From NCBI GenBank assembly GCA_017934955.1, contig JAGBIO010000026.1, positions 1 to 57,674 on the forward strand: 57,674 nt of DNA, written 5' to 3'. A program made the position numbers and the translations under genes. Every line of letters starts with the position of its first letter. Position 1 is the stretch's first letter. A model generated the notes under the pieces. That model was not told the origin of the DNA. It saw only the letters and a list, made by a program, of their open reading frames with translations, and searched no databases. This document shows positions 1 through 57,674 of this stretch, in pieces. The stretch is from Clostridia bacterium. Lineage in GTDB: Bacteria; Bacillota; Clostridia; TANB77; RGIG9151.

Positions 1-870
1 CAAGATCATTACTTTGATGGGACTTGTTGCGATTGCGGTTATACGAAACCGGAAGAAGAGTGTGAACATAACGATTATCGAGATGACTACAGCGGAAGAA
101 GCGAATATACGGGAAGTTATAATGAAGAACAGCATGAAGTGAGGCATTATTACAACCGTATCTGTAATCGTTGCGAAGAGTTTCTTGGAGAGATAACCGG
201 AGATGAGTGGCAAGATCATTACTTTGATGGGACTTGTTGCGATTGCGGTTATACGAAACCGGAAGAAGAGTGTGAACATAACGATTATCGAGATGACTAC
301 AGCGGAAGAAGCGAATATACGGGAAGTTACGATGAAATGCAGCATGAAGTAAGGCATTATTACAATCGTGTTTGTGTCAATTGCGGAGAAATTCTGAAAG
401 AGGTAACAGAAAGTGAATGGCAATATCATGATTTTATTGGAAAACAATGTGGCTGCGGCTACGAAAAGTCGGAGGAAAGGTACGAACACGAAAGATATCG
501 TGATGATTATAATCTGACCTATTATACCGGAAGGTATAACGAAACGTATCATGAGGTGGAACACCATTACAACCGTATCTGTAAAGATTGCGGAGAGTTT
601 CTTGAAGAGGTAACGGTAAACGAATGGTGTGATCATTACTTTGAAGGAACTCGATGCGGTTGTGGATATGTGATGGAAGTTATAACAGAGTGTTCTCATC
701 ATAATGCACAGTATCTTTATGCGAATCATTCCGAGTATAGTGGAATTTTTGACGTAGATGGACATAATATCGCAGATTACTATAATCTTTATTGTTATGA
801 TTGTTCTACGGTAATTGAGGAAAATATTCCGAGTTATCGATGGGAAGAACATAATATGTCTGGAAGTAGT
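1..870 (+). repeat. 210-bp tandem repeats encoding Cys-pair modules
   Basis: The DNA repeats with a 210-base period: the sequence starting at base 1 recurs almost unchanged at 211 and, more diverged, near 421 and 631. Each unit encodes about 70 residues with YNRxCxxC, DEWxxHxF and CxCGY motifs. The first two units are nearly identical at DNA level, which points to recent unit duplication; the array probably extends upstream of the window. Confidence 0.85.
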
Positions 871-3153
871 TGTGCATGTGGCTATACGGCAGAAATTCCG
901 CAGGATGATGTGCATGAGTGCCACTATGTGAGGGAATATTTTGAGACTCGTTATATACCAAACGACGAAGCTACCCATAAAGTAATTGTGAACTATATGG
1001 ATACTTGTTCCTGCGGGAATTTTTCCGGTTCCAAAACGGAAATCTCTATTGAGCAACATAATTTTACCGGCGAACTTTGCGGAGTATGCAACTATAAAAA
1101 ATTGTCCTATCTTTCGCATATTTCGGAGGGGGTTGTACTGAAGGTTGGAGATATTGCGTTTTATGTTGACGGAATTCCCTCTTATTTACCGACTGCACCT
1201 AAAATTGTGCAGAACAAGCTGATGGTGCCGCTACAGTCTGTTGTGGAAGCAGTAGGCGGTTTTGTCGGATGGAGTGGAGAAAATGCGTATGTTTGGCTGA
1301 ATAAGCAGGAACAAGCAGGATTTTGTTGTGATGATTTTAAGGTAAGAAATACCGATGTTGTGCAGGAAGTTGCACCTTATGTCGAAAACGGTGTAATGTT
1401 CGTAGAGCTCACTGCAATTGCAAAAATTGCCGGCTTGTACGCAAATTACTACGACGGGTATGGTTTCTTGAGTTCGAATTGGTACGAAGCAGATGAAATG
1501 AAGAATTTTGCAAAAACTTATTATAACGCTACTTTCGAGCGTTTTGAGAAAGAGCCGGAAATCGGTGTTGCAAATTCTAATTCTTGGATTTCGATTCGTA
1601 TCAATGAGTTACGTTCTTATCAGTCTGCCGCAAAAGATGTTATGGATAGCGGCATAATTTCGTTGGAGTGGTTTTCAGAGATTTACTCTGAATTAGATGA
1701 CTTGATAAAAGAATATCAAGAGATCGAAAACGGAATACGTACCATCGAAGAAGTAAGCGAACAGAAGTTTTCTTATGTTGCTAAAAACGGAACGACATCT
1801 GCGACAGTGAAGGAAATTCAAGAGAAGCTGGTGGATTTGGGTTATTCAAGTCAATTGGTTACCGGTTACTATGGAGCAATAACCGCAAATAATATTGCGT
1901 ATTATCAGCTGATAAATGGTCTGTATGTAAACGGTTGGGTTGATGAAGAGACTTATTATCTGCTTTGCTTTGACAGTGACGCTGAGGTGGAGTATGAGAA
2001 ACCGTTTACGGAGGCTCCGTGGGGAAAAATTCTTAACTTCCCGTGGGATAAGCATTATACGGTACGTGAAGAAGTTACGCTACAAACGGATTTTGACTCC
2101 AATGCGAAGGCAGTATATGTCCAATTCTTGAATCCTACGGCAAACGATTTGCTGGAAAAGCCGGTACCGTTTCAGTGGGAAGTGAATCTTACCACAAAAG
2201 AAGCGAAGGGCGTAATTGAAAGATGTGGTTATTACGACTGTTATATTTATGTAGTGAACGAAGACGGAAGGATTTTGAAACAATACGTAGAAACTATTAA
2301 TGTTGACCGCAGCAAACGCAGTTTGTTTATCATGCAACTGTCGTTGGATTACTGGAAGGGCTTTATTGAGGCACTAAAGGATAATTTGATGGGATTGGGA
2401 TACATTATCGAACTTGGTGTCGATATGGGCGTTACCGGATTTAGTAATCTTGGAAACTTGATTACCGGAAACAGTGATAAGCTGAAAAAGCCGGAAGCGA
2501 CAAAGATTGCAGAATTCTACGGAAAAGCTGTCTTTTTTGCGAAGAGCGAAGAACGAAGGATTATGCAGGAAGTCTTCCAAGAAACCGTAGCCGAAATCGG
2601 CGACAAGATTGTGCATGCGAAACAAGCAGACGCCGAGTGGGCGCTTGGTTATGTTACGGGAGACATTATCTTTGCAATTGCACTTAGTAAGGGCGTTAAC
2701 AAAATCGTCGATTCGATAAGCGATACCGGAAAAACAGCCGGGAAGGTTTTGGAGAATGCGGATGATTTGAGTAAGGCGTCTTTGCAGAGGGCGAGTCAGA
2801 GCGTTAAGGCAGGAATCGGGAACGCGGAAGATGTTGGCAAGGTTGCACGATATGGAGAAGAATTTGGTAAGATGGGGGTATATGTTGAGAATCCTAATAT
2901 TAAAGTAAACTGGTCTGAAATTTCAATTCATGGAATGCTTCGTATGGAACAAAGAGGAATTAATAAGGAATTAATAGACCAAATTGTTAATAGTGGAAAA
3001 GTGCTTTCTCAGAATGGCGGAAGCAAATATGCTTATATAACCAGAGAAGGTGTGGCGATTGTGAGCAAGGAAGGAAAATTGATTACAGCTTGGAGTAGCA
3101 CTGAATTTGACAGTAATATGATAAATGTGATAAGAAGATTGTTTGGGGAGTAG
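1..3153 (+). CDS. Polymorphic-toxin-like secreted protein, 5' end outside window
   Basis: The reading frame is open from base 1, so the gene begins upstream; the first GTG at 139 is only an internal codon. Domains seen in order: tandem ~70-residue repeats with paired Cys motifs (CxxC and CGCGY/CDCGY, zinc-ribbon-like) over roughly the first 300 residues; a copper-amine-oxidase-N-like stalk domain (about bases 1130-1480); a peptidoglycan-binding-like segment (about 1795-1970); a long helical pre-toxin region (2330-2880); and a C-terminal domain with H-x-x-x-RM-x-QRGI and a terminal beta-rich part, resembling DUF4258-type toxin domains. This order (surface repeats, wall binding, pre-toxin, small C-terminal domain) followed by a tiny gene is typical of contact-dependent polymorphic toxins. 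Toxic activity is inferred, not shown. No signal peptide can be checked because the N-terminus is missing. Confidence 0.75.
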   Translation, partial: QDHYFDGTCCDCGYTKPEEECEHNDYRDDYSGRSEYTGSYNEEQHEVRHYYNRICNRCEEFLGEITGDEWQDHYFDGTCCDCGYTKPEEECEHNDYRDDYSGRSEYTGSYDEMQHEVRHYYNRVCVNCGEILKEVTESEWQYHDFIGKQCGCGYEKSEERYEHERYRDDYNLTYYTGRYNETYHEVEHHYNRICKDCGEFLEEVTVNEWCDHYFEGTRCGCGYVMEVITECSHHNAQYLYANHSEYSGIFDVDGHNIADYYNLYCYDCSTVIEENIPSYRWEEHNMSGSSCACGYTAEIPQDDVHECHYVREYFETRYIPNDEATHKVIVNYMDTCSCGNFSGSKTEISIEQHNFTGELCGVCNYKKLSYLSHISEGVVLKVGDIAFYVDGIPSYLPTAPKIVQNKLMVPLQSVVEAVGGFVGWSGENAYVWLNKQEQAGFCCDDFKVRNTDVVQEVAPYVENGVMFVELTAIAKIAGLYANYYDGYGFLSSNWYEADEMKNFAKTYYNATFERFEKEPEIGVANSNSWISIRINELRSYQSAAKDVMDSGIISLEWFSEIYSELDDLIKEYQEIENGIRTIEEVSEQKFSYVAKNGTTSATVKEIQEKLVDLGYSSQLVTGYYGAITANNIAYYQLINGLYVNGWVDEETYYLLCFDSDAEVEYEKPFTEAPWGKILNFPWDKHYTVREEVTLQTDFDSNAKAVYVQFLNPTANDLLEKPVPFQWEVNLTTKEAKGVIERCGYYDCYIYVVNEDGRILKQYVETINVDRSKRSLFIMQLSLDYWKGFIEALKDNLMGLGYIIELGVDMGVTGFSNLGNLITGNSDKLKKPEATKIAEFYGKAVFFAKSEERRIMQEVFQETVAEIGDKIVHAKQADAEWALGYVTGDIIFAIALSKGVNKIVDSISDTGKTAGKVLENADDLSKASLQRASQSVKAGIGNAEDVGKVARYGEEFGKMGVYVENPNIKVNWSEISIHGMLRMEQRGINKELIDQIVNSGKVLSQNGGSKYAYITREGVAIVSKEGKLITAWSSTEFDSNMINVIRRLFGE

Positions 3154-3161
3154 GTGAATTT

Positions 3162-3410
3162 ATGGATGAGATAATCAAAGTTATAAACGAATGGGATCCA
3201 ATTGGCTTTTTTCCGTTAGCTCCTAAGAATGAATACTTTAATGAGGTTAAATGTATATATGATTTTATGCAACAAAATCAGGATATACGAATTGAGAAAT
3301 TGGCAGCAAAAATAAATGAAATTTTTCTTCATGCATTTGGAACGGAAATATATAATACCGATATGGAAGCATGCAAAATTGTTGCTGAGAAAATACTTAA
3401 TGTAGTGTAA
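3162..3410 (+). CDS. DUF1871-like small protein, candidate immunity protein
   Basis: 82 residues. The INEWDPIGFFPLAPKNEY stretch near the N-terminus and the LA-x-KI-x-EIF-x-x-AFG part match what is known of the DUF1871 (YugE-like) family. The ATG lies 8 bases after the toxin stop, with a GGGGAG ribosome site inside the toxin's last codons, so the two genes are surely co-transcribed. A small acidic cytosolic protein directly behind a polymorphic toxin is the usual position of the cognate immunity protein; that role is inferred from position. A strong terminator follows at once. Confidence 0.7.
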   Translation: MDEIIKVINEWDPIGFFPLAPKNEYFNEVKCIYDFMQQNQDIRIEKLAAKINEIFLHAFGTEIYNTDMEACKIVAEKILNVV

Positions 3411-3440
3411 ATATTTGGACAAACTTGATGTGATTTATAA

Positions 3441-3478
3441 GGAGAAGAGATGACAATGACAAGTCTCTTCTCCTTTTT
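3441..3478 (+). terminator. Rho-independent terminator after toxin/immunity pair
   Basis: Perfect 10-bp stem GGAGAAGAGA/TCTCTTCTCC followed by a T run. Confidence 0.85.
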
Positions 3479-3526
3479 CTATTGCTTAATAGTTTACGGT
3501 AAGCTGAAATTGATAGAATAATAAAA

Positions 3527-3696
3527 ACGTCGAATGGGCGGTTGGTTATGTTACGGGAGACATTATCTTTGCAATTGCACTTAGTAAGGGCGTTAACAAA
3601 ATCGTCGATTCGATAAGCGATACCGGAAAAACAGCCGGGAAGGTTTTGGAGAATGCGGATGATTTGAGTAAGGCGTCTTTCCAGAGGACGAGTCAG
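3527..3696 (+). pseudogene. Orphan fragment of the toxin pre-toxin region
   Basis: These 170 bases align without gaps to bases 2630-2799 of the toxin gene, with only a handful of mismatches and in the same reading frame, preceded by a stop codon and no start. The match ends abruptly at GAGTCAG. After it the frame continues for about 30 residues into unrelated and repeat-derived DNA. It looks like the 5' homology arm left behind when a toxin C-terminal cassette was replaced, as known for orphan CdiA-CT and WapA modules. Confidence 0.8.
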
Positions 3697-3718
3697 GATC
3701 ACATTCGTGCGGTCGTAG

Positions 3719-4000
3719 AGTTAGGACAGCTTAAGTGCTGTCCGTACAATAGACAGTTCAGACTATATCTTTTTTGCTATTTATAACCTATCGGAGCGAG
3801 AAACCTGTCCCCTACAACGATTGTACCATCATTGTAGAGACAGCATTTGAAGACGTAACACCATGAGCAAAGTGGCTTGTACGTCCTGTGTAAAGAAATA
3901 CCAAGAATGAAGTGATTGGGAAGTTTCGACTGCTATTATGTCCGCGAAATAGGCAGACGCTTAGAATTAGGACACAATGAATTGTGTCCGTACAAACTGT
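3719..4000. repeat. Cluster of dispersed palindromic elements
   Basis: Holds GGACAGC..GCTGTCC at 3724-3743, a TTCAGACTATATC terminal-repeat-like stretch near 3754, a CCTGTCCCCTACA arm near 3793, GTAGAGACAGCAT at 3833-3846, an approximately 90-bp insert (3847-3935, second copy at 43170-43261), and GGACACAATGAATTGTGTCC at 3970-3989. Otherwise the stretch between the toxin fragment and the next promoter shows no gene. Confidence 0.75.
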
Positions 4001-4070
4001 ATTCTACCAATCTTTTTTGGAAAGATACAAGGATTTGTAACATTCCTATGGCAATTCACAAAGGTTATAC

Positions 4071-4099
4071 TTGCATTTTGAATGATAAAATATTATGAT
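4071..4099 (+). promoter_or_regulatory. SigmaA-type promoter for glycosyltransferase gene
   Basis: TTGCAT, 17-bp spacer, TATGAT. Predicted transcription start near 4106, which argues for the ATG at 4142 as translation start. Confidence 0.55.
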
Positions 4100-4141
4100 A
4101 AATATATCTATACTTATGACAAAGGGGTGTTGAGAGAAAAG

Positions 4142-7102
4142 ATGAGATTATCTGCTTGTACTATTGCGAAAAATGAAGAAGAGAATATTGTAAAATCAAT
4201 CAACAGCTATAAAGATTATGTGGATGAAATTATTGTGGTAGATACCGGTTCTACGGATCGTACGGTTGAGTTGGCGGAGAAGGCGGGTGCAAAAGTTTTG
4301 CACTTTGAATGGATTGGGGATTTTTCTGCGGCTAAAAATTTTGCGCTTGACCATGCGACGGGGGACTGGATTATTTTTTTGGATGCGGATGAGTGGTTTG
4401 AGGGGGATTGCGCGAAACAAATTAAGCGGGCAATTTCCGAGACGGAACAAGAGGGATTTTTTGCGATTGCTTGTAAATTGGTGAATTTAGCGGATGAAAA
4501 TGAAATTTTGGAGAGAGGATGTACCACTCGAATTTTTAAGAAACAAGAAAATATTCGTTTTCAACGTGCGATTCATGAGACGTTATTCGATTTGAATAAA
4601 GACGTAGCTTTAGCAAGCTTATACAGGGATTATTTGACGGTGATGCATTCCGGCTATATGAGAAGAGTTCTTGCGAAGAAGGCGGCGAGAAATAAAGCAC
4701 TACTTGAGAAAAATTATGCACTTGGCAATTTTTCGGGGATTGATTATTTTTATGCGTTGCGGGAGAATTTTAAGACGAATCCTTCTGTTGCGAATCATTT
4801 TTATAAAATGATTTCGATGATAGAAGATTATGATGAACAAATTAAGTCTTATAATATCGGCAATAATTTATACGAGGCGAAAATGAAATTACTGCTTGCT
4901 TTGCCGAATGAATATTCTACAGAGGACTGTCGTAAGGTCTTGGAAGAGGCAAAAGAAGCGAATGCCGATAATCCTACTTTTTATTTTTATGAGTACGCGT
5001 TGCTTGCCAATATCGATTATGCAAAAGCGATTAAGGGGTTAGAGAAAGCAATTGAATTGGATAAGGATTTCGATAAAAATAATCCGGCAAAGTCCAATAC
5101 GTTTTACGCGCGAAAAGGAGAAGTTTATTGCATTTTGGGGGAAGATCGTTTGTTGCATAATGATAAAATCGGGGCACTCAATTACTTTACCGAATCCGTG
5201 AAAAACGATCCGTTGCATTATGATACGTTAAAAGGACTTTTGTATATTATGAGTTCTGAAAAGCCGGATGATATCGTAATTTTCCTTAATTCGATTTATG
5301 ACATTAATAATAAAGAAGTTTTGCGATTTTTAGTGGATTCGCTTCGTCTGACGGCTTTTCATGATATCTTTTTGTATTATTTTGTGAAATGGCATAAAAT
5401 GTATGATGAAATCGATCATTCCTTTTTTACTTCTCGCATGATTACAAATAATTTTGAAGAAATTACGGATACTTATATGAAAGCCTATAATGAAAGTAAG
5501 GATTCAAAGGCTTTGATTTATGTTTCTGCGGCGTTGATATGCGGAAATCTGAAAGAAAAGTATGAGGAGCTATCGAAATATATCGCTCCTCTGTTTACGA
5601 AGATACTATCGGCATATTTTAACGGAGAAAAACTTTCTTCGATTACTGAACAGGATTTTGCAATATTTATTAATATTTTTCAGGAAATTTCTTATATTGC
5701 AGAGGAAGGAACGATTCAGAAATTACTGAATGTTTATCGTGAAAGCGGAGAGAAGGCACTAAAAGAAGTGATTCGATATTATTATTCGAATTATTCTTAT
5801 GACCGTGCTTTATATTGGTGTGAATTTTCTACAGAAGACAAGAAAAGCGATGATTTTACGGCGTATCGAAATTTTGTTCTCGCAAATGTTTATTATCGTA
5901 TCAATGATTTTGATAAATTGCCGGAAACGTTGGAAAATGTGATTGCAAGTGGATTTTTAAGCCAATATATTGTGACGCTTTGCGAAATTTTAGAGGCAGA
6001 CGACGAGAAATTGGAAGAGTATAAAGAACGGGTAAAGGAGTTTTTGGAAATACAAAGATTGCTTTTGGCAGATGATTTTGAGGACCTTCCTGCGGAAAAT
6101 AAGAAGGAAACGACGGTATCTTTCGAGGAATCGTTAAAAGACAGAAAGATTTCGCTTATCCCGCAAAATGCGGAGGTTTTTTATCGCTTTGCTGAGAAAG
6201 CTTTCCAATTAAAGAAATATCACTATGCGGAAAAATATTACCGTCTGCTGATAAAATACGATTATAATAAAGCGGAGTCATATTACCGACTTGGAATGAT
6301 TTATAATTTTTTCGGAAATGCAGATTTGAGCTTTTATTGTTATGAAAAAGCATTTGAAGAAAATTTATTCCTTGCTTCAAAGTTATTACCGGAAGAGAAT
6401 TCGAATGCGAGATATGTTTATGGGAAACGCAAGGAAGAGTATCGGGAAAAATGTCCGATTTGCGGAGAAAAAGGCGTTCCGGATTGTACTTATACCAATT
6501 TGCAGGATGCGGAACTTTCTTATAATGATTCGTTTATCGTGAAGTATTTAAAATGCCCGAAGTGTGATCATACTTTTGCTTATAATTTTATGACGGAAAA
6601 GATTTATCCGGAAAAGCAGGTGAAGAGAGAGCTTGACGATAAAGAGATAAAGAGTGCGTATGATGTTTTTGAGGAAATATCGGAATCGAAGATTTCTGTT
6701 TTGATTTTGGAAAAGGAAAATACTGCTTTTGAAGCGGTTGCGAGAGCGTTGGGACATGAAGTAACAAAAGGAAATATGACGGAATCGTTGAGTAATGATC
6801 ATAAATATGATATGATTTATCTAAGCAACGTTTTAGAAAAGCAAGAAGATATTTTGAGACAATTAAATTTGTTGAAAACGCATTTAACGGAAAAAGGAAT
6901 ACTTTTATTGAATCTATATGACAAAAACAGCGTTTTTTCAACAAATAAAGAAATTCCGCTTTGGACAAAATCCGGAATGAAAAATATCTTTTCGCGCGAT
7001 TCTATTATGACGTTTTTAACACAACAGGGTTATAGGATAGAAAAAATAAAAGCAGATTTGTTTAATGAAGGAAAAATGATCGTTTTAGCGAAGGTAAAGT
7101 AA
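4142..7102 (+). CDS. Family 2 glycosyltransferase / TPR / methyltransferase-like fusion
   Basis: 986 residues from the chosen ATG; the open frame extends 20 codons further up, but the family begins at MRLSACTIAKNEEEN and the promoter overlaps the longer version. Residues 1-230 are a GT-A fold family 2 glycosyltransferase (VDTGSTDRT nucleotide site, FLDADEWF as the DxD metal site). The middle ~550 residues are helical repeats of TPR type. Near residue 760 comes a zinc-ribbon pair (CPICGEKG .. CPKCDHTF), then a class I methyltransferase-like end (DMIYLSNVLEKQEDILRQL, GILLLNLYD) whose first glycine loop is not recognisable. It probably modifies a cell-surface glycan or glycoprotein; acceptor unknown. 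The first gene of a row leading to XerD. Confidence 0.85.
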   Translation: MRLSACTIAKNEEENIVKSINSYKDYVDEIIVVDTGSTDRTVELAEKAGAKVLHFEWIGDFSAAKNFALDHATGDWIIFLDADEWFEGDCAKQIKRAISETEQEGFFAIACKLVNLADENEILERGCTTRIFKKQENIRFQRAIHETLFDLNKDVALASLYRDYLTVMHSGYMRRVLAKKAARNKALLEKNYALGNFSGIDYFYALRENFKTNPSVANHFYKMISMIEDYDEQIKSYNIGNNLYEAKMKLLLALPNEYSTEDCRKVLEEAKEANADNPTFYFYEYALLANIDYAKAIKGLEKAIELDKDFDKNNPAKSNTFYARKGEVYCILGEDRLLHNDKIGALNYFTESVKNDPLHYDTLKGLLYIMSSEKPDDIVIFLNSIYDINNKEVLRFLVDSLRLTAFHDIFLYYFVKWHKMYDEIDHSFFTSRMITNNFEEITDTYMKAYNESKDSKALIYVSAALICGNLKEKYEELSKYIAPLFTKILSAYFNGEKLSSITEQDFAIFINIFQEISYIAEEGTIQKLLNVYRESGEKALKEVIRYYYSNYSYDRALYWCEFSTEDKKSDDFTAYRNFVLANVYYRINDFDKLPETLENVIASGFLSQYIVTLCEILEADDEKLEEYKERVKEFLEIQRLLLADDFEDLPAENKKETTVSFEESLKDRKISLIPQNAEVFYRFAEKAFQLKKYHYAEKYYRLLIKYDYNKAESYYRLGMIYNFFGNADLSFYCYEKAFEENLFLASKLLPEENSNARYVYGKRKEEYREKCPICGEKGVPDCTYTNLQDAELSYNDSFIVKYLKCPKCDHTFAYNFMTEKIYPEKQVKRELDDKEIKSAYDVFEEISESKISVLILEKENTAFEAVARALGHEVTKGNMTESLSNDHKYDMIYLSNVLEKQEDILRQLNLLKTHLTEKGILLLNLYDKNSVFSTNKEIPLWTKSGMKNIFSRDSIMTFLTQQGYRIEKIKADLFNEGKMIVLAKVK

Positions 7103-7114
7103 GGAGGAATGAAA

Positions 7115-8053
7115 ATGGCTTCCCAAAAAGTAAATGTAGGAGGACAAGCAGTTATTGAAGGAGTAATGATGCGTGGACCCAAGAAATATGCGGTGGCGAT
7201 TCGAAAGACAAACGGAAACGTTCTTTTGGATAAGGGTGATGTGAATTCCATTACAGACAGAGTAAAATTTTTGAAGATTTTTTTGATTCGAGGAATTGTT
7301 GCGTTTTTTGAGTCGATAACCTTGGGAATGAAGACTTTATTGTTTTCGGCGGATTATTTTGATACTGAGGAAAAATCTTCCGAGGATGCCGGTCTTTATT
7401 CGGCGGAAGAGATGAAAGTGGTAGAGGAACGTGAAACAAAAGAAAAAATACACGGTTGGATTGTGTTTACTTCGCTTTTGGTGTCTTTACTAATTTGTAT
7501 TACTTTATTCTTTATTCTTCCGACCTATGTAGCAGGGCTATTCTTTAACAATGTAGATACCGATCAAAGAATCTGGTTTAATTTAGTAGAGGGCGCGTTA
7601 AGAATTTTAATCTTTTTTGCATATTTATTACTTGTGTCTAATATGAAGGATATCAGAAGAGTGTTTGAGTATCATGGGGCGGAACATAAGACGATTAACT
7701 GTTTTGAGGCGGGGGAAGAACTTACGATTGAAAATGTAAAAAAACATTCCCGTTTTCACCCGAGATGCGGTACCAGCTTCATTTTTGTTGTGATGATTGT
7801 AAGTATTATCGTATTTGCATTTTTTAAGGCAGACAACATCTGGCTTACAATTTTACAACGAATTTTGCTGTTACCGGTTGTTGCCGGAGTTTCTTATGAA
7901 GTGATTCGATTCTTTGGAAAGTTCCGTGGAAAAATAGGAAGAGCGTTTGCTATGCCGGCAATGTGGTTTCAATGCTTTACAACAAGAGAACCGGATGATG
8001 TACAGATTTTTATTGCGATTACGGCGTTAAAAACGGCGATTGAGGAATTATGA
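7115..8053 (+). CDS. DUF1385 (YqhQ-like) membrane protein
   Basis: 312 residues. GGQAVIEGVMMRGP at the N-terminus is the hallmark of DUF1385/YqhQ. Several transmembrane segments follow (about residues 110-135, 150-180, 215-265), and the conserved YHGAEHKTINCFE motif lies between them. The family's role is unknown; in Firmicutes it sits beside prmC as here. An ATG at 7109 lies only one base from the AAGGAGG site, so the ATG at 7115 with a 7-base spacer is preferred. Overlaps prmC by four bases, indicating coupled translation. Confidence 0.9.
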   Translation: MASQKVNVGGQAVIEGVMMRGPKKYAVAIRKTNGNVLLDKGDVNSITDRVKFLKIFLIRGIVAFFESITLGMKTLLFSADYFDTEEKSSEDAGLYSAEEMKVVEERETKEKIHGWIVFTSLLVSLLICITLFFILPTYVAGLFFNNVDTDQRIWFNLVEGALRILIFFAYLLLVSNMKDIRRVFEYHGAEHKTINCFEAGEELTIENVKKHSRFHPRCGTSFIFVVMIVSIIVFAFFKADNIWLTILQRILLLPVVAGVSYEVIRFFGKFRGKIGRAFAMPAMWFQCFTTREPDDVQIFIAITALKTAIEEL

Positions 8054-8913
8054 TGATAATACAGGAAATACTGCAAAAAGGAACAGAGTTCTTGCAAGCT
8101 TCCGGCAATTTAAATGCTCGAATGGAAGCGCAGATGATTTTATCGGAAGTGACCGGAAAAACGAAAGAGTGGTTTGTGACGCACTTTGATGAAGTCATTT
8201 CGGAAAAAGAAAGTGAAGCGTTTTACACTATCATTGAAAAAAGGGCGAAGGGAGAACCTTTGCAATACTTACTCGGGTATACGTATTTTATGGGTTTACG
8301 CTTTTTGGTTAATGAAAATGTTTTGATTCCGCGTGCAGATACGGAGATTTTAGTAGAAAGTGTGATACAGCGTATCGAAAAAGAGAAAAAAGTGAAACTA
8401 TTGGATCTTTGTACCGGCTCTGGTTGTATTGCAATTTCGTTAAAGAAGTATTTGGAGAAGGCAGAGATATTTGCTTCGGATATCAGCAAAAAAGCACTTG
8501 AAACAGCGAAAAAAAATGCTTTCGAAAATCAAGTTGCGGTGGAATTTATTCTTTCAGATCGATTTCAAAAAATACCGGATATAAAGTTTGATGCAATTGT
8601 TTCTAATCCGCCGTATCTTACCGAGAGCGAAATGACAGAATTGCAGAAAGAAGTAATGTATGAACCGAAACTTGCGTTAGCCGGAGGTAGAGATGGGTTG
8701 GATTTTTACCGGGAAATTGCAGAAAAAGCGAAGACGTATTTACGAGACGGCGGAATCTTAGCTTTTGAAATCGGTTTTCGGCAGGCAGATGCGGTTTCTG
8801 CAGTTTTATCGGAGCAAAATTATCGGGAAATTGAAGTTTTGAAGGATTATTCCGGCAATCAGCGTGTGGTGATTTCAAAAAAGATTACGGGAGGTATTCA
8901 TGAATCAAATTGA
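8050..8913 (+). CDS. prmC: PrmC, release factor glutamine methyltransferase
   Basis: 287 residues, normal for the family. Methylates the GGQ glutamine of peptide-chain release factors with S-adenosylmethionine. Seen: N-terminal helical domain, substrate-binding YFMGLRFLVNENVLIPRADTE, SAM motif LLDLCTGSGCIAISL, and the catalytic NPPY (SNPPYLTESE). The start ATG overlaps the stop of the previous gene; a second ATG three bases on is equally possible. The end overlaps the next gene by 14 bases. No prfA is next to it, unlike in many relatives. Confidence 0.93.
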   Translation: MMIIQEILQKGTEFLQASGNLNARMEAQMILSEVTGKTKEWFVTHFDEVISEKESEAFYTIIEKRAKGEPLQYLLGYTYFMGLRFLVNENVLIPRADTEILVESVIQRIEKEKKVKLLDLCTGSGCIAISLKKYLEKAEIFASDISKKALETAKKNAFENQVAVEFILSDRFQKIPDIKFDAIVSNPPYLTESEMTELQKEVMYEPKLALAGGRDGLDFYREIAEKAKTYLRDGGILAFEIGFRQADAVSAVLSEQNYREIEVLKDYSGNQRVVISKKITGGIHESN

Positions 8914-9508
8914 TTTGGTGATATTGGGAATTATGGCTGTTTTTTTATTCTTGGGTTATCGAAAGGGCTTGGTTGGCTCAATTTTAAGCTTAGTACAGTA
9001 TATTCTCATTGCGTTTTTCTCATTTCAATTAACAAAACCGGTTGCCGGTTTTTTGATTACAAACCTTCATTTGGATGAAATCATCATTAACCGGATGTTT
9101 CGTCAGACGGAGATCGTAGAGACACAATTAACCATGCTGAGTAATGATATTATTCAGATGTTTGTGGGCAGAATAATTAATGTGATTGCATTTTTACTTG
9201 TTTTTATCGTATTGAAAATAGCTTTCCGAATTGTGTTCTTCCTATTAAATCAAGTTTTCCAATTACCGATATTAAATGAGGTAAATCGATTGGCTGGTAT
9301 ACTGCTTGGAGGTGTCGAAGGTGTCTTGATTGTATATATTTTGATTACCTTGATTAATTGGTTGCCTTTACCGTCTTTGGAAACAACAAAGAATGCTTTG
9401 GCAAGTTCTTTCATCGGAAATAAAATCAATGATTTTGTGCCGACGGTTGCGAGTGAAATTATCAATAATGTGAATATAAAGGATGTGGCGAATTTTGGAG
9501 AATCTTAA
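8900..9508 (+). CDS. CvpA family membrane protein
   Basis: 202 residues with four hydrophobic segments (about 4-25, 30-50, 85-110, 120-145), the N-terminal IDLVILGIMAVFLFLGYRKGLVGS pattern split as in CvpA/YshB proteins, and a hydrophilic C-terminus. CvpA proteins are inner-membrane proteins linked to colicin V production in E. coli and to envelope stress elsewhere; the molecular role is unclear. GGGAGG lies 6 bases before the ATG, inside prmC. Overlaps yqeK at the 3' end. Confidence 0.85.
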   Translation: MNQIDLVILGIMAVFLFLGYRKGLVGSILSLVQYILIAFFSFQLTKPVAGFLITNLHLDEIIINRMFRQTEIVETQLTMLSNDIIQMFVGRIINVIAFLLVFIVLKIAFRIVFFLLNQVFQLPILNEVNRLAGILLGGVEGVLIVYILITLINWLPLPSLETTKNALASSFIGNKINDFVPTVASEIINNVNIKDVANFGES

Positions 9509-10070
9509 TGAAGAAGAGATTATTGCGTATTTGAAGGGAAGATTGAAGGAAGGTCGATTCCTACATAGTTTGAATGTGATGAAGATGGCGATAAAGTTAG
9601 CAGAGATGTATCATGTTGATATTTATAATGCGAAATTTGCCGGATTATTGCATGATTGTGCGAAAAATATGCAAAATGAGGAATTAATTGCGTATTGTGA
9701 CGAACATCAAATTCCCATCGACGATATAAAACGCTCATCACCGGGAATTTTGCATGCGGATGTAGGAGCGGATATTGCGAAAAATGTTTTTGGTGCAAAT
9801 CCGGAAATTGAGGAAGCGATTCGTTATCACACTTTAGCAAATCGTGAAATGACGGATCTGGATAAAATTATTTATATTGCGGATTTGATTGAGGAAGGTA
9901 GGACTCTTCCGGGATTGGAAGAGATTCGAGAAATTGTATATCGGGATTTGAACGAAGGTTATTTGGCAGCGTTAAAATATTGTATTGAGAATGTGGCGGA
10001 AAGAGGAAAGGCGATTCACCAACAAAGTTTGGACGCATTGGAAACTGCCGCAAATATTTTAAAAGAATAA
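9483..10070 (+). CDS. yqeK: YqeK-type HD-domain phosphohydrolase
   Basis: 195 residues. HD domain with H-x..HDCAK (FAGLLHDCAKNM), HADVGA and RYHT motifs; LDKIIYIADLIE is typical of YqeK, known as a symmetrical Ap4A hydrolase that gives two ADP. The ATG at 9483 has no clear ribosome site; a TTG at 9495 with AAAGGA ten bases upstream may be the true start (191 residues). Overlaps cvpA. The usual next gene rsfS (ribosome silencing factor) is missing here; an LCP protein follows instead. Confidence 0.88.
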   Translation: MWRILENLNEEEIIAYLKGRLKEGRFLHSLNVMKMAIKLAEMYHVDIYNAKFAGLLHDCAKNMQNEELIAYCDEHQIPIDDIKRSSPGILHADVGADIAKNVFGANPEIEEAIRYHTLANREMTDLDKIIYIADLIEEGRTLPGLEEIREIVYRDLNEGYLAALKYCIENVAERGKAIHQQSLDALETAANILKE

Positions 10071-10085
10071 ATAGGGGTTGATCGC

Positions 10086-11312
10086 TTGAAAGAATTTATA
10101 AAATTGATATTAAAATTTACTGTAATTCTATTTTTGTTGTTTGCGATTATTTTAGGTGCGATAGTATTATATACAAAAATCAGCGGTAAGGATGTAAATG
10201 ATTCACCTCTTTCTTTATTTACCGATACAAAAGAAACAAAAACGGTTTTAATTGCCGGCTTACATCCGGACGGACCTTTGACGGATTTTATTTTGTTGGC
10301 ACGTTACAGTCCGAAATCCGGAAAAATTAATGCGTTATCCATTCCGCGAGATACGAAAGTCATCGGAAGCATAGATGGAAAAATTAATTCTACCTATGCA
10401 AAGAAGCGAAATATGCAGGATCTAGTAGATAAAGTGACGGAAATTACGTCGGTATCGATTGATAATTATGTTTTATTGGATACAAAGGCAGTAAAGAAAA
10501 TGGTAGATGCTATCGGTGGTATTCCGATGGATATTCCGTTTGATATGAAGTATGATGATAATGAACAAAATCTTCATATTGATTTGAAAAAAGGACCGCA
10601 AGTTTTAAATGGAGATAAGGCAGAGCAATTTATTCGTTTCCGTAAGAATAATGACGGTACCGGATATGCGTTAGGAGATGTCCAGCGAATTGAGGCGCAG
10701 AAGGAATTTATTAAATCAGCCGTTCAGACAGTGCTAAAACCAAGTATTATTACAAAACTTCCGGAATTAATAAAGCTCGGCTTTGAATTGATTAAGACAG
10801 ATATCAATATTGCGGATGTCTTGGAATATTTAGATGATGTTAAGAAGTTTGATCCGGATAATTTGCATATCGAAACTTTACCGGGTGAAGGAATGTATAT
10901 TGACAATATTTCTTATTATGTGCATGATGCGAAAAAAACAGTGGAAGTTGTAGAAAGATTATTTAATAATATCGATGTTGTTGATGAAACGACAGATGAT
11001 ACGAGCAATTCTGAGGATAAAACCGTAAAAAACTCGAAAGAGGAAATTTCAATTGAGGTGTTAAATGGCACTTCTAAAAACGGATTAGCAAATTCTGTTG
11101 CGGAAAAGCTAAAAGAGGAAGGGTATAATGTAACAAAGATTGGGAATTATAAGACTACGACGAACATCAATACTTCTATTATTAACAGAACTTCTGTTAA
11201 TTACGCGAAAGAGATTAAGGACTTTTTAGGAAAAGGTGCAATAAAGAACGAAATAGAAGATGATGCAAAAGTGGATGTGACGGTTATTTTAGGGAGCGAT
11301 TACAAATCTTAA
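10086..11312 (+). CDS. LytR-CpsA-Psr family protein with LytR_C domain
   Basis: 408 residues, TTG start with AGGGG 8 bases upstream. One N-terminal membrane anchor (residues ~7-30), then the LCP catalytic domain (SIPRDTKV, KINSTYAKK, D-x-Y-LLDTKAVKKMVDAIGGI, RFRKNNDGTGYALGDVQRIEAQ) and a C-terminal LytR_C domain (IEVLNGTSKNGLA..). LCP enzymes move teichoic acid or capsule polymers from lipid carriers to peptidoglycan outside the membrane. The acidic linker around residues 300-320 joins the two domains. Confidence 0.9.
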   Translation: MKEFIKLILKFTVILFLLFAIILGAIVLYTKISGKDVNDSPLSLFTDTKETKTVLIAGLHPDGPLTDFILLARYSPKSGKINALSIPRDTKVIGSIDGKINSTYAKKRNMQDLVDKVTEITSVSIDNYVLLDTKAVKKMVDAIGGIPMDIPFDMKYDDNEQNLHIDLKKGPQVLNGDKAEQFIRFRKNNDGTGYALGDVQRIEAQKEFIKSAVQTVLKPSIITKLPELIKLGFELIKTDINIADVLEYLDDVKKFDPDNLHIETLPGEGMYIDNISYYVHDAKKTVEVVERLFNNIDVVDETTDDTSNSEDKTVKNSKEEISIEVLNGTSKNGLANSVAEKLKEEGYNVTKIGNYKTTTNINTSIINRTSVNYAKEIKDFLGKGAIKNEIEDDAKVDVTVILGSDYKS

Positions 11313-11342
11313 AAAAACTTTCAATAAATTTACATAAATATA

Positions 11343-11371
11343 TTGAATAATTTTTAGGAAAATGTTAAAAT
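11343..11371 (+). promoter_or_regulatory. Promoter upstream of xerD
   Basis: TTGAAT, 17 bp, TAAAAT, 34 bases before the xerD ATG. Confidence 0.5.
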
Positions 11372-11405
11372 AAATCGTGAACATTCAAAGGGAGATGATT
11401 ATTGC

Positions 11406-12287
11406 ATGGAAAATTACGTAAGCAGATTTACCGATTTTTTGGAAAAAGACAAGAAGTTATCGGATAATACATTACAATCCTATCGAAGAGATATTGAACA
11501 ATATATGTCCTATGTAAAAGCAAATAATCTTGATTTTAAAACTGCTACCAAAACCGGCATTATTACTTATTTGATGTACCTTCAAAAAGAGGGAAAGGCT
11601 ACTTCTACCATTTCGAGAAATTTAGCCTCTATTCGTTCTTTCTATCAGTATATGGTACGTATTAAAGAAGTGGAAGATGATCCGACAGAGGGATTGGAGT
11701 CTCCGAAAATGGAGAAGAAACTTCCGAAGGTTTTATCGGTTAGCGAAGTAAATCTTTTATTGGAACAACCGAAGTGTGTGGATTTAAAAGGTTATCGTGA
11801 CAAAGCGATGTTAGAAGTTTTATACGCTACAGGTATCAGAGTTTCCGAATTGATTAACTTGAATTTGGAAGATATTAATGTAGATATGGGCTTTATTAAA
11901 TGTAAAAATGCTCACAAGGAAAGAGTAATTCCGGTTGGAAATACAGCTTGTGCTGCATTGAAAGATTATTTAACCAATGCAAGAAATGCAATGATTCATA
12001 CCGATAACGAGCAAGCTTTATTTGTTAATACAAACGGTTCGAGATTGACGAGGCAAGGATTCTGGAAGATTATTAAACAATATAAGAATCAAGCGAAGAT
12101 TTCTATGGATATCACGCCGCATACGTTACGTCACTCTTTTGCGACACATTTGGTAGAGAATGGGGCGGATTTGCACGCGATTCAAGAGATGCTTGGTCAT
12201 TCCGATATTTCTTCTACGCAAATTTATGCGCAACTTGCGAATAATAAATTAAAAGAAGTTTATCAAAAAACACATCCGAGAGCGTAA
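11406..12287 (+). CDS. xerD: Tyrosine recombinase XerD
   Basis: 293 residues, the length of XerC/XerD. N-terminal SAM-like core-binding domain (1-90), catalytic domain with the R-K-H-R-H-Y set: R145 (ATGIRVSEL), K near 171, H239/R242 (PHTLRHSFATHL), H265 (LGHSD), Y274 (STQIYAQ). Together with XerC it resolves chromosome dimers at dif; assignment to XerD over XerC rests on the LGHSDISSTQIYAQ pattern and the single chromosomal context. Followed by a terminator and deoB, a neighbourhood common in Firmicutes. Confidence 0.88.
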   Translation: MENYVSRFTDFLEKDKKLSDNTLQSYRRDIEQYMSYVKANNLDFKTATKTGIITYLMYLQKEGKATSTISRNLASIRSFYQYMVRIKEVEDDPTEGLESPKMEKKLPKVLSVSEVNLLLEQPKCVDLKGYRDKAMLEVLYATGIRVSELINLNLEDINVDMGFIKCKNAHKERVIPVGNTACAALKDYLTNARNAMIHTDNEQALFVNTNGSRLTRQGFWKIIKQYKNQAKISMDITPHTLRHSFATHLVENGADLHAIQEMLGHSDISSTQIYAQLANNKLKEVYQKTHPRA

Positions 12288-12307
12288 TTAGTATTTTTCG
12301 AAACGTA

Positions 12308-12347
12308 AGACGATATTCTAAGAGAAGGGATATCGTCTTTTCTTTTT
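12308..12347 (+). terminator. Terminator after xerD
   Basis: Stem AGACGATAT/ATATCGTCT followed by TTTTCTTTTT. Confidence 0.8.
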
Positions 12348-12398
12348 AGTGAAAGAAAGGCGCAATCACAGTAGGGATAAATTTAAGGAGGCATTTTT

Positions 12399-13577
12399 AT
12401 GAGACGAGTGATATTGGTGGTAATGGATAGTGCGGGAATCGGGGCTTTACCGGACGCAAAACAGTTTAACGATGAAGGTGTAAATACTTTTACGCATGTT
12501 TTTCAAGCAAATAACGGTCTTGCTATTCCGAATCTTCTGAAATTGGGGTTAGGAAATATTGAAGGAAATAAAGCGTTAGGAACTTGCGATCATCCAATCG
12601 GTGCGTATGGCAGAATGGCAGAGAAATCCTGCGGAAAGGATACGACTGTCGGACATTGGGAGATGTCGGGTGTAATTACAAAGATTCCATTCCGTACAAA
12701 TCCGAAGGGAATGCCGGAAGACTTTATTAAGGAGTTTGTGGAGAAAGCAGGCTTAGAAGGAGTTATCGGAAATGTAGCAGGTTCCGGTACCGAGATTATG
12801 AAGGAATACGGGGAAGAACATTTAAGAACGGGTTATCCGATTGTGTATGTTTCTCCGGTAGACAGTAATTTTCAGATATTGGCACATGAAGAAACCTTCG
12901 GTTTAGAGAGACTTTATCAAATTTGTGAAGTGGCGCGCGGAATGTTAAAGGGGGAAAGAGAAGTTTCTCGTGTTATTGCACGTCCTTTCGTCGGAGAAAA
13001 TAAAGATTCTTTTAACAGAACTTCAAATCGTCGGGATTATTCTGTACCTCCTACCGGTAAAACGATGCTGGATGTCATAAAATCGGCAGGGCAGCATGTA
13101 GCGGCAGTTGGTAAGATTGAAGATATTTTCTGTAAGATTGGTGTAACGGATGCAGTACATACGAAGGGAAATATGGACGGGGTAGATAAGACGTTGGATT
13201 ATATGAAAACAATAGAAGATGGGCTTATTTTTACAAATTTGGTGGATTTTGATATGTTATACGGTCACAGAAATGATTTTGTGGGGTATGGGAAAGCGTT
13301 AGAGGAATTGGATAAGAGAATTCCGGAGTTGATGGCAGAATTAAAGGAAGAGGATATTCTTATCTTTACTGCTGACCATGGCTGTGATCCGACAACACCG
13401 GGCTGCGACCACACAAGGGAATATGTTCCGGTTTTGTGCTACGGGAAAAATGTAAAAGAGGGAGTTGAACTTGGTACAAGAAGCTGTTTTGCGGATTTGG
13501 CGGAAACGATTTTGGAGTATCTTGGACTTGAGAAGATTGGGACCGGTAAGAGCTTTTTAAGGGAAATAGAGAAATAA
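12399..13577 (+). CDS. deoB: Phosphopentomutase DeoB
   Basis: 392 residues, full length. Interconverts ribose/deoxyribose 1- and 5-phosphate in nucleoside salvage. Alkaline-phosphatase-fold metal ligands are visible: MDSAGIGALPDA at the N-terminus, GKDTTVGHWEM with the phosphorylated threonine, and FTADHGCDPTTPGCDHTREYVP near the C-terminus. GGAGG lies 8 bases before the ATG. Confidence 0.96.
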   Translation: MRRVILVVMDSAGIGALPDAKQFNDEGVNTFTHVFQANNGLAIPNLLKLGLGNIEGNKALGTCDHPIGAYGRMAEKSCGKDTTVGHWEMSGVITKIPFRTNPKGMPEDFIKEFVEKAGLEGVIGNVAGSGTEIMKEYGEEHLRTGYPIVYVSPVDSNFQILAHEETFGLERLYQICEVARGMLKGEREVSRVIARPFVGENKDSFNRTSNRRDYSVPPTGKTMLDVIKSAGQHVAAVGKIEDIFCKIGVTDAVHTKGNMDGVDKTLDYMKTIEDGLIFTNLVDFDMLYGHRNDFVGYGKALEELDKRIPELMAELKEEDILIFTADHGCDPTTPGCDHTREYVPVLCYGKNVKEGVELGTRSCFADLAETILEYLGLEKIGTGKSFLREIEK

Positions 13578-13580
13578 GTG

Positions 13581-13609
13581 TTGAAATGTTATGTAAATAA
13601 TGATATGAT
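13581..13609 (+). promoter_or_regulatory. Promoter of the 135-aa gene
   Basis: TTGAAA, 17 bp, TATGAT. The spacer contains TTATGTAAATA, which also occurs in the promoter at 24427. Confidence 0.6.
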
Positions 13610-13702
13610 AGAATAGATGTGTGTTTAATACAAGTCGGTTATTTATGAAATCCGAGGACCTCAGGTAATGTTACTTGAAATGAGAAAGGACGGAAGTGTG
13701 AA

Positions 13703-14110
13703 ATGAAGTCGATGACTTGGATGTATGGTGCGCTGGAACAAGTTATGCTTTCCCTCAAGAAGGGATATCCGGATGCTTTTCGCCATTACGGCTTGAGTAT
13801 GCCGATTACGCTTCTTTCGGACGGAGATGATGATTATCATGTGCGACAAGCATTGGATGGCGCATTGAATGAAGATTTGAGAATCGCCACCGAATTGAAA
13901 GAAGCGAAAGAACTATCTGTCCACATTCTTTATGTGGCAAGTTCCTCTCGACATACTGCGGTGACGGTGAGCGGAACGATGATATGGGAAAAGGTTGTTC
14001 CGTGGATATTGGCTCAATTCGAGGAATGTAAGGTGGCAGCCTTTGCGGTTGTTGTGAAACCGAAGACATCATCGTATGCGCCGGACATTTGGTTGTTTAA
14101 CACACTTTAA
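13703..14110 (+). CDS. Unrecognised 135-aa protein
   Basis: Not recognised. Mixed alpha/beta, no membrane segment or signal peptide; contains LLSDGDDDYHVRQALDGALNEDL and a hydrophobic strand-rich second half (AAFAVVVKPKTSSYAPDIWLF). It has its own near-consensus promoter, a leader of about 80 bases with GGACGG close to the ribosome site, and its own terminator, so it is an independent unit wedged between deoB and gltX. The base composition is a little richer in G and C than the neighbours, like other orphan genes in the window. Confidence 0.7.
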   Translation: MKSMTWMYGALEQVMLSLKKGYPDAFRHYGLSMPITLLSDGDDDYHVRQALDGALNEDLRIATELKEAKELSVHILYVASSSRHTAVTVSGTMIWEKVVPWILAQFEECKVAAFAVVVKPKTSSYAPDIWLFNTL

Positions 14111-14115
14111 TGTTG

Positions 14116-14149
14116 AAGCCTTACTGTGTAATAGCAGTAGGGCTTTTTT
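14116..14149 (+). terminator. Terminator after the 135-aa gene
   Basis: Stem AGCCTTACTG/CAGTAGGGCT (G-U pairs allowed) followed by a T run. Confidence 0.75.
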
Positions 14150-14163
14150 CTATACCCATTCTA

Positions 14164-14192
14164 TTGCAAAGACTGTCAAAATGTAGTAAAAT
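14164..14192 (+). promoter_or_regulatory. Promoter of gltX
   Basis: TTGCAA, 17 bp, TAAAAT, 32 bases before the ATG at 14224. It overlaps the open frame further upstream, so the longer frame cannot be the protein. Confidence 0.55.
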
Positions 14193-14223
14193 AGAGAAGT
14201 ATTTTGAGAAAGGAATGAGTGAA

Positions 14224-15867
14224 ATGGACAATAAAGAATTAGCAAATCTTTTATTTCCGGATGTGACGAAAACACCGGAGTATTATGAAGAATTGTATCC
14301 TAAGCGTAATTTACCGGAAGGGGCGATTGTAACTCGTTTTGCACCGAGTCCGACCGGTTTTATACATATCGGAGGTTTGTATGCGTCGTTAATTGCAGAA
14401 CGCAATGCCCATCAATCCGGCGGTGTATTTTTCTTGAGAATTGAGGATACCGATAAAAAGCGTGAAGTAGCGGATGGCGTTAGTCAAATTATTAACGTAC
14501 TTCGTGATTTTAACGTTAATTTTGATGAGGGTGTTATTGGAGAGAACGAAACGGATGTCGGCGCGTATGGACCTTATACCCAGAGTAAACGTGCAGATGT
14601 TTATCGTACCTTTGCGAAGAAGTTGGTTGAAGAGGGAAAAGCATATCCTTGTTTCTGCACCGAGGAACAATTGGAGTTAACTCGTAAGAGACAGGAAGCA
14701 GTAAAGGCAAGAACCGGTTATTACGGTCAATGGGCCGTTGACAGAAACCTTTCGAATGATGAAATTGTAGAGAAGATTAATCAGGGCTTGAAGTTTGTCG
14801 TTCGAATGAGAAGTCCGGGAGTGAATAATCGCAAGATTCTTCATAAAGACTTGATTCATGGAAAAGTAGAGTTTCCGGAAAATGATATTGATCACGTTAT
14901 TATTAAATCTGACGGAATCCCGACTTACCATTTTGCACATGTTGTTGACGATCATTTGATGAGAACCAACTTGGTTATCCGCGGAGATGAGTGGTTATCT
15001 TCGATTCCGGTACATCTACAGATGTTTGCGACAATGGGATGGGAACCACCAAAGTATGCACATATTTCTCCGATTATGAAGAAAGAGGGAGAAACAAAGA
15101 GAAAGTTAAGTAAGAGAAAGGACTCGGAAGCGGCAGTTTCTTATTATTTTGAAGAGGGTTATCCGAATGTAGCGGTAACGGAATATTTATTGAATATTGC
15201 GAATTCTTCTTTTGAACCATGGAGAAGATCAAATCCGATGACGCCTTATACCGAGTTTCAAATTAAGTTATCCGATATGAATGCCAGTGGCGCATTGTTC
15301 GATTTAGTGAAGTTAAACGATATCAGTAAAGATGTTATTTCCAAGATGACAGGAGAAGAAGTTTATTCTTATACGAAAGAATGGGCAGAAAAATTCGATT
15401 CCGAGCTTCATGAAATGTTAACACGAAATAAAGAGTACGCGGTAAAGATGTTCAGTATTGAAAAGGGAGGAAATAAGCCAAGAAAAGATATCGGAAAGTG
15501 GAGCGACGTGAAGAATCAGATTTCCTATTTCTTTGAAGATAAATTTGATCATCAATATGATTTTTCCGAGAAGATTTCGGAAGAAGATAGAAAAGCGATT
15601 TTGAATGCTTATTTGGAAACCTATGTTTTTGACGATGAGAAACAAGTTTGGTTCGATAAGATTAAGGCGATCTGTGATAAACTTGGTTTTGCAAGCAATA
15701 ACAAGGATTACAAGGCAAATCCGGATCAGTATAAGGGAAATATCAGCGACGTTTCGAATGTCATTCGTGTGGCTTTGACAGGCAGACAGATGTCGCCGGA
15801 TATGTATGAAATTATGCAGGTTATGGGAAAAGAGGCTACAATTAAGAGAATTCGAGAATGTTTGTAA
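14224..15867 (+). CDS. gltX: Glutamyl-tRNA synthetase
   Basis: 547 residues from the ATG preceded by AAAGGA. Class I synthetase: FAPSPTGFIHIGG is the HIGH motif, RIEDTDKKREV follows as in GluRS, and KRKLSKRKD is the KMSKS-type loop. The C-terminal helical domain (from about residue 330) is the anticodon-binding part. Charges tRNA-Glu (and possibly tRNA-Gln, which Clostridia then amidate; not decidable here). The open frame runs 38 codons further up but over the promoter and the preceding terminator. Confidence 0.95.
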   Translation: MDNKELANLLFPDVTKTPEYYEELYPKRNLPEGAIVTRFAPSPTGFIHIGGLYASLIAERNAHQSGGVFFLRIEDTDKKREVADGVSQIINVLRDFNVNFDEGVIGENETDVGAYGPYTQSKRADVYRTFAKKLVEEGKAYPCFCTEEQLELTRKRQEAVKARTGYYGQWAVDRNLSNDEIVEKINQGLKFVVRMRSPGVNNRKILHKDLIHGKVEFPENDIDHVIIKSDGIPTYHFAHVVDDHLMRTNLVIRGDEWLSSIPVHLQMFATMGWEPPKYAHISPIMKKEGETKRKLSKRKDSEAAVSYYFEEGYPNVAVTEYLLNIANSSFEPWRRSNPMTPYTEFQIKLSDMNASGALFDLVKLNDISKDVISKMTGEEVYSYTKEWAEKFDSELHEMLTRNKEYAVKMFSIEKGGNKPRKDIGKWSDVKNQISYFFEDKFDHQYDFSEKISEEDRKAILNAYLETYVFDDEKQVWFDKIKAICDKLGFASNNKDYKANPDQYKGNISDVSNVIRVALTGRQMSPDMYEIMQVMGKEATIKRIRECL

Positions 15868-15885
15868 GATTGGAAATGGAAAGAC

Positions 15886-15914
15886 TTGACAAAAACGAGC
15901 ATAAATGATATAGT
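15886..15914 (+). promoter_or_regulatory. Strong promoter of candidate antitoxin RNA
   Basis: TTGACA, 17 bp, TATAGT: one of the best promoters in the window, yet no protein frame follows downstream before the terminator at 15985. Confidence 0.75.
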
Positions 15915-15920
15915 AAATTT

Positions 15921-16015
15921 GTAAGTATAATAAGTATTTTTGGAGACATTCCATAGAATCACCGAATTTAGCGGATTCGGTAAAAAAAAACGGCTGCCGT
16001 TACAGCCGTTTTTTT
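15921..16015 (+). ncRNA. Candidate RNAII-like antisense RNA of a type I toxin-antitoxin pair
   Basis: About 95 nt from the predicted start to the bidirectional terminator. It contains a copy (15925-15976) of the toxin translation start region in the opposite sense; its UUCCAUAGAAUCACC would pair perfectly with the toxin mRNA across GGUGAUUCU and the AUG, and UUUAGCGGAU pairs with the toxin leader AUCCGCUAAA. The latter sits in the loop of a hairpin ACCGAAU-UUAGCG-GAUUCGGU. Convergent with the peptide gene and sharing its terminator, as RNAII does with RNAI in par of pAD1. No expression evidence is available. Confidence 0.7.
15985..16015. terminator. Bidirectional terminator shared by the two convergent RNAs
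   Basis: AAAAAACGGCTG, loop CCGTTA, CAGCCGTTTTTT: A run on one side and T run on the other, so it works on both strands. Confidence 0.85.
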
Positions 16016-16031
16016 ACGGCCTTTTCGTTCC

Positions 16032-16103
16032 TTAGAATGATTGAGATGTAAGTAAAAGGAAAAGAATGATAGACAGTATAAGTATTTTGGAGAATTGTTC
16101 CAT
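16032..16103 (-). CDS. 23-residue hydrophobic peptide, candidate type I toxin
   Basis: Too short for ordinary gene finding. 23 residues: MEQFSK, a hydrophobic stretch ILILSIILFLLLT, then SQSF, i.e. one membrane helix with a short polar tail. The ribosome site is ideal (AAAAAGGAGGTGATTCT, six bases before ATG) and a palindrome TGTTCTATAGAACA (16129-16142) sits at the predicted mRNA 5' end. A second copy of the start region, lacking the ribosome site, lies at 15925-15976 within the convergent antisense transcript. Organisation as in Fst/par type I systems, but shorter than Fst; homology at sequence level is not claimed. Confidence 0.7.
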   Translation of the reverse strand: MEQFSKILILSIILFLLLTSQSF

Positions 16104-16147
16104 AGAATCACCTCCTTTTTAGCGGATATGTTCTATAGAACAGTTAT

Positions 16148-16176
16148 AATATATAATAAGTTTCCAATAAATACAA
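16148..16176 (-). promoter_or_regulatory. Promoter of the small toxin mRNA
   Basis: On the minus strand TTGTAT, 17 bp, TATATT; predicted start near 16141, just before the TTCTATAGAA hairpin. Confidence 0.55.
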
Positions 16177-16216
16177 TATTTTACATGTAATATTTTGTAA
16201 ATTTTTGAGCTTTAAT

Positions 16217-17140
16217 TCACTTGTTACTTTTTTTAAAATTTTGTTTTAATAACTCAATGAACGTTGTTTCATATTCCGTCAATTTTTCTTTCGCCCCATA
16301 AATCACGACATCTTTATTAATTCCGGCATCGCTGCATTCTTTTTGAATTAAGCCGTATTTGGCAGGCTCGGAGAAGGGAAGAGGGCTAACCCATAAATAA
16401 GCTCCTTCGACGTTTTGGAGTAAATCAAATTGGCTTGCTCTATCGTAGATATGAATTCTTCTTTGGGGTTCTTGTAACTTTTTCATCTTTTCCATTCTTT
16501 CCGGTGAAAGGGCAGGAACTTGAAAATCTCCGTGGACGATTTCGATATATTTGCTGAGAGTAAGATAAGGGATGGTAGTATAAGTGGCAAGAGGATGATG
16601 TTTGCTCATTAGCAAGCACATATGGTAGCTTCCGATTTCTTCGTAATGAAGGTGATTTTCTTTTAATAAATTTAAAAAGTAATCTTCATAGATATTTTGA
16701 TAGCGAATGATTCCTAACGTGCTTTCGCCGCTTGCAACATCGTCAATCGTGTCTAACGGATTGGTCTCTTTATAACGAATATCCATGGCTTGAGTTTTGT
16801 CGATTTGGTTTAGGAAGTTTGAGAAGGAGAGGGAGATATAAGTCGCACGGGGAACGGAGATTTTAAATTGGAAACTCTTCTCTTGTGTTGGTTTATATAA
16901 GGATTCCAGTTCCTCCACTTTTCCGACGATTTCTTTTGCGTGGCGCAGAAATTGCAATCCTTCGCCGGTTGCTTCGACGCCTTTTACCGTTCTTTTAAAT
17001 AGAATAATACCGAGTTCGTTTTCTAACTCCTTAATGCTTTTACTTAAATTGGGTTGTCCCATATATAGATTCTTCGCGGCTTGCGTGATGCTTGCCGTTT
17101 TCTCTACTTCGATGATTTGTTTTAATTGTTGCAGATTCAT
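16217..17140 (-). CDS. LysR-type transcriptional regulator
   Basis: 307 residues from the ATG preceded by AAAGGAG. N-terminal winged helix-turn-helix (MNLQQLKQIIEVEKTASITQ..; QPNLSKSIKELENELG) and a substrate-binding domain with two lobes (residues ~90-300). Divergent from the alcohol dehydrogenase gene across a ~190-bp gap that holds the inverted repeat ATGAAATTT..AAATTTCAT, the usual arrangement for a LysR regulator controlling its neighbour. The open frame extends 24 codons upstream through a dispersed palindrome (17162-17187); those residues are repeat-derived and not part of the protein. Confidence 0.9.
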   Translation of the reverse strand: MNLQQLKQIIEVEKTASITQAAKNLYMGQPNLSKSIKELENELGIILFKRTVKGVEATGEGLQFLRHAKEIVGKVEELESLYKPTQEKSFQFKISVPRATYISLSFSNFLNQIDKTQAMDIRYKETNPLDTIDDVASGESTLGIIRYQNIYEDYFLNLLKENHLHYEEIGSYHMCLLMSKHHPLATYTTIPYLTLSKYIEIVHGDFQVPALSPERMEKMKKLQEPQRRIHIYDRASQFDLLQNVEGAYLWVSPLPFSEPAKYGLIQKECSDAGINKDVVIYGAKEKLTEYETTFIELLKQNFKKSNK

Positions 17141-17158
17141 AATGAACTCCTTTCGAAA

Positions 17159-17187
17159 TGCGGGACGTCGAGGACGCCGTCCCCTAC
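17159..17187. repeat. Dispersed palindrome, GGGACGTCGAGGACGCCGTCCC type
   Basis: Single copy of the CGACGTCC/GGACGCC-core sister of the dispersed palindromes, ending in CCTACA, placed just upstream of the LysR gene. Confidence 0.7.
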
Positions 17188-17197
17188 AAATGTTTCT

Positions 17198-17231
17198 ATG
17201 AAATTTTATCACATTTTGGTATAAATTTCAT
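17198..17231. promoter_or_regulatory. Candidate LysR operator
   Basis: Perfect 9-bp inverted repeat ATGAAATTT / AAATTTCAT with a 16-bp spacer, directly upstream of the adh promoter and in the divergent gap. Confidence 0.5.
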
Positions 17232-17236
17232 TCTTT

Positions 17237-17265
17237 TTGTGAATGATACCTATGATTATTATACA
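17237..17265 (+). promoter_or_regulatory. Promoter of the alcohol dehydrogenase gene
   Basis: TTGTGA, 17 bp, TATACA, immediately next to the candidate operator. Confidence 0.5.
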
Positions 17266-17330
17266 TTACAGAAAAGAACCTCAAAGTACGATAATAGGGG
17301 TGAAAGAAATAAATTAAAGGAGGTAATTTT

Positions 17331-18506
17331 ATGGCACGTTTTACATTACCAAGAGATATTTATTATGGAAGAGGTACATTGGATGAATTAAAGAATTTGA
17401 AAGGAAAGAAAGCCGTTATCGTTGTGGGCGGTGGCTCGATGAAGAGATTCGGTTTCTTAGATAAGGCTGTTGCAAATTTGGAATCGGCAGGTTTTGAAGT
17501 TCGTTTGTTTGAAAATGTTGAGCCGGATCCATCGGTAGAAACCGTTATGAAGGGTGCTGCAATGATGCGTGAATTTGAACCGGATTGGATTATTTCGATG
17601 GGCGGCGGATCTCCGATTGATGCGGCAAAAGCTATGTGGGTGTTCTATGAATATCCGGAAACATCTTTCGAAGAAATTATTCAACCTTTCTCCTTCCCGG
17701 AACTTCGTAAAAAAGCAAAATTCTTAGCAATTCCTTCTACTTCCGGTACGGCTACCGAAGTAACGGCATTTTCGGTTATTACGGATTATTCTAAAGGAAT
17801 TAAATATCCTTTGGCTGACTTTAACATCACACCGGATGTTGCTATCGTGGATCCGGATTTAGCAGAAACAATGCCGGAAAAATTAACGGCTCATACCGGT
17901 ATGGATGCTTTAACACACGCGATTGAAGCGTATGTATCAACTTTGAATTCGCCGTTTACAGATCCTTTGGCATTAAAGGCAATTCACATGGTATTCGATT
18001 ACTTACCGGCTTCCTATAAAGGGGATAAGACAGCAAGGGAGCAAATGCACTATGCACAATGCTTAGCAGGTATGGCATTTACAAATGCTTTACTCGGCAT
18101 CGTTCATTCGATGGCGCATAAAACAGGCGCTGCATTTAGTACCGGCCATATTCCGCATGGTTGTGCAAACGCTATGTATTTACCGTTCGTTATTAAATAT
18201 AACGCAAAGACAGCAGAAGCAAGATATGCCGATATCGCTCGTTCGGTTGGCTTAACAGGAAACAGCGATGCAGAATTGGTGCAAGCTTTATGCGATAAGA
18301 TTAACAAATACAACAAAATTTTAAATATTCCGAGAACGATGCAAGAGTTCGGCGTAAACGAAGAAGAATTCTTACAAAAGCTTCCTGAAATCGCGAAAAA
18401 TGCGGTTGGAGATGCTTGTACCGGTTCTAATCCGAGAGCGATTACTCCTGCGGAAATGGAAAAATTGTTAAAATGTTGTTACTACGGAACAGAGGTAGAT
18501 TTTTAA
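17331..18506 (+). CDS. Iron-containing alcohol dehydrogenase (butanol dehydrogenase type)
   Basis: 391 residues. Group III Fe-ADH: GGGSMKRFGF and SMGGGSPIDAAKAMW bind NAD(P)H; iron ligands D/H lie in DLAETMPEKLTAHTGMDALTHAIEAY, HSMAHKTGAAF and HIPHGCANA. The C-terminal NPRAITPAEMEKLLKCCYYGTEVDF is like the NAD(P)H-dependent butanol dehydrogenases of clostridia. Likely reduces an aldehyde to an alcohol during fermentation; exact substrate uncertain. AAAGGAGG is 7 bases before the ATG; divergent from its likely LysR regulator. Confidence 0.92.
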   Translation: MARFTLPRDIYYGRGTLDELKNLKGKKAVIVVGGGSMKRFGFLDKAVANLESAGFEVRLFENVEPDPSVETVMKGAAMMREFEPDWIISMGGGSPIDAAKAMWVFYEYPETSFEEIIQPFSFPELRKKAKFLAIPSTSGTATEVTAFSVITDYSKGIKYPLADFNITPDVAIVDPDLAETMPEKLTAHTGMDALTHAIEAYVSTLNSPFTDPLALKAIHMVFDYLPASYKGDKTAREQMHYAQCLAGMAFTNALLGIVHSMAHKTGAAFSTGHIPHGCANAMYLPFVIKYNAKTAEARYADIARSVGLTGNSDAELVQALCDKINKYNKILNIPRTMQEFGVNEEEFLQKLPEIAKNAVGDACTGSNPRAITPAEMEKLLKCCYYGTEVDF

Positions 18507-18531
18507 TATAAGCCTTAAAGAAAAGCTTAGT

Positions 18532-18563
18532 GTGAGTATTTTCATGCTAAGCTTTATTTTTTG
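18532..18563 (+). terminator. Terminator after the alcohol dehydrogenase gene
   Basis: Stem AAAGCTTAG/CTAAGCTTT then ATTTTTTG. Confidence 0.8.
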
Positions 18564-18620
18564 TATTATTTGCCGATATAAAGATATATAAAGATTGTAT
18601 TTAGAAAGGAGGATATCTAT

Positions 18621-20999
18621 ATGACAAAAGAGCAAATAGATCGTTTAATAGGAGCAGTTCAATGCGGAGACCGTAAAGAATTAGCGAAATTTATCAGTGA
18701 TATTAAATTAAGAAAAGATTATTTAACCTCATGGAGAAAAGATTATGATACGGAACATAAAATAGAAATAGCAGTTTATAGAGATATAATGGCTCAAATT
18801 GAAAATGACGGGTATGAATATTTTTATTCTAAAACATTAGAAGATGAGAGTGCAAGGGAACTTTTAACGGGTCTTCATGATCCGGAAAAGATCATGAGAT
18901 GTTTTGAAGATTCGGATGAGTTGGAATTTGATAATTGCGACAAAATAGAAATGATAAAATCAAGCCGAGATGTAGGTTTGATAAGAGCGTGTTTAGAAGG
19001 GAAAATAGATGGCGTAAGACCTGATGATGAGCAAAAACTTCGTTTAATTACTGCAAGCAGAGATATCGCCTTTATGAAGGAATGTATTGCAGGAGATGTG
19101 AAAGTTAGACTTAGTAAAAAGGATAAACAGGTTTTAATTGCATCCAGCGGAGATATAGAGTTTATAAAAGAATATATAGAAGGGAAACTGAAAGGCGTAA
19201 GACCTAATGACGGTGATAAAAGGCACGTATTGGAAATGAGTGGAAATGTAGATTTAATAGCGAGTTGTATTGAGGGAAAGTTAAAGGGTTATAACCCAAA
19301 TGATATGCATAAATTCTATTTGATGCTGCCGGTCGTTCAAGAGTTGGATGATGAAGTAAAGTTAACGGTTCTAAAAGGGAGAGTGCATGAAAACGATCAA
19401 TTAGGAGAAATTTTAGCGACTTTTTCTTCGCTTAGCGAAGAATGTAAAAAATATTTTGAGGAATATTTGGCTTATCGTAGATTACCAACGGATAATTTAG
19501 AGTTACCTTTTAAAATACTTACGAATTTAGGTCCGGAAGCATTTGGCGGGGACCGTGCTAAAAAAAGGTTAGCACCTGAAGCGATAAATGCTTTAGGAGA
19601 AGAAACCATATATTCGCTATTTAATTATAACGCAGCTTCTTGGGCAGTTGATCGTAAGGCTATAGAGATAGATAAAATTATAGAAAATCCGGAAATGTTT
19701 CATGCGTATGAACAATTTCGAAGAACATTTGCCCAAGAACAACCAACACAATTTATGGATAAAAGAAATGCGATAACAGAATTTAGCAAATATGCCTCGC
19801 TAATCGGCGAATGTTTGAGCGGACCGTTGACTTCGGAGGAAACTGCAATATTACAAGCAGTATTACAAGATGGGCAAGTGCAAATAAATTCAAAAGAAGA
19901 ACTTCCTGCTTTTCCTGAAAAACGAAAGGAAATGGTAGAAGAATTAATCGGTGACGATCCATATAATGCACTTTGTTACTTATTGACAGGGAAGAATTCT
20001 ACGGAATATTACTTTGTAAATGCTGGACAGCTTACCAGAGCAATGCAAGATTTTGGTAAAGAAAGTGCGGATTTTGCGATAACAAAAGCGTTGAATGAGT
20101 TCATAGAATTAATCGGTGGAGGAATGTCAGTCACTCAACAAAAGAAAGTGCTAAGAGCGTATAATAATGATTTGCAAAATGAATTTACTGCGGAAGGTTC
20201 TCAAGTAGCAGAATTTAGAAAAGCGTTTAGAGATATAGAACTTCAAATTAGAAGAATGTATGGAAAGGAGTTAGCAGATACTTTAATAAAAGATGAATTA
20301 CCGCATGGAGAAGCAGATGAGAAAGGAAATGAAACAATCCAATTAGCAGGAGAAGATTTTAAAATGCTTGTGTGTGGGATAGATACATATAAACAAGGTA
20401 CCGGGAATTTTGCTCAAATGGCACGGGGAAAAAAATATATATCTACGACGTTGATTTCGGAAAAACACTTGAGCAAAGCAGGTGCTACTAGATATTATGG
20501 ATTTAGAAATATCGGTGAGAATGCTTTGGTTACAGAAAGCAATTATGCAAAATATCCGCATCCGCTGACGGAACTTGAAAGAGAAAGTGAGTTTTTTTCT
20601 GCGGATAAGTTATCAGAAAATAATCAAGTTAATCAAGTTATGTTGAGGCGTGAGTATTTAGGCGATGATGGGAAAATGCGTGACATAACGCCGGATTATA
20701 TAGTTTGTTTTGATGGTATGATAGATGACGGAGATAGAGAAGAAGCAAAGCGATTAGGCGTACCGATTGTAGTAATTAATACACAAGAATACGAGAAAAG
20801 GGTGAAAGAAAATAGCGAGGAAAAAGCAGAGCCCGCGGTAGAAGTTCCTGCAGAATATGAAAATACAAAGAAGGATATGATGGACATTCTAAGAAATGCA
20901 AGAAAGAAATGTACTGTAAAGTCGCAACGTGTTGCTATGGGCAAAATTATAGCGGAAATGGAGAAGGAATTGCAAGCAGATAAGAATATGATGCATTAA
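18621..20999 (+). CDS. Unrecognised 792-aa repeat protein, effector-like
   Basis: Not recognised. No signal peptide or membrane segment. Residues ~110-240 contain four ~36-residue repeats, each with a core like SRDIxFIKxCIEGKLKGVRPND. A long helical middle (250-560) follows, then a mixed C-terminal domain (570-730) with FKMLVCGIDTYKQGTGNFAQMARGKKYISTTLIS and PDYIVCFDGMIDDGDREEAKRLGVPIVVINTQ, and a charged coiled-coil tail. The final domain looks enzyme-like but no catalytic motif can be named. It heads a three-gene operon; the base composition and strong AAAGGAGG site fit a resident gene. An intracellular or delivered effector is only one option. Confidence 0.75.
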   Translation: MTKEQIDRLIGAVQCGDRKELAKFISDIKLRKDYLTSWRKDYDTEHKIEIAVYRDIMAQIENDGYEYFYSKTLEDESARELLTGLHDPEKIMRCFEDSDELEFDNCDKIEMIKSSRDVGLIRACLEGKIDGVRPDDEQKLRLITASRDIAFMKECIAGDVKVRLSKKDKQVLIASSGDIEFIKEYIEGKLKGVRPNDGDKRHVLEMSGNVDLIASCIEGKLKGYNPNDMHKFYLMLPVVQELDDEVKLTVLKGRVHENDQLGEILATFSSLSEECKKYFEEYLAYRRLPTDNLELPFKILTNLGPEAFGGDRAKKRLAPEAINALGEETIYSLFNYNAASWAVDRKAIEIDKIIENPEMFHAYEQFRRTFAQEQPTQFMDKRNAITEFSKYASLIGECLSGPLTSEETAILQAVLQDGQVQINSKEELPAFPEKRKEMVEELIGDDPYNALCYLLTGKNSTEYYFVNAGQLTRAMQDFGKESADFAITKALNEFIELIGGGMSVTQQKKVLRAYNNDLQNEFTAEGSQVAEFRKAFRDIELQIRRMYGKELADTLIKDELPHGEADEKGNETIQLAGEDFKMLVCGIDTYKQGTGNFAQMARGKKYISTTLISEKHLSKAGATRYYGFRNIGENALVTESNYAKYPHPLTELERESEFFSADKLSENNQVNQVMLRREYLGDDGKMRDITPDYIVCFDGMIDDGDREEAKRLGVPIVVINTQEYEKRVKENSEEKAEPAVEVPAEYENTKKDMMDILRNARKKCTVKSQRVAMGKIIAEMEKELQADKNMMH

Positions 21000-21013
21000 G
21001 GGGTGTAAAAATT

Positions 21014-21160
21014 ATGGAGAATGAAAAGACCGCGGTAAAGAGTTTAGAGGCGATGTTAAATATGTTGCCGGAGGATTTAACGAATGAAGAGAAAGAAAAG
21101 GTAGCAGAAATAAGAGGAATGCTAAAAAATATCAGTAAAAAGATTGATAGGGAAGAATAA
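21014..21160 (+). CDS. 48-aa acidic helical protein
   Basis: Short gene with AAGGGGTG nine bases before its ATG, 14 bases after the 792-aa gene. Predicted all-helical and highly charged (MENEKTAVKSLEAMLNML .. NISKKIDREE). Tight spacing on both sides suggests it is translated as part of the operon; a partner or chaperone of the large protein is possible but not shown. Confidence 0.6.
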   Translation: MENEKTAVKSLEAMLNMLPEDLTNEEKEKVAEIRGMLKNISKKIDREE

Positions 21161-21178
21161 CTCTTTAGGAGGGATTTT

Positions 21179-21619
21179 ATGAGTCCGAGATATCAGGAAG
21201 CGTTAGGAGAAGTGGATTATATTTTGAGTCAAATCGGCAGAGAAGAGGTAGAAAAGATACCTCAAAAGTTTAGAGATTTTATACAGAAGAATAAGGCGAA
21301 AAGGTATGAAGTAAAAGATGCAGAAAACTTAAGGGAGGAAACGTTTGCGATTTTAGCCATTATTTATCGAAAATTTTTAGCGTCGCCCGAAGAGAGAGAA
21401 ATGCTGGAAAGGGAATATCAAGAAAAATTACAAGAAGAAGGCGATAATGAAAATTATACGCAGAGTGCAAAAATAGATTACAGTCCAAAAGTAATAAGCC
21501 AAAATACTGCCGATAATACCGGAAGTGCACTTATTAAGGCAGAGGAAAATAAGTGGTATAGGAAGTTGTTTCATAAAATAAAAAATGTATTTCAAATAAA
21601 TTTTACCAATCATGGGTAA
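21179..21619 (+). CDS. Unrecognised 146-aa protein of the same operon
   Basis: GGAGGG lies 6 bases before the ATG and the gene follows the 48-aa frame by 18 bases. N-terminal two thirds are charged helices (EALGEVDYILSQIGREEVEKIPQKF, REETFAILAIIYRKFLASPEEREMLE), the rest a low-complexity linker and a basic end. The helical core recalls small clostridial hypotheticals found next to similar large genes, but no family name can be given with confidence. Confidence 0.7.
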   Translation: MSPRYQEALGEVDYILSQIGREEVEKIPQKFRDFIQKNKAKRYEVKDAENLREETFAILAIIYRKFLASPEEREMLEREYQEKLQEEGDNENYTQSAKIDYSPKVISQNTADNTGSALIKAEENKWYRKLFHKIKNVFQINFTNHG

Positions 21620-21672
21620 AATTAAGATTATGGAATAAAAGTAGATTTTTTATATGGAATATGTTAAGATAT

Positions 21673-21708
21673 AAAGGATGGTAAGGAGATATTCTTGCCG
21701 TCCTTTTT
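21673..21708 (+). terminator. Terminator of the 792-aa operon
   Basis: AAAGGATGGTAAG/CTTGCCGTCCTTT (G-U pairs) followed by TTT. Confidence 0.7.
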
Positions 21709-21718
21709 AGTTTAATCG

Positions 21719-21748
21719 GTAGGAACACAATTCATTGTATTCCTACAA
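21719..21748. repeat. Diverged dispersed palindrome
   Basis: TAGGAACACAATTCATTGTATTCCTACA, a decayed copy of the GGACACAAT-type palindrome, just upstream of nfnA. Confidence 0.6.
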
Positions 21749-21763
21749 TATTGGATGGGAGTG

Positions 21764-22612
21764 ATGAAGTTGTTTAGGATAGTGAAGAAAGAAGCGTTGA
21801 ATCCGACGGTGGGGAAGATGGTAATCGAAGCACCGTTAATTGCGAAGAAGGCAGAGCCGGGACAATTTGTTATTTTACGTTCGAACGAAGATAGCGAAAG
21901 AATTCCGCTTACGATTGGAGATTATGACAGAGAGAAAGGCACAATTACGATTATTTACCAGATTGTTGGCGGTGGTACAATGGAATTGGATCGTAAAAAG
22001 GAAGGGGAATCTTTACATGATTTCGTAGGTCCGCTTGGTGTAGCAAGTCACTTGGAAGGCTTAAAGAAAGTGGCTGTTGTTGGTGGCGGCGTCGGTTGTG
22101 CGATTGCGTATCCGATTGCGAAGAAATTGCATGAATTGGGTTCGGAAGTGCATTCTATTGTTGGGTTTCGAAATAAAGATTTGGTTATCTTGGAGGAAGA
22201 CTTTAAGGCAGTTAGTGATAAACTTGTGATGATGACAGATGACGGAAGTTACGGAGAAAAGGGCTTGGTTACCCATGCTTTGGAGAATCTTATCGGAGAG
22301 GGAAATCAATATGATGAAATTATTGCTATCGGTCCGGTCATTATGATGAAGTTTGTAACGGAAGTAGCGAAAAAGCATAATATTAAGATTGTTGTTAGCA
22401 TGAATCCGATTATGATTGACGGTACCGGTATGTGTGGCGGATGTCGTTTGACGGTTGGCGGTGAAACGAAGTTTGCTTGCGTGGATGGTCCGGATTTTGA
22501 CGGGACGTTAGTGGATTTTGATGAAGCGATGAAGCGTGGCGGTATGTATAAAGAGTTTGAGCAACACGCCAGAGAAGCGGAATGTAATTTATTAAAGAAG
22601 GAGGTTGAGTAA
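21764..22612 (+). CDS. nfnA: NfnA-like FAD/[2Fe-2S] subunit of ferredoxin:NADP+ oxidoreductase
   Basis: 282 residues. Ferredoxin-NADP reductase fold: FAD-binding R-x-x-x-T/S part (ERIPLTIGDYD), NAD(H)-binding GGVGCAIAYPIAKKLHELG, and a C-terminal [2Fe-2S] site with Cys in MCGGCRLTVGGETKFACVDGP. With NfnB next door it forms the electron-bifurcating transhydrogenase that couples NADH and reduced ferredoxin to NADPH. The start is uncertain among ATG 21755, GTG 21761 and ATG 21764; the last gives the family-like MKLFRIVKKEALNP. Confidence 0.88.
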   Translation: MKLFRIVKKEALNPTVGKMVIEAPLIAKKAEPGQFVILRSNEDSERIPLTIGDYDREKGTITIIYQIVGGGTMELDRKKEGESLHDFVGPLGVASHLEGLKKVAVVGGGVGCAIAYPIAKKLHELGSEVHSIVGFRNKDLVILEEDFKAVSDKLVMMTDDGSYGEKGLVTHALENLIGEGNQYDEIIAIGPVIMMKFVTEVAKKHNIKIVVSMNPIMIDGTGMCGGCRLTVGGETKFACVDGPDFDGTLVDFDEAMKRGGMYKEFEQHAREAECNLLKKEVE

Positions 22613-22613
22613 T

Positions 22614-24002
22614 ATGCCGAATATGGATCCAAAGAAAACAGCGATGCCGGTTCAGGAGCCGAATGTAAGAAATAAGAATTTTAATGAAGTAGCACTCGGT
22701 TATACCTATGAACAGGCAGTGAACGAAGCAAAAAGATGTTTGAATTGTAAAAATAAACCTTGTCAGTCTGCGTGTCCGGTTGCAATCGATATTCCTTCTT
22801 TTATTGAACGTGTGGCGAATGAGGATATGGAGGGAGCGTATAAGATTATTTCGGAATCGAGTTCTCTTCCTGCCGTTTGTGGTCGTGTTTGCCCACAGGA
22901 AAATCAATGTGAGGGAAAATGCGTGAGAGGAATTAAGGGCGAACCGGTTGGAATCGGTCGTTTGGAGCGATTTGTAGCGGATTACCATAGAGAACATTCG
23001 ACGGCGAAAGCAGAAGTCCCGGAATCAAACGACCATAAAGTTGCGGTAATTGGATCGGGTCCTTCGGGATTGACGGCTGCCGGTGATTTGGCAAAGTTAG
23101 GCTATAAAGTAACGGTATTTGAAGCGTTACACTTAGCCGGCGGTGTTTTGGTGTATGGTATTCCGGAATTCCGTTTGCCGAAGTCGATTGTGCAGAAGGA
23201 AATCGACAACTTAAAGGATTTGGGCGTTGATATTGAGACGAATATGGTTATCGGAAAGGTAATTACCATTGATGAACTTTTCGATATGGGCTATGAAGCG
23301 GTTTATGTTGGTTCAGGTGCAGGACTTCCGAGATTTATGGGAATTCCGGGCGAGAGTTTGAACGGCGTATATTCCGCAAACGAGTTCTTGACGAGAATTA
23401 ACTTGATGAAATCATATAGAGAGGATTCTAAGACACCGATTCAACATGGTAAGAATGTGGCGGTTGTCGGTGGCGGTAACGTGGCAATGGATGCGGCGAG
23501 ATCGGCGAAACGTCTTGGTGCGGAGAATGTGTATATTGTGTATCGTAGAGGTATGGAGGAGCTTCCGGCACGTAAAGAAGAAGTGGAACATGCGGAAGAG
23601 GAAGGCATCATCTTTAAGACCTTAACGAACCCGATCGAAGTGTTAGGGGACGAGAATGGAAAGGTAAAGGGTATGAAGTGTGTTGAGATGGAGTTGGGAG
23701 AACCGGATGAGAGCGGCAGACGCCGTCCTGTGGTGAAACCGAATTCCGAGTTTGTTTTGGATATCGATACCATGATTATGTCCATCGGTACAAGCCCGAA
23801 TCCGCTCATTCGCAGTACGACACCGGGTTTGGAGACAAACAAACATGGCTGTATTGTGACAAACGGCGATGACGGCTTGACAACGCGTGAAGGTGTATTT
23901 GCCGGCGGAGATGCCGTTACCGGTGCGGCGACAGTTATCTTGGCGATGGGTGCAGGAAAGCATGCGGCAAAGGCGATTGATGAGTATATTAAGAATAAAT
24001 AG
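22614..24002 (+). CDS. nfnB: NfnB-like / glutamate synthase small-chain-type oxidoreductase
   Basis: 462 residues, one base after the stop of nfnA, with AAGGAGG nine bases before the ATG. N-terminal [4Fe-4S] cysteines (CLNCKNKPCQSACP and CGRVCPQENQCEGKC), FAD site GSGPSGLTAAGDLAKLGY, NADPH site GGGNVAMDAARSAKRLG and the C-terminal GDAVTGAATVILAMGAGKHAA. Protein alone could be read as the small chain of glutamate synthase, but no large chain is present and pairing with the preceding gene fits NfnAB. Confidence 0.9.
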   Translation: MPNMDPKKTAMPVQEPNVRNKNFNEVALGYTYEQAVNEAKRCLNCKNKPCQSACPVAIDIPSFIERVANEDMEGAYKIISESSSLPAVCGRVCPQENQCEGKCVRGIKGEPVGIGRLERFVADYHREHSTAKAEVPESNDHKVAVIGSGPSGLTAAGDLAKLGYKVTVFEALHLAGGVLVYGIPEFRLPKSIVQKEIDNLKDLGVDIETNMVIGKVITIDELFDMGYEAVYVGSGAGLPRFMGIPGESLNGVYSANEFLTRINLMKSYREDSKTPIQHGKNVAVVGGGNVAMDAARSAKRLGAENVYIVYRRGMEELPARKEEVEHAEEEGIIFKTLTNPIEVLGDENGKVKGMKCVEMELGEPDESGRRRPVVKPNSEFVLDIDTMIMSIGTSPNPLIRSTTPGLETNKHGCIVTNGDDGLTTREGVFAGGDAVTGAATVILAMGAGKHAAKAIDEYIKNK

Positions 24003-24008
24003 AGTAGA

Positions 24009-24047
24009 AGGTGAAGAGTCTCAAGGGAGATTTTTCACCTTTTTTTG
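24009..24047 (+). terminator. Terminator after nfnAB
   Basis: AGGTGAA/TTCACCT stem followed by TTTTTTT. Confidence 0.75.
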
Positions 24048-24048
24048 T

Positions 24049-24255
24049 TGTATAGGAAAAATCGAAGATTTTGCCTATACAACAAAAACGCTCCGCAGGG
24101 AAGCACACTCGCACGAAAGGAAAGTTGCTCCGCAACTCGTGCTCGGCGCAGAGTGTTTTGCTTTCGCAAAACACTTTTCTTATATAGGAAAAATCGAAGA
24201 TTTTGCCTATACAAAAATGCTCCGCGAGGATGCACACTCACGCGTAAGGAAAAAG
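24049..24255. repeat. Two direct ~70-bp repeats with internal palindromes
   Basis: TATAGGAAAAATCGAAGATT continuing to TGCCTATACA occurs at 24050 and 24181, each followed by a GCTCCGC..GCACACTC..GGAAA tail. Each TATAGG..CCTATA half is itself an imperfect palindrome. Between them lie the hairpins GTTGCTCCGCAAC and AGTGTTTTGC-TTTC-GCAAAACACT. No convincing gene on either strand. Confidence 0.75.
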
Positions 24256-24265
24256 GTGCAAACAA

Positions 24266-24337
24266 TGTAGGGACAGCATTCATGCTGTCCACAGAGAAGG
24301 CAGAAAAGCAGGACAGCATAAATGCTGTCCCTACAAT
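24266..24337. repeat. Inverted pair of GGACAGCAT palindromes
   Basis: TGTAGGGACAGCAT..ATGCTGTCC, a 20-bp spacer rich in A and G, then GGACAGCAT..ATGCTGTCCCTACA. Outer arms TGTAGGG/CCCTACA are themselves inverted repeats. Confidence 0.85.
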
Positions 24338-24426
24338 AGACTGAGAAACATTTAAGGTACATATATAAGGTTAAGTCTGGCAAGAAGGGAGTTATTGGGC
24401 GACTCTCTTCTTTTTTTGACACTTTG

Positions 24427-24455
24427 TTGACTTATGTAAATATCGGTGATACAAT
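24427..24455 (+). promoter_or_regulatory. Promoter of the first paralogue gene
   Basis: TTGACT, 17 bp, TACAAT. The leader that follows can fold: AGCCAC near the start pairs with GTGTGGCT, enclosing CCCGTTATTGGG, and ends in TCGACGTAAAAG before the AAGGAG site. The promoter at 34831 has the same plan. Confidence 0.7.
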
Positions 24456-24540
24456 ATAGCCACGTGCAATATTTCGATATTCCCGTTATTGGGAAGGATG
24501 TGTGGCTGTATAATCGACGTAAAAGAAAAAGGAGCAAAGT

Positions 24541-25083
24541 ATGATGTTTTTCAACTGCTTAATGATGGTCGTAATCCTTTTGACAATTTTGGTGCTTGCT
24601 AAAATTGCGAAATTTCTCTTGTTTTACATTCGTTGCAAGCGGTGTCTAAGTGAAATTGAGACGTTTAGTCAGCTCTTTCTTGTGCAATCGTATCGGGTGC
24701 AAAGAAAGAATGACAAAGTTCATTATGTGTTAACCTTTCGTGACAAGCTTTTTTTGGACGGTCTTCCTATTAAAACGGGGCGTATCAGAATCTTTCGAGT
24801 TATTCGTTTGTTTGAAAGCCTTGTGAATAAGCAAGTAATTCTTCCTCAAGAAGGAGAAACTCTCATAATGCGTTTTGATAAAATGAAACTGATTCAAACG
24901 TTGTTTGAAAGTTCGCAAAAAGGCACCTCTTTAATGGGGGAATACGAAGCACGAAGTGCGTTAACTCGACAGCTGCTGTCTCATGACTATTCCTTGCTTA
25001 AATCAAATTGTGATTTGTTGGTGGAGGAGTGTGAGTACCTTAGCAAAGAATATGAAACAGTTGTAGCATTCGGAAATGGTTGA
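24541..25083 (+). CDS. Membrane-anchored coiled-coil paralogue 1
   Basis: 180 residues, unrecognised. N-terminal membrane helix (residues ~5-30), then a cytosolic part with LFLVQSYRVQRKNDKVHYVLTFRD, which matches the LFLV-x-SC-x-x-x-x-K..FY pattern of the four relatives downstream, a strand around RFDK, and a C-terminal helix likely to form a coiled coil (SLLKSNCDLLVEECEYLSKE). First of a tandem group of five. The AAGGAG site and the GACGT motif precede the start. Confidence 0.75.
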   Translation: MMFFNCLMMVVILLTILVLAKIAKFLLFYIRCKRCLSEIETFSQLFLVQSYRVQRKNDKVHYVLTFRDKLFLDGLPIKTGRIRIFRVIRLFESLVNKQVILPQEGETLIMRFDKMKLIQTLFESSQKGTSLMGEYEARSALTRQLLSHDYSLLKSNCDLLVEECEYLSKEYETVVAFGNG

Positions 25084-25115
25084 ACATAAAAAGGCAGCAT
25101 AAAGGAGAATGCAAT

Positions 25116-25634
25116 ATGATTCTTTATTTAGAAATTATTGCCGTAATTCTGCTTTTATCGTACTATCTCGGCTGGTTTATTCATGACTATGTTCTTTATC
25201 GGATCTATACTCAGGCCATGCAGCTGGTAGGGTATCTTTTCCAAGTATCTTCCTGCATTATTGAGGAAAAGGAGAATACTTCTTTTTACACCCTGTATTT
25301 TACAGAAGATACGGATATTCCGGAAAAGAAGTTGCAACCGGTTATTGGCGTATTTAAGCAATTTTATCTAAAAGGGGCAATTGTCTCTTTAGAGGAAGAG
25401 GGGGCTGAGTTCGTTCCGTGCTTTTATCGTGATCTTATGAAGGGAATTATGGAGGAACTTATAAATTCTTCGGCAAAATTGATTTGTGACTATTGGGAAT
25501 GGGATTTTATCACAAGATTTCTATTGGAGAAAAAGTATAACGATCTTCAAAAAGCACTTGAGGAGTTTGCAGAACAACATGAAAGGGTTTGCCAAGCAGC
25601 ACCCGGCAGCTATTTTTGTATAAATTCAGAGTGA
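25116..25634 (+). CDS. Membrane-anchored coiled-coil paralogue 2
   Basis: 172 residues from the ATG with AAAGGAG eight bases upstream; a TTG twelve codons earlier gives an improbable basic extension. Membrane helix MILYLEIIAVILLLSYYLGW, family core LFQVSSCIIEEKENTSFYTLYFTEDTDIPE split by a short loop, FVPCFYRDLMKG, and a C-terminal coiled coil (KKYNDLQKALEEFAEQHE). Separated from paralogue 1 by 32 bases and followed by a terminator, so the two form one operon. Function unknown. Confidence 0.75.
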   Translation: MILYLEIIAVILLLSYYLGWFIHDYVLYRIYTQAMQLVGYLFQVSSCIIEEKENTSFYTLYFTEDTDIPEKKLQPVIGVFKQFYLKGAIVSLEEEGAEFVPCFYRDLMKGIMEELINSSAKLICDYWEWDFITRFLLEKKYNDLQKALEEFAEQHERVCQAAPGSYFCINSE

Positions 25635-25649
25635 GGAAAAAATCGTAGG

Positions 25650-25678
25650 GGAGTTTTCATCGAAAACTCCTTTTTCTT
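25650..25678 (+). terminator. Terminator after paralogues 1-2
   Basis: GGAGTTTTC/GAAAACTCC stem then TTTTTCTTT. Confidence 0.85.
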
Positions 25679-25679
25679 T

Positions 25680-25859
25680 GGTACAATTCAGACTCAAATT
25701 TATAAAGATGGCACAAACACCGTAGGGACAGCATTTATGCTGTCCTGCTTTTTCCATGGACAGCATAAATGCTGTCCCTACAAGATGGCACAATCATTGT
25801 AGGGGAGGCGTCCTCGACGTTGCAATATATTTGCAACAATTTTAAGTCTGACTTGTAAC
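25680..25859. mobile_element. MITE-like composite element
   Basis: Left end GGTACAATTCAGACT, right end AAGTCTGACTTGTAAC (imperfect inverted repeats). Inside: an inverted pair of GGACAGCAT palindromes (25721-25782) and a GGGGAGGCGTCCTCGACGT palindrome (25800-25820). Same plan as 34627-34814. Confidence 0.8.
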
Positions 25860-25873
25860 TTTTACAAAACAAA

Positions 25874-25902
25874 TTGATTTTTTATGTCTACTGATGTATA
25901 AT
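25874..25902 (+). promoter_or_regulatory. Promoter of paralogue 3 / VanW operon
   Basis: TTGATT, 17 bp, TATAAT. The leader has a GAG..CTC hairpin and ends in GGACGTTGAAAGGAG. Confidence 0.75.
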
Positions 25903-25972
25903 AGTAATGGCATGCTTATTACTTTGAGTTTTTGGGGGAATCCTCAAGACGGACGTTGAAAGGAGAAAAAAC

Positions 25973-26581
25973 ATGACGTTGCTTCAGTTTGAAATCATTA
26001 TTTTTGTACTACTCGCCGGATACTGTTTGATAAAGTATTTGTACGAAGGGTATTTTTACTCGCTGTGTACGGAGGAGATTTCTTTGACACAAGCTCTTTT
26101 TCTGGTTACTCATTGTACTTTTATGGAAAAAGATGAGGTTAACGGAGAATGGACTCGTTACCAGTTAGAGTTTAGCCCTGATGTGAAGCTGGTTTCCTAC
26201 AATGAGTGGATTTGCTATATTTTGAATCCGAGAGACGCAATTTGGAATGGTGCTGTGCTTCTGCCGAAGAGTAAACTTCTGGAAATCGAGTTGCAATTTG
26301 ATGAGTTTATTCGTAGTGATATCATCGAATTGGAGGAGGACGATAACGGCTTTGTTCCGTTTTTTTATCGGGATAACCTGAAAAAAGAACTCTACGAAAC
26401 AAAAGAAGCTGCTGCGGCCAGAATCTATGATTACCTGCAACAAGACTTTATTGCTCAACTTCTGCTTGGAAAAAAGCATGAGGTTCTTTTGAAGCAGTAT
26501 GAAGAACTGGATAAGCAGTACAAGGCAGTTTGTCGCGTAGAGCCGGGTACGAAATTCCGGATGGTTTTGGAGAAGAACTGA
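25973..26581 (+). CDS. Membrane-anchored coiled-coil paralogue 3
   Basis: 202 residues. Membrane helix (residues ~6-25), core LFLVTHCTFMEKDEVNGEW, a longer middle than the relatives, DNGFVPFFYRDNLKKEL matching the FVPCFYRD motif, and a C-terminal coiled coil (LLKQYEELDKQYKAVCRVEPG). The last part aligns with AAPGSYF of paralogue 2 (VEPGTKF here). Starts an operon with the VanW protein and paralogue 4. Confidence 0.75.
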   Translation: MTLLQFEIIIFVLLAGYCLIKYLYEGYFYSLCTEEISLTQALFLVTHCTFMEKDEVNGEWTRYQLEFSPDVKLVSYNEWICYILNPRDAIWNGAVLLPKSKLLEIELQFDEFIRSDIIELEEDDNGFVPFFYRDNLKKELYETKEAAAARIYDYLQQDFIAQLLLGKKHEVLLKQYEELDKQYKAVCRVEPGTKFRMVLEKN

Positions 26582-26599
26582 GAAAGAGGTTAAACAACA

Positions 26600-27634
26600 A
26601 TGGGTAAGAAACTGCTTTTGGCCTTGGTTATGTTGCTATTTTCCGTTCCGGTATTGGCGGAAGAAATGCGCGTAGAGGAGCTTTTAGAGGAGCTCTATAT
26701 GGAGGAACATTTCGAGCCGATGTATGCGGAAGGGGTTGTTTTGGTAGATTCGGCATTATACATTCGTAAGAAGCCTTTTTGCGATAGTGATATCGTCGGA
26801 AAGCTGTATCACGGCGATGGGGTATTTATTACGGGGAAATGCAACGGATACTACAAAATCAACGAAGATCAGTATATCAGCGAGGAGTATGTCTACGTTT
26901 CGGACAAATATTCCGCTACCGGTGTTTTTATTTCAGAGAATATGAAGTATCTTCGGATTAACTACATGGGACGAATTGACACAAAGGTTTCGGCTTCTTC
27001 TGTTACAACCGGTATTTCGATGTGTTTCTCGGGGGAAATTCCGGTATATGCTGTAGTAGATGGGTATGCCTACTTTCCGCGAGGCAAAAAAGATATTTTT
27101 AAACTTTCAGTGGAGTCTTTTGCGGAGTTAGAGCCGGTTGGTGAAAAACACGACTTGCTGACTGCTTACCGTACTACCTACAGTACCGGTGGAAAAAATG
27201 TCTCAAGGGCGCATAACATTGAACTGGTAACAGCCTATATTGACGGAGTTGTGATTAATCCGGGTAAAACATTTAGTTTTAACGGAATTGCCGGTTCGCG
27301 TTCTAAATCGAAGGGGTATCAGTTAGCGCCTGCATATCAAGGGGAAGAGGTTATTCAAGCCTATGGCGGTGGCGTCTGCCAAGTATCTTCTACGATATAT
27401 TCGGCAGTACGTCAATGTACCGGGATTGCAATTACCGAAAGAAAACCTCATAGTATGCGGGTAGGTTATCTTTCAGAGGATTTTGAGGCTACAGTTAATT
27501 ATAATAACGTAGACTTTAAATTTATGAACAACTATGCTTTTCCTGTGAAACTCTCTGTTCGTGCAAAGGACGGCGTACTGCTTGTGAAATTGTATAAATG
27601 CAAGGACGTTGAAAGGAGCAAAATATGGCACTGA
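26600..27634 (+). CDS. VanW-domain secreted protein with SH3-like domain
   Basis: 344 residues. Signal peptide MGKKLLLALVMLLFSVPVLAEE; an SH3-like segment at residues ~45-105 (DSALYIRKKPFCDSDIVGKLYHGDGVFITG); then the VanW domain (INPGKTFSFNGIAG, GGGVCQVSSTIYSAV, ERKPHSMRVGY) to near the end. VanW proteins accompany some vancomycin-resistance clusters and many clostridial surface genes; their reaction is unknown, action at the cell wall is inferred. Its end overlaps the start of paralogue 4, and paralogue 3 lies 18 bases upstream, so it is part of the paralogue operon. Confidence 0.9.
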   Translation: MGKKLLLALVMLLFSVPVLAEEMRVEELLEELYMEEHFEPMYAEGVVLVDSALYIRKKPFCDSDIVGKLYHGDGVFITGKCNGYYKINEDQYISEEYVYVSDKYSATGVFISENMKYLRINYMGRIDTKVSASSVTTGISMCFSGEIPVYAVVDGYAYFPRGKKDIFKLSVESFAELEPVGEKHDLLTAYRTTYSTGGKNVSRAHNIELVTAYIDGVVINPGKTFSFNGIAGSRSKSKGYQLAPAYQGEEVIQAYGGGVCQVSSTIYSAVRQCTGIAITERKPHSMRVGYLSEDFEATVNYNNVDFKFMNNYAFPVKLSVRAKDGVLLVKLYKCKDVERSKIWH

Positions 27635-28140
27635 TTCAGTGCATGATTGTTGCCGCATTTCCGCTGGCGATTTGTCTTGGAATTAAGGTTGGAGTACTTT
27701 ATTTCCGTTATCGATTTTCGGTTAAGGAGCTTTTAATCCTGCAACATCTTTTTCAGATTGAGAGTTGTACGGTTGAAGGGAAAAAGATTAATTTGACGAT
27801 AAAAAACAGCGTCCTTCCGGATAATCTTCGTCGAGCTTTTTATCTTTGCTTTAACGGACTTTTACAAACAAAAATTGTTACGGTTGCAAAAGAGAACAAT
27901 ACGGGGCGTTTTATACCGTGTTTTCAACGGAAAGGATTTGAAGATTTGCTTGTTACAAGCTTGTTTAATGCAGATCGCATTCAGAAAAAATATAAGGAAC
28001 AAGGGACTTATGTTCAAGTTCTGTTGGAGGATTATTATACCTATTTGAAACAGTTGTATGATGATTTAGAACAGAAGTACCTTAACATTAAAAGCCTTTC
28101 GGAAGAAGTTGAAATAATTACTATACGACCGAAAAGCTAA
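27625..28140 (+). CDS. Membrane-anchored coiled-coil paralogue 4
   Basis: 171 residues. The ATG overlaps the vanW stop by ten bases; its GACGTTGAAAGGAG site lies inside the end of vanW. Membrane helix (~3-25), core LFQIESCTVEGKKINLTIKNSVLPDN, FIPCFQRKGFEDLL, and a C-terminal coiled coil (YLKQLYDDLEQKYLNIKSL). No known domain recognised. Confidence 0.75.
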   Translation: MALIQCMIVAAFPLAICLGIKVGVLYFRYRFSVKELLILQHLFQIESCTVEGKKINLTIKNSVLPDNLRRAFYLCFNGLLQTKIVTVAKENNTGRFIPCFQRKGFEDLLVTSLFNADRIQKKYKEQGTYVQVLLEDYYTYLKQLYDDLEQKYLNIKSLSEEVEIITIRPKS

Positions 28141-28145
28141 GCTTT

Positions 28146-28175
28146 GGCGTATCCTTTTGGGATACGCCTTTCTTT
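28146..28175 (+). terminator. Terminator after paralogue 4
   Basis: Perfect stem GGCGTATCC/GGATACGCC then TTTCTTTT. Confidence 0.9.
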
Positions 28176-28182
28176 TATTGAG

Positions 28183-28211
28183 TTGACGAAATATGTTAGT
28201 TTGTATATAAT
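28183..28211 (+). promoter_or_regulatory. Promoter of paralogue 5
   Basis: TTGACG, 17 bp, TATAAT; the leader ends in GGACGTTAAAAGGAGG. Confidence 0.75.
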
Positions 28212-28313
28212 GTTATATATCAAAAAACTTAAGAATCAATCTATATCTATAGAAAGAGGAGCGATATTTACTACAGTATTATTATACGATATGGACGTTA
28301 AAAGGAGGTCAAT

Positions 28314-28829
28314 ATGAGCTTAACACTATGCTTGCTTATTGCTTTAGTGCCGGTAGCAATCATTTGGTATTATCGCTTTCGGCGCTGCGAAGGGCGCTGT
28401 ATGAAGCTTTTTAGGAATGTTATATTACTTCGCTATTTGTTTTTGGTAACTTCTTGTTCGATTCATAAGACAAAGAAGAAAACCTTTTACGCGGTGACAT
28501 TTTCTGAGGAAGATTTGCCGGAAAACATGAACAAAGCTTTTTATAGATTACTGGAAGCTTTTTTGAAAGACGGTATTATTGTTTACGATAGTAATCATGA
28601 TCCGTTTGTGCCTCGTTTTGACAAAGAAATGCTTTTGGGAGTTATGGACTTTATTATGGAAAAGGTTGAAGAAGAATTCGAAGAATTTTCTAACGAAGAT
28701 AGGTTTTGTCAGCTTTTGTTGACGGAATTGTATGATGAACTTAGTGAGATGTTGCAAGAATTGGAAACCGGCTATTCAAAGATTAAAGAAATGCCGAATA
28801 AAATCATTTGTTTTGCGGAAGAACAGTAA
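28314..28829 (+). CDS. Membrane-anchored coiled-coil paralogue 5
   Basis: 171 residues, single-gene unit with its own promoter and terminator. Membrane helix (~3-20), basic stretch, core LFLVTSCSIHKTKKKTFYAV and FSEEDLPENM, DPFVPRFDKEML, and an acidic C-terminal coiled coil (EKVEEEFEEF; LSEMLQELETGYSKIKEM). Closest in plan to paralogues 2 and 4. Confidence 0.75.
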   Translation: MSLTLCLLIALVPVAIIWYYRFRRCEGRCMKLFRNVILLRYLFLVTSCSIHKTKKKTFYAVTFSEEDLPENMNKAFYRLLEAFLKDGIIVYDSNHDPFVPRFDKEMLLGVMDFIMEKVEEEFEEFSNEDRFCQLLLTELYDELSEMLQELETGYSKIKEMPNKIICFAEEQ

Positions 28830-28837
28830 ACTTTAAG

Positions 28838-28868
28838 CGTATCCTATTACGGGATACGTTTTCTTTTT
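28838..28868 (+). terminator. Terminator after paralogue 5
   Basis: CGTATCC/GGATACG stem then TTTTCTTTTT. Confidence 0.85.
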
Positions 28869-28942
28869 GATGTTGACTAATAAAGAGACATTTAAAAACA
28901 TAAATTATTTTACCACATTTTGTTGGTACTATTTGGTATATG

Positions 28943-28998
28943 AGAATTTCCCCTTTTCTGTTAAGTTAAGAATTAGAAAACAGAAAAGGGAGAATTCT
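28943..28998. repeat. Long imperfect inverted repeat
   Basis: GAGAATTTCCCCTTTTCTG and CAGAAAAGGGAGAATTC face each other across a 20-base A/T loop. A small open frame across it (28867-29061) has no ribosome site and is not called. Confidence 0.7.
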
Positions 28999-29056
28999 TT
29001 GTTGTATTTATTTGACTCACAGCCAGATATACCGAATCCGCACGAGTTCTTCTTTA

Positions 29057-29416
29057 GTTAATGAGGTAATAATAGACTTGTAGCAGGACAGCATGAATGC
29101 TGTCCCTACAAAACACATTCTGACGATATTTTTCAAGAGATACAAGATTATAGTCTGCCCCAATGTCATTAACTTAAGAATTTATCTAATTCATTCTTAC
29201 GATATTTTTGGGTATCTCTATTTGTTTGTAGGGACAGCATTTATGCTGTCCTAACTCTACGCATCTACGTATATATTTTTTGGGGAAAAAATGAATGTTG
29301 TTCTGCCTATTCCACGGACACCATGAATGGTGTCCCTACAATAATTTTATGCCTTTATTTCGGTAGAGTTTAATAATTCAGTTCTTAACTTAATGACATT
29401 GAGTCTGCCCTGTAAC
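29057..29416. mobile_element. MITE-like composite element, interrupted by a second element
   Basis: The right end AGTCTGCCCTGTAAC (29402-29416) resembles the GTTAC..AGACT family ends; one GGACAGCATGAATGCTGTCC palindrome lies at 29084-29103. The right end is split by the element at 29161-29401. The left boundary is approximate. Confidence 0.6.
29161..29401. mobile_element. MITE with 20-bp terminal inverted repeats and 9-bp target duplication
   Basis: Left end CAATGTCATTAACTTAAGAA, right end its reverse complement with one mismatch (29382-29401). AGTCTGCCC stands directly outside both ends (29152-29160, 29402-29410) as a 9-bp target duplication. The 241-bp interior encodes nothing but carries a GGACAGCAT palindrome and a GGACACCATGAATGGTGTCC palindrome. 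Confidence 0.88.
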
Positions 29417-29659
29417 TTGTTTCTGAAGAGGAGTGCTGAAACGTATGAAAAAATTGAGGATGTATAATTGAATTATGAAAACAAAAAGGGAAGAAGTAAT
29501 AACATATTGTACAAATCATGCAAAACAAATTTGCATAAAATCGATTTTGCGTAATTTGTATGGTAAAATATTTATAGGCAATACATGTGCATACTTCGCA
29601 AATAAAGCGAAGAGACGTACAACTACTACAAGAGGTAGAAGAAAAAGGAGGAAAAAAAT
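29417..29659. other. Leader region without called gene
   Basis: A/T-rich. Contains the hairpin CTTCGCAAATAAAGCGAAG and a GAGACGTACAAC stretch upstream of the next gene's AAAAAGGAGG. A 62-codon frame (29475-29663) rich in Arg/Lys/Thr has no ribosome site and looks spurious. No clear promoter identified. Confidence 0.5.
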
Positions 29660-30046
29660 ATGATGCTTCGGTACAATGGTAGTCGGGAAAATGGGTATTT
29701 CACCTTCTCGGGTGATCCCGCGCAGCTCGTTCCCGGTCAGGTCTACAAGCTCCTTTCTAAGGTGGTTCACGCCTGGCATACGGAGTACTTCCTGGAAGGT
29801 ATTCCGGGAAGCTTCAACTCCGTATGGTTCGACGAAGTCGACGATGAGACGGAGCCGAAGGTTTTCCTGGCACTTGCGAAGGAAGTCCCCGTAGTGGGAG
29901 AGCGTTACGAGTGCTGGAAGATCGAGTCCAACGCTCAGGTTGTTTGCTGGTCTACCAGTCCGGTGGTGAACATCAAGGTGATCCGCACCGCTTTGCTGCA
30001 AGTGACGACTCGCAACAGCATCTATCTGGTGCAGATGATTTGTTGA
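29660..30046 (+). CDS. Unrecognised 128-aa protein with GC-richer codons
   Basis: AAAAAGGAGG eight bases before the ATG. Predicted mostly beta strand, no membrane helix, contains GDPAQLVPGQVYKLL and WHTEYFLEGIPGSF. Codon use differs sharply from its neighbours: many G/C third positions (for example CTC GTT CCC GGT CAG GTC TAC), suggesting foreign origin or unusual translation demand. It lies convergent to a tyrosine recombinase and shares a terminator with it, which fits an acquired gene. No family recognised. Confidence 0.7.
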   Translation: MMLRYNGSRENGYFTFSGDPAQLVPGQVYKLLSKVVHAWHTEYFLEGIPGSFNSVWFDEVDDETEPKVFLALAKEVPVVGERYECWKIESNAQVVCWSTSPVVNIKVIRTALLQVTTRNSIYLVQMIC

Positions 30047-30057
30047 CAATCATTTGC

Positions 30058-30088
30058 AAAAAGCTCATGGGAATCCCATGAGCTTTTT
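30058..30088. terminator. Bidirectional terminator
   Basis: AAAAAGCTCATGGGA/TCCCATGAGCTTTTT, serving the 128-aa gene and the convergent recombinase. Confidence 0.9.
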
Positions 30089-30100
30089 CTCTGAATAATT

Positions 30101-31105
30101 TTATGAATCAGCTTCTTTGTTTTGTGCAATGTCTTTTTCCTCTTTTTCAAAATCCGCAAGAGGATTGTTGTCAATTGCTTTCTGTAACTGTTCTTTATTG
30201 ATATGTGTGTAGATCTCGGTTGTGGCAACACTTTCGTGGCCGAGGATTTCTTGTAACGACCGGATATCTGCATTCCCATATTGATACATCAATGTCGCCG
30301 CTGTATGACGTAACTTATGTGGCGAATATTTTTCGGTATCCAGTCCTGCCATACCGATGTATTTTTTTACAATATATTGAACCGTTCTTCGACTGATGCG
30401 TTGTTTTCGTTCACTTAGAAACAACGCATTTTTTTCTTTTAAATTCTCCTTCGGACGGACGCGCATATATTCGTTTAGAGCCGTTTTGCAAGCATTGTTA
30501 ATATAAACAGTCCTCTCTTTATTACCCTTGCCTATAACGGTCATTTTGTCGTCCTTAATTTGATTGACGTTCAAACTCACTAATTCCGAGAGTCTCAGGC
30601 CACAGTTTAGAAAGAGGGTAATAATCGCATAGTCACGTTCCTTATTATCGCCGTCAATAGCGTTTAACAGCTGTTTGCTTTCGTCGATATTTAAGTATTT
30701 CGGTATACGTTTACCAAGTTTCGGAGCCTCGAGTTCCTTTGCAGGATTGACTTCCAGCAGTTTTGCCTTAGTAGTAAGGTAATTAAAGAAGGACTTTAAC
30801 GACGCAACTTTTCTGGCACGAGATGCAACTTTATTGGACTTATCGATACTTAAATAAGACATATACGCATATAAATCACTTAGGGTGATTTTTTTAATGA
30901 AGTCTAAATCGATATCCAAAATCGAGATGGAATCGAATTCGGTATCCGGTTTTACAACACGATAATGAATCTTCAGAAACCGAAAAAAGCTTCGTAAATC
31001 GTAATGATATTCGTGAATTGTATTGATAGATTTGCCTTTAATGGTATCCATGTAACTAAGGAAATCCTGAGCAATAATGGGTAAATCGAAATAATCTGCT
31101 TTCAT
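30101..31105 (-). CDS. Tyrosine recombinase / phage-type integrase
   Basis: 334 residues from the ATG with GGGAGG six bases upstream; the frame extends 14 codons through an inverted repeat that is more likely regulatory. N-terminal SAM-like domain (10-115) and catalytic domain with R171 (NCGLRLSEL), K near 193, H263/R266 (PHKLRHTAATLM), H290 (LGHESV) and Y299 (TTEIYTH). It is distinct from the XerD gene in this window. Catalytic set intact, so probably active. TTTTGTGCAAT occurs both in its upstream inverted repeat and near its 3' end. Confidence 0.88.
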   Translation of the reverse strand: MKADYFDLPIIAQDFLSYMDTIKGKSINTIHEYHYDLRSFFRFLKIHYRVVKPDTEFDSISILDIDLDFIKKITLSDLYAYMSYLSIDKSNKVASRARKVASLKSFFNYLTTKAKLLEVNPAKELEAPKLGKRIPKYLNIDESKQLLNAIDGDNKERDYAIITLFLNCGLRLSELVSLNVNQIKDDKMTVIGKGNKERTVYINNACKTALNEYMRVRPKENLKEKNALFLSERKQRISRRTVQYIVKKYIGMAGLDTEKYSPHKLRHTAATLMYQYGNADIRSLQEILGHESVATTEIYTHINKEQLQKAIDNNPLADFEKEEKDIAQNKEADS

Positions 31106-31117
31106 TACTACCTCCCA

Positions 31118-31143
31118 TTGCACAAAATTTTTATTTTGTGCAA
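31118..31143. promoter_or_regulatory. Perfect inverted repeat upstream of the recombinase
   Basis: TTGCACAAAAT, TTTT, ATTTTGTGCAA: perfect 11-bp arms, 13 bases from the recombinase start and 36 from the divergent gene. Operator, recombination site or terminator are all possible. Confidence 0.6.
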
Positions 31144-31178
31144 TCATGTATATTTTTCAAATCGAAAGGAGAAACCTC

Positions 31179-31604
31179 ATGTTTAAAAATTTAATCCGCT
31201 TCTCTCTCCTACTTATTATCCTTTTATTGTTACTAACTTGCGGTTTGGTCATCAAACTTTATAGAGAAACTAACACAATCTATGTAACACCATCAAATTA
31301 TGCAAGTATTTTAGAGGACGCCCATGAGAATATCGACAAGTATCTAAACAAGAAAATTATTGTAACGGGATATGTCTATATTCAAGAAGATTTTAGCGAA
31401 AATCGCTTCGTCATTGCGCAAAATATTTACTTAGACTATGTTCCGTCCTCCGAACCGTTTATTGTCGGCTTTTTATGCGAAAACGCCAGCAATTACAATC
31501 TGATTCCTAATCAAACCATTAGGATTATCGGCAAAATTCAAAGAGGAGTTTACAATAATTTGGAATATCCGATTGTAAAAGTGACTCAAATTACGCCTTT
31601 ATAG
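31179..31604 (+). CDS. Membrane-anchored protein with OB-fold-like domain
   Basis: 141 residues from the ATG preceded by AAAGGAG; divergent from the recombinase. N-terminal membrane helix or uncleaved signal (FSLLLIILLLLLTCGLVIKL), then a beta-rich domain (ILEDAHENIDKYLNKKIIVTGYVYIQ .. NQTIRIIGKIQRGVYNNLEYPIVKV) like the tRNA_anti-like / OB-fold single-domain proteins seen outside the membrane. Function unknown. Confidence 0.65.
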   Translation: MFKNLIRFSLLLIILLLLLTCGLVIKLYRETNTIYVTPSNYASILEDAHENIDKYLNKKIIVTGYVYIQEDFSENRFVIAQNIYLDYVPSSEPFIVGFLCENASNYNLIPNQTIRIIGKIQRGVYNNLEYPIVKVTQITPL

Positions 31605-31638
31605 ACCTCCATAATATCGGCAAAATCTGTAAAATAGT

Positions 31639-32787
31639 TTATAATGCTTTCTTAAGAAATTCTTGAATTTCCTGTTCGGAACCAATCAGCTGACCTTGTA
31701 CGGAATCCGGCTTTCCGCCGCCTTTTCCTTGAAAAGCAGAATTAAGTTCTTTTACAATCGGCTGTAAGTTAATCGACCGACTCATCATGACATAGCGATA
31801 GCCGTCGTTATCTTTACTAAACACGATCGCTGCTTTTTCTGCTTTTTCCTTTAGCTTATTGCAGTAATTCCGCAAAGCATTCGAATCAAGCCCGTCTTTA
31901 AAGACTATTTTCATTTCTTCTGTCGGCATCGCATTGATTTCATTGGTAAATAGTTCGTTTTGTAACCGGGTGATTTGGCTTTCTAACGCTTTATTCTCTT
32001 GATAAAGCTCTTCTACTGCTTCTGCTACTTCCTCATCTTTAATCGAAAGCAATACAGAAACTCGATTCATATTTTCCGCTAAAAGGTTGAAATGTGCTAA
32101 AGCACGTTCACCGCAAAGCATAGAAATTCTTGTACCGGTTTTATATTTATCTGCCCGAAGTAGTTTAATCAAACCGATTTCTCCCGTCCTCGTCACATGG
32201 ACTCCGCAACAAGCACAAATATCATAGCCGGGTACTTTTACAATACGGATATCCCCTTCTATCTCCTTCTTGCTTCTGTAATGCAAGTCCTTTATTTCTT
32301 CATGTGAATAAATGGTAATCTCAATCGGTAGGTTTTGAAATACCGCACGATTTGCCTCTTTCTCGATTTCGATTAAATCTTCCTTGGTGATGGTATGGTT
32401 AAAGTCCATCGTTACAACATCTTTTCCCATATGAAATCCGACATTTTCCGCCCCAAATTTTTGACAGATTAAACCGGAGACAATATGTTCTCCGCTATGA
32501 TGTTGCATATTCCTAAAGCGATAAGCAAAATCGATTTTTCCTTTTACTTCAGAACCTACTTCAAGCGGTTTCTCCAAGTAATGATACACTTTATTATTTT
32601 TACTCTGTACGTTTAATACGGTATTGTCATTCAAAGTACCCTTATCCGCCGGTTGTCCGCCACCTTCCGGATAAAAAGCCGTTTGCGACAGCACAAGTTT
32701 ATACTGTTCCTTTTCCGGAATACACTCAGTAACCGTCGCCGTAAATTCTGTTAAGTATGGATTTTTATAATAAAGTTCTTCTATCAT
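31639..32787 (-). CDS. AlaX-like alanyl-tRNA editing protein with DHHA1 domain
   Basis: 382 residues. The N-terminal part (FYPEGGGQPADKG; HHSGEHIVSGL; CACCGVHVTRTGEIG) is the editing domain of AlaRS/AlaX, with zinc ligands in HxxxH and CxxxH. Residues 240-275 form a coiled coil, and the C-terminus (YRYVMMSRSINLQPIVKELNSAFQGKGGGKPDSVQG) is a DHHA1 domain. It clears Ser or Gly mischarged on tRNA-Ala in trans (known for AlaX-L type). Followed downstream by no clear terminator. Confidence 0.9.
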   Translation of the reverse strand: MIEELYYKNPYLTEFTATVTECIPEKEQYKLVLSQTAFYPEGGGQPADKGTLNDNTVLNVQSKNNKVYHYLEKPLEVGSEVKGKIDFAYRFRNMQHHSGEHIVSGLICQKFGAENVGFHMGKDVVTMDFNHTITKEDLIEIEKEANRAVFQNLPIEITIYSHEEIKDLHYRSKKEIEGDIRIVKVPGYDICACCGVHVTRTGEIGLIKLLRADKYKTGTRISMLCGERALAHFNLLAENMNRVSVLLSIKDEEVAEAVEELYQENKALESQITRLQNELFTNEINAMPTEEMKIVFKDGLDSNALRNYCNKLKEKAEKAAIVFSKDNDGYRYVMMSRSINLQPIVKELNSAFQGKGGGKPDSVQGQLIGSEQEIQEFLKKAL

Positions 32788-32810
32788 ATTTTATCTCTGC
32801 CTTTCTTTCG

Positions 32811-32838
32811 GAACGTCGAAGACGCCGTCCCCTACAAA
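32811..32838. repeat. Dispersed palindrome, GACGTC type
   Basis: GAACGTCGAAGACGCCGTCCCCTACA, upstream of the AlaX-like gene; a diverged copy. Confidence 0.6.
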
Positions 32839-32894
32839 ATATAGCAATATTTTATCATTACAGATTGTCTCTGCCAAGTCTTTCTGCAATCTTT

Positions 32895-33040
32895 ACTGTT
32901 CAAACTATATCTTCTACAATAATGGTACAACCATTGTAGGGACAGCATTTATGCTGTCCTATTTTCTGCCTTTTCTGTGGACAGCATAAATGCTGTCCCT
33001 ACAGTGTTTGTGCCATTTTTATAATTTTAAGTCTGAAAAA
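32895..33040. mobile_element. MITE-like composite element
   Basis: Left end ACTGTTCAAACTATA, right end TTTTAAGTCTGAA; inside an inverted pair GTAGGGACAGCAT..ATGCTGTCC / GGACAGCAT..ATGCTGTCCCTAC (32937-33002). Fills most of the gap between enolase and the AlaX-like gene. Confidence 0.7.
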
Positions 33041-33083
33041 TAAGCGAAAACAGCAGAGTACAAACTCTGCTGTTTTCGCTTAT
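33041..33083. terminator. Bidirectional terminator after enolase
   Basis: AAGCGAAAACAGCAGAG/CTCTGCTGTTTTCGCTT: perfect 17-bp stem with A and T runs outside. Confidence 0.9.
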
Positions 33084-33090
33084 TTTTCTC

Positions 33091-34446
<1,356 letters not shown>

Positions 34447-34449
34447 TTA

Positions 34450-34478
34450 TTTTTACTACTTTTTAGGCGTTTGGTCAA
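34450..34478 (-). promoter_or_regulatory. Promoter of enolase gene
   Basis: On the minus strand TTGACC, 17 bp, TAAAAA. Confidence 0.5.
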
Positions 34479-34626
34479 GGGATATCTTTCATTTCCTTGC
34501 AAAAGAAGTTACACTTCAGATATAAGATTCATTTGTTATTTCTTCTATTACTTTCTCAAATTTAATATTATTCGCATATTGATGTTTTTTAGAATAACTT
34601 ATCCATAATTCTTTTACAAAGTCACT

Positions 34627-34814
34627 GTTACAATTCAGACTTAAAATTGTAAAAATGGCACAAACACTGTAGGGACAGCATTTATGCTGTCCACAGAAAA
34701 GGCAGAATGCAGGACAGCATGAATGCTGTCCCTACAATGATTGTACCATCATTGTAGGGGACGGCGCCCTCGACGTCCCGATATATTTGCAACAACTTTA
34801 GTCTGACCTGTAAC
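34627..34814. mobile_element. MITE-like composite element, best-preserved full copy
   Basis: Left GTTACAATTCAGACTTAAAA, right TTTAGTCTGACCTGTAAC. Contains an inverted pair of GGACAGCAT palindromes (34671-34736) and one GGGGACGGCGCCCTCGACGTCCCG palindrome (34757-34780). 188 bp, no coding content. Confidence 0.85.
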
Positions 34815-34830
34815 AGTAAAAAACACGCAT

Positions 34831-34859
34831 TTGATTTATGTAACCTTTTATGATATAAT
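34831..34859 (+). promoter_or_regulatory. Promoter of the 117-aa gene
   Basis: TTGATT, 17 bp, TATAAT, with TTATGTAA in the spacer as at 24427. The leader has AGCCAAA pairing with TTTGGGCT around an ATATCTTA..TAAGATAT-like hairpin, and a GGAAGGATGT stretch shared with the leader of the gene at 24541. Confidence 0.7.
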
Positions 34860-34987
34860 ATAAATAGCCAAAAGCTTTTTATTTTCTGCATTTTGTTGCG
34901 GAAGGATGTTATATCTTAAATAAAGATATTTCTATATAGTTTGGGCTGTTCCTTTACGACCGACGCCGTATGGCAGAAAGGAAAGTT

Positions 34988-35341
34988 ATGTTAAACCGAC
35001 TTTATCCGTTGGGAGTTTTCGTATGGTCCTATCGCTACTTGTGGGGATGTGTGCTCCTCACAGGAGTTGCGACGAATATGTATTTTTCGCTTGAAAAACT
35101 CTATCAACAGTGGAGACTCAGACACTTCTTTGCCACTCTAAAAAAGTTTGGTGAGACCACCGAGTGGTACCTTGAAGATGACCTCCTGATCATTCAGGTC
35201 AGCGATGGTGCTTCAGAAGAAGTGATCTTCCACAAAAGGCTAAAGGAAGAAGAGCTGGAAAGGCTTTATGAAATCGGCGTGATGAGAAAAAAACGATTCG
35301 TTATCCCGGAATATGCTCAGTTCTTCCATTATGGGAAGTGA
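34988..35341 (+). CDS. Unrecognised 117-aa membrane-anchored protein, possible distant paralogue
   Basis: The ATG at 34988 has AGAAAGGAAAG before it; an in-frame ATG at 34970 would place that site inside the gene. N-terminal hydrophobic helix (VWSYRYLWGCVLLTGVATNMYF), then LKKFGETTEWYLEDDLLIIQV and RFVIPEYAQFF. The order helix, strand-rich core, RFVIP-like motif recalls the five paralogues at 24.5-28.8 kb without their coiled-coil tail; promoter and leader are alike too. The relation is inferred. Confidence 0.65.
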   Translation: MLNRLYPLGVFVWSYRYLWGCVLLTGVATNMYFSLEKLYQQWRLRHFFATLKKFGETTEWYLEDDLLIIQVSDGASEEVIFHKRLKEEELERLYEIGVMRKKRFVIPEYAQFFHYGK

Positions 35342-35420
35342 GTCCTTGTGACTCCCTCCCTCTTTTTTTGTATAATTTAAAAACAGCCTTAATATAATAA
35401 GTAATAAAGGAGGTCTTCAA

Positions 35421-35879
35421 ATGTCAAAATTAAAAATATATACAAAATCAATTTTAATCCCCATCCTTATAGGAATTATCATAGGAATTCTTATTTCCGG
35501 CTCTATGAATTATGAAAGTTTAGTAAAACCACCATTAGCTCCTCCGGCATTTCTCTTTCCGATCGTCTGGGCGATTCTCTACACCCTAATGGGAATTTCC
35601 GACGGAATTCTAACCGCAAATTCCTTAAAAGACGCCAAAACAAACTTTATTTACTACTTGCAGCTTTTCGTAAACGCACTATGGCCTATCGCATTCTTTC
35701 TGTTAAAATGGCGTTTCTTTGCGTTCTTATGGATTATCTTATTAGCCGTTCTCATTATTTGGATGATTCGAGAATTCTATAAAAAGAACAAACTTTCGGC
35801 ATATCTGCAAATTCCATATTTGTTATGGACGTTATTTGCAACTTATTTAAATCTCGGTATTTGGTGGTTAAATCGATGA
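35421..35879 (+). CDS. TspO/MBR family membrane protein
   Basis: 152 residues with five membrane helices; family motifs include KPPLAPPAFLFPIVWAILYTLMGIS and the C-terminal WTLFATYLNLGIWWLN. TspO proteins bind porphyrins and steroids and have been linked to tetrapyrrole handling and stress; role here unknown. AAAGGAGG site. Ends at a strong terminator shared with the convergent HepT gene. Confidence 0.92.
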   Translation: MSKLKIYTKSILIPILIGIIIGILISGSMNYESLVKPPLAPPAFLFPIVWAILYTLMGISDGILTANSLKDAKTNFIYYLQLFVNALWPIAFFLLKWRFFAFLWIILLAVLIIWMIREFYKKNKLSAYLQIPYLLWTLFATYLNLGIWWLNR

Positions 35880-35931
35880 TTTTTTTATATAACCAAACAA
35901 TTGTGAGTTTTTGTTCTATGAAATAAAGTAC

Positions 35932-35978
35932 AACAAAAAGAGAAAGAAATCTCTGTTCAGGATTTCTTTCTCTTTTTG
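35932..35978. terminator. Bidirectional terminator between tspO and hepT-like gene
   Basis: ACAAAAAGAGAAAGAAATC/GATTTCTTTCTCTTTTTGT: perfect 19-bp stem, nine-base loop. Confidence 0.92.
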
Positions 35979-36359
35979 TTAGGATAACTTATTCAATAAC
36001 TTCTCTATCAGTCCAACATATTCACCTTTGATCCTATTATAAATAATTCTGGATTCTGTCGCATCATAAATGTGAGATAACTCATTGCGTGAAATCATCA
36101 TGGCAATCCAAGTCTCTCCATCCTCTATCAAATTCGACTTAAAAGCAGACTGAATTACCTCTCTCGGACTACCGATTTTATCAATAACACCCAAATACTC
36201 TAAATAATCTTTCATGGTCTTCCAAGCCAACTCAAATGTAAACTCAAATCTTTGTAAAATTCCGTCGATATATAAGTCATCATCGCCTTTGGTTAACCCT
36301 TCTTTAAGTCTTCCAAAAACATTCATTAAGTCCTTTTTTCTTTGCTCAAATCTTTCCAT
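35979..36359 (-). CDS. hepT: HepT-like HEPN toxin (HI0074 family)
   Basis: 126 residues, all-helical. HI0074 / nucleotidyltransferase substrate-binding family: FEFTFELAWKTMKDYLEYLG, PREVIQSAF and the active RNase motif RNELSHIYD, which fits RX4HXY. In characterised MntA-HepT (type VII) systems the MNT partner AMPylates this Tyr to silence the RNase. The start codon overlaps the stop of the MNT gene by one base (TAATG), so they are translationally coupled. Confidence 0.88.
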   Translation of the reverse strand: MERFEQRKKDLMNVFGRLKEGLTKGDDDLYIDGILQRFEFTFELAWKTMKDYLEYLGVIDKIGSPREVIQSAFKSNLIEDGETWIAMMISRNELSHIYDATESRIIYNRIKGEYVGLIEKLLNKLS

Positions 36360-36640
36360 TAAAGCTCTACTCCATCATTGTTAATAGAATTTATCAGTTC
36401 CTGTTTTACCAAAGAATTTACAAATACAACATCAACAAAATATGGTATATTTAATGATGTTAATTCATCTTTGATTTTAATCTTTTCATCAAAATCAACC
36501 TCACCCAAGACGGCAATATCGATATCCGAATTATCCTTAAAATTCCCTTTTGCCCTTGAACCAAAGATAACAAACTTATAATTGTATTTTTGAATTACTT
36601 CTTTTATTTGAGATAATACCTGTTCTGATAACCCGAACAT
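36359..36640 (-). CDS. mntA: MntA-like minimal nucleotidyltransferase antitoxin
   Basis: 93 residues. Nucleotidyltransferase signature FGSRAKGNFKDNSDIDIAV with GSxxxG and DxD, and the third acidic residue in VDVVFVN. Forms a pair with the HEPN gene just downstream. Lies 10 bases behind gpmI on the same strand, so it may read from the glycolytic row. Confidence 0.9.
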   Translation of the reverse strand: MFGLSEQVLSQIKEVIQKYNYKFVIFGSRAKGNFKDNSDIDIAVLGEVDFDEKIKIKDELTSLNIPYFVDVVFVNSLVKQELINSINNDGVEL

Positions 36641-36649
36641 ATTTTCCCC

Positions 36650-38185
36650 TCACTTCACAATTAAACTCTTTCCTGTCATTTCCTTCGGTTGAGCTTCTCC
36701 CAATAACTCCAAAATCGTCGGAGCCAAATCACACAAAGCCCCTTCACGAACTTCCACGTCACCGGCGCCAATCAAAAGGAACGGGGTATCGTTAACGGTA
36801 TGGGATGTTACCGGTTCATTCTTTTGGTAATCATACATCACATCCGCATTACCATGATCCGACGTAATTAAGACATAACCTTCCTGCTTCAATACAGCAT
36901 CAACAACCTTGCCAACACACTCATCCGTTACTTCAACTGCCTTCACCGCCGCATCAAAGTTTCCTGTATGCCCTACCATATCCGGATTCGCGAAGTTCAA
37001 GATAACAACATCATAAATCTTCTTATCAATCGCCTCAACAGCCTTTTCCGCCACTTCGTAGGCGCTCATTTCCGGCTGCATATCGTAAGTCGCTACCTTC
37101 GGAGAAGGAACCAAGATTCGGTCTTCTCCCTCTGAGATATGCTCTACCCCACCATTAAAGAAGAAGGTAACATGCGCATATTTCTCTGTTTCCGCAATAC
37201 GTAATTGTTTATATCCTTTTTCGCTCAAATACTCACCCAATTTATTTTTAAGCTCCTCCGGCTTAAACGCAATCTCCACATTCTTCAAATTCTCGTCATA
37301 CTGCGTCATGCAAACATAATAAAGCGGAAAATAACCTTTTTCTCTCTTGAAATCATCGAAATCTTCATTCATCAAAGCCCAAGTAATCTCTCTTGCACGG
37401 TCGGTACGGAAATTAAAGAAGATAACCGAATCATTCGCATCAATCGTCGCAACCGGCTTTCCGTTCTCCGTCATAACGAATGGCTTCACAAACTCATCCG
37501 TCTCATTTCTGTCATAAGAAGTCTGAATCGCCGTAATCGGATCCTCCGCCATTTCGCCTTTTCCCAATACCATCGCATCATATCCAAGCTGTAATCTCTC
37601 CCAGCGTTTGTCACGATCCATGATATAGTATCTTCCCATAATCGTCGCAATCTTGCCAACGCCCACTTCCGCAATTATCTTCTGTAAATCCTGTAAAAAT
37701 CCTTTTCCGGATGTCGGTGGAACGTCTCTTCCGTCTAAGAAACAATGAATATAAACATCAGAAAAATCATTCATCTTCGCAAGCTTTAACAAAGCCTCCA
37801 AATGTTTAATATGGCTATGTACGCCTCCGGTCGATAACAAACCGTATAAATGCAATTTTGAATGATGATTCTTACAATTCTCAATCGCACCCAAAAACTC
37901 TTTCTTTTTGAAAAACTCTCCATCCTCAATCGACTTTGAAATACGAGCAAGTTCCTGATAAACCACTCTTCCTGCTCCCATATTCATGTGTCCTACTTCC
38001 GAAGTTCCCATTTGACCTTCCGGAAGACCTACTGCTAAACCACTGGTCTTTAATCTCGAATGCGGGTATTTCTTCATATAATAATCCAAATTTACTTTAT
38101 TGGCTGCCTTAACAGCGTTCCCCTTTTCCTCCGGATTGATTCCGAATCCATCCATAATAATCAATGTCACTAATTTATTTTTCAT
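36650..38185 (-). CDS. gpmI: 2,3-bisphosphoglycerate-independent phosphoglycerate mutase
   Basis: 511 residues, full length. Interconverts 3- and 2-phosphoglycerate with two Mn ions and a phosphoserine: IMDGFGINPEEKGNAV, GTSEVGHMNMGAGR (the Ser), LDGRDVPPTSG, NFRTDRARE, FANPDMVGHTG and ITSDHGNADVM. The start overlaps the end of the preceding 168-aa gene by 11 bases. Confidence 0.96.
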   Translation of the reverse strand: MKNKLVTLIIMDGFGINPEEKGNAVKAANKVNLDYYMKKYPHSRLKTSGLAVGLPEGQMGTSEVGHMNMGAGRVVYQELARISKSIEDGEFFKKKEFLGAIENCKNHHSKLHLYGLLSTGGVHSHIKHLEALLKLAKMNDFSDVYIHCFLDGRDVPPTSGKGFLQDLQKIIAEVGVGKIATIMGRYYIMDRDKRWERLQLGYDAMVLGKGEMAEDPITAIQTSYDRNETDEFVKPFVMTENGKPVATIDANDSVIFFNFRTDRAREITWALMNEDFDDFKREKGYFPLYYVCMTQYDENLKNVEIAFKPEELKNKLGEYLSEKGYKQLRIAETEKYAHVTFFFNGGVEHISEGEDRILVPSPKVATYDMQPEMSAYEVAEKAVEAIDKKIYDVVILNFANPDMVGHTGNFDAAVKAVEVTDECVGKVVDAVLKQEGYVLITSDHGNADVMYDYQKNEPVTSHTVNDTPFLLIGAGDVEVREGALCDLAPTILELLGEAQPKEMTGKSLIVK

Positions 38186-38681
38186 TTTGCGTCTCTCTTT
38201 CCTTTAAATAATCTTCTAAATTTTCAATTAAAGCTGTTGTAAATTCCGACTCTTCCAAACTTGCTTCACCATCTACCGAATGCAATAATGTGCAAATTTC
38301 CTTTACGGTATTCACAAAACCTTCTCCGTACTTTGTACCGGCGTGTTTATCCACTTCACAAGCCAACTTCAAGTATCTCGGGATCCGTGTTGCCGTACTC
38401 TCTAATTCGTTATTCTCCGTCGCATATCCCTCTAAGCTTTTCGGGCGTCTGACGATATCAAATTTCTTGATAAACTCTTCCTCTTCCGCCGAAAAGTTCC
38501 CCGATGCAAACGCGATATTCATAAAAATTTCACGCATATACACTTCGGTATAATACAAAATCTCATCGATTTCACACTTAAAAATCGGATACTTTTCACT
38601 TTCATAATATACATTACGAATCTGTGTATTCAAATCCAAATACTTTCGATATGCCTGATTGATAATCTCTAACTTTTCCAT
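38175..38681 (-). CDS. Unrecognised 168-aa helical protein in the glycolytic row
   Basis: Mostly helical, acidic, no membrane segment. The last third (VKEICTLLHSVDGEASLEESEFTTALIENLEDYLKE) recalls TerB-like domains, but this is a weak resemblance. Sits between tpiA and gpmI with 12 bases and an overlap, so clearly co-transcribed with glycolytic genes; a link to metabolism is not evident. Confidence 0.75.
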   Translation of the reverse strand: MEKLEIINQAYRKYLDLNTQIRNVYYESEKYPIFKCEIDEILYYTEVYMREIFMNIAFASGNFSAEEEEFIKKFDIVRRPKSLEGYATENNELESTATRIPRYLKLACEVDKHAGTKYGEGFVNTVKEICTLLHSVDGEASLEESEFTTALIENLEDYLKERETQNEK

Positions 38682-38693
38682 TGATATTCTCCT

Positions 38694-39446
38694 CTAACCG
38701 TTGTACTTTACAATTCCGGTAAAGTCATCCGCCTTTAAACTTGCGCCGCCAACAAGACCACCGTCGATATCCGAAGTTGTAAACAACTCTTTCGCATTAG
38801 AAGGCTTTACACTACCGCCATACTGAATTCGAACCGCCTCAGCCACTTCTTTATTATATAACTTCTCAACAACACTTCGAATAAACTTACAAGCATCATT
38901 CGCATCATCCGATGAAGCGGTTTTCCCTGTACCGATTGCCCAAACCGGTTCATAAGCAATAACCAATTCCTTAACATCCTCTGCCGGAATATCCTTTAAT
39001 GCACCGACTGTCTGTGTTTCTAACACTTGATTGGTAATTCCCACTTCTCTTTCAGAAAGTAATTCTCCAACACAAACAATCGGAGACAATTCATATTTTA
39101 AAGCCGCTTTCAAACGATTATTCACCGTCTCATCGGTTTCTCCAAAATACTGTCGTCTTTCAGAGTGTCCGATAATCACATAATCCACGCCAACTTCCTT
39201 TAGCATTTCTCCGGAAATTTCGCCGGTAAACGCTCCGTTATCCGCCCAGTGAATGTTCTGAGCTCCAACCTTAATATTTGAACCTTTCACCGCCTCAACA
39301 ACCGCCGGAAGGCAAACAAACGTAGGACAAACTACGATATCTGCATCTGCCCCCGCAATCTTCTCCTTCAACTCATTCACAAACTCTACCGCCTGCTTCG
39401 GAGTCTTATTCATCTTCCAATTTCCCGCAATAATTTTTTTACGCAT
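38694..39446 (-). CDS. tpiA: Triosephosphate isomerase
   Basis: 250 residues. Interconverts dihydroxyacetone phosphate and glyceraldehyde 3-phosphate. GNWKMNKTP (Asn, Lys), [10 protein letters not shown] (His), the catalytic Glu in [12 protein letters not shown] with loop 6, and YGGSVKPSN. Preceded by AAGGAGG. Its first ~115 bases and ribosome site are duplicated at 39984-40120. Confidence 0.97.
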
Positions 39447-39468
39447 TTTTAATTCCTCCTTATTTTAT

Positions 39469-39951
39469 TTACATCATACTTGATAGATTACTTATTGTTG
39501 CAAGTATTGTTGTCATAATGACTATGCCGATAGGAGCGAGAAGCATTAGTGCTGCTGCAACAATATTCAAAGTAGAACTAAGACTTGCTTTCGATTTTGC
39601 TTGTTCAAGGTCCTCTAAAAATAACTTTTTTGCCTTTCCTATAGTAATAAGAGATATAATAGAAAGTATAATCGTGATTAGACTTAATGAATTGCATAAT
39701 ATAATATTTACGATTAACAAAATAAGCGAAGTGGTCTTTACACTGTTAATTGCTTGTTCACATACTTCATTATTTAATCGCTTTCTATCATTAATCGCTT
39801 TTATCAAGAAAATAATTGCTAAAACGAAAAGTAACAGCATAAAAGCATAGCCTATTAATTGAATAATACTGGTTGCCTCATTCGCAACGGAATTTAAACT
39901 ACTACTTAAAGTTGAAGAAGATTCAACTTCAATGGGTGAAAAAGAATTCAT
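39469..39951 (-). CDS. Four-helix membrane protein, paralogue A
   Basis: 160 residues, four predicted membrane helices, Ser-rich N-terminus. The segment LAIIFLIKAINDRKRLNNEVCEQAINSVKTTSLIL is clearly related to LGIILFIKAFIEQKKLQKEI..TINSIKNTSKIM of the gene at 40786, and KKLFLEDLEQAK to QKMFLEENFEIAK. AAAGGAGG site. Inserted between pgk and tpiA. Function unknown. Confidence 0.75.
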   Translation of the reverse strand: MNSFSPIEVESSSTLSSSLNSVANEATSIIQLIGYAFMLLLFVLAIIFLIKAINDRKRLNNEVCEQAINSVKTTSLILLIVNIILCNSLSLITIILSIISLITIGKAKKLFLEDLEQAKSKASLSSTLNIVAAALMLLAPIGIVIMTTILATISNLSSMM

Positions 39952-39983
39952 AACACATCCTCCTTTATTTTATTTAATACTCT

Positions 39984-40120
39984 TAGGACAAACCTCAACA
40001 TCTGCCCCTGCAACCTTTCCCTTCAACTCATTCACAAACTCTACCGCCTGCTTCGGAGTCTTATTCATCTTCCAATTTCCCGCAATAATTTTTTACGCAT
40101 TTTTAATTCCTCCTTATTTA
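39984..40120 (-). pseudogene. Duplicated 5' fragment of tpiA
   Basis: Matches tpiA 39330-39465: the ribosome site, ATG (40100) and the first ~35 codons. One T is missing in the T run after the start (six instead of seven), shifting the frame at codon 4, and six bases are lost further in. The match then ends. It lies between two membrane genes and shows that this region was rearranged by a duplication. Confidence 0.9.
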
Positions 40121-40124
40121 TAAT

Positions 40125-40766
40125 TTATGTATTTATTACAACATTCTCATCCTCTTCTATCAAAAATTTGCGAATACATATTTTTTGCAAAGCAAATGAT
40201 AAAATAATAGGAATGACAAACATAATACTACATATTACATTTTGTCTTGCATAAGCTTTTTTCAACAAATCCGGGTTTACAATATTTCCATCTTTTAAAT
40301 TATGAACGTCAATTTTATCATAATAAGAAGGCGGAATATATAATAAGTTCTCATTATTATCATAAAGTTGCGGTTCAAAGCCATATTTATTAACTTTTAC
40401 CTGAAAAGTTAATGCAACAGAACATGCGTCGCTTATAATAAACAGTATTACTAATATGCCAATCAAACTGAAAATCAAATCTTTTTGTAAAACTTTTTTA
40501 TCTGTTTTAGTCATTCGAGTATTAACCCAGCAGATGAATAGAATAGGAATCCCAATAACAAGTCCAGCAGTAATAATGTAGAAAAATAAATCACTAATTA
40601 TTGTTGTAAGTGTAGGTATAGGTGATTGGGATATTGCACTACTTCCGCCATTTGAACGAAAGGCATAATGAACCATCAATATATAAACAGCTATTAAATT
40701 TATACTGATTATTGAAATAAGTATTTTTTGTCGTAAGAAACCGTTATAATTTTTTGCGCTGTTCAT
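40125..40766 (-). CDS. Four-helix membrane protein with extracytoplasmic loop
   Basis: 213 residues from the ATG at 40766, eleven bases behind GAAGGAG; a GTG at 40778 is the alternative. Hydrophobic segments near residues 15-35, 55-80, 95-120 and 180-200, with a hydrophilic loop (VKVNKYGFEPQLYDNNENLLYIPPSYYDK) between the third and fourth. Not recognised; tightly placed after the paralogue at 40786. Confidence 0.7.
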   Translation of the reverse strand: MNSAKNYNGFLRQKILISIISINLIAVYILMVHYAFRSNGGSSAISQSPIPTLTTIISDLFFYIITAGLVIGIPILFICWVNTRMTKTDKKVLQKDLIFSLIGILVILFIISDACSVALTFQVKVNKYGFEPQLYDNNENLLYIPPSYYDKIDVHNLKDGNIVNPDLLKKAYARQNVICSIMFVIPIILSFALQKICIRKFLIEEDENVVINT

Positions 40767-40785
40767 CTTACTATGCACTCCTTCC

Positions 40786-41307
40786 TCAAAAAGTACAAAA
40801 CATTACTTTTGGTACAATTATCATAGCTCCTACGATGATAAAATTTAATGTTTTCACTATATATAATTCTTTTTTCGCTATTTCAAAATTTTCTTCCAAA
40901 AACATTTTTTGCGAATGATTTGCAAATAAAAATGCATACATACTGAAAATAAATTCTAAAATAAGGAATGGATTTACAATATAGTTGCTTAAAAATCGAG
41001 TTACTACTAAAATACATACTGCGATAATAAGCGTTAGAAAAGTTATAAATAACATGATTTTAGAAGTATTTTTTATACTATTTATTGTTTTGATACTGAT
41101 TTCTTTTTGTAATTTTTTCTGTTCTATAAAAGCCTTTATAAAAAGAATAATTCCTAATAGGAAGAACAGCACAGTTAATATCAGATTTAATCCGTTAACA
41201 ATGTTTGTAAGTTTTCCAATGCTTTCAAATGGTCCTGTAGTGTCTACTACCGTGAAATTATCTTCGGACTGTTTTAGTAAAGTAAGTCCTGTAAATAAAT
41301 TCAGCAT
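40786..41307 (-). CDS. Four-helix membrane protein, paralogue B
   Basis: 173 residues, four membrane helices, homologous in its central part to the product of 39469-39951. AGGAGG upstream of the ATG. The gene lies 18 bases behind the HEPN gene. The two paralogues bracket the tpiA fragment, so the insertion probably arose by duplication of a membrane-gene module. Confidence 0.75.
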   Translation of the reverse strand: MLNLFTGLTLLKQSEDNFTVVDTTGPFESIGKLTNIVNGLNLILTVLFFLLGIILFIKAFIEQKKLQKEISIKTINSIKNTSKIMLFITFLTLIIAVCILVVTRFLSNYIVNPFLILEFIFSMYAFLFANHSQKMFLEENFEIAKKELYIVKTLNFIIVGAMIIVPKVMFCTF

Positions 41308-41325
41308 ATATATTTCCTCCTACTT

Positions 41326-41712
41326 TTAATTTATACATTTCAGTACCTTTTCTAACACCTCTTCCGCAATCTCAATACAACGTTTCGCCTCTTCTTCCGT
41401 CACCTTCACTTGATTCTCATTCGGATATCTTGTTTCAATATAATACTGATTAACAAACAAGCACTTCTCAAAGACATCCTTAAAAGATGGCTCTTTCTCC
41501 ATTACTTTCTTACACAAATACAACAAACTATGACCGGATTCCAATGTGGCAAACAAATACAAAATCAATGCCTTTAATGCCTTTTCAATCGCCTGTTGAC
41601 AATGAAATGCTACATAATCGTTTCCGCAATCATTTTGTAATAATACCTTAGCACTTTTTAAGTTTCGCATTGCGTGGTCTAAGCACTCTTCAATAAAAGA
41701 ATTATCTTTCAT
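41326..41712 (-). CDS. HEPN-domain protein
   Basis: 128 residues. HEPN hallmarks: HAMRNLKSAKVLLQ, AFHCQQAIEKALKALILYL, GHSLLYLCKKV and YIETRYPNE. This subfamily usually pairs with a minimal nucleotidyltransferase; the RX4-6H RNase motif is not evident (HxLxxL and RYPN instead), so it may be a substrate-binding rather than a toxic member. Only a 37-codon frame precedes it. Confidence 0.85.
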   Translation of the reverse strand: MKDNSFIEECLDHAMRNLKSAKVLLQNDCGNDYVAFHCQQAIEKALKALILYLFATLESGHSLLYLCKKVMEKEPSFKDVFEKCLFVNQYYIETRYPNENQVKVTEEEAKRCIEIAEEVLEKVLKCIN

Positions 41713-41815
41713 AAATTATTTCTCCTACGATAAAATGTGCCAATATGAAAGGAGAGTAATACTCCAATATTTGTTCCTTTATGCGTTCTGCTTCCTTCAT
41801 AAATTCTTCAAACAT
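41702..41815 (-). CDS. 37-aa ORF overlapping the HEPN gene, possible MNT remnant
   Basis: AGGAG lies about ten bases before the ATG and the end overlaps the HEPN start by 11 bases, the arrangement expected for an MNT gene. The peptide (MFEEFMKEAERIKEQILEYY then SPFILAHFIVGEIIYER) reads like the first helix of an MNT protein joined to a GEIIYER-type C-terminus; the GSxxxG..DxD core is absent. Either an internal-deletion remnant or a true small protein. Confidence 0.45.
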   Translation of the reverse strand: MFEEFMKEAERIKEQILEYYSPFILAHFIVGEIIYER

Positions 41816-41838
41816 TGAATATCACTCTCCTCAATCAT

Positions 41839-43020
41839 TTACTTATCATTTAACGCAGCAATTCCCGGTAATACAATTCCTTCCATAAACTCTAAAGACG
41901 CACCGCCACCTGTCGAAACGTGTGTCATCTTTTCAGCCAAACCTGCCTGTTCAACAGCTGCAGCAGAATCTCCTCCGCCGATAATGGTAACGGCGTCGCT
42001 TTCTGCCATTGCTTTTGCAACCGCATTGGTTCCCTTTGCGAAAGCTTCAAATTCAAATACGCCCATCGGTCCGTTCCAGATAATCGTCTTATGAGACTTA
42101 ATCAAATCGGAATACATTTTAACGGTTTCCGGTCCGATATCTACGCCCTGCCAGCCGTCCGGAATTTCATTTGTCGGAACAACTTTCCATTCGCTGTCAG
42201 CCTTAAATTCCTTCGCAACAACGGTATCTACCGGAAGAACTAACTTAATACCCTTGTTTTTCGCTTTCTCCAACAAACTCTTCGCCAAGTCAATCTTATC
42301 CTCTTCGCAAATCGAATCACCGATATTTCCGCCCATTGCTTTTACGAAAGTATAGGTCATTCCACCACCGATTAATAACGTATCTACTTTCTCCATTAAG
42401 TTCTCAATAACACCAATCTTTGAAGAAACTTTCGAACCGCCTAAAATCGCCATAAACGGTCTGTCCGGATTTTCCAAGGCTTTTCCCATGATACCGATTT
42501 CCTTTTGAATTAAATAGCCGCATACAGCAGGAAGATACTTTGTAACACCTTCCGTAGAAGCATGTGCACGGTGAGCGGTACCAAATGCGTCATTTACATA
42601 GATTTCCGCTAAAGAAGCAAGTTCCTTCGCAAATTCCGGATCATTCTTCTCTTCTTCTGTATGTAAACGAACGTTTTCAATTAACATTACTTCTCCATCC
42701 TTTAACGCATTTGCCTTCGCCTTTGCATCCGGTCCGATAACATCCCCCGCAAAAGGAACAGGACAATTTAAAAGTTCTGCAAGACGCTTTGCCACAGGAG
42801 CTAACGTTTGTTTATCCTTTGTCTTTCCGATATGCGAGCAAAGAATTACCTTCGCACCATGTTCCATCAAATATTTAATGGTCGGTAACGCTCCCACAAT
42901 TCTTCTGTCGTCGGTTATTTTTGTCTTTGTCTCAATATCCAACGGCACATTAAAATCGCAGCGCACCAACACTTTTTTCCCCTTTACATCAATATCTTCG
43001 ATTGTTTTTTTATTCATCAT
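41839..43020 (-). CDS. pgk: Phosphoglycerate kinase
   Basis: 393 residues from the ATG preceded by GGGAGG (a second ATG follows at once); the open frame extends 21 codons upstream across the promoter. Makes ATP from 1,3-bisphosphoglycerate. [64 protein letters not shown] and [13 protein letters not shown] are all present. Confidence 0.96.
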
Positions 43021-43054
43021 AATTCCTCCCTTTTGATTATTTTTTTCCAAGAAG

Positions 43055-43083
43055 AGTCTATCACAATAATTTCTACATTTCAA
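43055..43083 (-). promoter_or_regulatory. Promoter of pgk
   Basis: On the minus strand TTGAAA, 17 bp, TAGACT, between the MITE-like element and pgk. Confidence 0.5.
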
Positions 43084-43112
43084 TGCTTTTCTTTATACCA
43101 CGAACGCAAGAG

Positions 43113-43370
43113 GTTACTATTCAGACTTAACAACTTATTATTTTCGCTAAAGTCTTGTAGGGACAGCATTAACAGTCGAAACTTCCCAATCACTTCGTTC
43201 TTGGAGTTTCTTTGTATAGGACGTACAAGCCGTTCGTTGCACTCACGGTGTTACGTCCGCAATGCTGTCCTGCATTCCGCATTTTCTGTGGACAGCATAA
43301 ATGCTGTCCCTACAAACTACTTTCTGCCGATATTTTTCAAAAATTACAAATCTATAGCCTGAACTTTAAC
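43113..43370. mobile_element. MITE-like composite element with a 92-bp insert in one palindrome
   Basis: Left GTTACTATTCAGACTTAA, right AGCCTGAACTTTAAC. The first palindrome is opened at its centre: GACAGCAT (43162-43169), 92 bases, ATGCTGTCC (43262-43270). A second intact palindrome lies at 43291-43310. The left interior (CTTATTATTTTCGCTAAAG) is shared with the element at 52485. Confidence 0.85.
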
Positions 43371-43373
43371 ACA

Positions 43374-43411
43374 AAAAAGACAGGGTTAAAATTCCCTGCC
43401 TTTTTTCATTG
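43374..43411 (-). terminator. Terminator after gap
   Basis: AAAAGACAGGG/CCCTGCCTTTT stem with flanking A and T runs; separates gap from pgk. Confidence 0.75.
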
Positions 43412-43420
43412 CTTGTTTTA

Positions 43421-44434
<1,014 letters not shown>

Positions 44435-44468
44435 CTACCTCCTAATAAAAAATTTTCTTACCAAGGCT

Positions 44469-44497
44469 ATTCTATCTTAATTCTTTTTTATTTGCAA
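44469..44497 (-). promoter_or_regulatory. Promoter of gap
   Basis: On the minus strand TTGCAA, 17 bp, TAGAAT. Confidence 0.55.
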
Positions 44498-44512
44498 TAG
44501 AAATTTTCAAAA

Positions 44513-44548
44513 GTTATGAGCCGGTTACAATCTGTAACCGACTCATAA
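44513..44548 (-). terminator. Hairpin after the cysteine desulfurase gene
   Basis: ATGAGTCGGTTACA/TGTAACCGGCTCAT with a short loop; the trailing T run is weak. Confidence 0.65.
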
Positions 44549-44550
44549 AT

Positions 44551-45666
44551 CTATTTCAATTTCTTCGCCTCCATTGCAATACACTCAATCGCATAATCAA
44601 TTTCCGCTTCGGTATTTAATTTCCCCAAACTAAAGCGAATGGTTCCCCCGATTTCGTTTTTACTCAGTCCAATCGCCGACAAAACGTGACTTTCTCCAAA
44701 GCGATTGGAATGACAAGCCGAACCCGTAGAAACATAGATTCCTCTTGCCTCTAACGCGTGCATCAATACTTCCCCACGAATTCCGTTAAAAGTGACACTC
44801 AAAATATGAGGAGCTGACTCTCCGTCATGATAGCAATTTACCTTCACATCGCAATTCTCCTCAATTCCGCTTTTTAGTTTCTCACGCAATTCCGCAATTC
44901 GCTCTTTATCCCACTTTTCTTCTACTGCTTTTCCTAAAGACACAATTCCTACAACATTTTCAGTACCACTTCGGAACCCTGACTCATGCCCGCCACCTAA
45001 AATCAACGGATTCACCTTCGTTCCCTGCCTTACAACTAACGCTCCTACGCCCTTTAAGGCATGAATCTTATGCCCGCTAAGACTAATTAAATCTGCCATA
45101 TTATAAAGCGACTCCGGAATTTTGGTATAGGCTTGTACTGCGTCGGTATGAAGAATAAAATCATACTTTTTCTTCAATTTCGCAATTTCCCGAATCGGCT
45201 GAATACTTCCCAACTCATTATTTACCGCCATAACGCTGATAAAAATCGTTTTCTCGTTAATAACACTCTTTAACTGTTCCATATCGATGATTCCGTCGGA
45301 ATCCACATCTAAATAAGTTACGTTGAAGCCTTCGCGTTCTAATTTATCGAAACACATTAAAACAGCAGGATGCTCAATTTTTGACGTAATAATATGGTTT
45401 CCCTTTCGTGAATTCGCATAAACCGAACCGAAAACCGCCGTATTATCCGATTCCGTCGCACCCGAAGTAAAGAAAAGCTCCGAAGGCGAAACCGACAACG
45501 AAGTCGCAATCTTCTCTCTCGCACTCTTTACAACCTTCTCCGCCTCTACTCCGAGTTTATGCATCGAAGACGGATTCCCGTAAATCTTCTCACTCACAAA
45601 CTTTACTTCCTCTAAAACATCTTTTGTAAGCGCAGTCGTCGCTGCATTATCCAAATACACTTCCAT
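44551..45666 (-). CDS. Cysteine desulfurase (NifS/IscS type)
   Basis: 371 residues from the ATG with GGAGG eight bases upstream. PLP enzyme taking sulfur from cysteine for Fe-S clusters or tRNA thiolation: YLDNAATTALTKDV, HTDAVQAYTKIP, PLP lysine in LISLSGHKIHALKGVGAL, and catalytic Cys in STGSACHSNRFGESH. No iscU or thiI gene is next to it within the window, so its acceptor is unknown. Confidence 0.93.
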   Translation of the reverse strand: MEVYLDNAATTALTKDVLEEVKFVSEKIYGNPSSMHKLGVEAEKVVKSAREKIATSLSVSPSELFFTSGATESDNTAVFGSVYANSRKGNHIITSKIEHPAVLMCFDKLEREGFNVTYLDVDSDGIIDMEQLKSVINEKTIFISVMAVNNELGSIQPIREIAKLKKKYDFILHTDAVQAYTKIPESLYNMADLISLSGHKIHALKGVGALVVRQGTKVNPLILGGGHESGFRSGTENVVGIVSLGKAVEEKWDKERIAELREKLKSGIEENCDVKVNCYHDGESAPHILSVTFNGIRGEVLMHALEARGIYVSTGSACHSNRFGESHVLSAIGLSKNEIGGTIRFSLGKLNTEAEIDYAIECIAMEAKKLK

Positions 45667-45689
45667 CTGAAACTCCTCCACTTATAACT

Positions 45690-47435
45690 CTATTCCGATT
45701 CTGTACGGACAGCATTTATGCTGTCCACCCAGTTAACTAACATTCCATAAATATTTTCACCATGAGCACCCGATTCCACCAAATGATATTGAATTCCATA
45801 ATCCTTCAAATTAAATTCTGCTCCAAAATAAGACGGATACGATAAACTAACTTTTGCCGGTTGCTTCTCCGTTGTCTCACTTAACACCGAAAGCATATAC
45901 TTTGTACTTACCGTTTCCTTCGCACAAGTAACGATATACTGCGCAAAAAAGGAACTGTTAACGACCAATAAAGCCACTAAAGCCATACTCATTAAGCCAA
46001 GTAAAACTTTCATTCCCTTCTTCCGACTTTCGTTCCACCCGATAAACAGCATAATCAAGGCAAACATCGGCAATAAATATAAATATGGCGAATATCTCGC
46101 CCACCAACTTTCCTTAATACACAGCAGCAACAAAATACTAATTCCGATTACTCCCGTCACTATATAAAACCATTTTTTGCTCTTTCCAAACAATTTATAC
46201 ATACCGATCCCCGAAACCAGGAGAGAAATACAGAAAATTCCGCTAAATAACGGTCCGAATCCCCCAATACGAATATCAAAACCTTTATTTGCCATCAGAA
46301 TCTCTTTTTCCTCTATCGAAAAAGGTATTTTTAACTCCGGAAAATGGGCCCCATAAATATTTGAAGTTTTAGAAAAAAGCGACACAAACACTTTTTGCGG
46401 TGCACTCATTTCCGCAAATCGATCCGGTTGATTTCCCGTCATAATATCTACCGCATTTTCACCCGCAAGCGGATAAAATGGACTTTTGTGAAACACAAGA
46501 TTTTTGACATAGCAGGAAGAACCCACTATCAATACTCCAACACCAAACGTAATCGCCAAAAACATAGTCGCCTTGATAAAAGTTTCTTTTATCTTATATT
46601 GTCTATAACTATTCCATAATAAAATTCCATAAAATAGCAAACAAAATACACCTGCATACGCCAATCCGGTAAACTTTACATTCACGCAAATCACAACCGC
46701 ACAAAACAAGGAAGCATACTGAAAGTTCTTCGGAATATTAAAAGCATTATCTGCTATCGTAAAGAGGACCGCAATTATCAAAAATAGACTCGACAGCAAT
46801 AAATTATCCGTATAAAGCGTAAACATCTGCGGTAATGTAAGCGGATTCAACACAGCCAATAAGCTAAGTACAAACGCCTGATATCCTTTTAAACGATAAT
46901 CCGACAAATAAAAAAAGAGATAAGAAAATACAATATACAGCATCAAAAGATTCATCACTTTCGCCGTCTCAATATTCCCCGTCAACGAATACACAGACGC
47001 CCCAAAAATCCAAGACGCCTTCGGATAATGCTGTGTCCAAGTCGACGCGTATCTTAAATCTTTTATTCCTAAATTTGCCGAATCCGCAAACCCCTCGAAA
47101 TTCTGATAAATCGGATTCCACCCATTCTTCATCGCCCCGATTGCCGCTTTATGATACCAATTACTATCATGCGCAAAATCATAAACGTTCAGACAAGCAA
47201 AAATTCCGACAGCAAATATCAAAACGCCTAATCCGACTCCCAAAATCTTATTTCCTATCGAATCTTTCTTTAATAAAAAAGAATACAATCCGACCGTCAA
47301 TAAAAATTCTATCAACAAATAAAAACTCTTTATCCTTCCTCCAAATAAAAATACGACTGATACTAAAATTAAATTAACTGTTATAAAGAGTAGTAAAAAA
47401 AACGCAGAATTCAGCAAAACCTTTTTACTCTCCAT
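45690..47435 (-). CDS. Multi-spanning membrane protein, GT-C glycosyltransferase-like
   Basis: 581 residues with about a dozen membrane helices. After the second to third helix comes an extracytoplasmic segment (FAHDSNWYHKAAIGAMKNGWNPIY) with an acidic pair and Trp-Tyr, as in lipid-linked-sugar glycosyltransferases of GT-C type; no family can be fixed. The last 12 residues (VDSINAVRTESE) are translated from a dispersed palindrome at 45706-45725, so the original C-terminus was probably altered by its insertion. ATG 47435 follows GTGGGG; 23 bases upstream of the desulfurase gene. Confidence 0.75.
   Translation of the reverse strand: MESKKVLLNSAFFLLLFITVNLILVSVVFLFGGRIKSFYLLIEFLLTVGLYSFLLKKDSIGNKILGVGLGVLIFAVGIFACLNVYDFAHDSNWYHKAAIGAMKNGWNPIYQNFEGFADSANLGIKDLRYASTWTQHYPKASWIFGASVYSLTGNIETAKVMNLLMLYIVFSYLFFYLSDYRLKGYQAFVLSLLAVLNPLTLPQMFTLYTDNLLLSSLFLIIAVLFTIADNAFNIPKNFQYASLFCAVVICVNVKFTGLAYAGVFCLLFYGILLWNSYRQYKIKETFIKATMFLAITFGVGVLIVGSSCYVKNLVFHKSPFYPLAGENAVDIMTGNQPDRFAEMSAPQKVFVSLFSKTSNIYGAHFPELKIPFSIEEKEILMANKGFDIRIGGFGPLFSGIFCISLLVSGIGMYKLFGKSKKWFYIVTGVIGISILLLLCIKESWWARYSPYLYLLPMFALIMLFIGWNESRKKGMKVLLGLMSMALVALLVVNSSFFAQYIVTCAKETVSTKYMLSVLSETTEKQPAKVSLSYPSYFGAEFNLKDYGIQYHLVESGAHGENIYGMLVNWVDSINAVRTESE
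45706..45725. repeat. GGACAGCATTTATGCTGTCC palindrome inside a gene end
   Basis: Perfect dispersed palindrome supplying the last codons of the multi-TM gene. Confidence 0.9.
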
Positions 47436-47512
47436 ACAAAACCCCACTTAATTTTATATTTAAATGCGAGTTAATTATAACAATTTTCAACTTTAAATTC
47501 AACATAAAAATA

Positions 47513-47938
47513 TTGTAGGAGACGGTGTCATCGACGTGTCATCGACGTCCCGAATCTAAATTGCAATTTGCCAAGGATTTTCGCTCGTTCCATCCCTCCC
47601 ACTTTTCCGCTTTTTCTGTGGACACAATAAATTGTGTCCCTACATATTTGTAGAAAGATGTAATCTAATTTGTACGGACACAATTCATTGTGTCCTATTT
47701 TTACGTCTGCTTTTACTGTGGACAGCATTCGCGGACGTAACACCGAATGGAATGTCATTGTAGGGGCGACTATCAGTCGCCCGTTGTAGAACGTCTGTCG
47801 GGCGATTAATAATCGCCCCTACATCTTTGTTATCGTATAGAGAAAATACGAATTGTGTCCCTACAGTGTTTGTCCCCTCCTTGTAGGAGACGGTGTCATC
47901 GACGTCCCGAATAATTGCAGAAATTTTAAGTTTACCTA
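47513..47938. repeat. Cluster of at least seven dispersed palindromes
   Basis: Contains GAGACGGTGTCATCGACGTC types at both ends, GGACACAATAAATTGTGTCC (47620-47639), GGACACAATTCATTGTGTCC (47675-47694), GACAGCATTCGCGGACGTAACACC (a shortened copy of the 92-bp insert), and GGGGCGACTATCAGTCGCCC with GGGCGATTAATAATCGCCCC. The part 47619-47730 matches 56213-56315. Apart from a gene relic the 550-bp gap holds no gene. Confidence 0.85.
47556..47601 (-). pseudogene. 3'-terminal relic of an InlB-repeat/DUF6273-like gene
   Basis: Encodes GRDGTSENPWQIAI and a stop on the minus strand, matching the last codons of the genes at 54740 and 56392 at DNA level. It is cut off by repeats on the upstream side and has the same CGACGTCCCGAAT repeat just beyond its stop as the gene at 56392. 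Confidence 0.88.
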
Positions 47939-47939
47939 A

Positions 47940-47981
47940 AAAAAGAAGAACCCTTAAAAATCTTAAAGGTTCTTCTTTTCT
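47940..47981 (-). terminator. Terminator after the 127-aa gene
   Basis: AAAAGAAGAACC/GGTTCTTCTTTT stem with A and T runs. Confidence 0.85.
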
Positions 47982-47987
47982 GCTTTT

Positions 47988-48371
47988 TTATTTTACCTTA
48001 TCGGGAAAAATCTCCACAAAACCACCGTTTTTCTGATAGCGGAAAAATCTGTGAGCCACCATAACCGTACGCTCCAAAATACCCATTCGAGAAGTTATAT
48101 TTCCCCAATGAATAATAACTTCAACAATATCTCCATCGTTCAATGCGACAACCTTGTAGTAATCAAAGTTAGTATAAAATCCAAAAGAATTGCGCACAGA
48201 AACCTCCGTTACATTGCTGTGAGGGAACTTGTCAAGCCGTATTTCATCGCCTCGCTTATTAATGTAAAAGAACCCATATTGGGGCTCAACCATCCAATAA
48301 CTCTTTTTAAAAGAGTTAAGGTAGTCAAAAAATGCGTTCACAAACTTCGGCAGGATACCCACTTTATTCAT
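47988..48371 (-). CDS. Unrecognised 127-aa protein
   Basis: Starts at the ATG behind AAGGAGGACGT; the longer frame begins over the promoter leader. Beta-rich, aromatic protein (SYWMVEPQYGFFYINKRGDEIRL, NSFGFYTNFDYYKVV, HRFFRYQKNGGFVEIFPD), no membrane segment. Single-gene unit with strong promoter and terminator, like the other orphan genes with a GACGT motif. Function unknown. Confidence 0.72.
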   Translation of the reverse strand: MNKVGILPKFVNAFFDYLNSFKKSYWMVEPQYGFFYINKRGDEIRLDKFPHSNVTEVSVRNSFGFYTNFDYYKVVALNDGDIVEVIIHWGNITSRMGILERTVMVAHRFFRYQKNGGFVEIFPDKVK

Positions 48372-48428
48372 TTTTACGTCCTCCTTAATCATTGTCTCAG
48401 GATTTGTTATTAAGTTACGAACATTACA

Positions 48429-48457
48429 ATTATATCATCAAGCTTTCAATGCGTCAA
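48429..48457 (-). promoter_or_regulatory. Promoter of the 127-aa gene
   Basis: On the minus strand TTGACG, 17 bp, TATAAT. Confidence 0.75.
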
Positions 48458-48486
48458 CATAATTAAATTATGTCTATACAACTACC

Positions 48487-48669
48487 GTTACCGGTTAGAC
48501 TTAATAATTTTCTATATGGACAAAATGTTCTGTATTTCTTTATAGGGACACAATGAATTGTGTCCACGAAATAGGCCCCGGTATTAAAATTAGGACACAA
48601 TGAATTGTGTCCCTACAAGTCGCATTCTGACGATATTTTAGGAAAGATACAATATCCGACTATCCTGTT
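48487..48669. mobile_element. MITE-like composite element with GGACACAAT palindromes
   Basis: Left GTTACCGGTTAGACTTAATAA; inside two GGACACAATGAATTGTGTCC-type palindromes (48546-48565 and 48594-48613); the right part GCATTCTGACGATATTTTAGGAAAGATACAA.. is shared with 29115 and 43317. The right boundary is approximate. Confidence 0.7.
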
Positions 48670-48675
48670 CATGCA

Positions 48676-48708
48676 GAAAAAAAAGAAGCTTCACCGTAGT
48701 GAAGCCTC
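48676..48708 (-). terminator. Terminator after the 79-aa gene
   Basis: GAGGCTTCAC/GTGAAGCTTC stem followed by a T run on the minus strand. Confidence 0.85.
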
Positions 48709-48714
48709 AAGTAC

Positions 48715-48954
48715 TCATTTCTGTTGCATATACTGCCACAGCAGAAATGCCGGCACAGAAATATTTTTCTCCTCGGGATACTTCTCGAGGAACTTCATCA
48801 GATCATGAGGATTTACGCCGGGATGGCGTGCCGCCTGACGGCGCACTTCCTCATCCTCATCAAAGAGGAGCTTCGCCAATTCTTCCTGCGACGTCCGCAA
48901 GTCAGTCGCGAGGTACATTTTTGATTCCTTCGAGGGTATCCATCTGCGTTCCAT
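48715..48954 (-). CDS. 79-aa protein with HEAT/leucine-rich-variant-like repeats
   Basis: ATG behind AAAGGTGG. The middle (LAKLLFDEDEEVRRQAARHPGVNPHDLMKFLEK) matches the pattern of leucine-rich-variant or HEAT repeats (LA-x-D-x-D-x-x-VR-x-x-x-A-x-x-P). Codons are richer in G and C than in neighbours. Own promoter, folded leader (TGTGTTATACAACACA) and terminator. Probably a small binding protein; partner unknown. Confidence 0.72.
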   Translation of the reverse strand: MERRWIPSKESKMYLATDLRTSQEELAKLLFDEDEEVRRQAARHPGVNPHDLMKFLEKYPEEKNISVPAFLLWQYMQQK

Positions 48955-49041
48955 AAAAATCCACCTTTCTATACGTCTTACTTTGTTCCGCCGTCTACCC
49001 AACAAACTTGTTGAGCCATTTGTGTTGTATAACACATTTTT

Positions 49042-49070
49042 ATTATAGCACGTTTTACATAATTATTCAA
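49042..49070 (-). promoter_or_regulatory. Promoter of the 79-aa gene
   Basis: On the minus strand TTGAAT, 17 bp, TATAAT; leader contains AAGACGTATAGAAAGGTGG. Confidence 0.7.
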
Positions 49071-49078
49071 CACAAATT

Positions 49079-49936
49079 TCACTTTAATTCTCCAAACTCA
49101 TATCCCATCTCTCGCGCCTTATCAATAATCGTACCAAGCGCATTCGCATTATCCTTCGAAACCGCATGTAACAACATCACTTCTCCCGGGTGTAAACCGT
49201 TCAATACCGTATCAATCGCATACTGCGTTCCCTTTTGGTTATCTACTTCCCAATCACGATATGCAAAACTCCAAAAAACACTCGTATAGCCTAAACTTCT
49301 GGTAGTCGACAGGGTTCTTTCGCTAAACTCGCCCATCGGCGGACGTAAATATTTCATAGACTGTCCAAACGTATCATAAAATTTTCTGTCTAAATCCAAA
49401 ATTTCTTTTTCTAACTTCTCATCGTCACAATCCGGCATACTCGGATGATTAATGGTGTGATTTCCTACGGTATGTCCTTCCTCTACCATTCTGCGAACCA
49501 ACTCTTCCTCCTTATTCAAATACGGACCGGTAATAAAGAAGGTCGCCTTCACATTCTTTTCTTTTAAGGTATCTAAAATCTGTGCCGTATATCCATTTTC
49601 ATATCCTTCATCAAACGTTAGATAAATAACCTTCTCTTCTCCCGGAAACAAATAAATCGAATCGTACTTATCCGCAGGCTCCGCCAAATCTTTTCCGAAA
49701 GTAGGTTTCGCATGGTCTTTCCCTTTCGTAAAATACCACCCGATTTTCTTATTGCTTAACGTCGAGGTATCTTCCTTCGGCAAAAGTTCTTCTTCCGGCA
49801 TAGTTTCCTCCGGCGTCGGTTGAACTTCTGCTTTTATTTCCTCCTGCGGTACTTCATTCGGTACAACTTCTTCCTTCGGCTGCCCACAACCGGTTAATAA
49901 AAACAGCAATGATACAGCTAAATAAAGTTTTTTCAC
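49079..49936 (-). CDS. PdaA-like polysaccharide deacetylase lipoprotein
   Basis: 285 residues. Lipoprotein signal with lipobox LLTGCG (Cys17), a Glu/Pro-rich linker (20-60), then a CE4 NodB domain: motif 1 TFDEGYENGYT (Asp-Glu as in PdaA), motif 2 HTVGNHTINHPSM, motif 3 LRPPMGEFSERT, and the later LLHAVSKDN. PdaA enzymes remove acetyl groups from muramic acid to form the delta-lactam of spore cortex; the TFDEGY signature supports this subgroup, but spore function is not provable here. Confidence 0.92.
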   Translation of the reverse strand: MKKLYLAVSLLFLLTGCGQPKEEVVPNEVPQEEIKAEVQPTPEETMPEEELLPKEDTSTLSNKKIGWYFTKGKDHAKPTFGKDLAEPADKYDSIYLFPGEEKVIYLTFDEGYENGYTAQILDTLKEKNVKATFFITGPYLNKEEELVRRMVEEGHTVGNHTINHPSMPDCDDEKLEKEILDLDRKFYDTFGQSMKYLRPPMGEFSERTLSTTRSLGYTSVFWSFAYRDWEVDNQKGTQYAIDTVLNGLHPGEVMLLHAVSKDNANALGTIIDKAREMGYEFGELK

Positions 49937-49951
49937 AATATCACACTCCTA

Positions 49952-50035
49952 ATATACGTAGGGACAGCATTTATGCTGTCCGTTCCACATTTGAGCTACA
50001 TTCCGGACAGCATGAATGCTGTCCCTACAAAATTA
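49952..50035. repeat. Inverted pair of GGACAGCAT palindromes
   Basis: GTAGGGACAGCATTTATGCTGTCC .. GGACAGCATGAATGCTGTCCCTAC split by about 25 bases, between the deacetylase and aminopeptidase genes. Confidence 0.85.
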
Positions 50036-50059
50036 CATTACATGCTATACCCTATTCAA

Positions 50060-51493
50060 TTAGTGTCGCATAAACACACTATATGCTTTATACGCCATAT
50101 ATATGTCTGCTTTGCTCGTAATTTCAAACGGAGCATGCATCGAAAGAACGGCAACACCGCAGTCAATAACGTCTAAGCCTTGATCTGCCAAATAATAAGC
50201 AATCGTTCCGCCACCGCCTTGGTCTACTTTACCGAGTTCTCCAATTTGCCAAGCAACATCATTCTCTTCAAACATTTTTCTTACTTCACCGACAAATTCC
50301 GCACTCGCATCATTTCCGCCGGATTTACCGCCATGACCGGAATATTTCGCCACACAAACTCCTTCGCCTAAATAGCAAGAGTTATTCTTCTCCATCACAG
50401 AAGCATAGGTCGGATCATATCCGGCATCTACATCGGCAGAAAGCATTTTACTTCTGGATAACGCTTTCTTTAACGCGAGTTCATCATATTCTCCCTTTAA
50501 ATTCATCAAATCTGCCAAGAAGAATTCAAACGCTCTGGACTCCATACCGGTATTTCCCATGCTTCCTACTTCTTCTTTATCCGCTAAAACGCAAACGGCT
50601 GTCTTTGTACATAATCCCATATCGCAAATAGCACGAAGAGCCGTATATGCACAAACTCTGTCATCTTGACCGTATCCACCAACGTAAGCGGAGTCAAGAC
50701 CAACATATCTTGCCTTAAATGCCGGAACAATTTCAAGTTCTGCACTTGTAAAATCACGTTCTGTCATACCGTATTTCTTATTTAAGATATCTAAAATATT
50801 TAATTTCACTTTTTCTTTTACTTTATCATCTTCGTAAGGAATTCCGCCGAATAAAACATTCAACTCTTCTCCGGTAATCGCTTCCCTTAACGGCTTATTC
50901 GCTTGTTCACGAGCCAAATGCGGCAACAAGTCTGTTACGCAGAATACCGGTTCGTCTTCTTCCTCCCCGATACTTACGTTTAACTTATTTCCGTCTTTTC
51001 TCACTACTACGCCATGAATTGCCAACGGAATTGTCGTCCATTGGTACTTCTTAATTCCGCCGTAATAATGTGTTTTAAGAAGCGCCATACCGTCTGCTTC
51101 ATACAACGGATTCGGCTTCAAATCCAATCTCGGAGAGTCAATATGTGCACCAACCGCATAAATCCCGTTCTCAATCGGTTCTTTTCCGATAACCGCTAAG
51201 AATAACGTTTTTTCACGGTTAGAGAAATACACTCTGTCTCCCTCTTTTAATTTCTTATAGGTAGAAATCGGACGGAATCCGGCTTCTTTCGCAATTCTGA
51301 TACCTTCTTCCACCGCAAGACGCTCTGTTTTCGCCTTATTTAAGAAATCAATATAATCTTTTGTAAAATCATCCATTTTCTTTGTCTCTTTTTTATCAAG
51401 CTTCTCCCAAATGGTAGTTCTTTTATACATCAATTCTTTTGCACGAGATTCCCCCGTTGTTTTTTCCTTTTCAGTCTCTTTTTTTGCTGCCAT
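50060..51493 (-). CDS. M18-family zinc aminopeptidase
   Basis: 477 residues. Aminopeptidase I family with two-zinc site: GAHIDSPRLDLKPNPLYE (His, Asp), YGQDDRVCAYTAL (Asp), ADKEEVGSMGNTGMES (catalytic and ligand Glu), and HAPFEITSKADIYMAYKAY with the last His. Cytosolic exopeptidase of peptide turnover; dodecameric in relatives. The basic N-terminus (KKETEKEKTTGES) is unusual in sequence but short. AAAGGAGG site. Confidence 0.93.
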   Translation of the reverse strand: MAAKKETEKEKTTGESRAKELMYKRTTIWEKLDKKETKKMDDFTKDYIDFLNKAKTERLAVEEGIRIAKEAGFRPISTYKKLKEGDRVYFSNREKTLFLAVIGKEPIENGIYAVGAHIDSPRLDLKPNPLYEADGMALLKTHYYGGIKKYQWTTIPLAIHGVVVRKDGNKLNVSIGEEEDEPVFCVTDLLPHLAREQANKPLREAITGEELNVLFGGIPYEDDKVKEKVKLNILDILNKKYGMTERDFTSAELEIVPAFKARYVGLDSAYVGGYGQDDRVCAYTALRAICDMGLCTKTAVCVLADKEEVGSMGNTGMESRAFEFFLADLMNLKGEYDELALKKALSRSKMLSADVDAGYDPTYASVMEKNNSCYLGEGVCVAKYSGHGGKSGGNDASAEFVGEVRKMFEENDVAWQIGELGKVDQGGGGTIAYYLADQGLDVIDCGVAVLSMHAPFEITSKADIYMAYKAYSVFMRH

Positions 51494-51522
51494 ATCAAAA
51501 TTCCTCCTTTGTATTTTTATGA

Positions 51523-52401
51523 TTATTTTATTTTAAAATAACCATCTTTTTCAATTATATTTTGACCTTCTTCCGAAAGTATAAAATTAACGAGCCTTCT
51601 GGCACGAGAATTTTCAGCTGAATCTTTTCGAATCATTGCATAAATATTCACATTAAGCGGATACTCTCCCGATTTTACGGTTTCCACCGTAGGAGTTACT
51701 CCGTTTATCGAAAGAATTTGTATATTCTTATTTCCAAACAAGTCATCAATATCATAAAACATTCCATAGCCAACCGCATAATCTGCTGTATCTTCATAAG
51801 TCCCTATCGCTTTCACGATATTAGCAAAACTCGGACTCTTTAATGTCAGTTTCGGTGTTACCAATTTTGCACCATTCATAACTTCCTTTAATGCAAAATA
51901 CGAATCATAGCTTGCAGTATTAAGATAAGGAAGAATTTCCAAATCGCTGCCCTCTAAATCTTTCCAATTTTTTAATTCTCCGGAATAAATCTTTCGAAAT
52001 TGATCATAAGTCATATTTTTTACCGGATTATAGCGATTATTCATCACAATCAGTGCATCTTTCGCAATCGGAATCACTTCTACCTCTACCATAACATCCT
52101 GCGAATAATTCAACATCTCTTCCGACGGTTTCATCGCCAATACAACATCATTTGTACCGTTTACCAAACTCTCAAACGCGGCATCAAACGACATCGTATT
52201 TACCGAAGCCGTTGCTTCCGGAAACAGCCCTTTTATAAGATCTTTTCCCATACTTTTCGTAAAATCCGTTACCGCCACATTCGGAACACCTTCTTCATAC
52301 ACAATCTCTCTGCCCGAACGAAGAACAATCACTAAAATTATAATAAAAACTATAAGCAAAACCGACCCGGCAACCGATATTATCAACGTATTCTTTTTCA
52401 T
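51523..52401 (-). CDS. Membrane-anchored phosphate-binding-like (PstS-type) protein
   Basis: 292 residues from the ATG preceded by AAAGGAG. N-terminal membrane anchor (TLIISVAGSVLLIVFIIILVIVL) without lipobox, then a periplasmic-binding fold of PBP-like type (PSEEMLNY, YDQFRKIYSGELKNWKDLEG, YPLNVNIYAMIRKDS, VNFILSEEGQNIIEKDGY). The YSGE-x-x-NW-x-x-L motif is typical of phosphate-binding proteins. No pst transporter genes are adjacent, so it may sense rather than transport. Confidence 0.85.
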   Translation of the reverse strand: MKKNTLIISVAGSVLLIVFIIILVIVLRSGREIVYEEGVPNVAVTDFTKSMGKDLIKGLFPEATASVNTMSFDAAFESLVNGTNDVVLAMKPSEEMLNYSQDVMVEVEVIPIAKDALIVMNNRYNPVKNMTYDQFRKIYSGELKNWKDLEGSDLEILPYLNTASYDSYFALKEVMNGAKLVTPKLTLKSPSFANIVKAIGTYEDTADYAVGYGMFYDIDDLFGNKNIQILSINGVTPTVETVKSGEYPLNVNIYAMIRKDSAENSRARRLVNFILSEEGQNIIEKDGYFKIK

Positions 52402-52484
52402 CTTTGTCTCCTTTTCTTCACTAACTATTTTAGCAAAATAAAAAAAAGATTTCAACAGTTAAAAGGTGAAAAAGATATTACAAT

Positions 52485-52637
52485 GTTACAGTTCAGACTT
52501 AATAACTTATTATTTTCGCTAAAGCCTTGTAGGGACAGCATTCATGCTGTCCTGCATTCTGTATTTTCTGTGGACAGCATAAATGCTGTCCCTACAGTGT
52601 TTGTGCTTTTTATGTAGATTTAAGTCTGAACCGTAAC
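52485..52637. mobile_element. MITE-like composite element
   Basis: Left GTTACAGTTCAGACTTAA, right TTAAGTCTGAACCGTAAC, the cleanest pair of terminal inverted repeats of the family (one mismatch). 153 bp; two GGACAGCAT palindromes in inverted order (52532-52551, 52573-52592). Confidence 0.88.
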
Positions 52638-52675
52638 AAAAAAGGTTATACTAAATTTGCAAAGGAGAAGAAATT

Positions 52676-53200
52676 ATGGAACTGTTTTTATTATGTCTGA
52701 AAATATTTTTTTGCAGAATTATCGACGTATCTCTCGCCACCTTTCGAACCATTGTTACCGTAAAAGGAAAACCGCTGGTTGCTGCATTAATCGGCTTTGT
52801 TGAAACAACGATTTGGTTCTTAATTGTCCGAGAAGCACTACTCTTTGCCGGAAGTAACAGTAACATCTTCGTAGCCGTCGCTTACGCGGGCGGATTCGCC
52901 TCCGGTACTTTTTTAGGCGGAATCTTAGCGAAAAAACTCATTGACGGAAACCTTACCGTACAAGTTGTAACCAGCGGAAAATCGGAAGATATGTTAGCGG
53001 AAATTCGTGATGCCGGATATACCATCACGGTACTGGATATTAATACTTCTCGATTCGGAAAGAAAAAATACATGCTATTTTGCGAAATTATGAGCTCTCA
53101 GTTAAACAGTTTCAAATCCTTAATCTACTCTTTAGATAAAAAAGCGTTTATTATGGTCCAAGAAACCAAATACGTATATAACGGATTTCAAAAAAAGTAG
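52676..53200 (+). CDS. DUF2179/DUF5698 (UPF0316-type) membrane protein
   Basis: 174 residues. Three membrane helices in the first ~90 residues with RIIDVSLATFRTIVTVKGKP and AGGFASGTFLG, the hallmark of UPF0316 proteins, then a cytosolic DUF2179 domain (VQVVTSGKSEDMLAEIRDAGYTITVLD). Role unknown; DUF2179 is thought to bind a ligand. AAAGGAG site; ends inside a long shared terminator. Confidence 0.88.
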   Translation: MELFLLCLKIFFCRIIDVSLATFRTIVTVKGKPLVAALIGFVETTIWFLIVREALLFAGSNSNIFVAVAYAGGFASGTFLGGILAKKLIDGNLTVQVVTSGKSEDMLAEIRDAGYTITVLDINTSRFGKKKYMLFCEIMSSQLNSFKSLIYSLDKKAFIMVQETKYVYNGFQKK

Positions 53201-53287
53201 GGCTGTAAAAAAACTGCCTCAGAAAAATAAAATTTTCAAAACAATGACGAAGAATTTTATTTTTCTGAGGCAGTTTTTTTACAGCCC
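53200..53287. terminator. Bidirectional terminator with 35-bp perfect stem
   Basis: 53200-53234 and 53253-53287 are perfect reverse complements, loop 18 bases. Serves the convergent genes on both sides. Confidence 0.92.
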
Positions 53288-54037
53288 CTATTTTTCCTTT
53301 GCTTTCATAATTTCCACCACTTGTTTTGCCGGCAATCCCGGAATCGCTATAATCATAGAATTATCTTCTATCTTCTTTTTCTTTCTGACGTAAGAATAAA
53401 TTCCGATATTGCAATGATTTCCAATCTCCGCTCCCGGCATAATATAACAGCCGGTCCCGATTAGCGTATCACTTCCGATTCTAATTTTCCCCAAAATCAG
53501 CTCATTTCCTTCAAAAATGTGACACGAAATATCGGTATTTCCCCCAATTACCACATTATCTCCCAACTCCAACAAATAAGCATCATGAAGCCCATTTGTG
53601 TTAATAAACACATTTTTCCCGATTTTGCATCCCAATATCCGATAAAAAATCTTCGACCAACAAGTTCCCGTTGTATAAGGAAGCACAAAATGCAACAAGA
53701 AGGTATGTAAGCCGGAATACAATAACCACCTTACAAAAGTAAAAGATTTTGTAGAATAACGTCCCGGCTTAAAACCAATCACCAAAACTCGTTCCACAAG
53801 CCCAAACACCAAAAGCGCTGTAATAAAGAATAAATACACACTCACTCCGATGCAGAGGAAAAATAATAAAAATTGTGGCACCTGAGAAAAATCCAAGTAC
53901 CGATAAGCCTGATACAACAAATATCCCGACGGCACCAAAGAGATTCCCAAAACGATACCGTAAAAGATATATGCCACTAAAGAACCTATCGCAAAAATAA
54001 CCGGGTTAGCTACCAAAAATTGAATTATTTTTTTCAT
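53288..54037 (-). CDS. Left-handed beta-helix acyltransferase-like membrane protein
   Basis: 249 residues. Four hydrophobic segments in the first half (about 10-35, 60-80, 100-125), then hexapeptide-repeat (LbH) coils (IGKNVFINTNG, LGDNVVIGGNTDIS, IGSDTLIGTGCYIMPGAEIGNHCNIG) as in acetyltransferases of the CysE/LacA class. The membrane part resembles the terminal domain of large Pls/peptide-synthetase-linked transporters. Substrate unknown. 17 bases behind the 191-aa gene, so one operon. Confidence 0.85.
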   Translation of the reverse strand: MKKIIQFLVANPVIFAIGSLVAYIFYGIVLGISLVPSGYLLYQAYRYLDFSQVPQFLLFFLCIGVSVYLFFITALLVFGLVERVLVIGFKPGRYSTKSFTFVRWLLYSGLHTFLLHFVLPYTTGTCWSKIFYRILGCKIGKNVFINTNGLHDAYLLELGDNVVIGGNTDISCHIFEGNELILGKIRIGSDTLIGTGCYIMPGAEIGNHCNIGIYSYVRKKKKIEDNSMIIAIPGLPAKQVVEIMKAKEK

Positions 54038-54054
54038 CGTTTTCTCCTCTTTCT

Positions 54055-54630
54055 CTATAACAAATTCGATTTATTAATAAAATCCAATGTTGAAGTCTTT
54101 TTTTCAAAATGAGACGCCCTTAAAAGTTTAATTCCTATATCGATATATTGCTTATCCAAATCATCCATTCGATATACATCTGCTTTTAAAATTGATTCCA
54201 AACCCAAATAATAAATCAACAACTTTGTTTTACAAATATGAGAAATATCCGACAAAAATTTTCTTTCCGTAATTTCCCCCGACAAATACTTTGCAATCAC
54301 CAAATGACTATCACGAACCGCATCAAAATTTCCGTAATCCGCATCCTCATCACAATCTTCTTTTTCATATTCCGCCAACCGATAAAGCGTCACATAAGGA
54401 TTTTCCTCTACTTTCTCATTCTTTTTTACATTCGTCGCAGCCTTTAAAGTGGTATCCACCTTCTCTTCAATATCGGTCAGCTTTACGTAAATCAAACCGG
54501 TCGAAATTACCAAAATATTAATCGCAATAATAATCCAAACATCTTTGGAAAGCCCCACAAGCATCCCAATTAACACTAATATCACTACAATATAGACAAT
54601 ATCTTTCGAATGTTTCGGCAACACACGCAT
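54055..54630 (-). CDS. Unrecognised 191-aa membrane-anchored protein
   Basis: Two N-terminal membrane helices (about residues 10-27 and 31-48), then a charged cytosolic part that is mostly helical (VTLYRLAEYEKEDCDEDADYGNFDAVRDSHLVIAKYLSGEITERKFLSDIS). First gene of a two-gene operon with the LbH acyltransferase. No family recognised. Confidence 0.75.
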   Translation of the reverse strand: MRVLPKHSKDIVYIVVILVLIGMLVGLSKDVWIIIAINILVISTGLIYVKLTDIEEKVDTTLKAATNVKKNEKVEENPYVTLYRLAEYEKEDCDEDADYGNFDAVRDSHLVIAKYLSGEITERKFLSDISHICKTKLLIYYLGLESILKADVYRMDDLDKQYIDIGIKLLRASHFEKKTSTLDFINKSNLL

Positions 54631-54739
54631 TCCCTCCTCAAACTTACAAATATATCCACTCTAAGAATATCGTCATACAAGGAATAAAAATTTAGTGTAG
54701 AATTTGATGCGGACACAATAATTTCATTATTTCCTGTCT

Positions 54740-55927
54740 CTAAATTGCAATTTGATAAGGATTTTCACTCGTTCCGTCCCCTCCCACAATTCGAATTCCG
54801 GATTTCAGCGTAATTACGGGACGCACCCCGTACCCCAGCGAATAGGCATCAAAGCCCCCGTCCGAGTACAACTGATACAAGCCGTTGCCGTCGAATTGGA
54901 CGTTGTAGTGCACGGTACCGACTGCGTCCACAATGAGCACGCCGAAATACGAGTAGCTGCTGTTGGTTTTCAACATACGAGAATCGAGCCATACGCTCCC
55001 ACTCACGCGGAGCGGATAGTTCTCTCCGTCTTTTGTGTTTAATAATCGAATATCTTCTTTATTACATGAATCTGTATATGGAAAACCATTATTTCCATTC
55101 GTATATGTCTCTTCAAATGTAATCGGATATTTACTTTCATCAATCGTTCCAACTCCATTTCCATATCCCAAGCATCTTCCGCTTGTCGCATAGGTCGGAT
55201 TCACATATTCGCGACACAACCTGTTTAATATATCTATCGCGTAGATATACCCAGCCTTTCCTGTTAGTCTTAAGTCTCCAACGCTTTCTGCACTGATGAT
55301 TTCTAAATAATCACCATCTGTTGTATTCTTAAATACTTTCCAACTGGTTACGCTACTTGGGTTAAAAACTTGGTCAACCCCTGTACCGCTATCTCCTCCG
55401 GATACAATATGTTCTGTAGATGTCGGTTGATACATTATATAAGACCCTAATTCAACATAGTTCCATTTTGCATATAAAGTATGATCTACTGTTTTCGTCA
55501 TGCTTGTTTCACTTGTTACCGGCTCTGTTAATTCACTATCCGCGTACCAGCCTTGAAAAACATGTCCGTTTTTCGTCGGAGTAACTAACGTTCCATAGGT
55601 TTCTCCATACGATAATAGCTTACTACTTACCGTACTTCCTCCGTTACTTTCAAACGAAACCGTACATAACTTCTCTATGGTTATATCCACATTTCCTTCC
55701 GGCATTACAATCTGACGACGATTTCCTAATACTCTTAATATCGCATTTCCGCTGTTTACCGTATATTCCGCCGGCGAACGATCTCCTAACGCTATCTTTA
55801 CTGTCTTCCCTGTCTCTACTTCTCTTGTCGTTGTTTCATCTTGTGCATGAAGCGTTAAGGTATAACCGAAGGAAATACCCGTTAACAAGAATACCGCAAT
55901 TGCCATACTTACTATTTTTTTCATCAT
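54740..55927 (-). CDS. Secreted InlB-repeat / DUF6273-like protein, variable C-terminus (copy 1)
   Basis: 395 residues. Signal peptide (KKIVSMAIAVFLLTGISFGYTLTLHAQ), a short beta domain, one InlB B-repeat/Listeria-Bacteroides repeat (VSFESNGGSTVSSKLLSYGE .. TLYAKW, residues ~90-155), then a DUF6273-like lectin-fold domain ending in GVRPVITLKSGIRIVGGDGTSENP. Nearly identical to the copy at 56392 except in codons for residues ~305-370 (bases about 54850-54990), which are also GC-rich. There the differences fit adenine-directed mutation, as in diversity-generating retroelement targets. GGGAGG before two ATGs. Confidence 0.88.
   Translation of the reverse strand: MMKKIVSMAIAVFLLTGISFGYTLTLHAQDETTTREVETGKTVKIALGDRSPAEYTVNSGNAILRVLGNRRQIVMPEGNVDITIEKLCTVSFESNGGSTVSSKLLSYGETYGTLVTPTKNGHVFQGWYADSELTEPVTSETSMTKTVDHTLYAKWNYVELGSYIMYQPTSTEHIVSGGDSGTGVDQVFNPSSVTSWKVFKNTTDGDYLEIISAESVGDLRLTGKAGYIYAIDILNRLCREYVNPTYATSGRCLGYGNGVGTIDESKYPITFEETYTNGNNGFPYTDSCNKEDIRLLNTKDGENYPLRVSGSVWLDSRMLKTNSSYSYFGVLIVDAVGTVHYNVQFDGNGLYQLYSDGGFDAYSLGYGVRPVITLKSGIRIVGGDGTSENPYQIAI
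54815..54992 (-). other. Variable region of copy 1
   Basis: From the VWLDSR codons to GVRPV. Differs from copy 2 at about 25 bases plus a six-codon insertion; almost all substitutions in the core occur where one copy has, or a common template could have, A on the coding strand (for example CAC TAC AAC against AAC AAC AAC; ATT/TAT; GAC/AGC). Confidence 0.6.
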
Positions 55928-55946
55928 TTTTCCTCCCTACAAATTC

Positions 55947-56002
55947 GAATTTTTAAACAAAAAGAAGTAGTCTAAAGCCTTCTATGACTTTAAACTACTT
56001 CC
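55947..56002 (-). terminator. Terminator preceding copy 1, identical to the window end
   Basis: On the minus strand GGAAGTAGTTTAAAG/CTTTAGACTACTTC then TTTTTG. The 56 bases 55947-56002 recur without change at 57619-57674, so a whole peptide-gene/terminator/DUF6273 unit seems duplicated. Confidence 0.8.
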
Positions 56003-56024
56003 ATCATTTATTATTCTTTCTTTA

Positions 56025-56105
56025 TTATTTCTGCTTAGTTGTGTACCCCCCCCCATTTACAATTTCTGCCATTGTTGTCTGTATCAAATTCTGTAAACGG
56101 TTCAT
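56025..56105 (-). CDS. Candidate 26-aa peptide gene crossing a poly-G tract
   Basis: ATG 56105 with AAGGGAG nine bases upstream. The peptide starts MNRLQNLIQTTMAEIVN and runs through GGG encoded by nine G in a row (56046-56054), then YTTKQK. A change of one or two G would alter the end. In another frame a 42-codon ORF (56035-56163, ends CKWGGVHN) crosses the same tract but its ATG touches its ribosome site. Followed by a terminator. Could be a signalling or bacteriocin-like peptide, or not coding at all. Confidence 0.35.
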   Translation of the reverse strand: MNRLQNLIQTTMAEIVNGGGYTTKQK

Positions 56106-56204
56106 CCGAGGTCACTCCCTTTCGCAAAAAATCTTTACGTAGGAAATTATCGTCAAAAAACATCCTCCACTTTAGTCTTTTTTTTACGAATTTGTAACTT
56201 TTTT

Positions 56205-56388
56205 GCGGACACAATAAATTGTGTCCCTACATATTTGTAGAAAAATGTAAGCTAATTTGTACGGACACAATTCATTGTGTCCTATTTCTACCGTCCGCCC
56301 TTTCTGTGGACAGCATGAATGCTGTCCCTACGTGTTTGTGCCCTCATTGTAGGGGACGGCGTCCTCGACGTCCCGAATGTACAAATAG
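56205..56388. repeat. Cluster of dispersed palindromes
   Basis: GGACACAATAAATTGTGTCC (56208-56227), GGACACAATTCATTGTGTCC (56263-56282), GGACAGCATGAATGCTGTCC (56309-56328) and GGGGACGGCGTCCTCGACGTCCCG (56353-56376). Most of it matches the cluster at 47619. It follows the stop of copy 2. Confidence 0.88.
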
Positions 56389-56391
56389 TCT

Positions 56392-57561
56392 CTAAATTGC
56401 AATTTGCCAAGGATTTTCACTCGTTCCGTCTCCTCCGACAATTCGGATTCCGGATTTCAGAGAGATGACAGGTCGTACACCGTACACCAGCGAAGTGGTA
56501 CCAAAGCTTCCGTCCGAATGCGACGTATACAAGTAGTTGTTGTTCACGCTACCGTCTGCGCTCACATAGCGCACGCCGAAAAGCGAGCTGCTGCTGGTGG
56601 AGTGCAAATGACGAGAAGCAAGCCATACGCTCCCGCTCACGCGGAGCGGGTAATTCTCTCCGTCCTTCGTGTTCATAAGCCGAATGTCTTCTCCATTTTG
56701 TCCGTCTGTATATGGAAAACCCCTATTTCCATTTGTATACGTTTCTTCCCATGTAATCGGATATTTACTTTCGTCAATCGTTCCTGCTCCCGCATTATAT
56801 CCTAAGCATCTTCCGCTTGTCGCATAGGTCGAATTTACATAGGCACTACACAATCTATTTAATGTATCTATCGCGTAGATATATCCCGTTTTTCCTGTTA
56901 ATGTTAAATCTCCTATGCTTTCTGCACTGATGATTTCTAAACAATCTCCATCGGTTGCACTCCTTAATACTTTCCAGCTGGTTACGCTACTTGGGTTAAA
57001 AACTTGATCAACCCCTGTACCACTGTCTCCTCCCGATACGATATGTTCTGTAGATGTTGGTTGATACATTATATAAGAGCCTAATTCAACATAGTTCCAT
57101 TTTGCATATAAAGTATGATCTTCTGTTTTCGTCATACTTGTTTCGCTTGTTACCGGCTCTGTTAATTCACTATCCGCGTACCATCCTTGAAAAACATGTC
57201 CGTTTTTCGTGGGAGTTACTAAAGTTCCATAAGGTTCTCCATAAGATAATTGCTTACTGCTTACATGAGTTCCTCCGTTACTATTAAAGGAAACCGTATA
57301 TAATTTTTCTATCGTAATATCTACATTTCCTTCCGGCATTACAATCTGTCGCCGATTTCCTAAAACCCTTAATATCGCATTTCCGCTGTTTACCGTATAT
57401 TCTGCCGGCGAACGATCTCCTAACGCTATCTTTACTGTTTTCCCTGTCTCCACTTCTCTTGTCGTTGTCTCTCCTTGCGCATGAAGCGTTAAGGTATATC
57501 CGAAGGAAATACCCGTCAACAAGAATACCGCAATTACCACACTCACTATTTTTTTCATCAT
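56392..57561 (-). CDS. Secreted InlB-repeat / DUF6273-like protein, variable C-terminus (copy 2)
   Basis: 389 residues from the double ATG behind GGGAGG; twelve further codons upstream come from a dispersed palindrome and are discarded. Same plan as copy 1: signal peptide, InlB repeat (VSFNSNGGTHVSSKQLSYGE), lectin-like DUF6273 domain. Variable part (VWLASRHLHSTSSSSLFGVRYV..DGSFGTTSLVYGVRPV, split here) around bases 56465-56632. A wall anchor (LPxTG) is not seen, so it is probably released or held by other means. Role as binding protein inferred from fold. Confidence 0.88.
   Translation of the reverse strand: MMKKIVSVVIAVFLLTGISFGYTLTLHAQGETTTREVETGKTVKIALGDRSPAEYTVNSGNAILRVLGNRRQIVMPEGNVDITIEKLYTVSFNSNGGTHVSSKQLSYGEPYGTLVTPTKNGHVFQGWYADSELTEPVTSETSMTKTEDHTLYAKWNYVELGSYIMYQPTSTEHIVSGGDSGTGVDQVFNPSSVTSWKVLRSATDGDCLEIISAESIGDLTLTGKTGYIYAIDTLNRLCSAYVNSTYATSGRCLGYNAGAGTIDESKYPITWEETYTNGNRGFPYTDGQNGEDIRLMNTKDGENYPLRVSGSVWLASRHLHSTSSSSLFGVRYVSADGSVNNNYLYTSHSDGSFGTTSLVYGVRPVISLKSGIRIVGGDGTSENPWQIAI
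56465..56632 (-). other. Variable region of copy 2
   Basis: Counterpart of 54815-54992; contains runs of AAC and AGC codons (AGC AGC AGC; AAC AAC AAC) that are typical of template-derived variable regions. Confidence 0.6.
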
Positions 57562-57583
57562 TTTTCCTCCCTCTCGAAACCAT

Positions 57584-57610
57584 TGTAGGGACAGCATTCA
57601 TGCTGTCCTT
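57584..57610. repeat. GGACAGCAT palindrome upstream of copy 2
   Basis: TGTAGGGACAGCATTCATGC and TGTCC, placed directly before the GGGAGG site. Confidence 0.88.
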
Positions 57611-57618
57611 TCAAGTCC

Positions 57619-57674
57619 GAATTTTTAAACAAAAAGAAGTAGTCTAAAGCCTTCTATGACTTTAAACTACTTCC
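57619..57674 (-). terminator. Terminator preceding copy 2
   Basis: Identical to 55947-56002; implies another transcription unit ending just outside the window. Confidence 0.75.

Follow-up and report, generated by a model that had tools for sequence, protein, structure and literature searches.

Within the window, the whole 57,674-nucleotide stretch of DNA that was analysed, positions 24541 to 28829 are filled exactly by an array of five paralogous genes, termed P1 to P5, that surround a vanW gene. The array begins with the start of P1 and closes with the stop of P5, and the tandem arrangement around vanW reported in the original prediction is confirmed with exact coordinates:

24541–25083, plus strand: P1, a paralogue of 180 aa and the most divergent member.
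25116–25634, plus strand: P2, a paralogue of 172 aa and the central member; structure modelled.
25973–26581, plus strand: P3, a paralogue of 202 aa with about 24 extra residues relative to P2.
26600–27634, plus strand: vanW, with a signal-peptide-like N-terminus, an SH3-like stretch and a VanW domain that contains Cys260 and His284.
27625–28140, plus strand: P4, a paralogue of 171 aa whose first 10 nt overlap the end of vanW.
28314–28829, plus strand: P5, a paralogue of 171 aa; structure modelled.

P1 and P2 are separated by 32 nt and P3 and vanW by 18 nt, and the placement of the P4 start 10 nt inside the end of vanW bears out the earlier statement that vanW is locked into the middle unit by overlap. 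The proposed division into three transcription units with separate terminators (P1–P2, P3–vanW–P4 and P5) likewise agrees with predictions from consensus matches. A scan of positions 23900 to 29700, whose sites are consensus matches rather than mapped transcripts, returned 22 promoter-like sites against 15.6 expected, the three best of which (matching 11, 10 and 10 of 12) precede P5, P1 and P3. The same scan found 19 terminator-like hairpins against 4.2 expected, with one located 3′ to each of P2, P4 and P5. The predicted elements of the three units are:

24427–24455, plus strand: promoter-like site of unit 1, TTGACT-17-TACAAT with TG before the −10 element; consensus match only.
25647–25673, plus strand: terminator-like hairpin after P2, from the hairpin scan.
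25874–25902, plus strand: promoter-like site of unit 2, TTGATT-17-TATAAT.
28146–28168, plus strand: terminator-like hairpin after P4, from the hairpin scan.
28183–28211, plus strand: promoter-like site of unit 3, TTGACG-17-TATAAT, 11 of 12.
28835–28861, plus strand: terminator-like hairpin after P5, from the hairpin scan.

There is no pointer to a recent import of the array: the GC content of P1–P5 (36–40%) is like that of the window (38%), and the stretch between P2 and P3 contains a palindromic repeat that is native to this genome.

Several other features of the window and its genome can be recorded. The palindromic repeat, with core GGACAGCATNNATGCTGTCC, is present in 630 copies with at most one mismatch in the 1.57-Mb genome (0 in the reversed control) and occurs 18 times exactly in the window (24271, 24311, 25726, 25758, 29086, 29232 and 12 others), frequently as closely spaced pairs reminiscent of REP/BIME elements. 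A second palindrome, with core TATAGGAAAAATCGAAGATTTTGCCTATA, has two copies after gltA (24043–24085 and 24175–24217). Further along the window are a tyrosine recombinase (30101–31147), which is XerC/XerA-like at scores below the curated cut-offs, and a tandem of two proteins of 395 and 401 aa that resemble each other closely and look secreted (54740–55927 and 56392–57597), which by eye share a repeat like that of bacterial surface proteins and have variable C-terminal parts. On the other side of the array, a 792-aa protein (18621–20999) has no Pfam match at E ≤ 0.1 and no NCBIfam match at E ≤ 0.001. A large protein that is open at the window edge (1–3153) displays Cys/His-rich repeats together with peptidoglycan-binding and copper amine oxidase-like domains, and ends in a weak DUF4258-like segment (15.3 bits, cut-off 25).

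Sequence comparison identifies P1–P5 as true paralogues that are old and much diverged, which upholds the view of the array as a local expansion. In full-length local alignments, all ten pairs score above each of 500 shuffles (z 6.2 to 31.5), and 9/10 pairs still do so once the first 35 residues are removed, so the similarity extends beyond the membrane helix; the exception is P1–P4, whose score is then reached by 10 of 500 shuffles. Pairwise identity ranges from 21 to 36%, and the tree of the five proteins has long branches and no starred fork, so that the pairs P2+P3 and P4+P5 are likely, but no more than that. Among 108 comparisons of fourfold sites at identical residues, the third base is the same in 43, compared with about 31 expected from composition (the pairs not being independent), and the coding DNA is thus near saturation. 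A 123-aa membrane ORF of no family at 34970–35341 has a similar layout, yet is not counted as a sixth member: each of its five pairwise scores against P1–P5 is reached by 57 to 370 of 500 shuffles, and profile comparison gives a probability of 0.1%.

The motifs that were said to be common to all five proteins are present in part. A hydrophobic helix begins at residue 1 or 2 in 5/5 members, as expected of the N-terminal membrane helix that had been proposed. The LFLV-x-SC core exists in a looser form than stated, reading LFLVQSY, LFQVSSC, LFLVTHC, LFQIESC and LFLVTSC in P1 to P5, respectively. The (F)VP-x-FYRD motif is exact in P2 and P3 but is replaced by FIPCFQRK in P4, FVPRFDKE in P5 and LIMRFDKM in P1, and the Lys-rich loop is found in P1, P4 and P5 but not in P2 or P3. 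The supposed C-terminal coiled coil is predicted instead to be a helical hairpin packed within a three-helix bundle.

Upstream of the coding regions, four of the array genes appear to share a leader that is newly described here for this array. Its near-exact copies are as follows:

25951–25965, plus strand: leader GGACGTTGAAAGGAG before P3, a sequence match.
27604–27618, plus strand: leader GGACGTTGAAAGGAG before P4, which also codes for C-terminal residues of VanW that lack a counterpart in close homologues.
28293–28307, plus strand: leader GGACGTTAAAAGGAG before P5, with one mismatch to GGACGTTGAAAGGAG.

At P3 and P4, the leader sits 6–7 nt upstream of the ATG. Across the genome, GGACGTTGAAAGGAG with at most one mismatch occurs only before P3, P4 and P5, and allowing two mismatches adds two further matches, against three in the reversed control. 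P1 is preceded by a looser GACGT form, and P2, the second gene of its unit, has no leader. A leader pattern written post hoc, and therefore of descriptive value only, has five matches in the window, four of which precede P1, P3, P4 and P5. By these comparisons the leader is better conserved than the genes behind it. Since a near-exact leader persists while fourfold sites are near saturation, it has been kept by selection or by conversion, and regulation is probably shared. The copy before P4 resides within vanW, coding for residues near the end of the protein, and the VanW homologues from six inspected neighbourhoods stop some 8–10 residues earlier; the vanW–P4 junction therefore looks like a duplication scar.

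To obtain a view of the protein fold, AlphaFold2 was run on the five-row alignment of P1–P5, with P2 and P5 modelled. Both models display the same layout (pLDDT 84.4 and 85.4, pTM 0.72 each), in which a helix spanning residues 2–41 or 2–43 is predicted to be followed by a beta hairpin, a helix at 70–85, a short strand and a two-helix hairpin that extends to residue 159. From the ranges of the matches in VIA, the later half of helix 1 and the C-terminal hairpin probably form a three-helix bundle. A designed three-helix bundle heads the VIA lists (Z 10.5 and 9.4), and the rows below it include BAG domains, spectrin repeats and CorA, all of which are common arrangements; for helical bundles, a Z below about 13 may reflect nothing more than such an arrangement, and a family missing from these structural match lists is not thereby excluded. 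Foldseek against the PDB gave no match at E ≤ 0.001 for either model, as did a search of a viral library with the P2 model. Structural rows for PadR and MecA were weak and were set aside.

The bundle most likely faces the cytoplasm. Under the positive-inside rule, the basic flank of a membrane helix stays inside, and the 15 residues after the best 19-residue hydrophobic window are basic in P1, P4 and P5. The corresponding flanks of P2 and P3 are mixed or weakly charged, leaving the topology of these two members uncertain. A high cysteine content also fits a cytoplasmic location: P1–P5 contain 2.5–3.5% Cys, compared with a median of 1.3% among the 51 window ORFs kept by an overlap filter, and all five are among the seven most Cys-rich of these. 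EzrA and ZipA, which are anchored cytoplasmic adaptors of the N-out/C-in type, similarly combine a single N-terminal membrane helix with a cytoplasmic part, although no family match links them to P1–P5 and the comparison is one of layout only. A type IV pilin-like identity was considered for P2 and P3, which have a Glu early in the helix, and was rejected: the type IV pilin motif is a basic leader with Gly before the helix, whereas here the helix starts at residue 1–2 and there is no leader peptide.

The original prediction did not recognise the family, and nothing convincing emerged from any library searched. P1–P5 have no Pfam match above cut-off (best E 0.02), no NCBIfam match at E ≤ 1 and nothing convincing among PDB sequences (best E 0.17), and P2 has no match among phages and plasmids at E ≤ 1. 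No plain housekeeping family came out of the profile searches. Pattern-based scans, which reach only loci that have short peptides in common with the query, gave no relative of P3 in GTDB contigs, and with the P2/P3 alignment they were likewise empty in both GTDB contigs and IMG/VR viral contigs. In profile searches of overlapping genome samples, matches were obtained in 3/57 relatives at E ≤ 0.01 (the own genome and two chance matches), in 2/385 genomes of the order at E ≤ 5e-4 (the own genome and one chance match), and in the own genome only among 391 genomes of the class and 398 of the phylum. The matches attributed to chance are those in G034 and G037 (E 0.002), within a long surface-protein-like frame (read at locus L012; L013 has the same span and score), and that in G086 (E 1.2e-4), a 223-aa ORF that reads by eye as a HAD-type phosphatase. 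A match of P3 on contig C13 of G000 (E 0.035) was rejected for the two stops inside it. Literature searches turned up no paper recognisable as an account of such an array. The P1–P5 family is real and old and, within the reach of these searches, lineage-restricted; because the samples include only one other congeneric genome and a single further representative of the taxonomic family, restriction to the species is indistinguishable from restriction to a family that is poorly sampled.

The same two genomes provide a view of the corresponding site. In the one congeneric genome and the one other of the family (G001 and G002), the gltA gene that adjoins the array is 77% and 76% identical, respectively, and is followed by an ileS-like gene in G001 and a truB-like gene in G002 (names read from the ORFs), with no array. 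G001 contains no member of the P1–P5 family anywhere at E ≤ 10, and G002 has one weak match only (E 0.048), in a 342-aa ORF taken as unrelated.

The protein encoded between P3 and P4 is probably an LD-transpeptidase, a cell-wall cross-linking enzyme, judging from its domain and conserved residues. It matches PF04294 with 142.4 bits, above the curated cut-off of 27, and its SH3-like stretch scores 21 bits, below its own cut-off of 27. Cys260 and His284 are present in 15/15 aligned VanW rows, representing 11 distinct genes, although the row filter includes the Cys position in its motif and the His count alone is unbiased. These rows comprise 8 of the 19 loci L015–L033, all six neighbourhood genes and the window's own gene; the remaining 11 loci did not pass the filter, which required a complete plus-strand ORF with the motif. 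According to a 2025 review, the VanW proteins of C. difficile were recognised in 2024 to be LD-transpeptidases that have a Cys-His-small-residue triad, and some VanW proteins are without this activity (PMC12729407); a second, concordant source counts two VanW enzymes in C. difficile (PMC11986978). By analogy with that description, Cys260 and His284 may correspond to the triad residues of LdtCd4 (PMC12729407). The window protein has the same domain as LdtCd4 and LdtCd5 (PF04294) and the conserved Cys and His, but those enzymes are reported to carry PG4 domains and a membrane anchor (PMC12729407), whereas the window protein begins with a signal-peptide-like segment, contains a single SH3-like stretch and has orphan neighbours.

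VanW itself is widespread, with matches in 56/57 genomes (the own included), the best of which are in the family designated f4, a member of the same taxonomic order. There, SH3-VanW proteins (L034, L035, L038 and others) are 36–47% identical across the greater part of the protein or across its VanW part, and the genes around them read from the ORFs as smc-, LemA- and HtpX-like or as helicase- and tsaD-like, with no paralogue family. The expected co-occurrence with VanW elsewhere was not borne out, as the P1–P5 family is absent from 6/6 inspected f4 neighbourhoods of close VanW relatives; this comparison has little power, because no other occurrence of the family turned up anywhere.

Tentatively, the locus may be read as encoding membrane-tethered cytoplasmic adaptors under shared regulation, one unit of which also makes a probable LD-transpeptidase. 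An old tandem array of a lineage-restricted family would, on this account, produce proteins in which one N-terminal membrane helix runs into a three-helix bundle with an inserted beta-hairpin/helix unit, and these adaptors could assemble through their bundles, alone or together, at sites of envelope growth. Transcription of the middle unit would also yield the secreted VanW, an enzyme of the LD-transpeptidase type that would cross-link peptidoglycan on the outside; a link of P1–P5 with VanW beyond shared transcription is an inference. Direct contact between VanW and the cytoplasmic bundles is disfavoured, because the signal-peptide-like N-terminus of VanW would place its action outside, and most of the array appears to be independent of the vanW unit, since P1–P2 and P5 have predicted promoters of their own.

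Near-equal to the adaptor reading stands the possibility that P1–P5 are orphan genes, expanded or gained beside gltA, that serve an unrelated lineage-specific membrane role, and that vanW was caught between copies by duplication. An accidental link of this kind accords with the VanW neighbourhoods devoid of P1–P5 relatives, with the array-less gltA sites of G001 and G002, and with a P4 leader that forms the end of vanW, as a trace of the junction would. It is less easily reconciled with a vanW that is still intact and in frame within its unit, or with a leader conserved while the coding sequence approaches saturation. An extended form of the adaptor reading, in which a five-part membrane-tethered set with a fold arrangement unmatched in the libraries searched positions or licenses the VanW LD-transpeptidase across the membrane, its expression tied by a family-specific leader that has outlived coding similarity, is unlikely.

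More doubtful still is the earlier suggestion that P1–P5 are surface proteins or phage/bacteriocin defence proteins under diversifying selection. Strong divergence among neighbours (21–36% identity) and confinement to a single genome of those searched are features that such proteins might display, but no PADLOC family was matched by any of the five members at E ≤ 1, PHROGs gave only weak single-member matches (E 0.026 and 0.14), and the charge pattern points inward in 3/5 (P1, P4 and P5). Diversifying selection is unsupported, given that divergence with synonymous sites near saturation needs no special selection. The least probable reading is that P1–P5 share the fold of ribosome recycling factor (RRF) and, tethered to the membrane, act there on ribosomes or RNA. 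In its favour, RRF has the same order of elements (helix 1, an inserted beta/alpha unit, then helices 2 and 3), takes first place in the Foldseek list for P2 (1eh1, E 0.16), recurs for P5, and supplies 11/50 VIA rows for P2 and 9/50 for P5 (counting ribosome-entry chains taken as RRF). Against it, the VIA superpositions of P5 (1eh1 over 125 residues at 4.2 Å, Z 6.9; 6vud over 121 residues at 4.1 Å, Z 7.1) have Z values near 7 that are unremarkable for helical bundles, plain bundles score higher, the Foldseek rows lie outside E ≤ 0.001, no RRF family in Pfam matches P1–P5 at E ≤ 1, three members (P2, P3 and P5) are acidic, with net charges of −8 to −12, and P1–P5 differ in having a membrane helix in front.

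As a discovery the array is of modest value, but as an observation it is solid: an old paralogue family whose leader has been kept better than its genes. The positioning and regulation of VanW-type LD-transpeptidases seem still to await explanation, their activity having been recognised only in 2024 (PMC12729407). If the array does work with VanW, P1–P5 would be candidate partners of a VanW-type LD-transpeptidase.

Follow-up and report, generated by a model that had tools for sequence, protein, structure and literature searches.

Diversity-generating retroelements (DGRs) rewrite a variable region (VR) in a target gene: a reverse transcriptase (RT) copies the RNA of a template repeat (TR) and misincorporates bases opposite its adenines, and the resulting cDNA takes the place of the target's VR, as established for BPP-1 (PMC8144416). 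In Treponema denticola, one RT and TR serve distant targets, up to seven per strain, and several strains keep two to six targets without RT and TR (PMC4891356). Remote targets escape surveys that take the RT as their starting point (PMC8144416). DGR targets of Faecalibacterium, Flavonifractor, and related phages carry DUF6273 domains (PMC11792537, PMC10743442); in the phage targets the VR lies in or at the C-terminus of this domain, which is C-type-lectin-like in published models. Here we describe six genes of a Clostridia bacterium that we consider, with a probability of roughly 0.9, to be dispersed (remote) targets of a DGR whose core either has been lost or sits in sequence that is unassembled or unreadable.

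The window analyzed is a stretch of 57,674 nucleotides that constitutes contig C14 of a 1.57 Mb genome in 35 contigs. At its right end, two genes lie in tandem on the minus strand with 86% overall identity: gene A (56392–57561; 389 aa from the ATG at 57561, or 401 aa from an upstream ATG) and gene B (54740–55927; 395 aa). Both encode a signal-peptide-like N-terminus, a beta domain, a Flg_new repeat, and a VR-bearing C-terminal domain of ~235 residues. The Flg_new (Listeria-Bacteroides) repeat spans residues 88–154 of A (57100–57300, minus strand; PF09479, E = 1.5e-20) and residues 89–154 of B (55466–55663, minus strand; E = 2.7e-18), and PF09479 was the sole Pfam match over the cut-off. As the first-pass annotation had reported, the two genes are alike at the N-terminus, with near-identical signal peptide and repeat regions, and differ in a dense block near the C-terminus. 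Its label of DUF6273-like did not carry over to the profile level, since the Pfam profile gave no match to the target proteins at E ≤ 5; the resemblance is nevertheless a fair one, because DUF6273 proteins are published DGR targets with the VR in that domain. Unlike the DUF6273 targets, which are phage-borne with a linked RT, the present proteins had neither such a match nor phage or plasmid relatives in the collection searched. An AlphaFold model built from two sequences reached a mean pLDDT of 33, and sequence searches of the PDB returned no relatives, with matches at chance level (E ≥ 0.17).

Seven close copies of the gene occupy five loci in the genome: A and B in the window, copies C and D on contig C23, E on C29, F on C34, and G on C16. 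Contig breaks remove the 5′ ends of D, F, and G. An eighth, diverged relative of 436 aa on contig C33 (L223:1787-3097) also has the WLASR...GVRP region and stands outside the homogenized set. An intergenic piece of 47 bp in the window (47556–47602, minus strand), which matches the final ~48 bases of A at 92% identity, looks from its sequence like the 3′ remnant of a further, deleted copy. A hairpin-forming repeat upstream of A (57636–57674, unstranded), within which the window's contig ends, recurs upstream of B, C, and E, and contigs C1 and C29 each have it at an end.

The surrounding DNA holds other repeats. Many short palindromic repeats, of the GGACACAATNNATTGTGTCC and AGGGGACGGCGTCCTCGACGTCCC types, are dispersed in intergenic DNA and also lie beside target copies; sites in the window are 47600–47680, 48540–48620, and 56200–56290. 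Between A and B, ~120 bp upstream of B, there is a run of nine C (56046–56054), a tract that could be prone to slippage and affect expression of B. Elsewhere in the genome, contig C10 matches the Rfam family RF02920 (Fusobacteriales-1 RNA; L255:300-416, 95.6 bits against a cut-off of 52.1), and contig C34 carries flagellar genes.

The VR of A consists of 43 codons (56482–56610, minus strand; residues 318–360 of 389; HLHSTSSSSLFGVRYVSADGSVNNNYLYTSHSDGSFGTTSLVY) and that of B of 49 codons (54830–54976, minus strand). In codon alignment, B has six extra codons (54887–54904, minus strand; AAC GTC CAA TTC GAC GGC), which account for the length difference pointed out in the first-pass annotation; this 18-nt insertion is missing from the other five signature-bearing copies, and mutagenesis of adenines does not explain it. 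The VR begins after W-L-x-S-R and ends before G-V-R-P, near the 3′ end of the coding sequence. Variation is thus narrower than the whole lectin-like end first proposed, as the final ~29 codons are conserved again.

The divergence of the VR was measured on a codon alignment of the six copies A, B, C, D, F, and G. Pairwise amino acid difference is 0.505 in the VR, compared with 0.22 before and 0.06 after it, while silent difference runs the other way, at 0.107 in the VR versus 0.27 before and 0.23 after. Silent divergence in the VR is also well below that of the remainder of the domain (0.259; column permutation, p = 0.00025). Median dN/dS values are 0.40/0.15 in the VR, 0.16/0.69 before, and 0.03/0.38 after. 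The VR is therefore the most variable segment in dN and yet the lowest in dS, which locates the change at codon positions 1 and 2. Among codon pairs that differ in amino acid, the third base is identical in 83% within the VR versus 46% elsewhere, and positions 1 and 2 are both changed with position 3 kept in 29% versus 9%. Third bases kept in changed codons indicate that the VRs come from a recent common source in which selected codons were rewritten at positions 1 and 2. Copy E, left out of the alignment, lacks this signature, and its VR departs from those of the other copies at every codon position. At the first two codon positions, the proportion of variable columns in which an A occurs differs only weakly from that in the rest of the gene; an adenine bias judged within the six copies alone fails to distinguish the VR from its flanks and was dropped as evidence.

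The role of adenines was instead assessed against the TRs of relatives. We scanned for repeat pairs that differ only at the A of one partner, and the TR/VR pair of BPP-1, whose mechanism we assume to be alike, was recovered as a control; there, RT, Avd, and TR are linked and proven, and the target is unrelated in sequence, unlike the present case. A lax scan gave many AT-rich false pairs (as in genome G368), and pairs were retained only if the target frame was open and the non-A bases were conserved. The scan found many DGRs in the same order. One genome, G377, has a complete cassette on its contig C3 with a homologous target, Avd (phrog_3206, E = 4e-18), TR, and RT (RVT_1, E = 7e-18). In three more (G347, G244, and G325), a homologous target lies on the same stretch as a TR and RT, and in G277 a TR/VR pair was found for a homologous target, with no RT on its contig. 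The present genes are accordingly homologous to targets with a linked TR and RT, and the VR of these relatives' targets lies at the same place.

The G377 cassette also encodes two small MutS domain I proteins (PF01624, E = 9e-12 and 7e-11; L162:9599-12116), which may be accessory genes.

Four homologous TRs, all from relatives in the order and not from the window's own genome, are exactly 43 codons long and could be laid over the six VRs without gaps except at B's 18-nt insertion; an RT lies beside the TR in three. Of the 36 positions at which all four TRs carry A, 34 vary among the six copies, compared with 22 of the 73 positions at which no TR carries A. The four independent TRs predict the variable nucleotides (40/46 versus 26/83, p = 5e-10), and each is predictive individually (p = 4e-8 to 1e-10). 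Among 43 codon shifts the true register scores best, and the association persists at codon positions 1 and 2 only (p = 1e-5 to 4e-8). Five of the six copies are individually A-biased, the exception being F (p = 0.18), and the bias is absent when the control copy E is compared with the consensus (p = 0.53). With template adenines predicting the variable nucleotides, third positions fixed, and positions 1 and 2 scrambled, the proposal in the first-pass annotation that these are adenine-mutagenized DGR targets is supported. Two results had been named there as counting against it: a genome without an RT, which holds for all readable sequence, and comparable substitution away from A in further copies, whereas in the larger set substitution at the two kinds of site is clearly not comparable.

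Variation at template adenines, with other bases kept, is accompanied by some decay at non-A sites. The statement that each difference between A and B fits a template codon with A was too generous, as some sites have no A in any of the four TRs, for example CTC/CGC at VR codon 14 and GTG/GGG at codon 42. Such differences off the template adenines speak against a DGR-target reading, as does the insertion in B. Measured from the majority, non-A deviations number 2 in A, 2 in D, 4 in G, 5 in B, 5 in C, and 11 in F, and the VRs of relatives deviate from their own TRs at about 0–2 non-A sites in the alignments. By this count, A and D are roughly as clean as the VRs of TR-bearing relatives. We read the unequal counts as different ages since the last rewriting, with decay in F and C; copy F looks long retired.

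No RT was found in the window, as first observed, and none was found in any readable sequence of the genome with PF00078, the BPP-1 bRT, and the G377 RT as queries. The bRT query matches 229 of 385 genomes of the order, where DGR-type RTs are common. The first-pass annotation had suggested looking further afield for an RT, an Avd gene, and a template, and the readable genome yielded none: phrog_3206 found no Avd, and BLASTN searches that took the VR region and an inferred TR as queries returned only known gene copies, the 47-bp tail relic, the diverged paralog, and short chance matches. None of the components of a complete DGR (a DGR-type RT, TR, and Avd) was therefore found in readable sequence. 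RT and Avd were also not found in two other genomes of the same family. These missing components count against the DGR-target reading, as does the reliance on TRs that are homologous and not this genome's own.

Searches in other collections gave little that was related. Protein-alignment search of genome and viral contigs found no related loci. The VR DNA pattern matched two genome contigs from unrelated organisms, one of which, from Agathobaculum, gave no TR/VR pair on scanning, and matched no viral contigs. TR-pattern searches in viral contigs gave either nothing or other phage loci, and the one inspected was a DGR of another kind. An RVT_1 match in a genus mate, G001 (L073, contig C1 of that genome), was rejected as a DGR RT, as the 1119-aa frame that contains it has an endonuclease-like stretch preceding the RT; this frame is probably a eukaryotic LINE element contaminating the G001 genome.

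For the genome as a whole, the absence of RT, Avd, and TR is unproven, because five contigs of 1.5–2.7 kb (C6, C15, C17, C28, and C31) were read as N and fall outside the genome-wide negatives, and because the assembly is broken at members of this gene family in six places (the right ends of C14, C23, and C1, and the left ends of C34, C16, and C29). Contig C1 ends at the start codon of a gene of this type; for C29 and the window, the break falls in the shared upstream repeat. A complete DGR could thus be present in the cell with its core cassette in these unassembled or unreadable parts, a version of the DGR-target reading that we set at about even odds, if slightly less, against loss of the cassette. 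The clean state of A and D, with as few non-A deviations as VRs of relatives that have TRs, is in keeping with a hidden cassette. Against it, the assembly retains contigs down to 1.5 kb, each of the seven assembled copies has either another copy or genes unrelated to DGRs downstream, RT and Avd are missing from both relatives in the family, and F and C have decayed. That the six targets are still being rewritten by an RT and template supplied in trans from a mobile element or another replicon, with no DGR RT of their own, we consider improbable, and a working DGR nearby or active now cannot be supported.

If duplicated genes were under ordinary diversifying (positive) selection in their surface loops, without any targeted mutagenesis, that selection alone could reach the VR dN/dS of about 2.6, and other loops of the target protein vary too. 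Selection does not, however, lower silent divergence, and dS is 0.15 in the VR versus 0.69 in the adjacent domain; nor does it account for the excess of codons changed at positions 1 and 2 with position 3 kept (29% versus 9% elsewhere). The genus mate G001, a genome without a DGR RT, serves as a negative control. Its paralogs have homologous domains that are hypervariable at the same place, as selection would allow, but they are best explained by ordinary divergence: their silent sites are saturated (0.49), and third positions agree in 34% of changed codons, not 83%. A variable loop alone therefore does not yield the signature, and we judge selection alone to be a highly improbable explanation. 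Gene conversion among paralogs or silent cassettes, shuffling the VR as in other antigenic-variation systems, would lower silent divergence and finds some footing in the tandem and dispersed copies with long identical stretches and in the 47-bp relic, but it would also homogenize positions 1 and 2, where diversity is highest, it gives no reason to expect a match to the adenines of relatives' TRs, and BLASTN with the VR region and the inferred TR found no extra cassette, so that we give it almost no weight.

We therefore favor targeting by a DGR, and by analogy with known DGRs the chemistry of retrohoming would apply here. In this mechanism, an error-prone RT would copy the template repeat and misread its adenines, and the cDNA would replace the variable region of each target. 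Each replacement would randomize the first two bases at about 20 codons that read AAC/AAT in the template and restore the other bases to the template, with the rewritten codons falling in a putative ligand-binding face of an exported protein. One trans-acting RT would have served all copies, and the core cassette would have been lost after it last acted or would reside in an unassembled or unreadable segment. The targets may be displayed at the surface and bind ligands, in which case the exported protein would be variable in its binding.

The arrangement resembles that of the TvpA-type targets of T. denticola, with several dispersed exported targets that have a C-terminal VR of about 43 codons. 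There, 38 of 56 variable VR columns (68%) face TR adenines, and here 43 of 66 (65%) do so against the G377 TR. Unlike in T. denticola, the protein family has no FGE-sulfatase match and bears a Flg_new repeat domain instead, and a strain of the present species with the core cassette is not known here. The G377 DGR is similar in another respect: its target (L162:12165-13349) has a homologous C-terminal domain (about 40% identity) with a VR of equal length between WLASR and G(V/F)RP, and its variable codons coincide with those of the present copies. Unlike the present targets, it belongs to a complete, linked cassette and has a hydrophobic, pilin-like N-terminus (GITLIALVITIIVLLILAGV) rather than a signal peptide and Flg_new repeat. 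Homologous VR domains are therefore borne on different export or anchor modules.

The finding adds one member to a known kind, the remote and currently orphan DGR targets. DGR targets can be recognized without a nearby RT or template, from low silent and high amino acid divergence taken together with a comparison to the templates of relatives. The genome offers a natural experiment in which retired (F), fresher (A and D), and never-homogenized (E) copies stand side by side.
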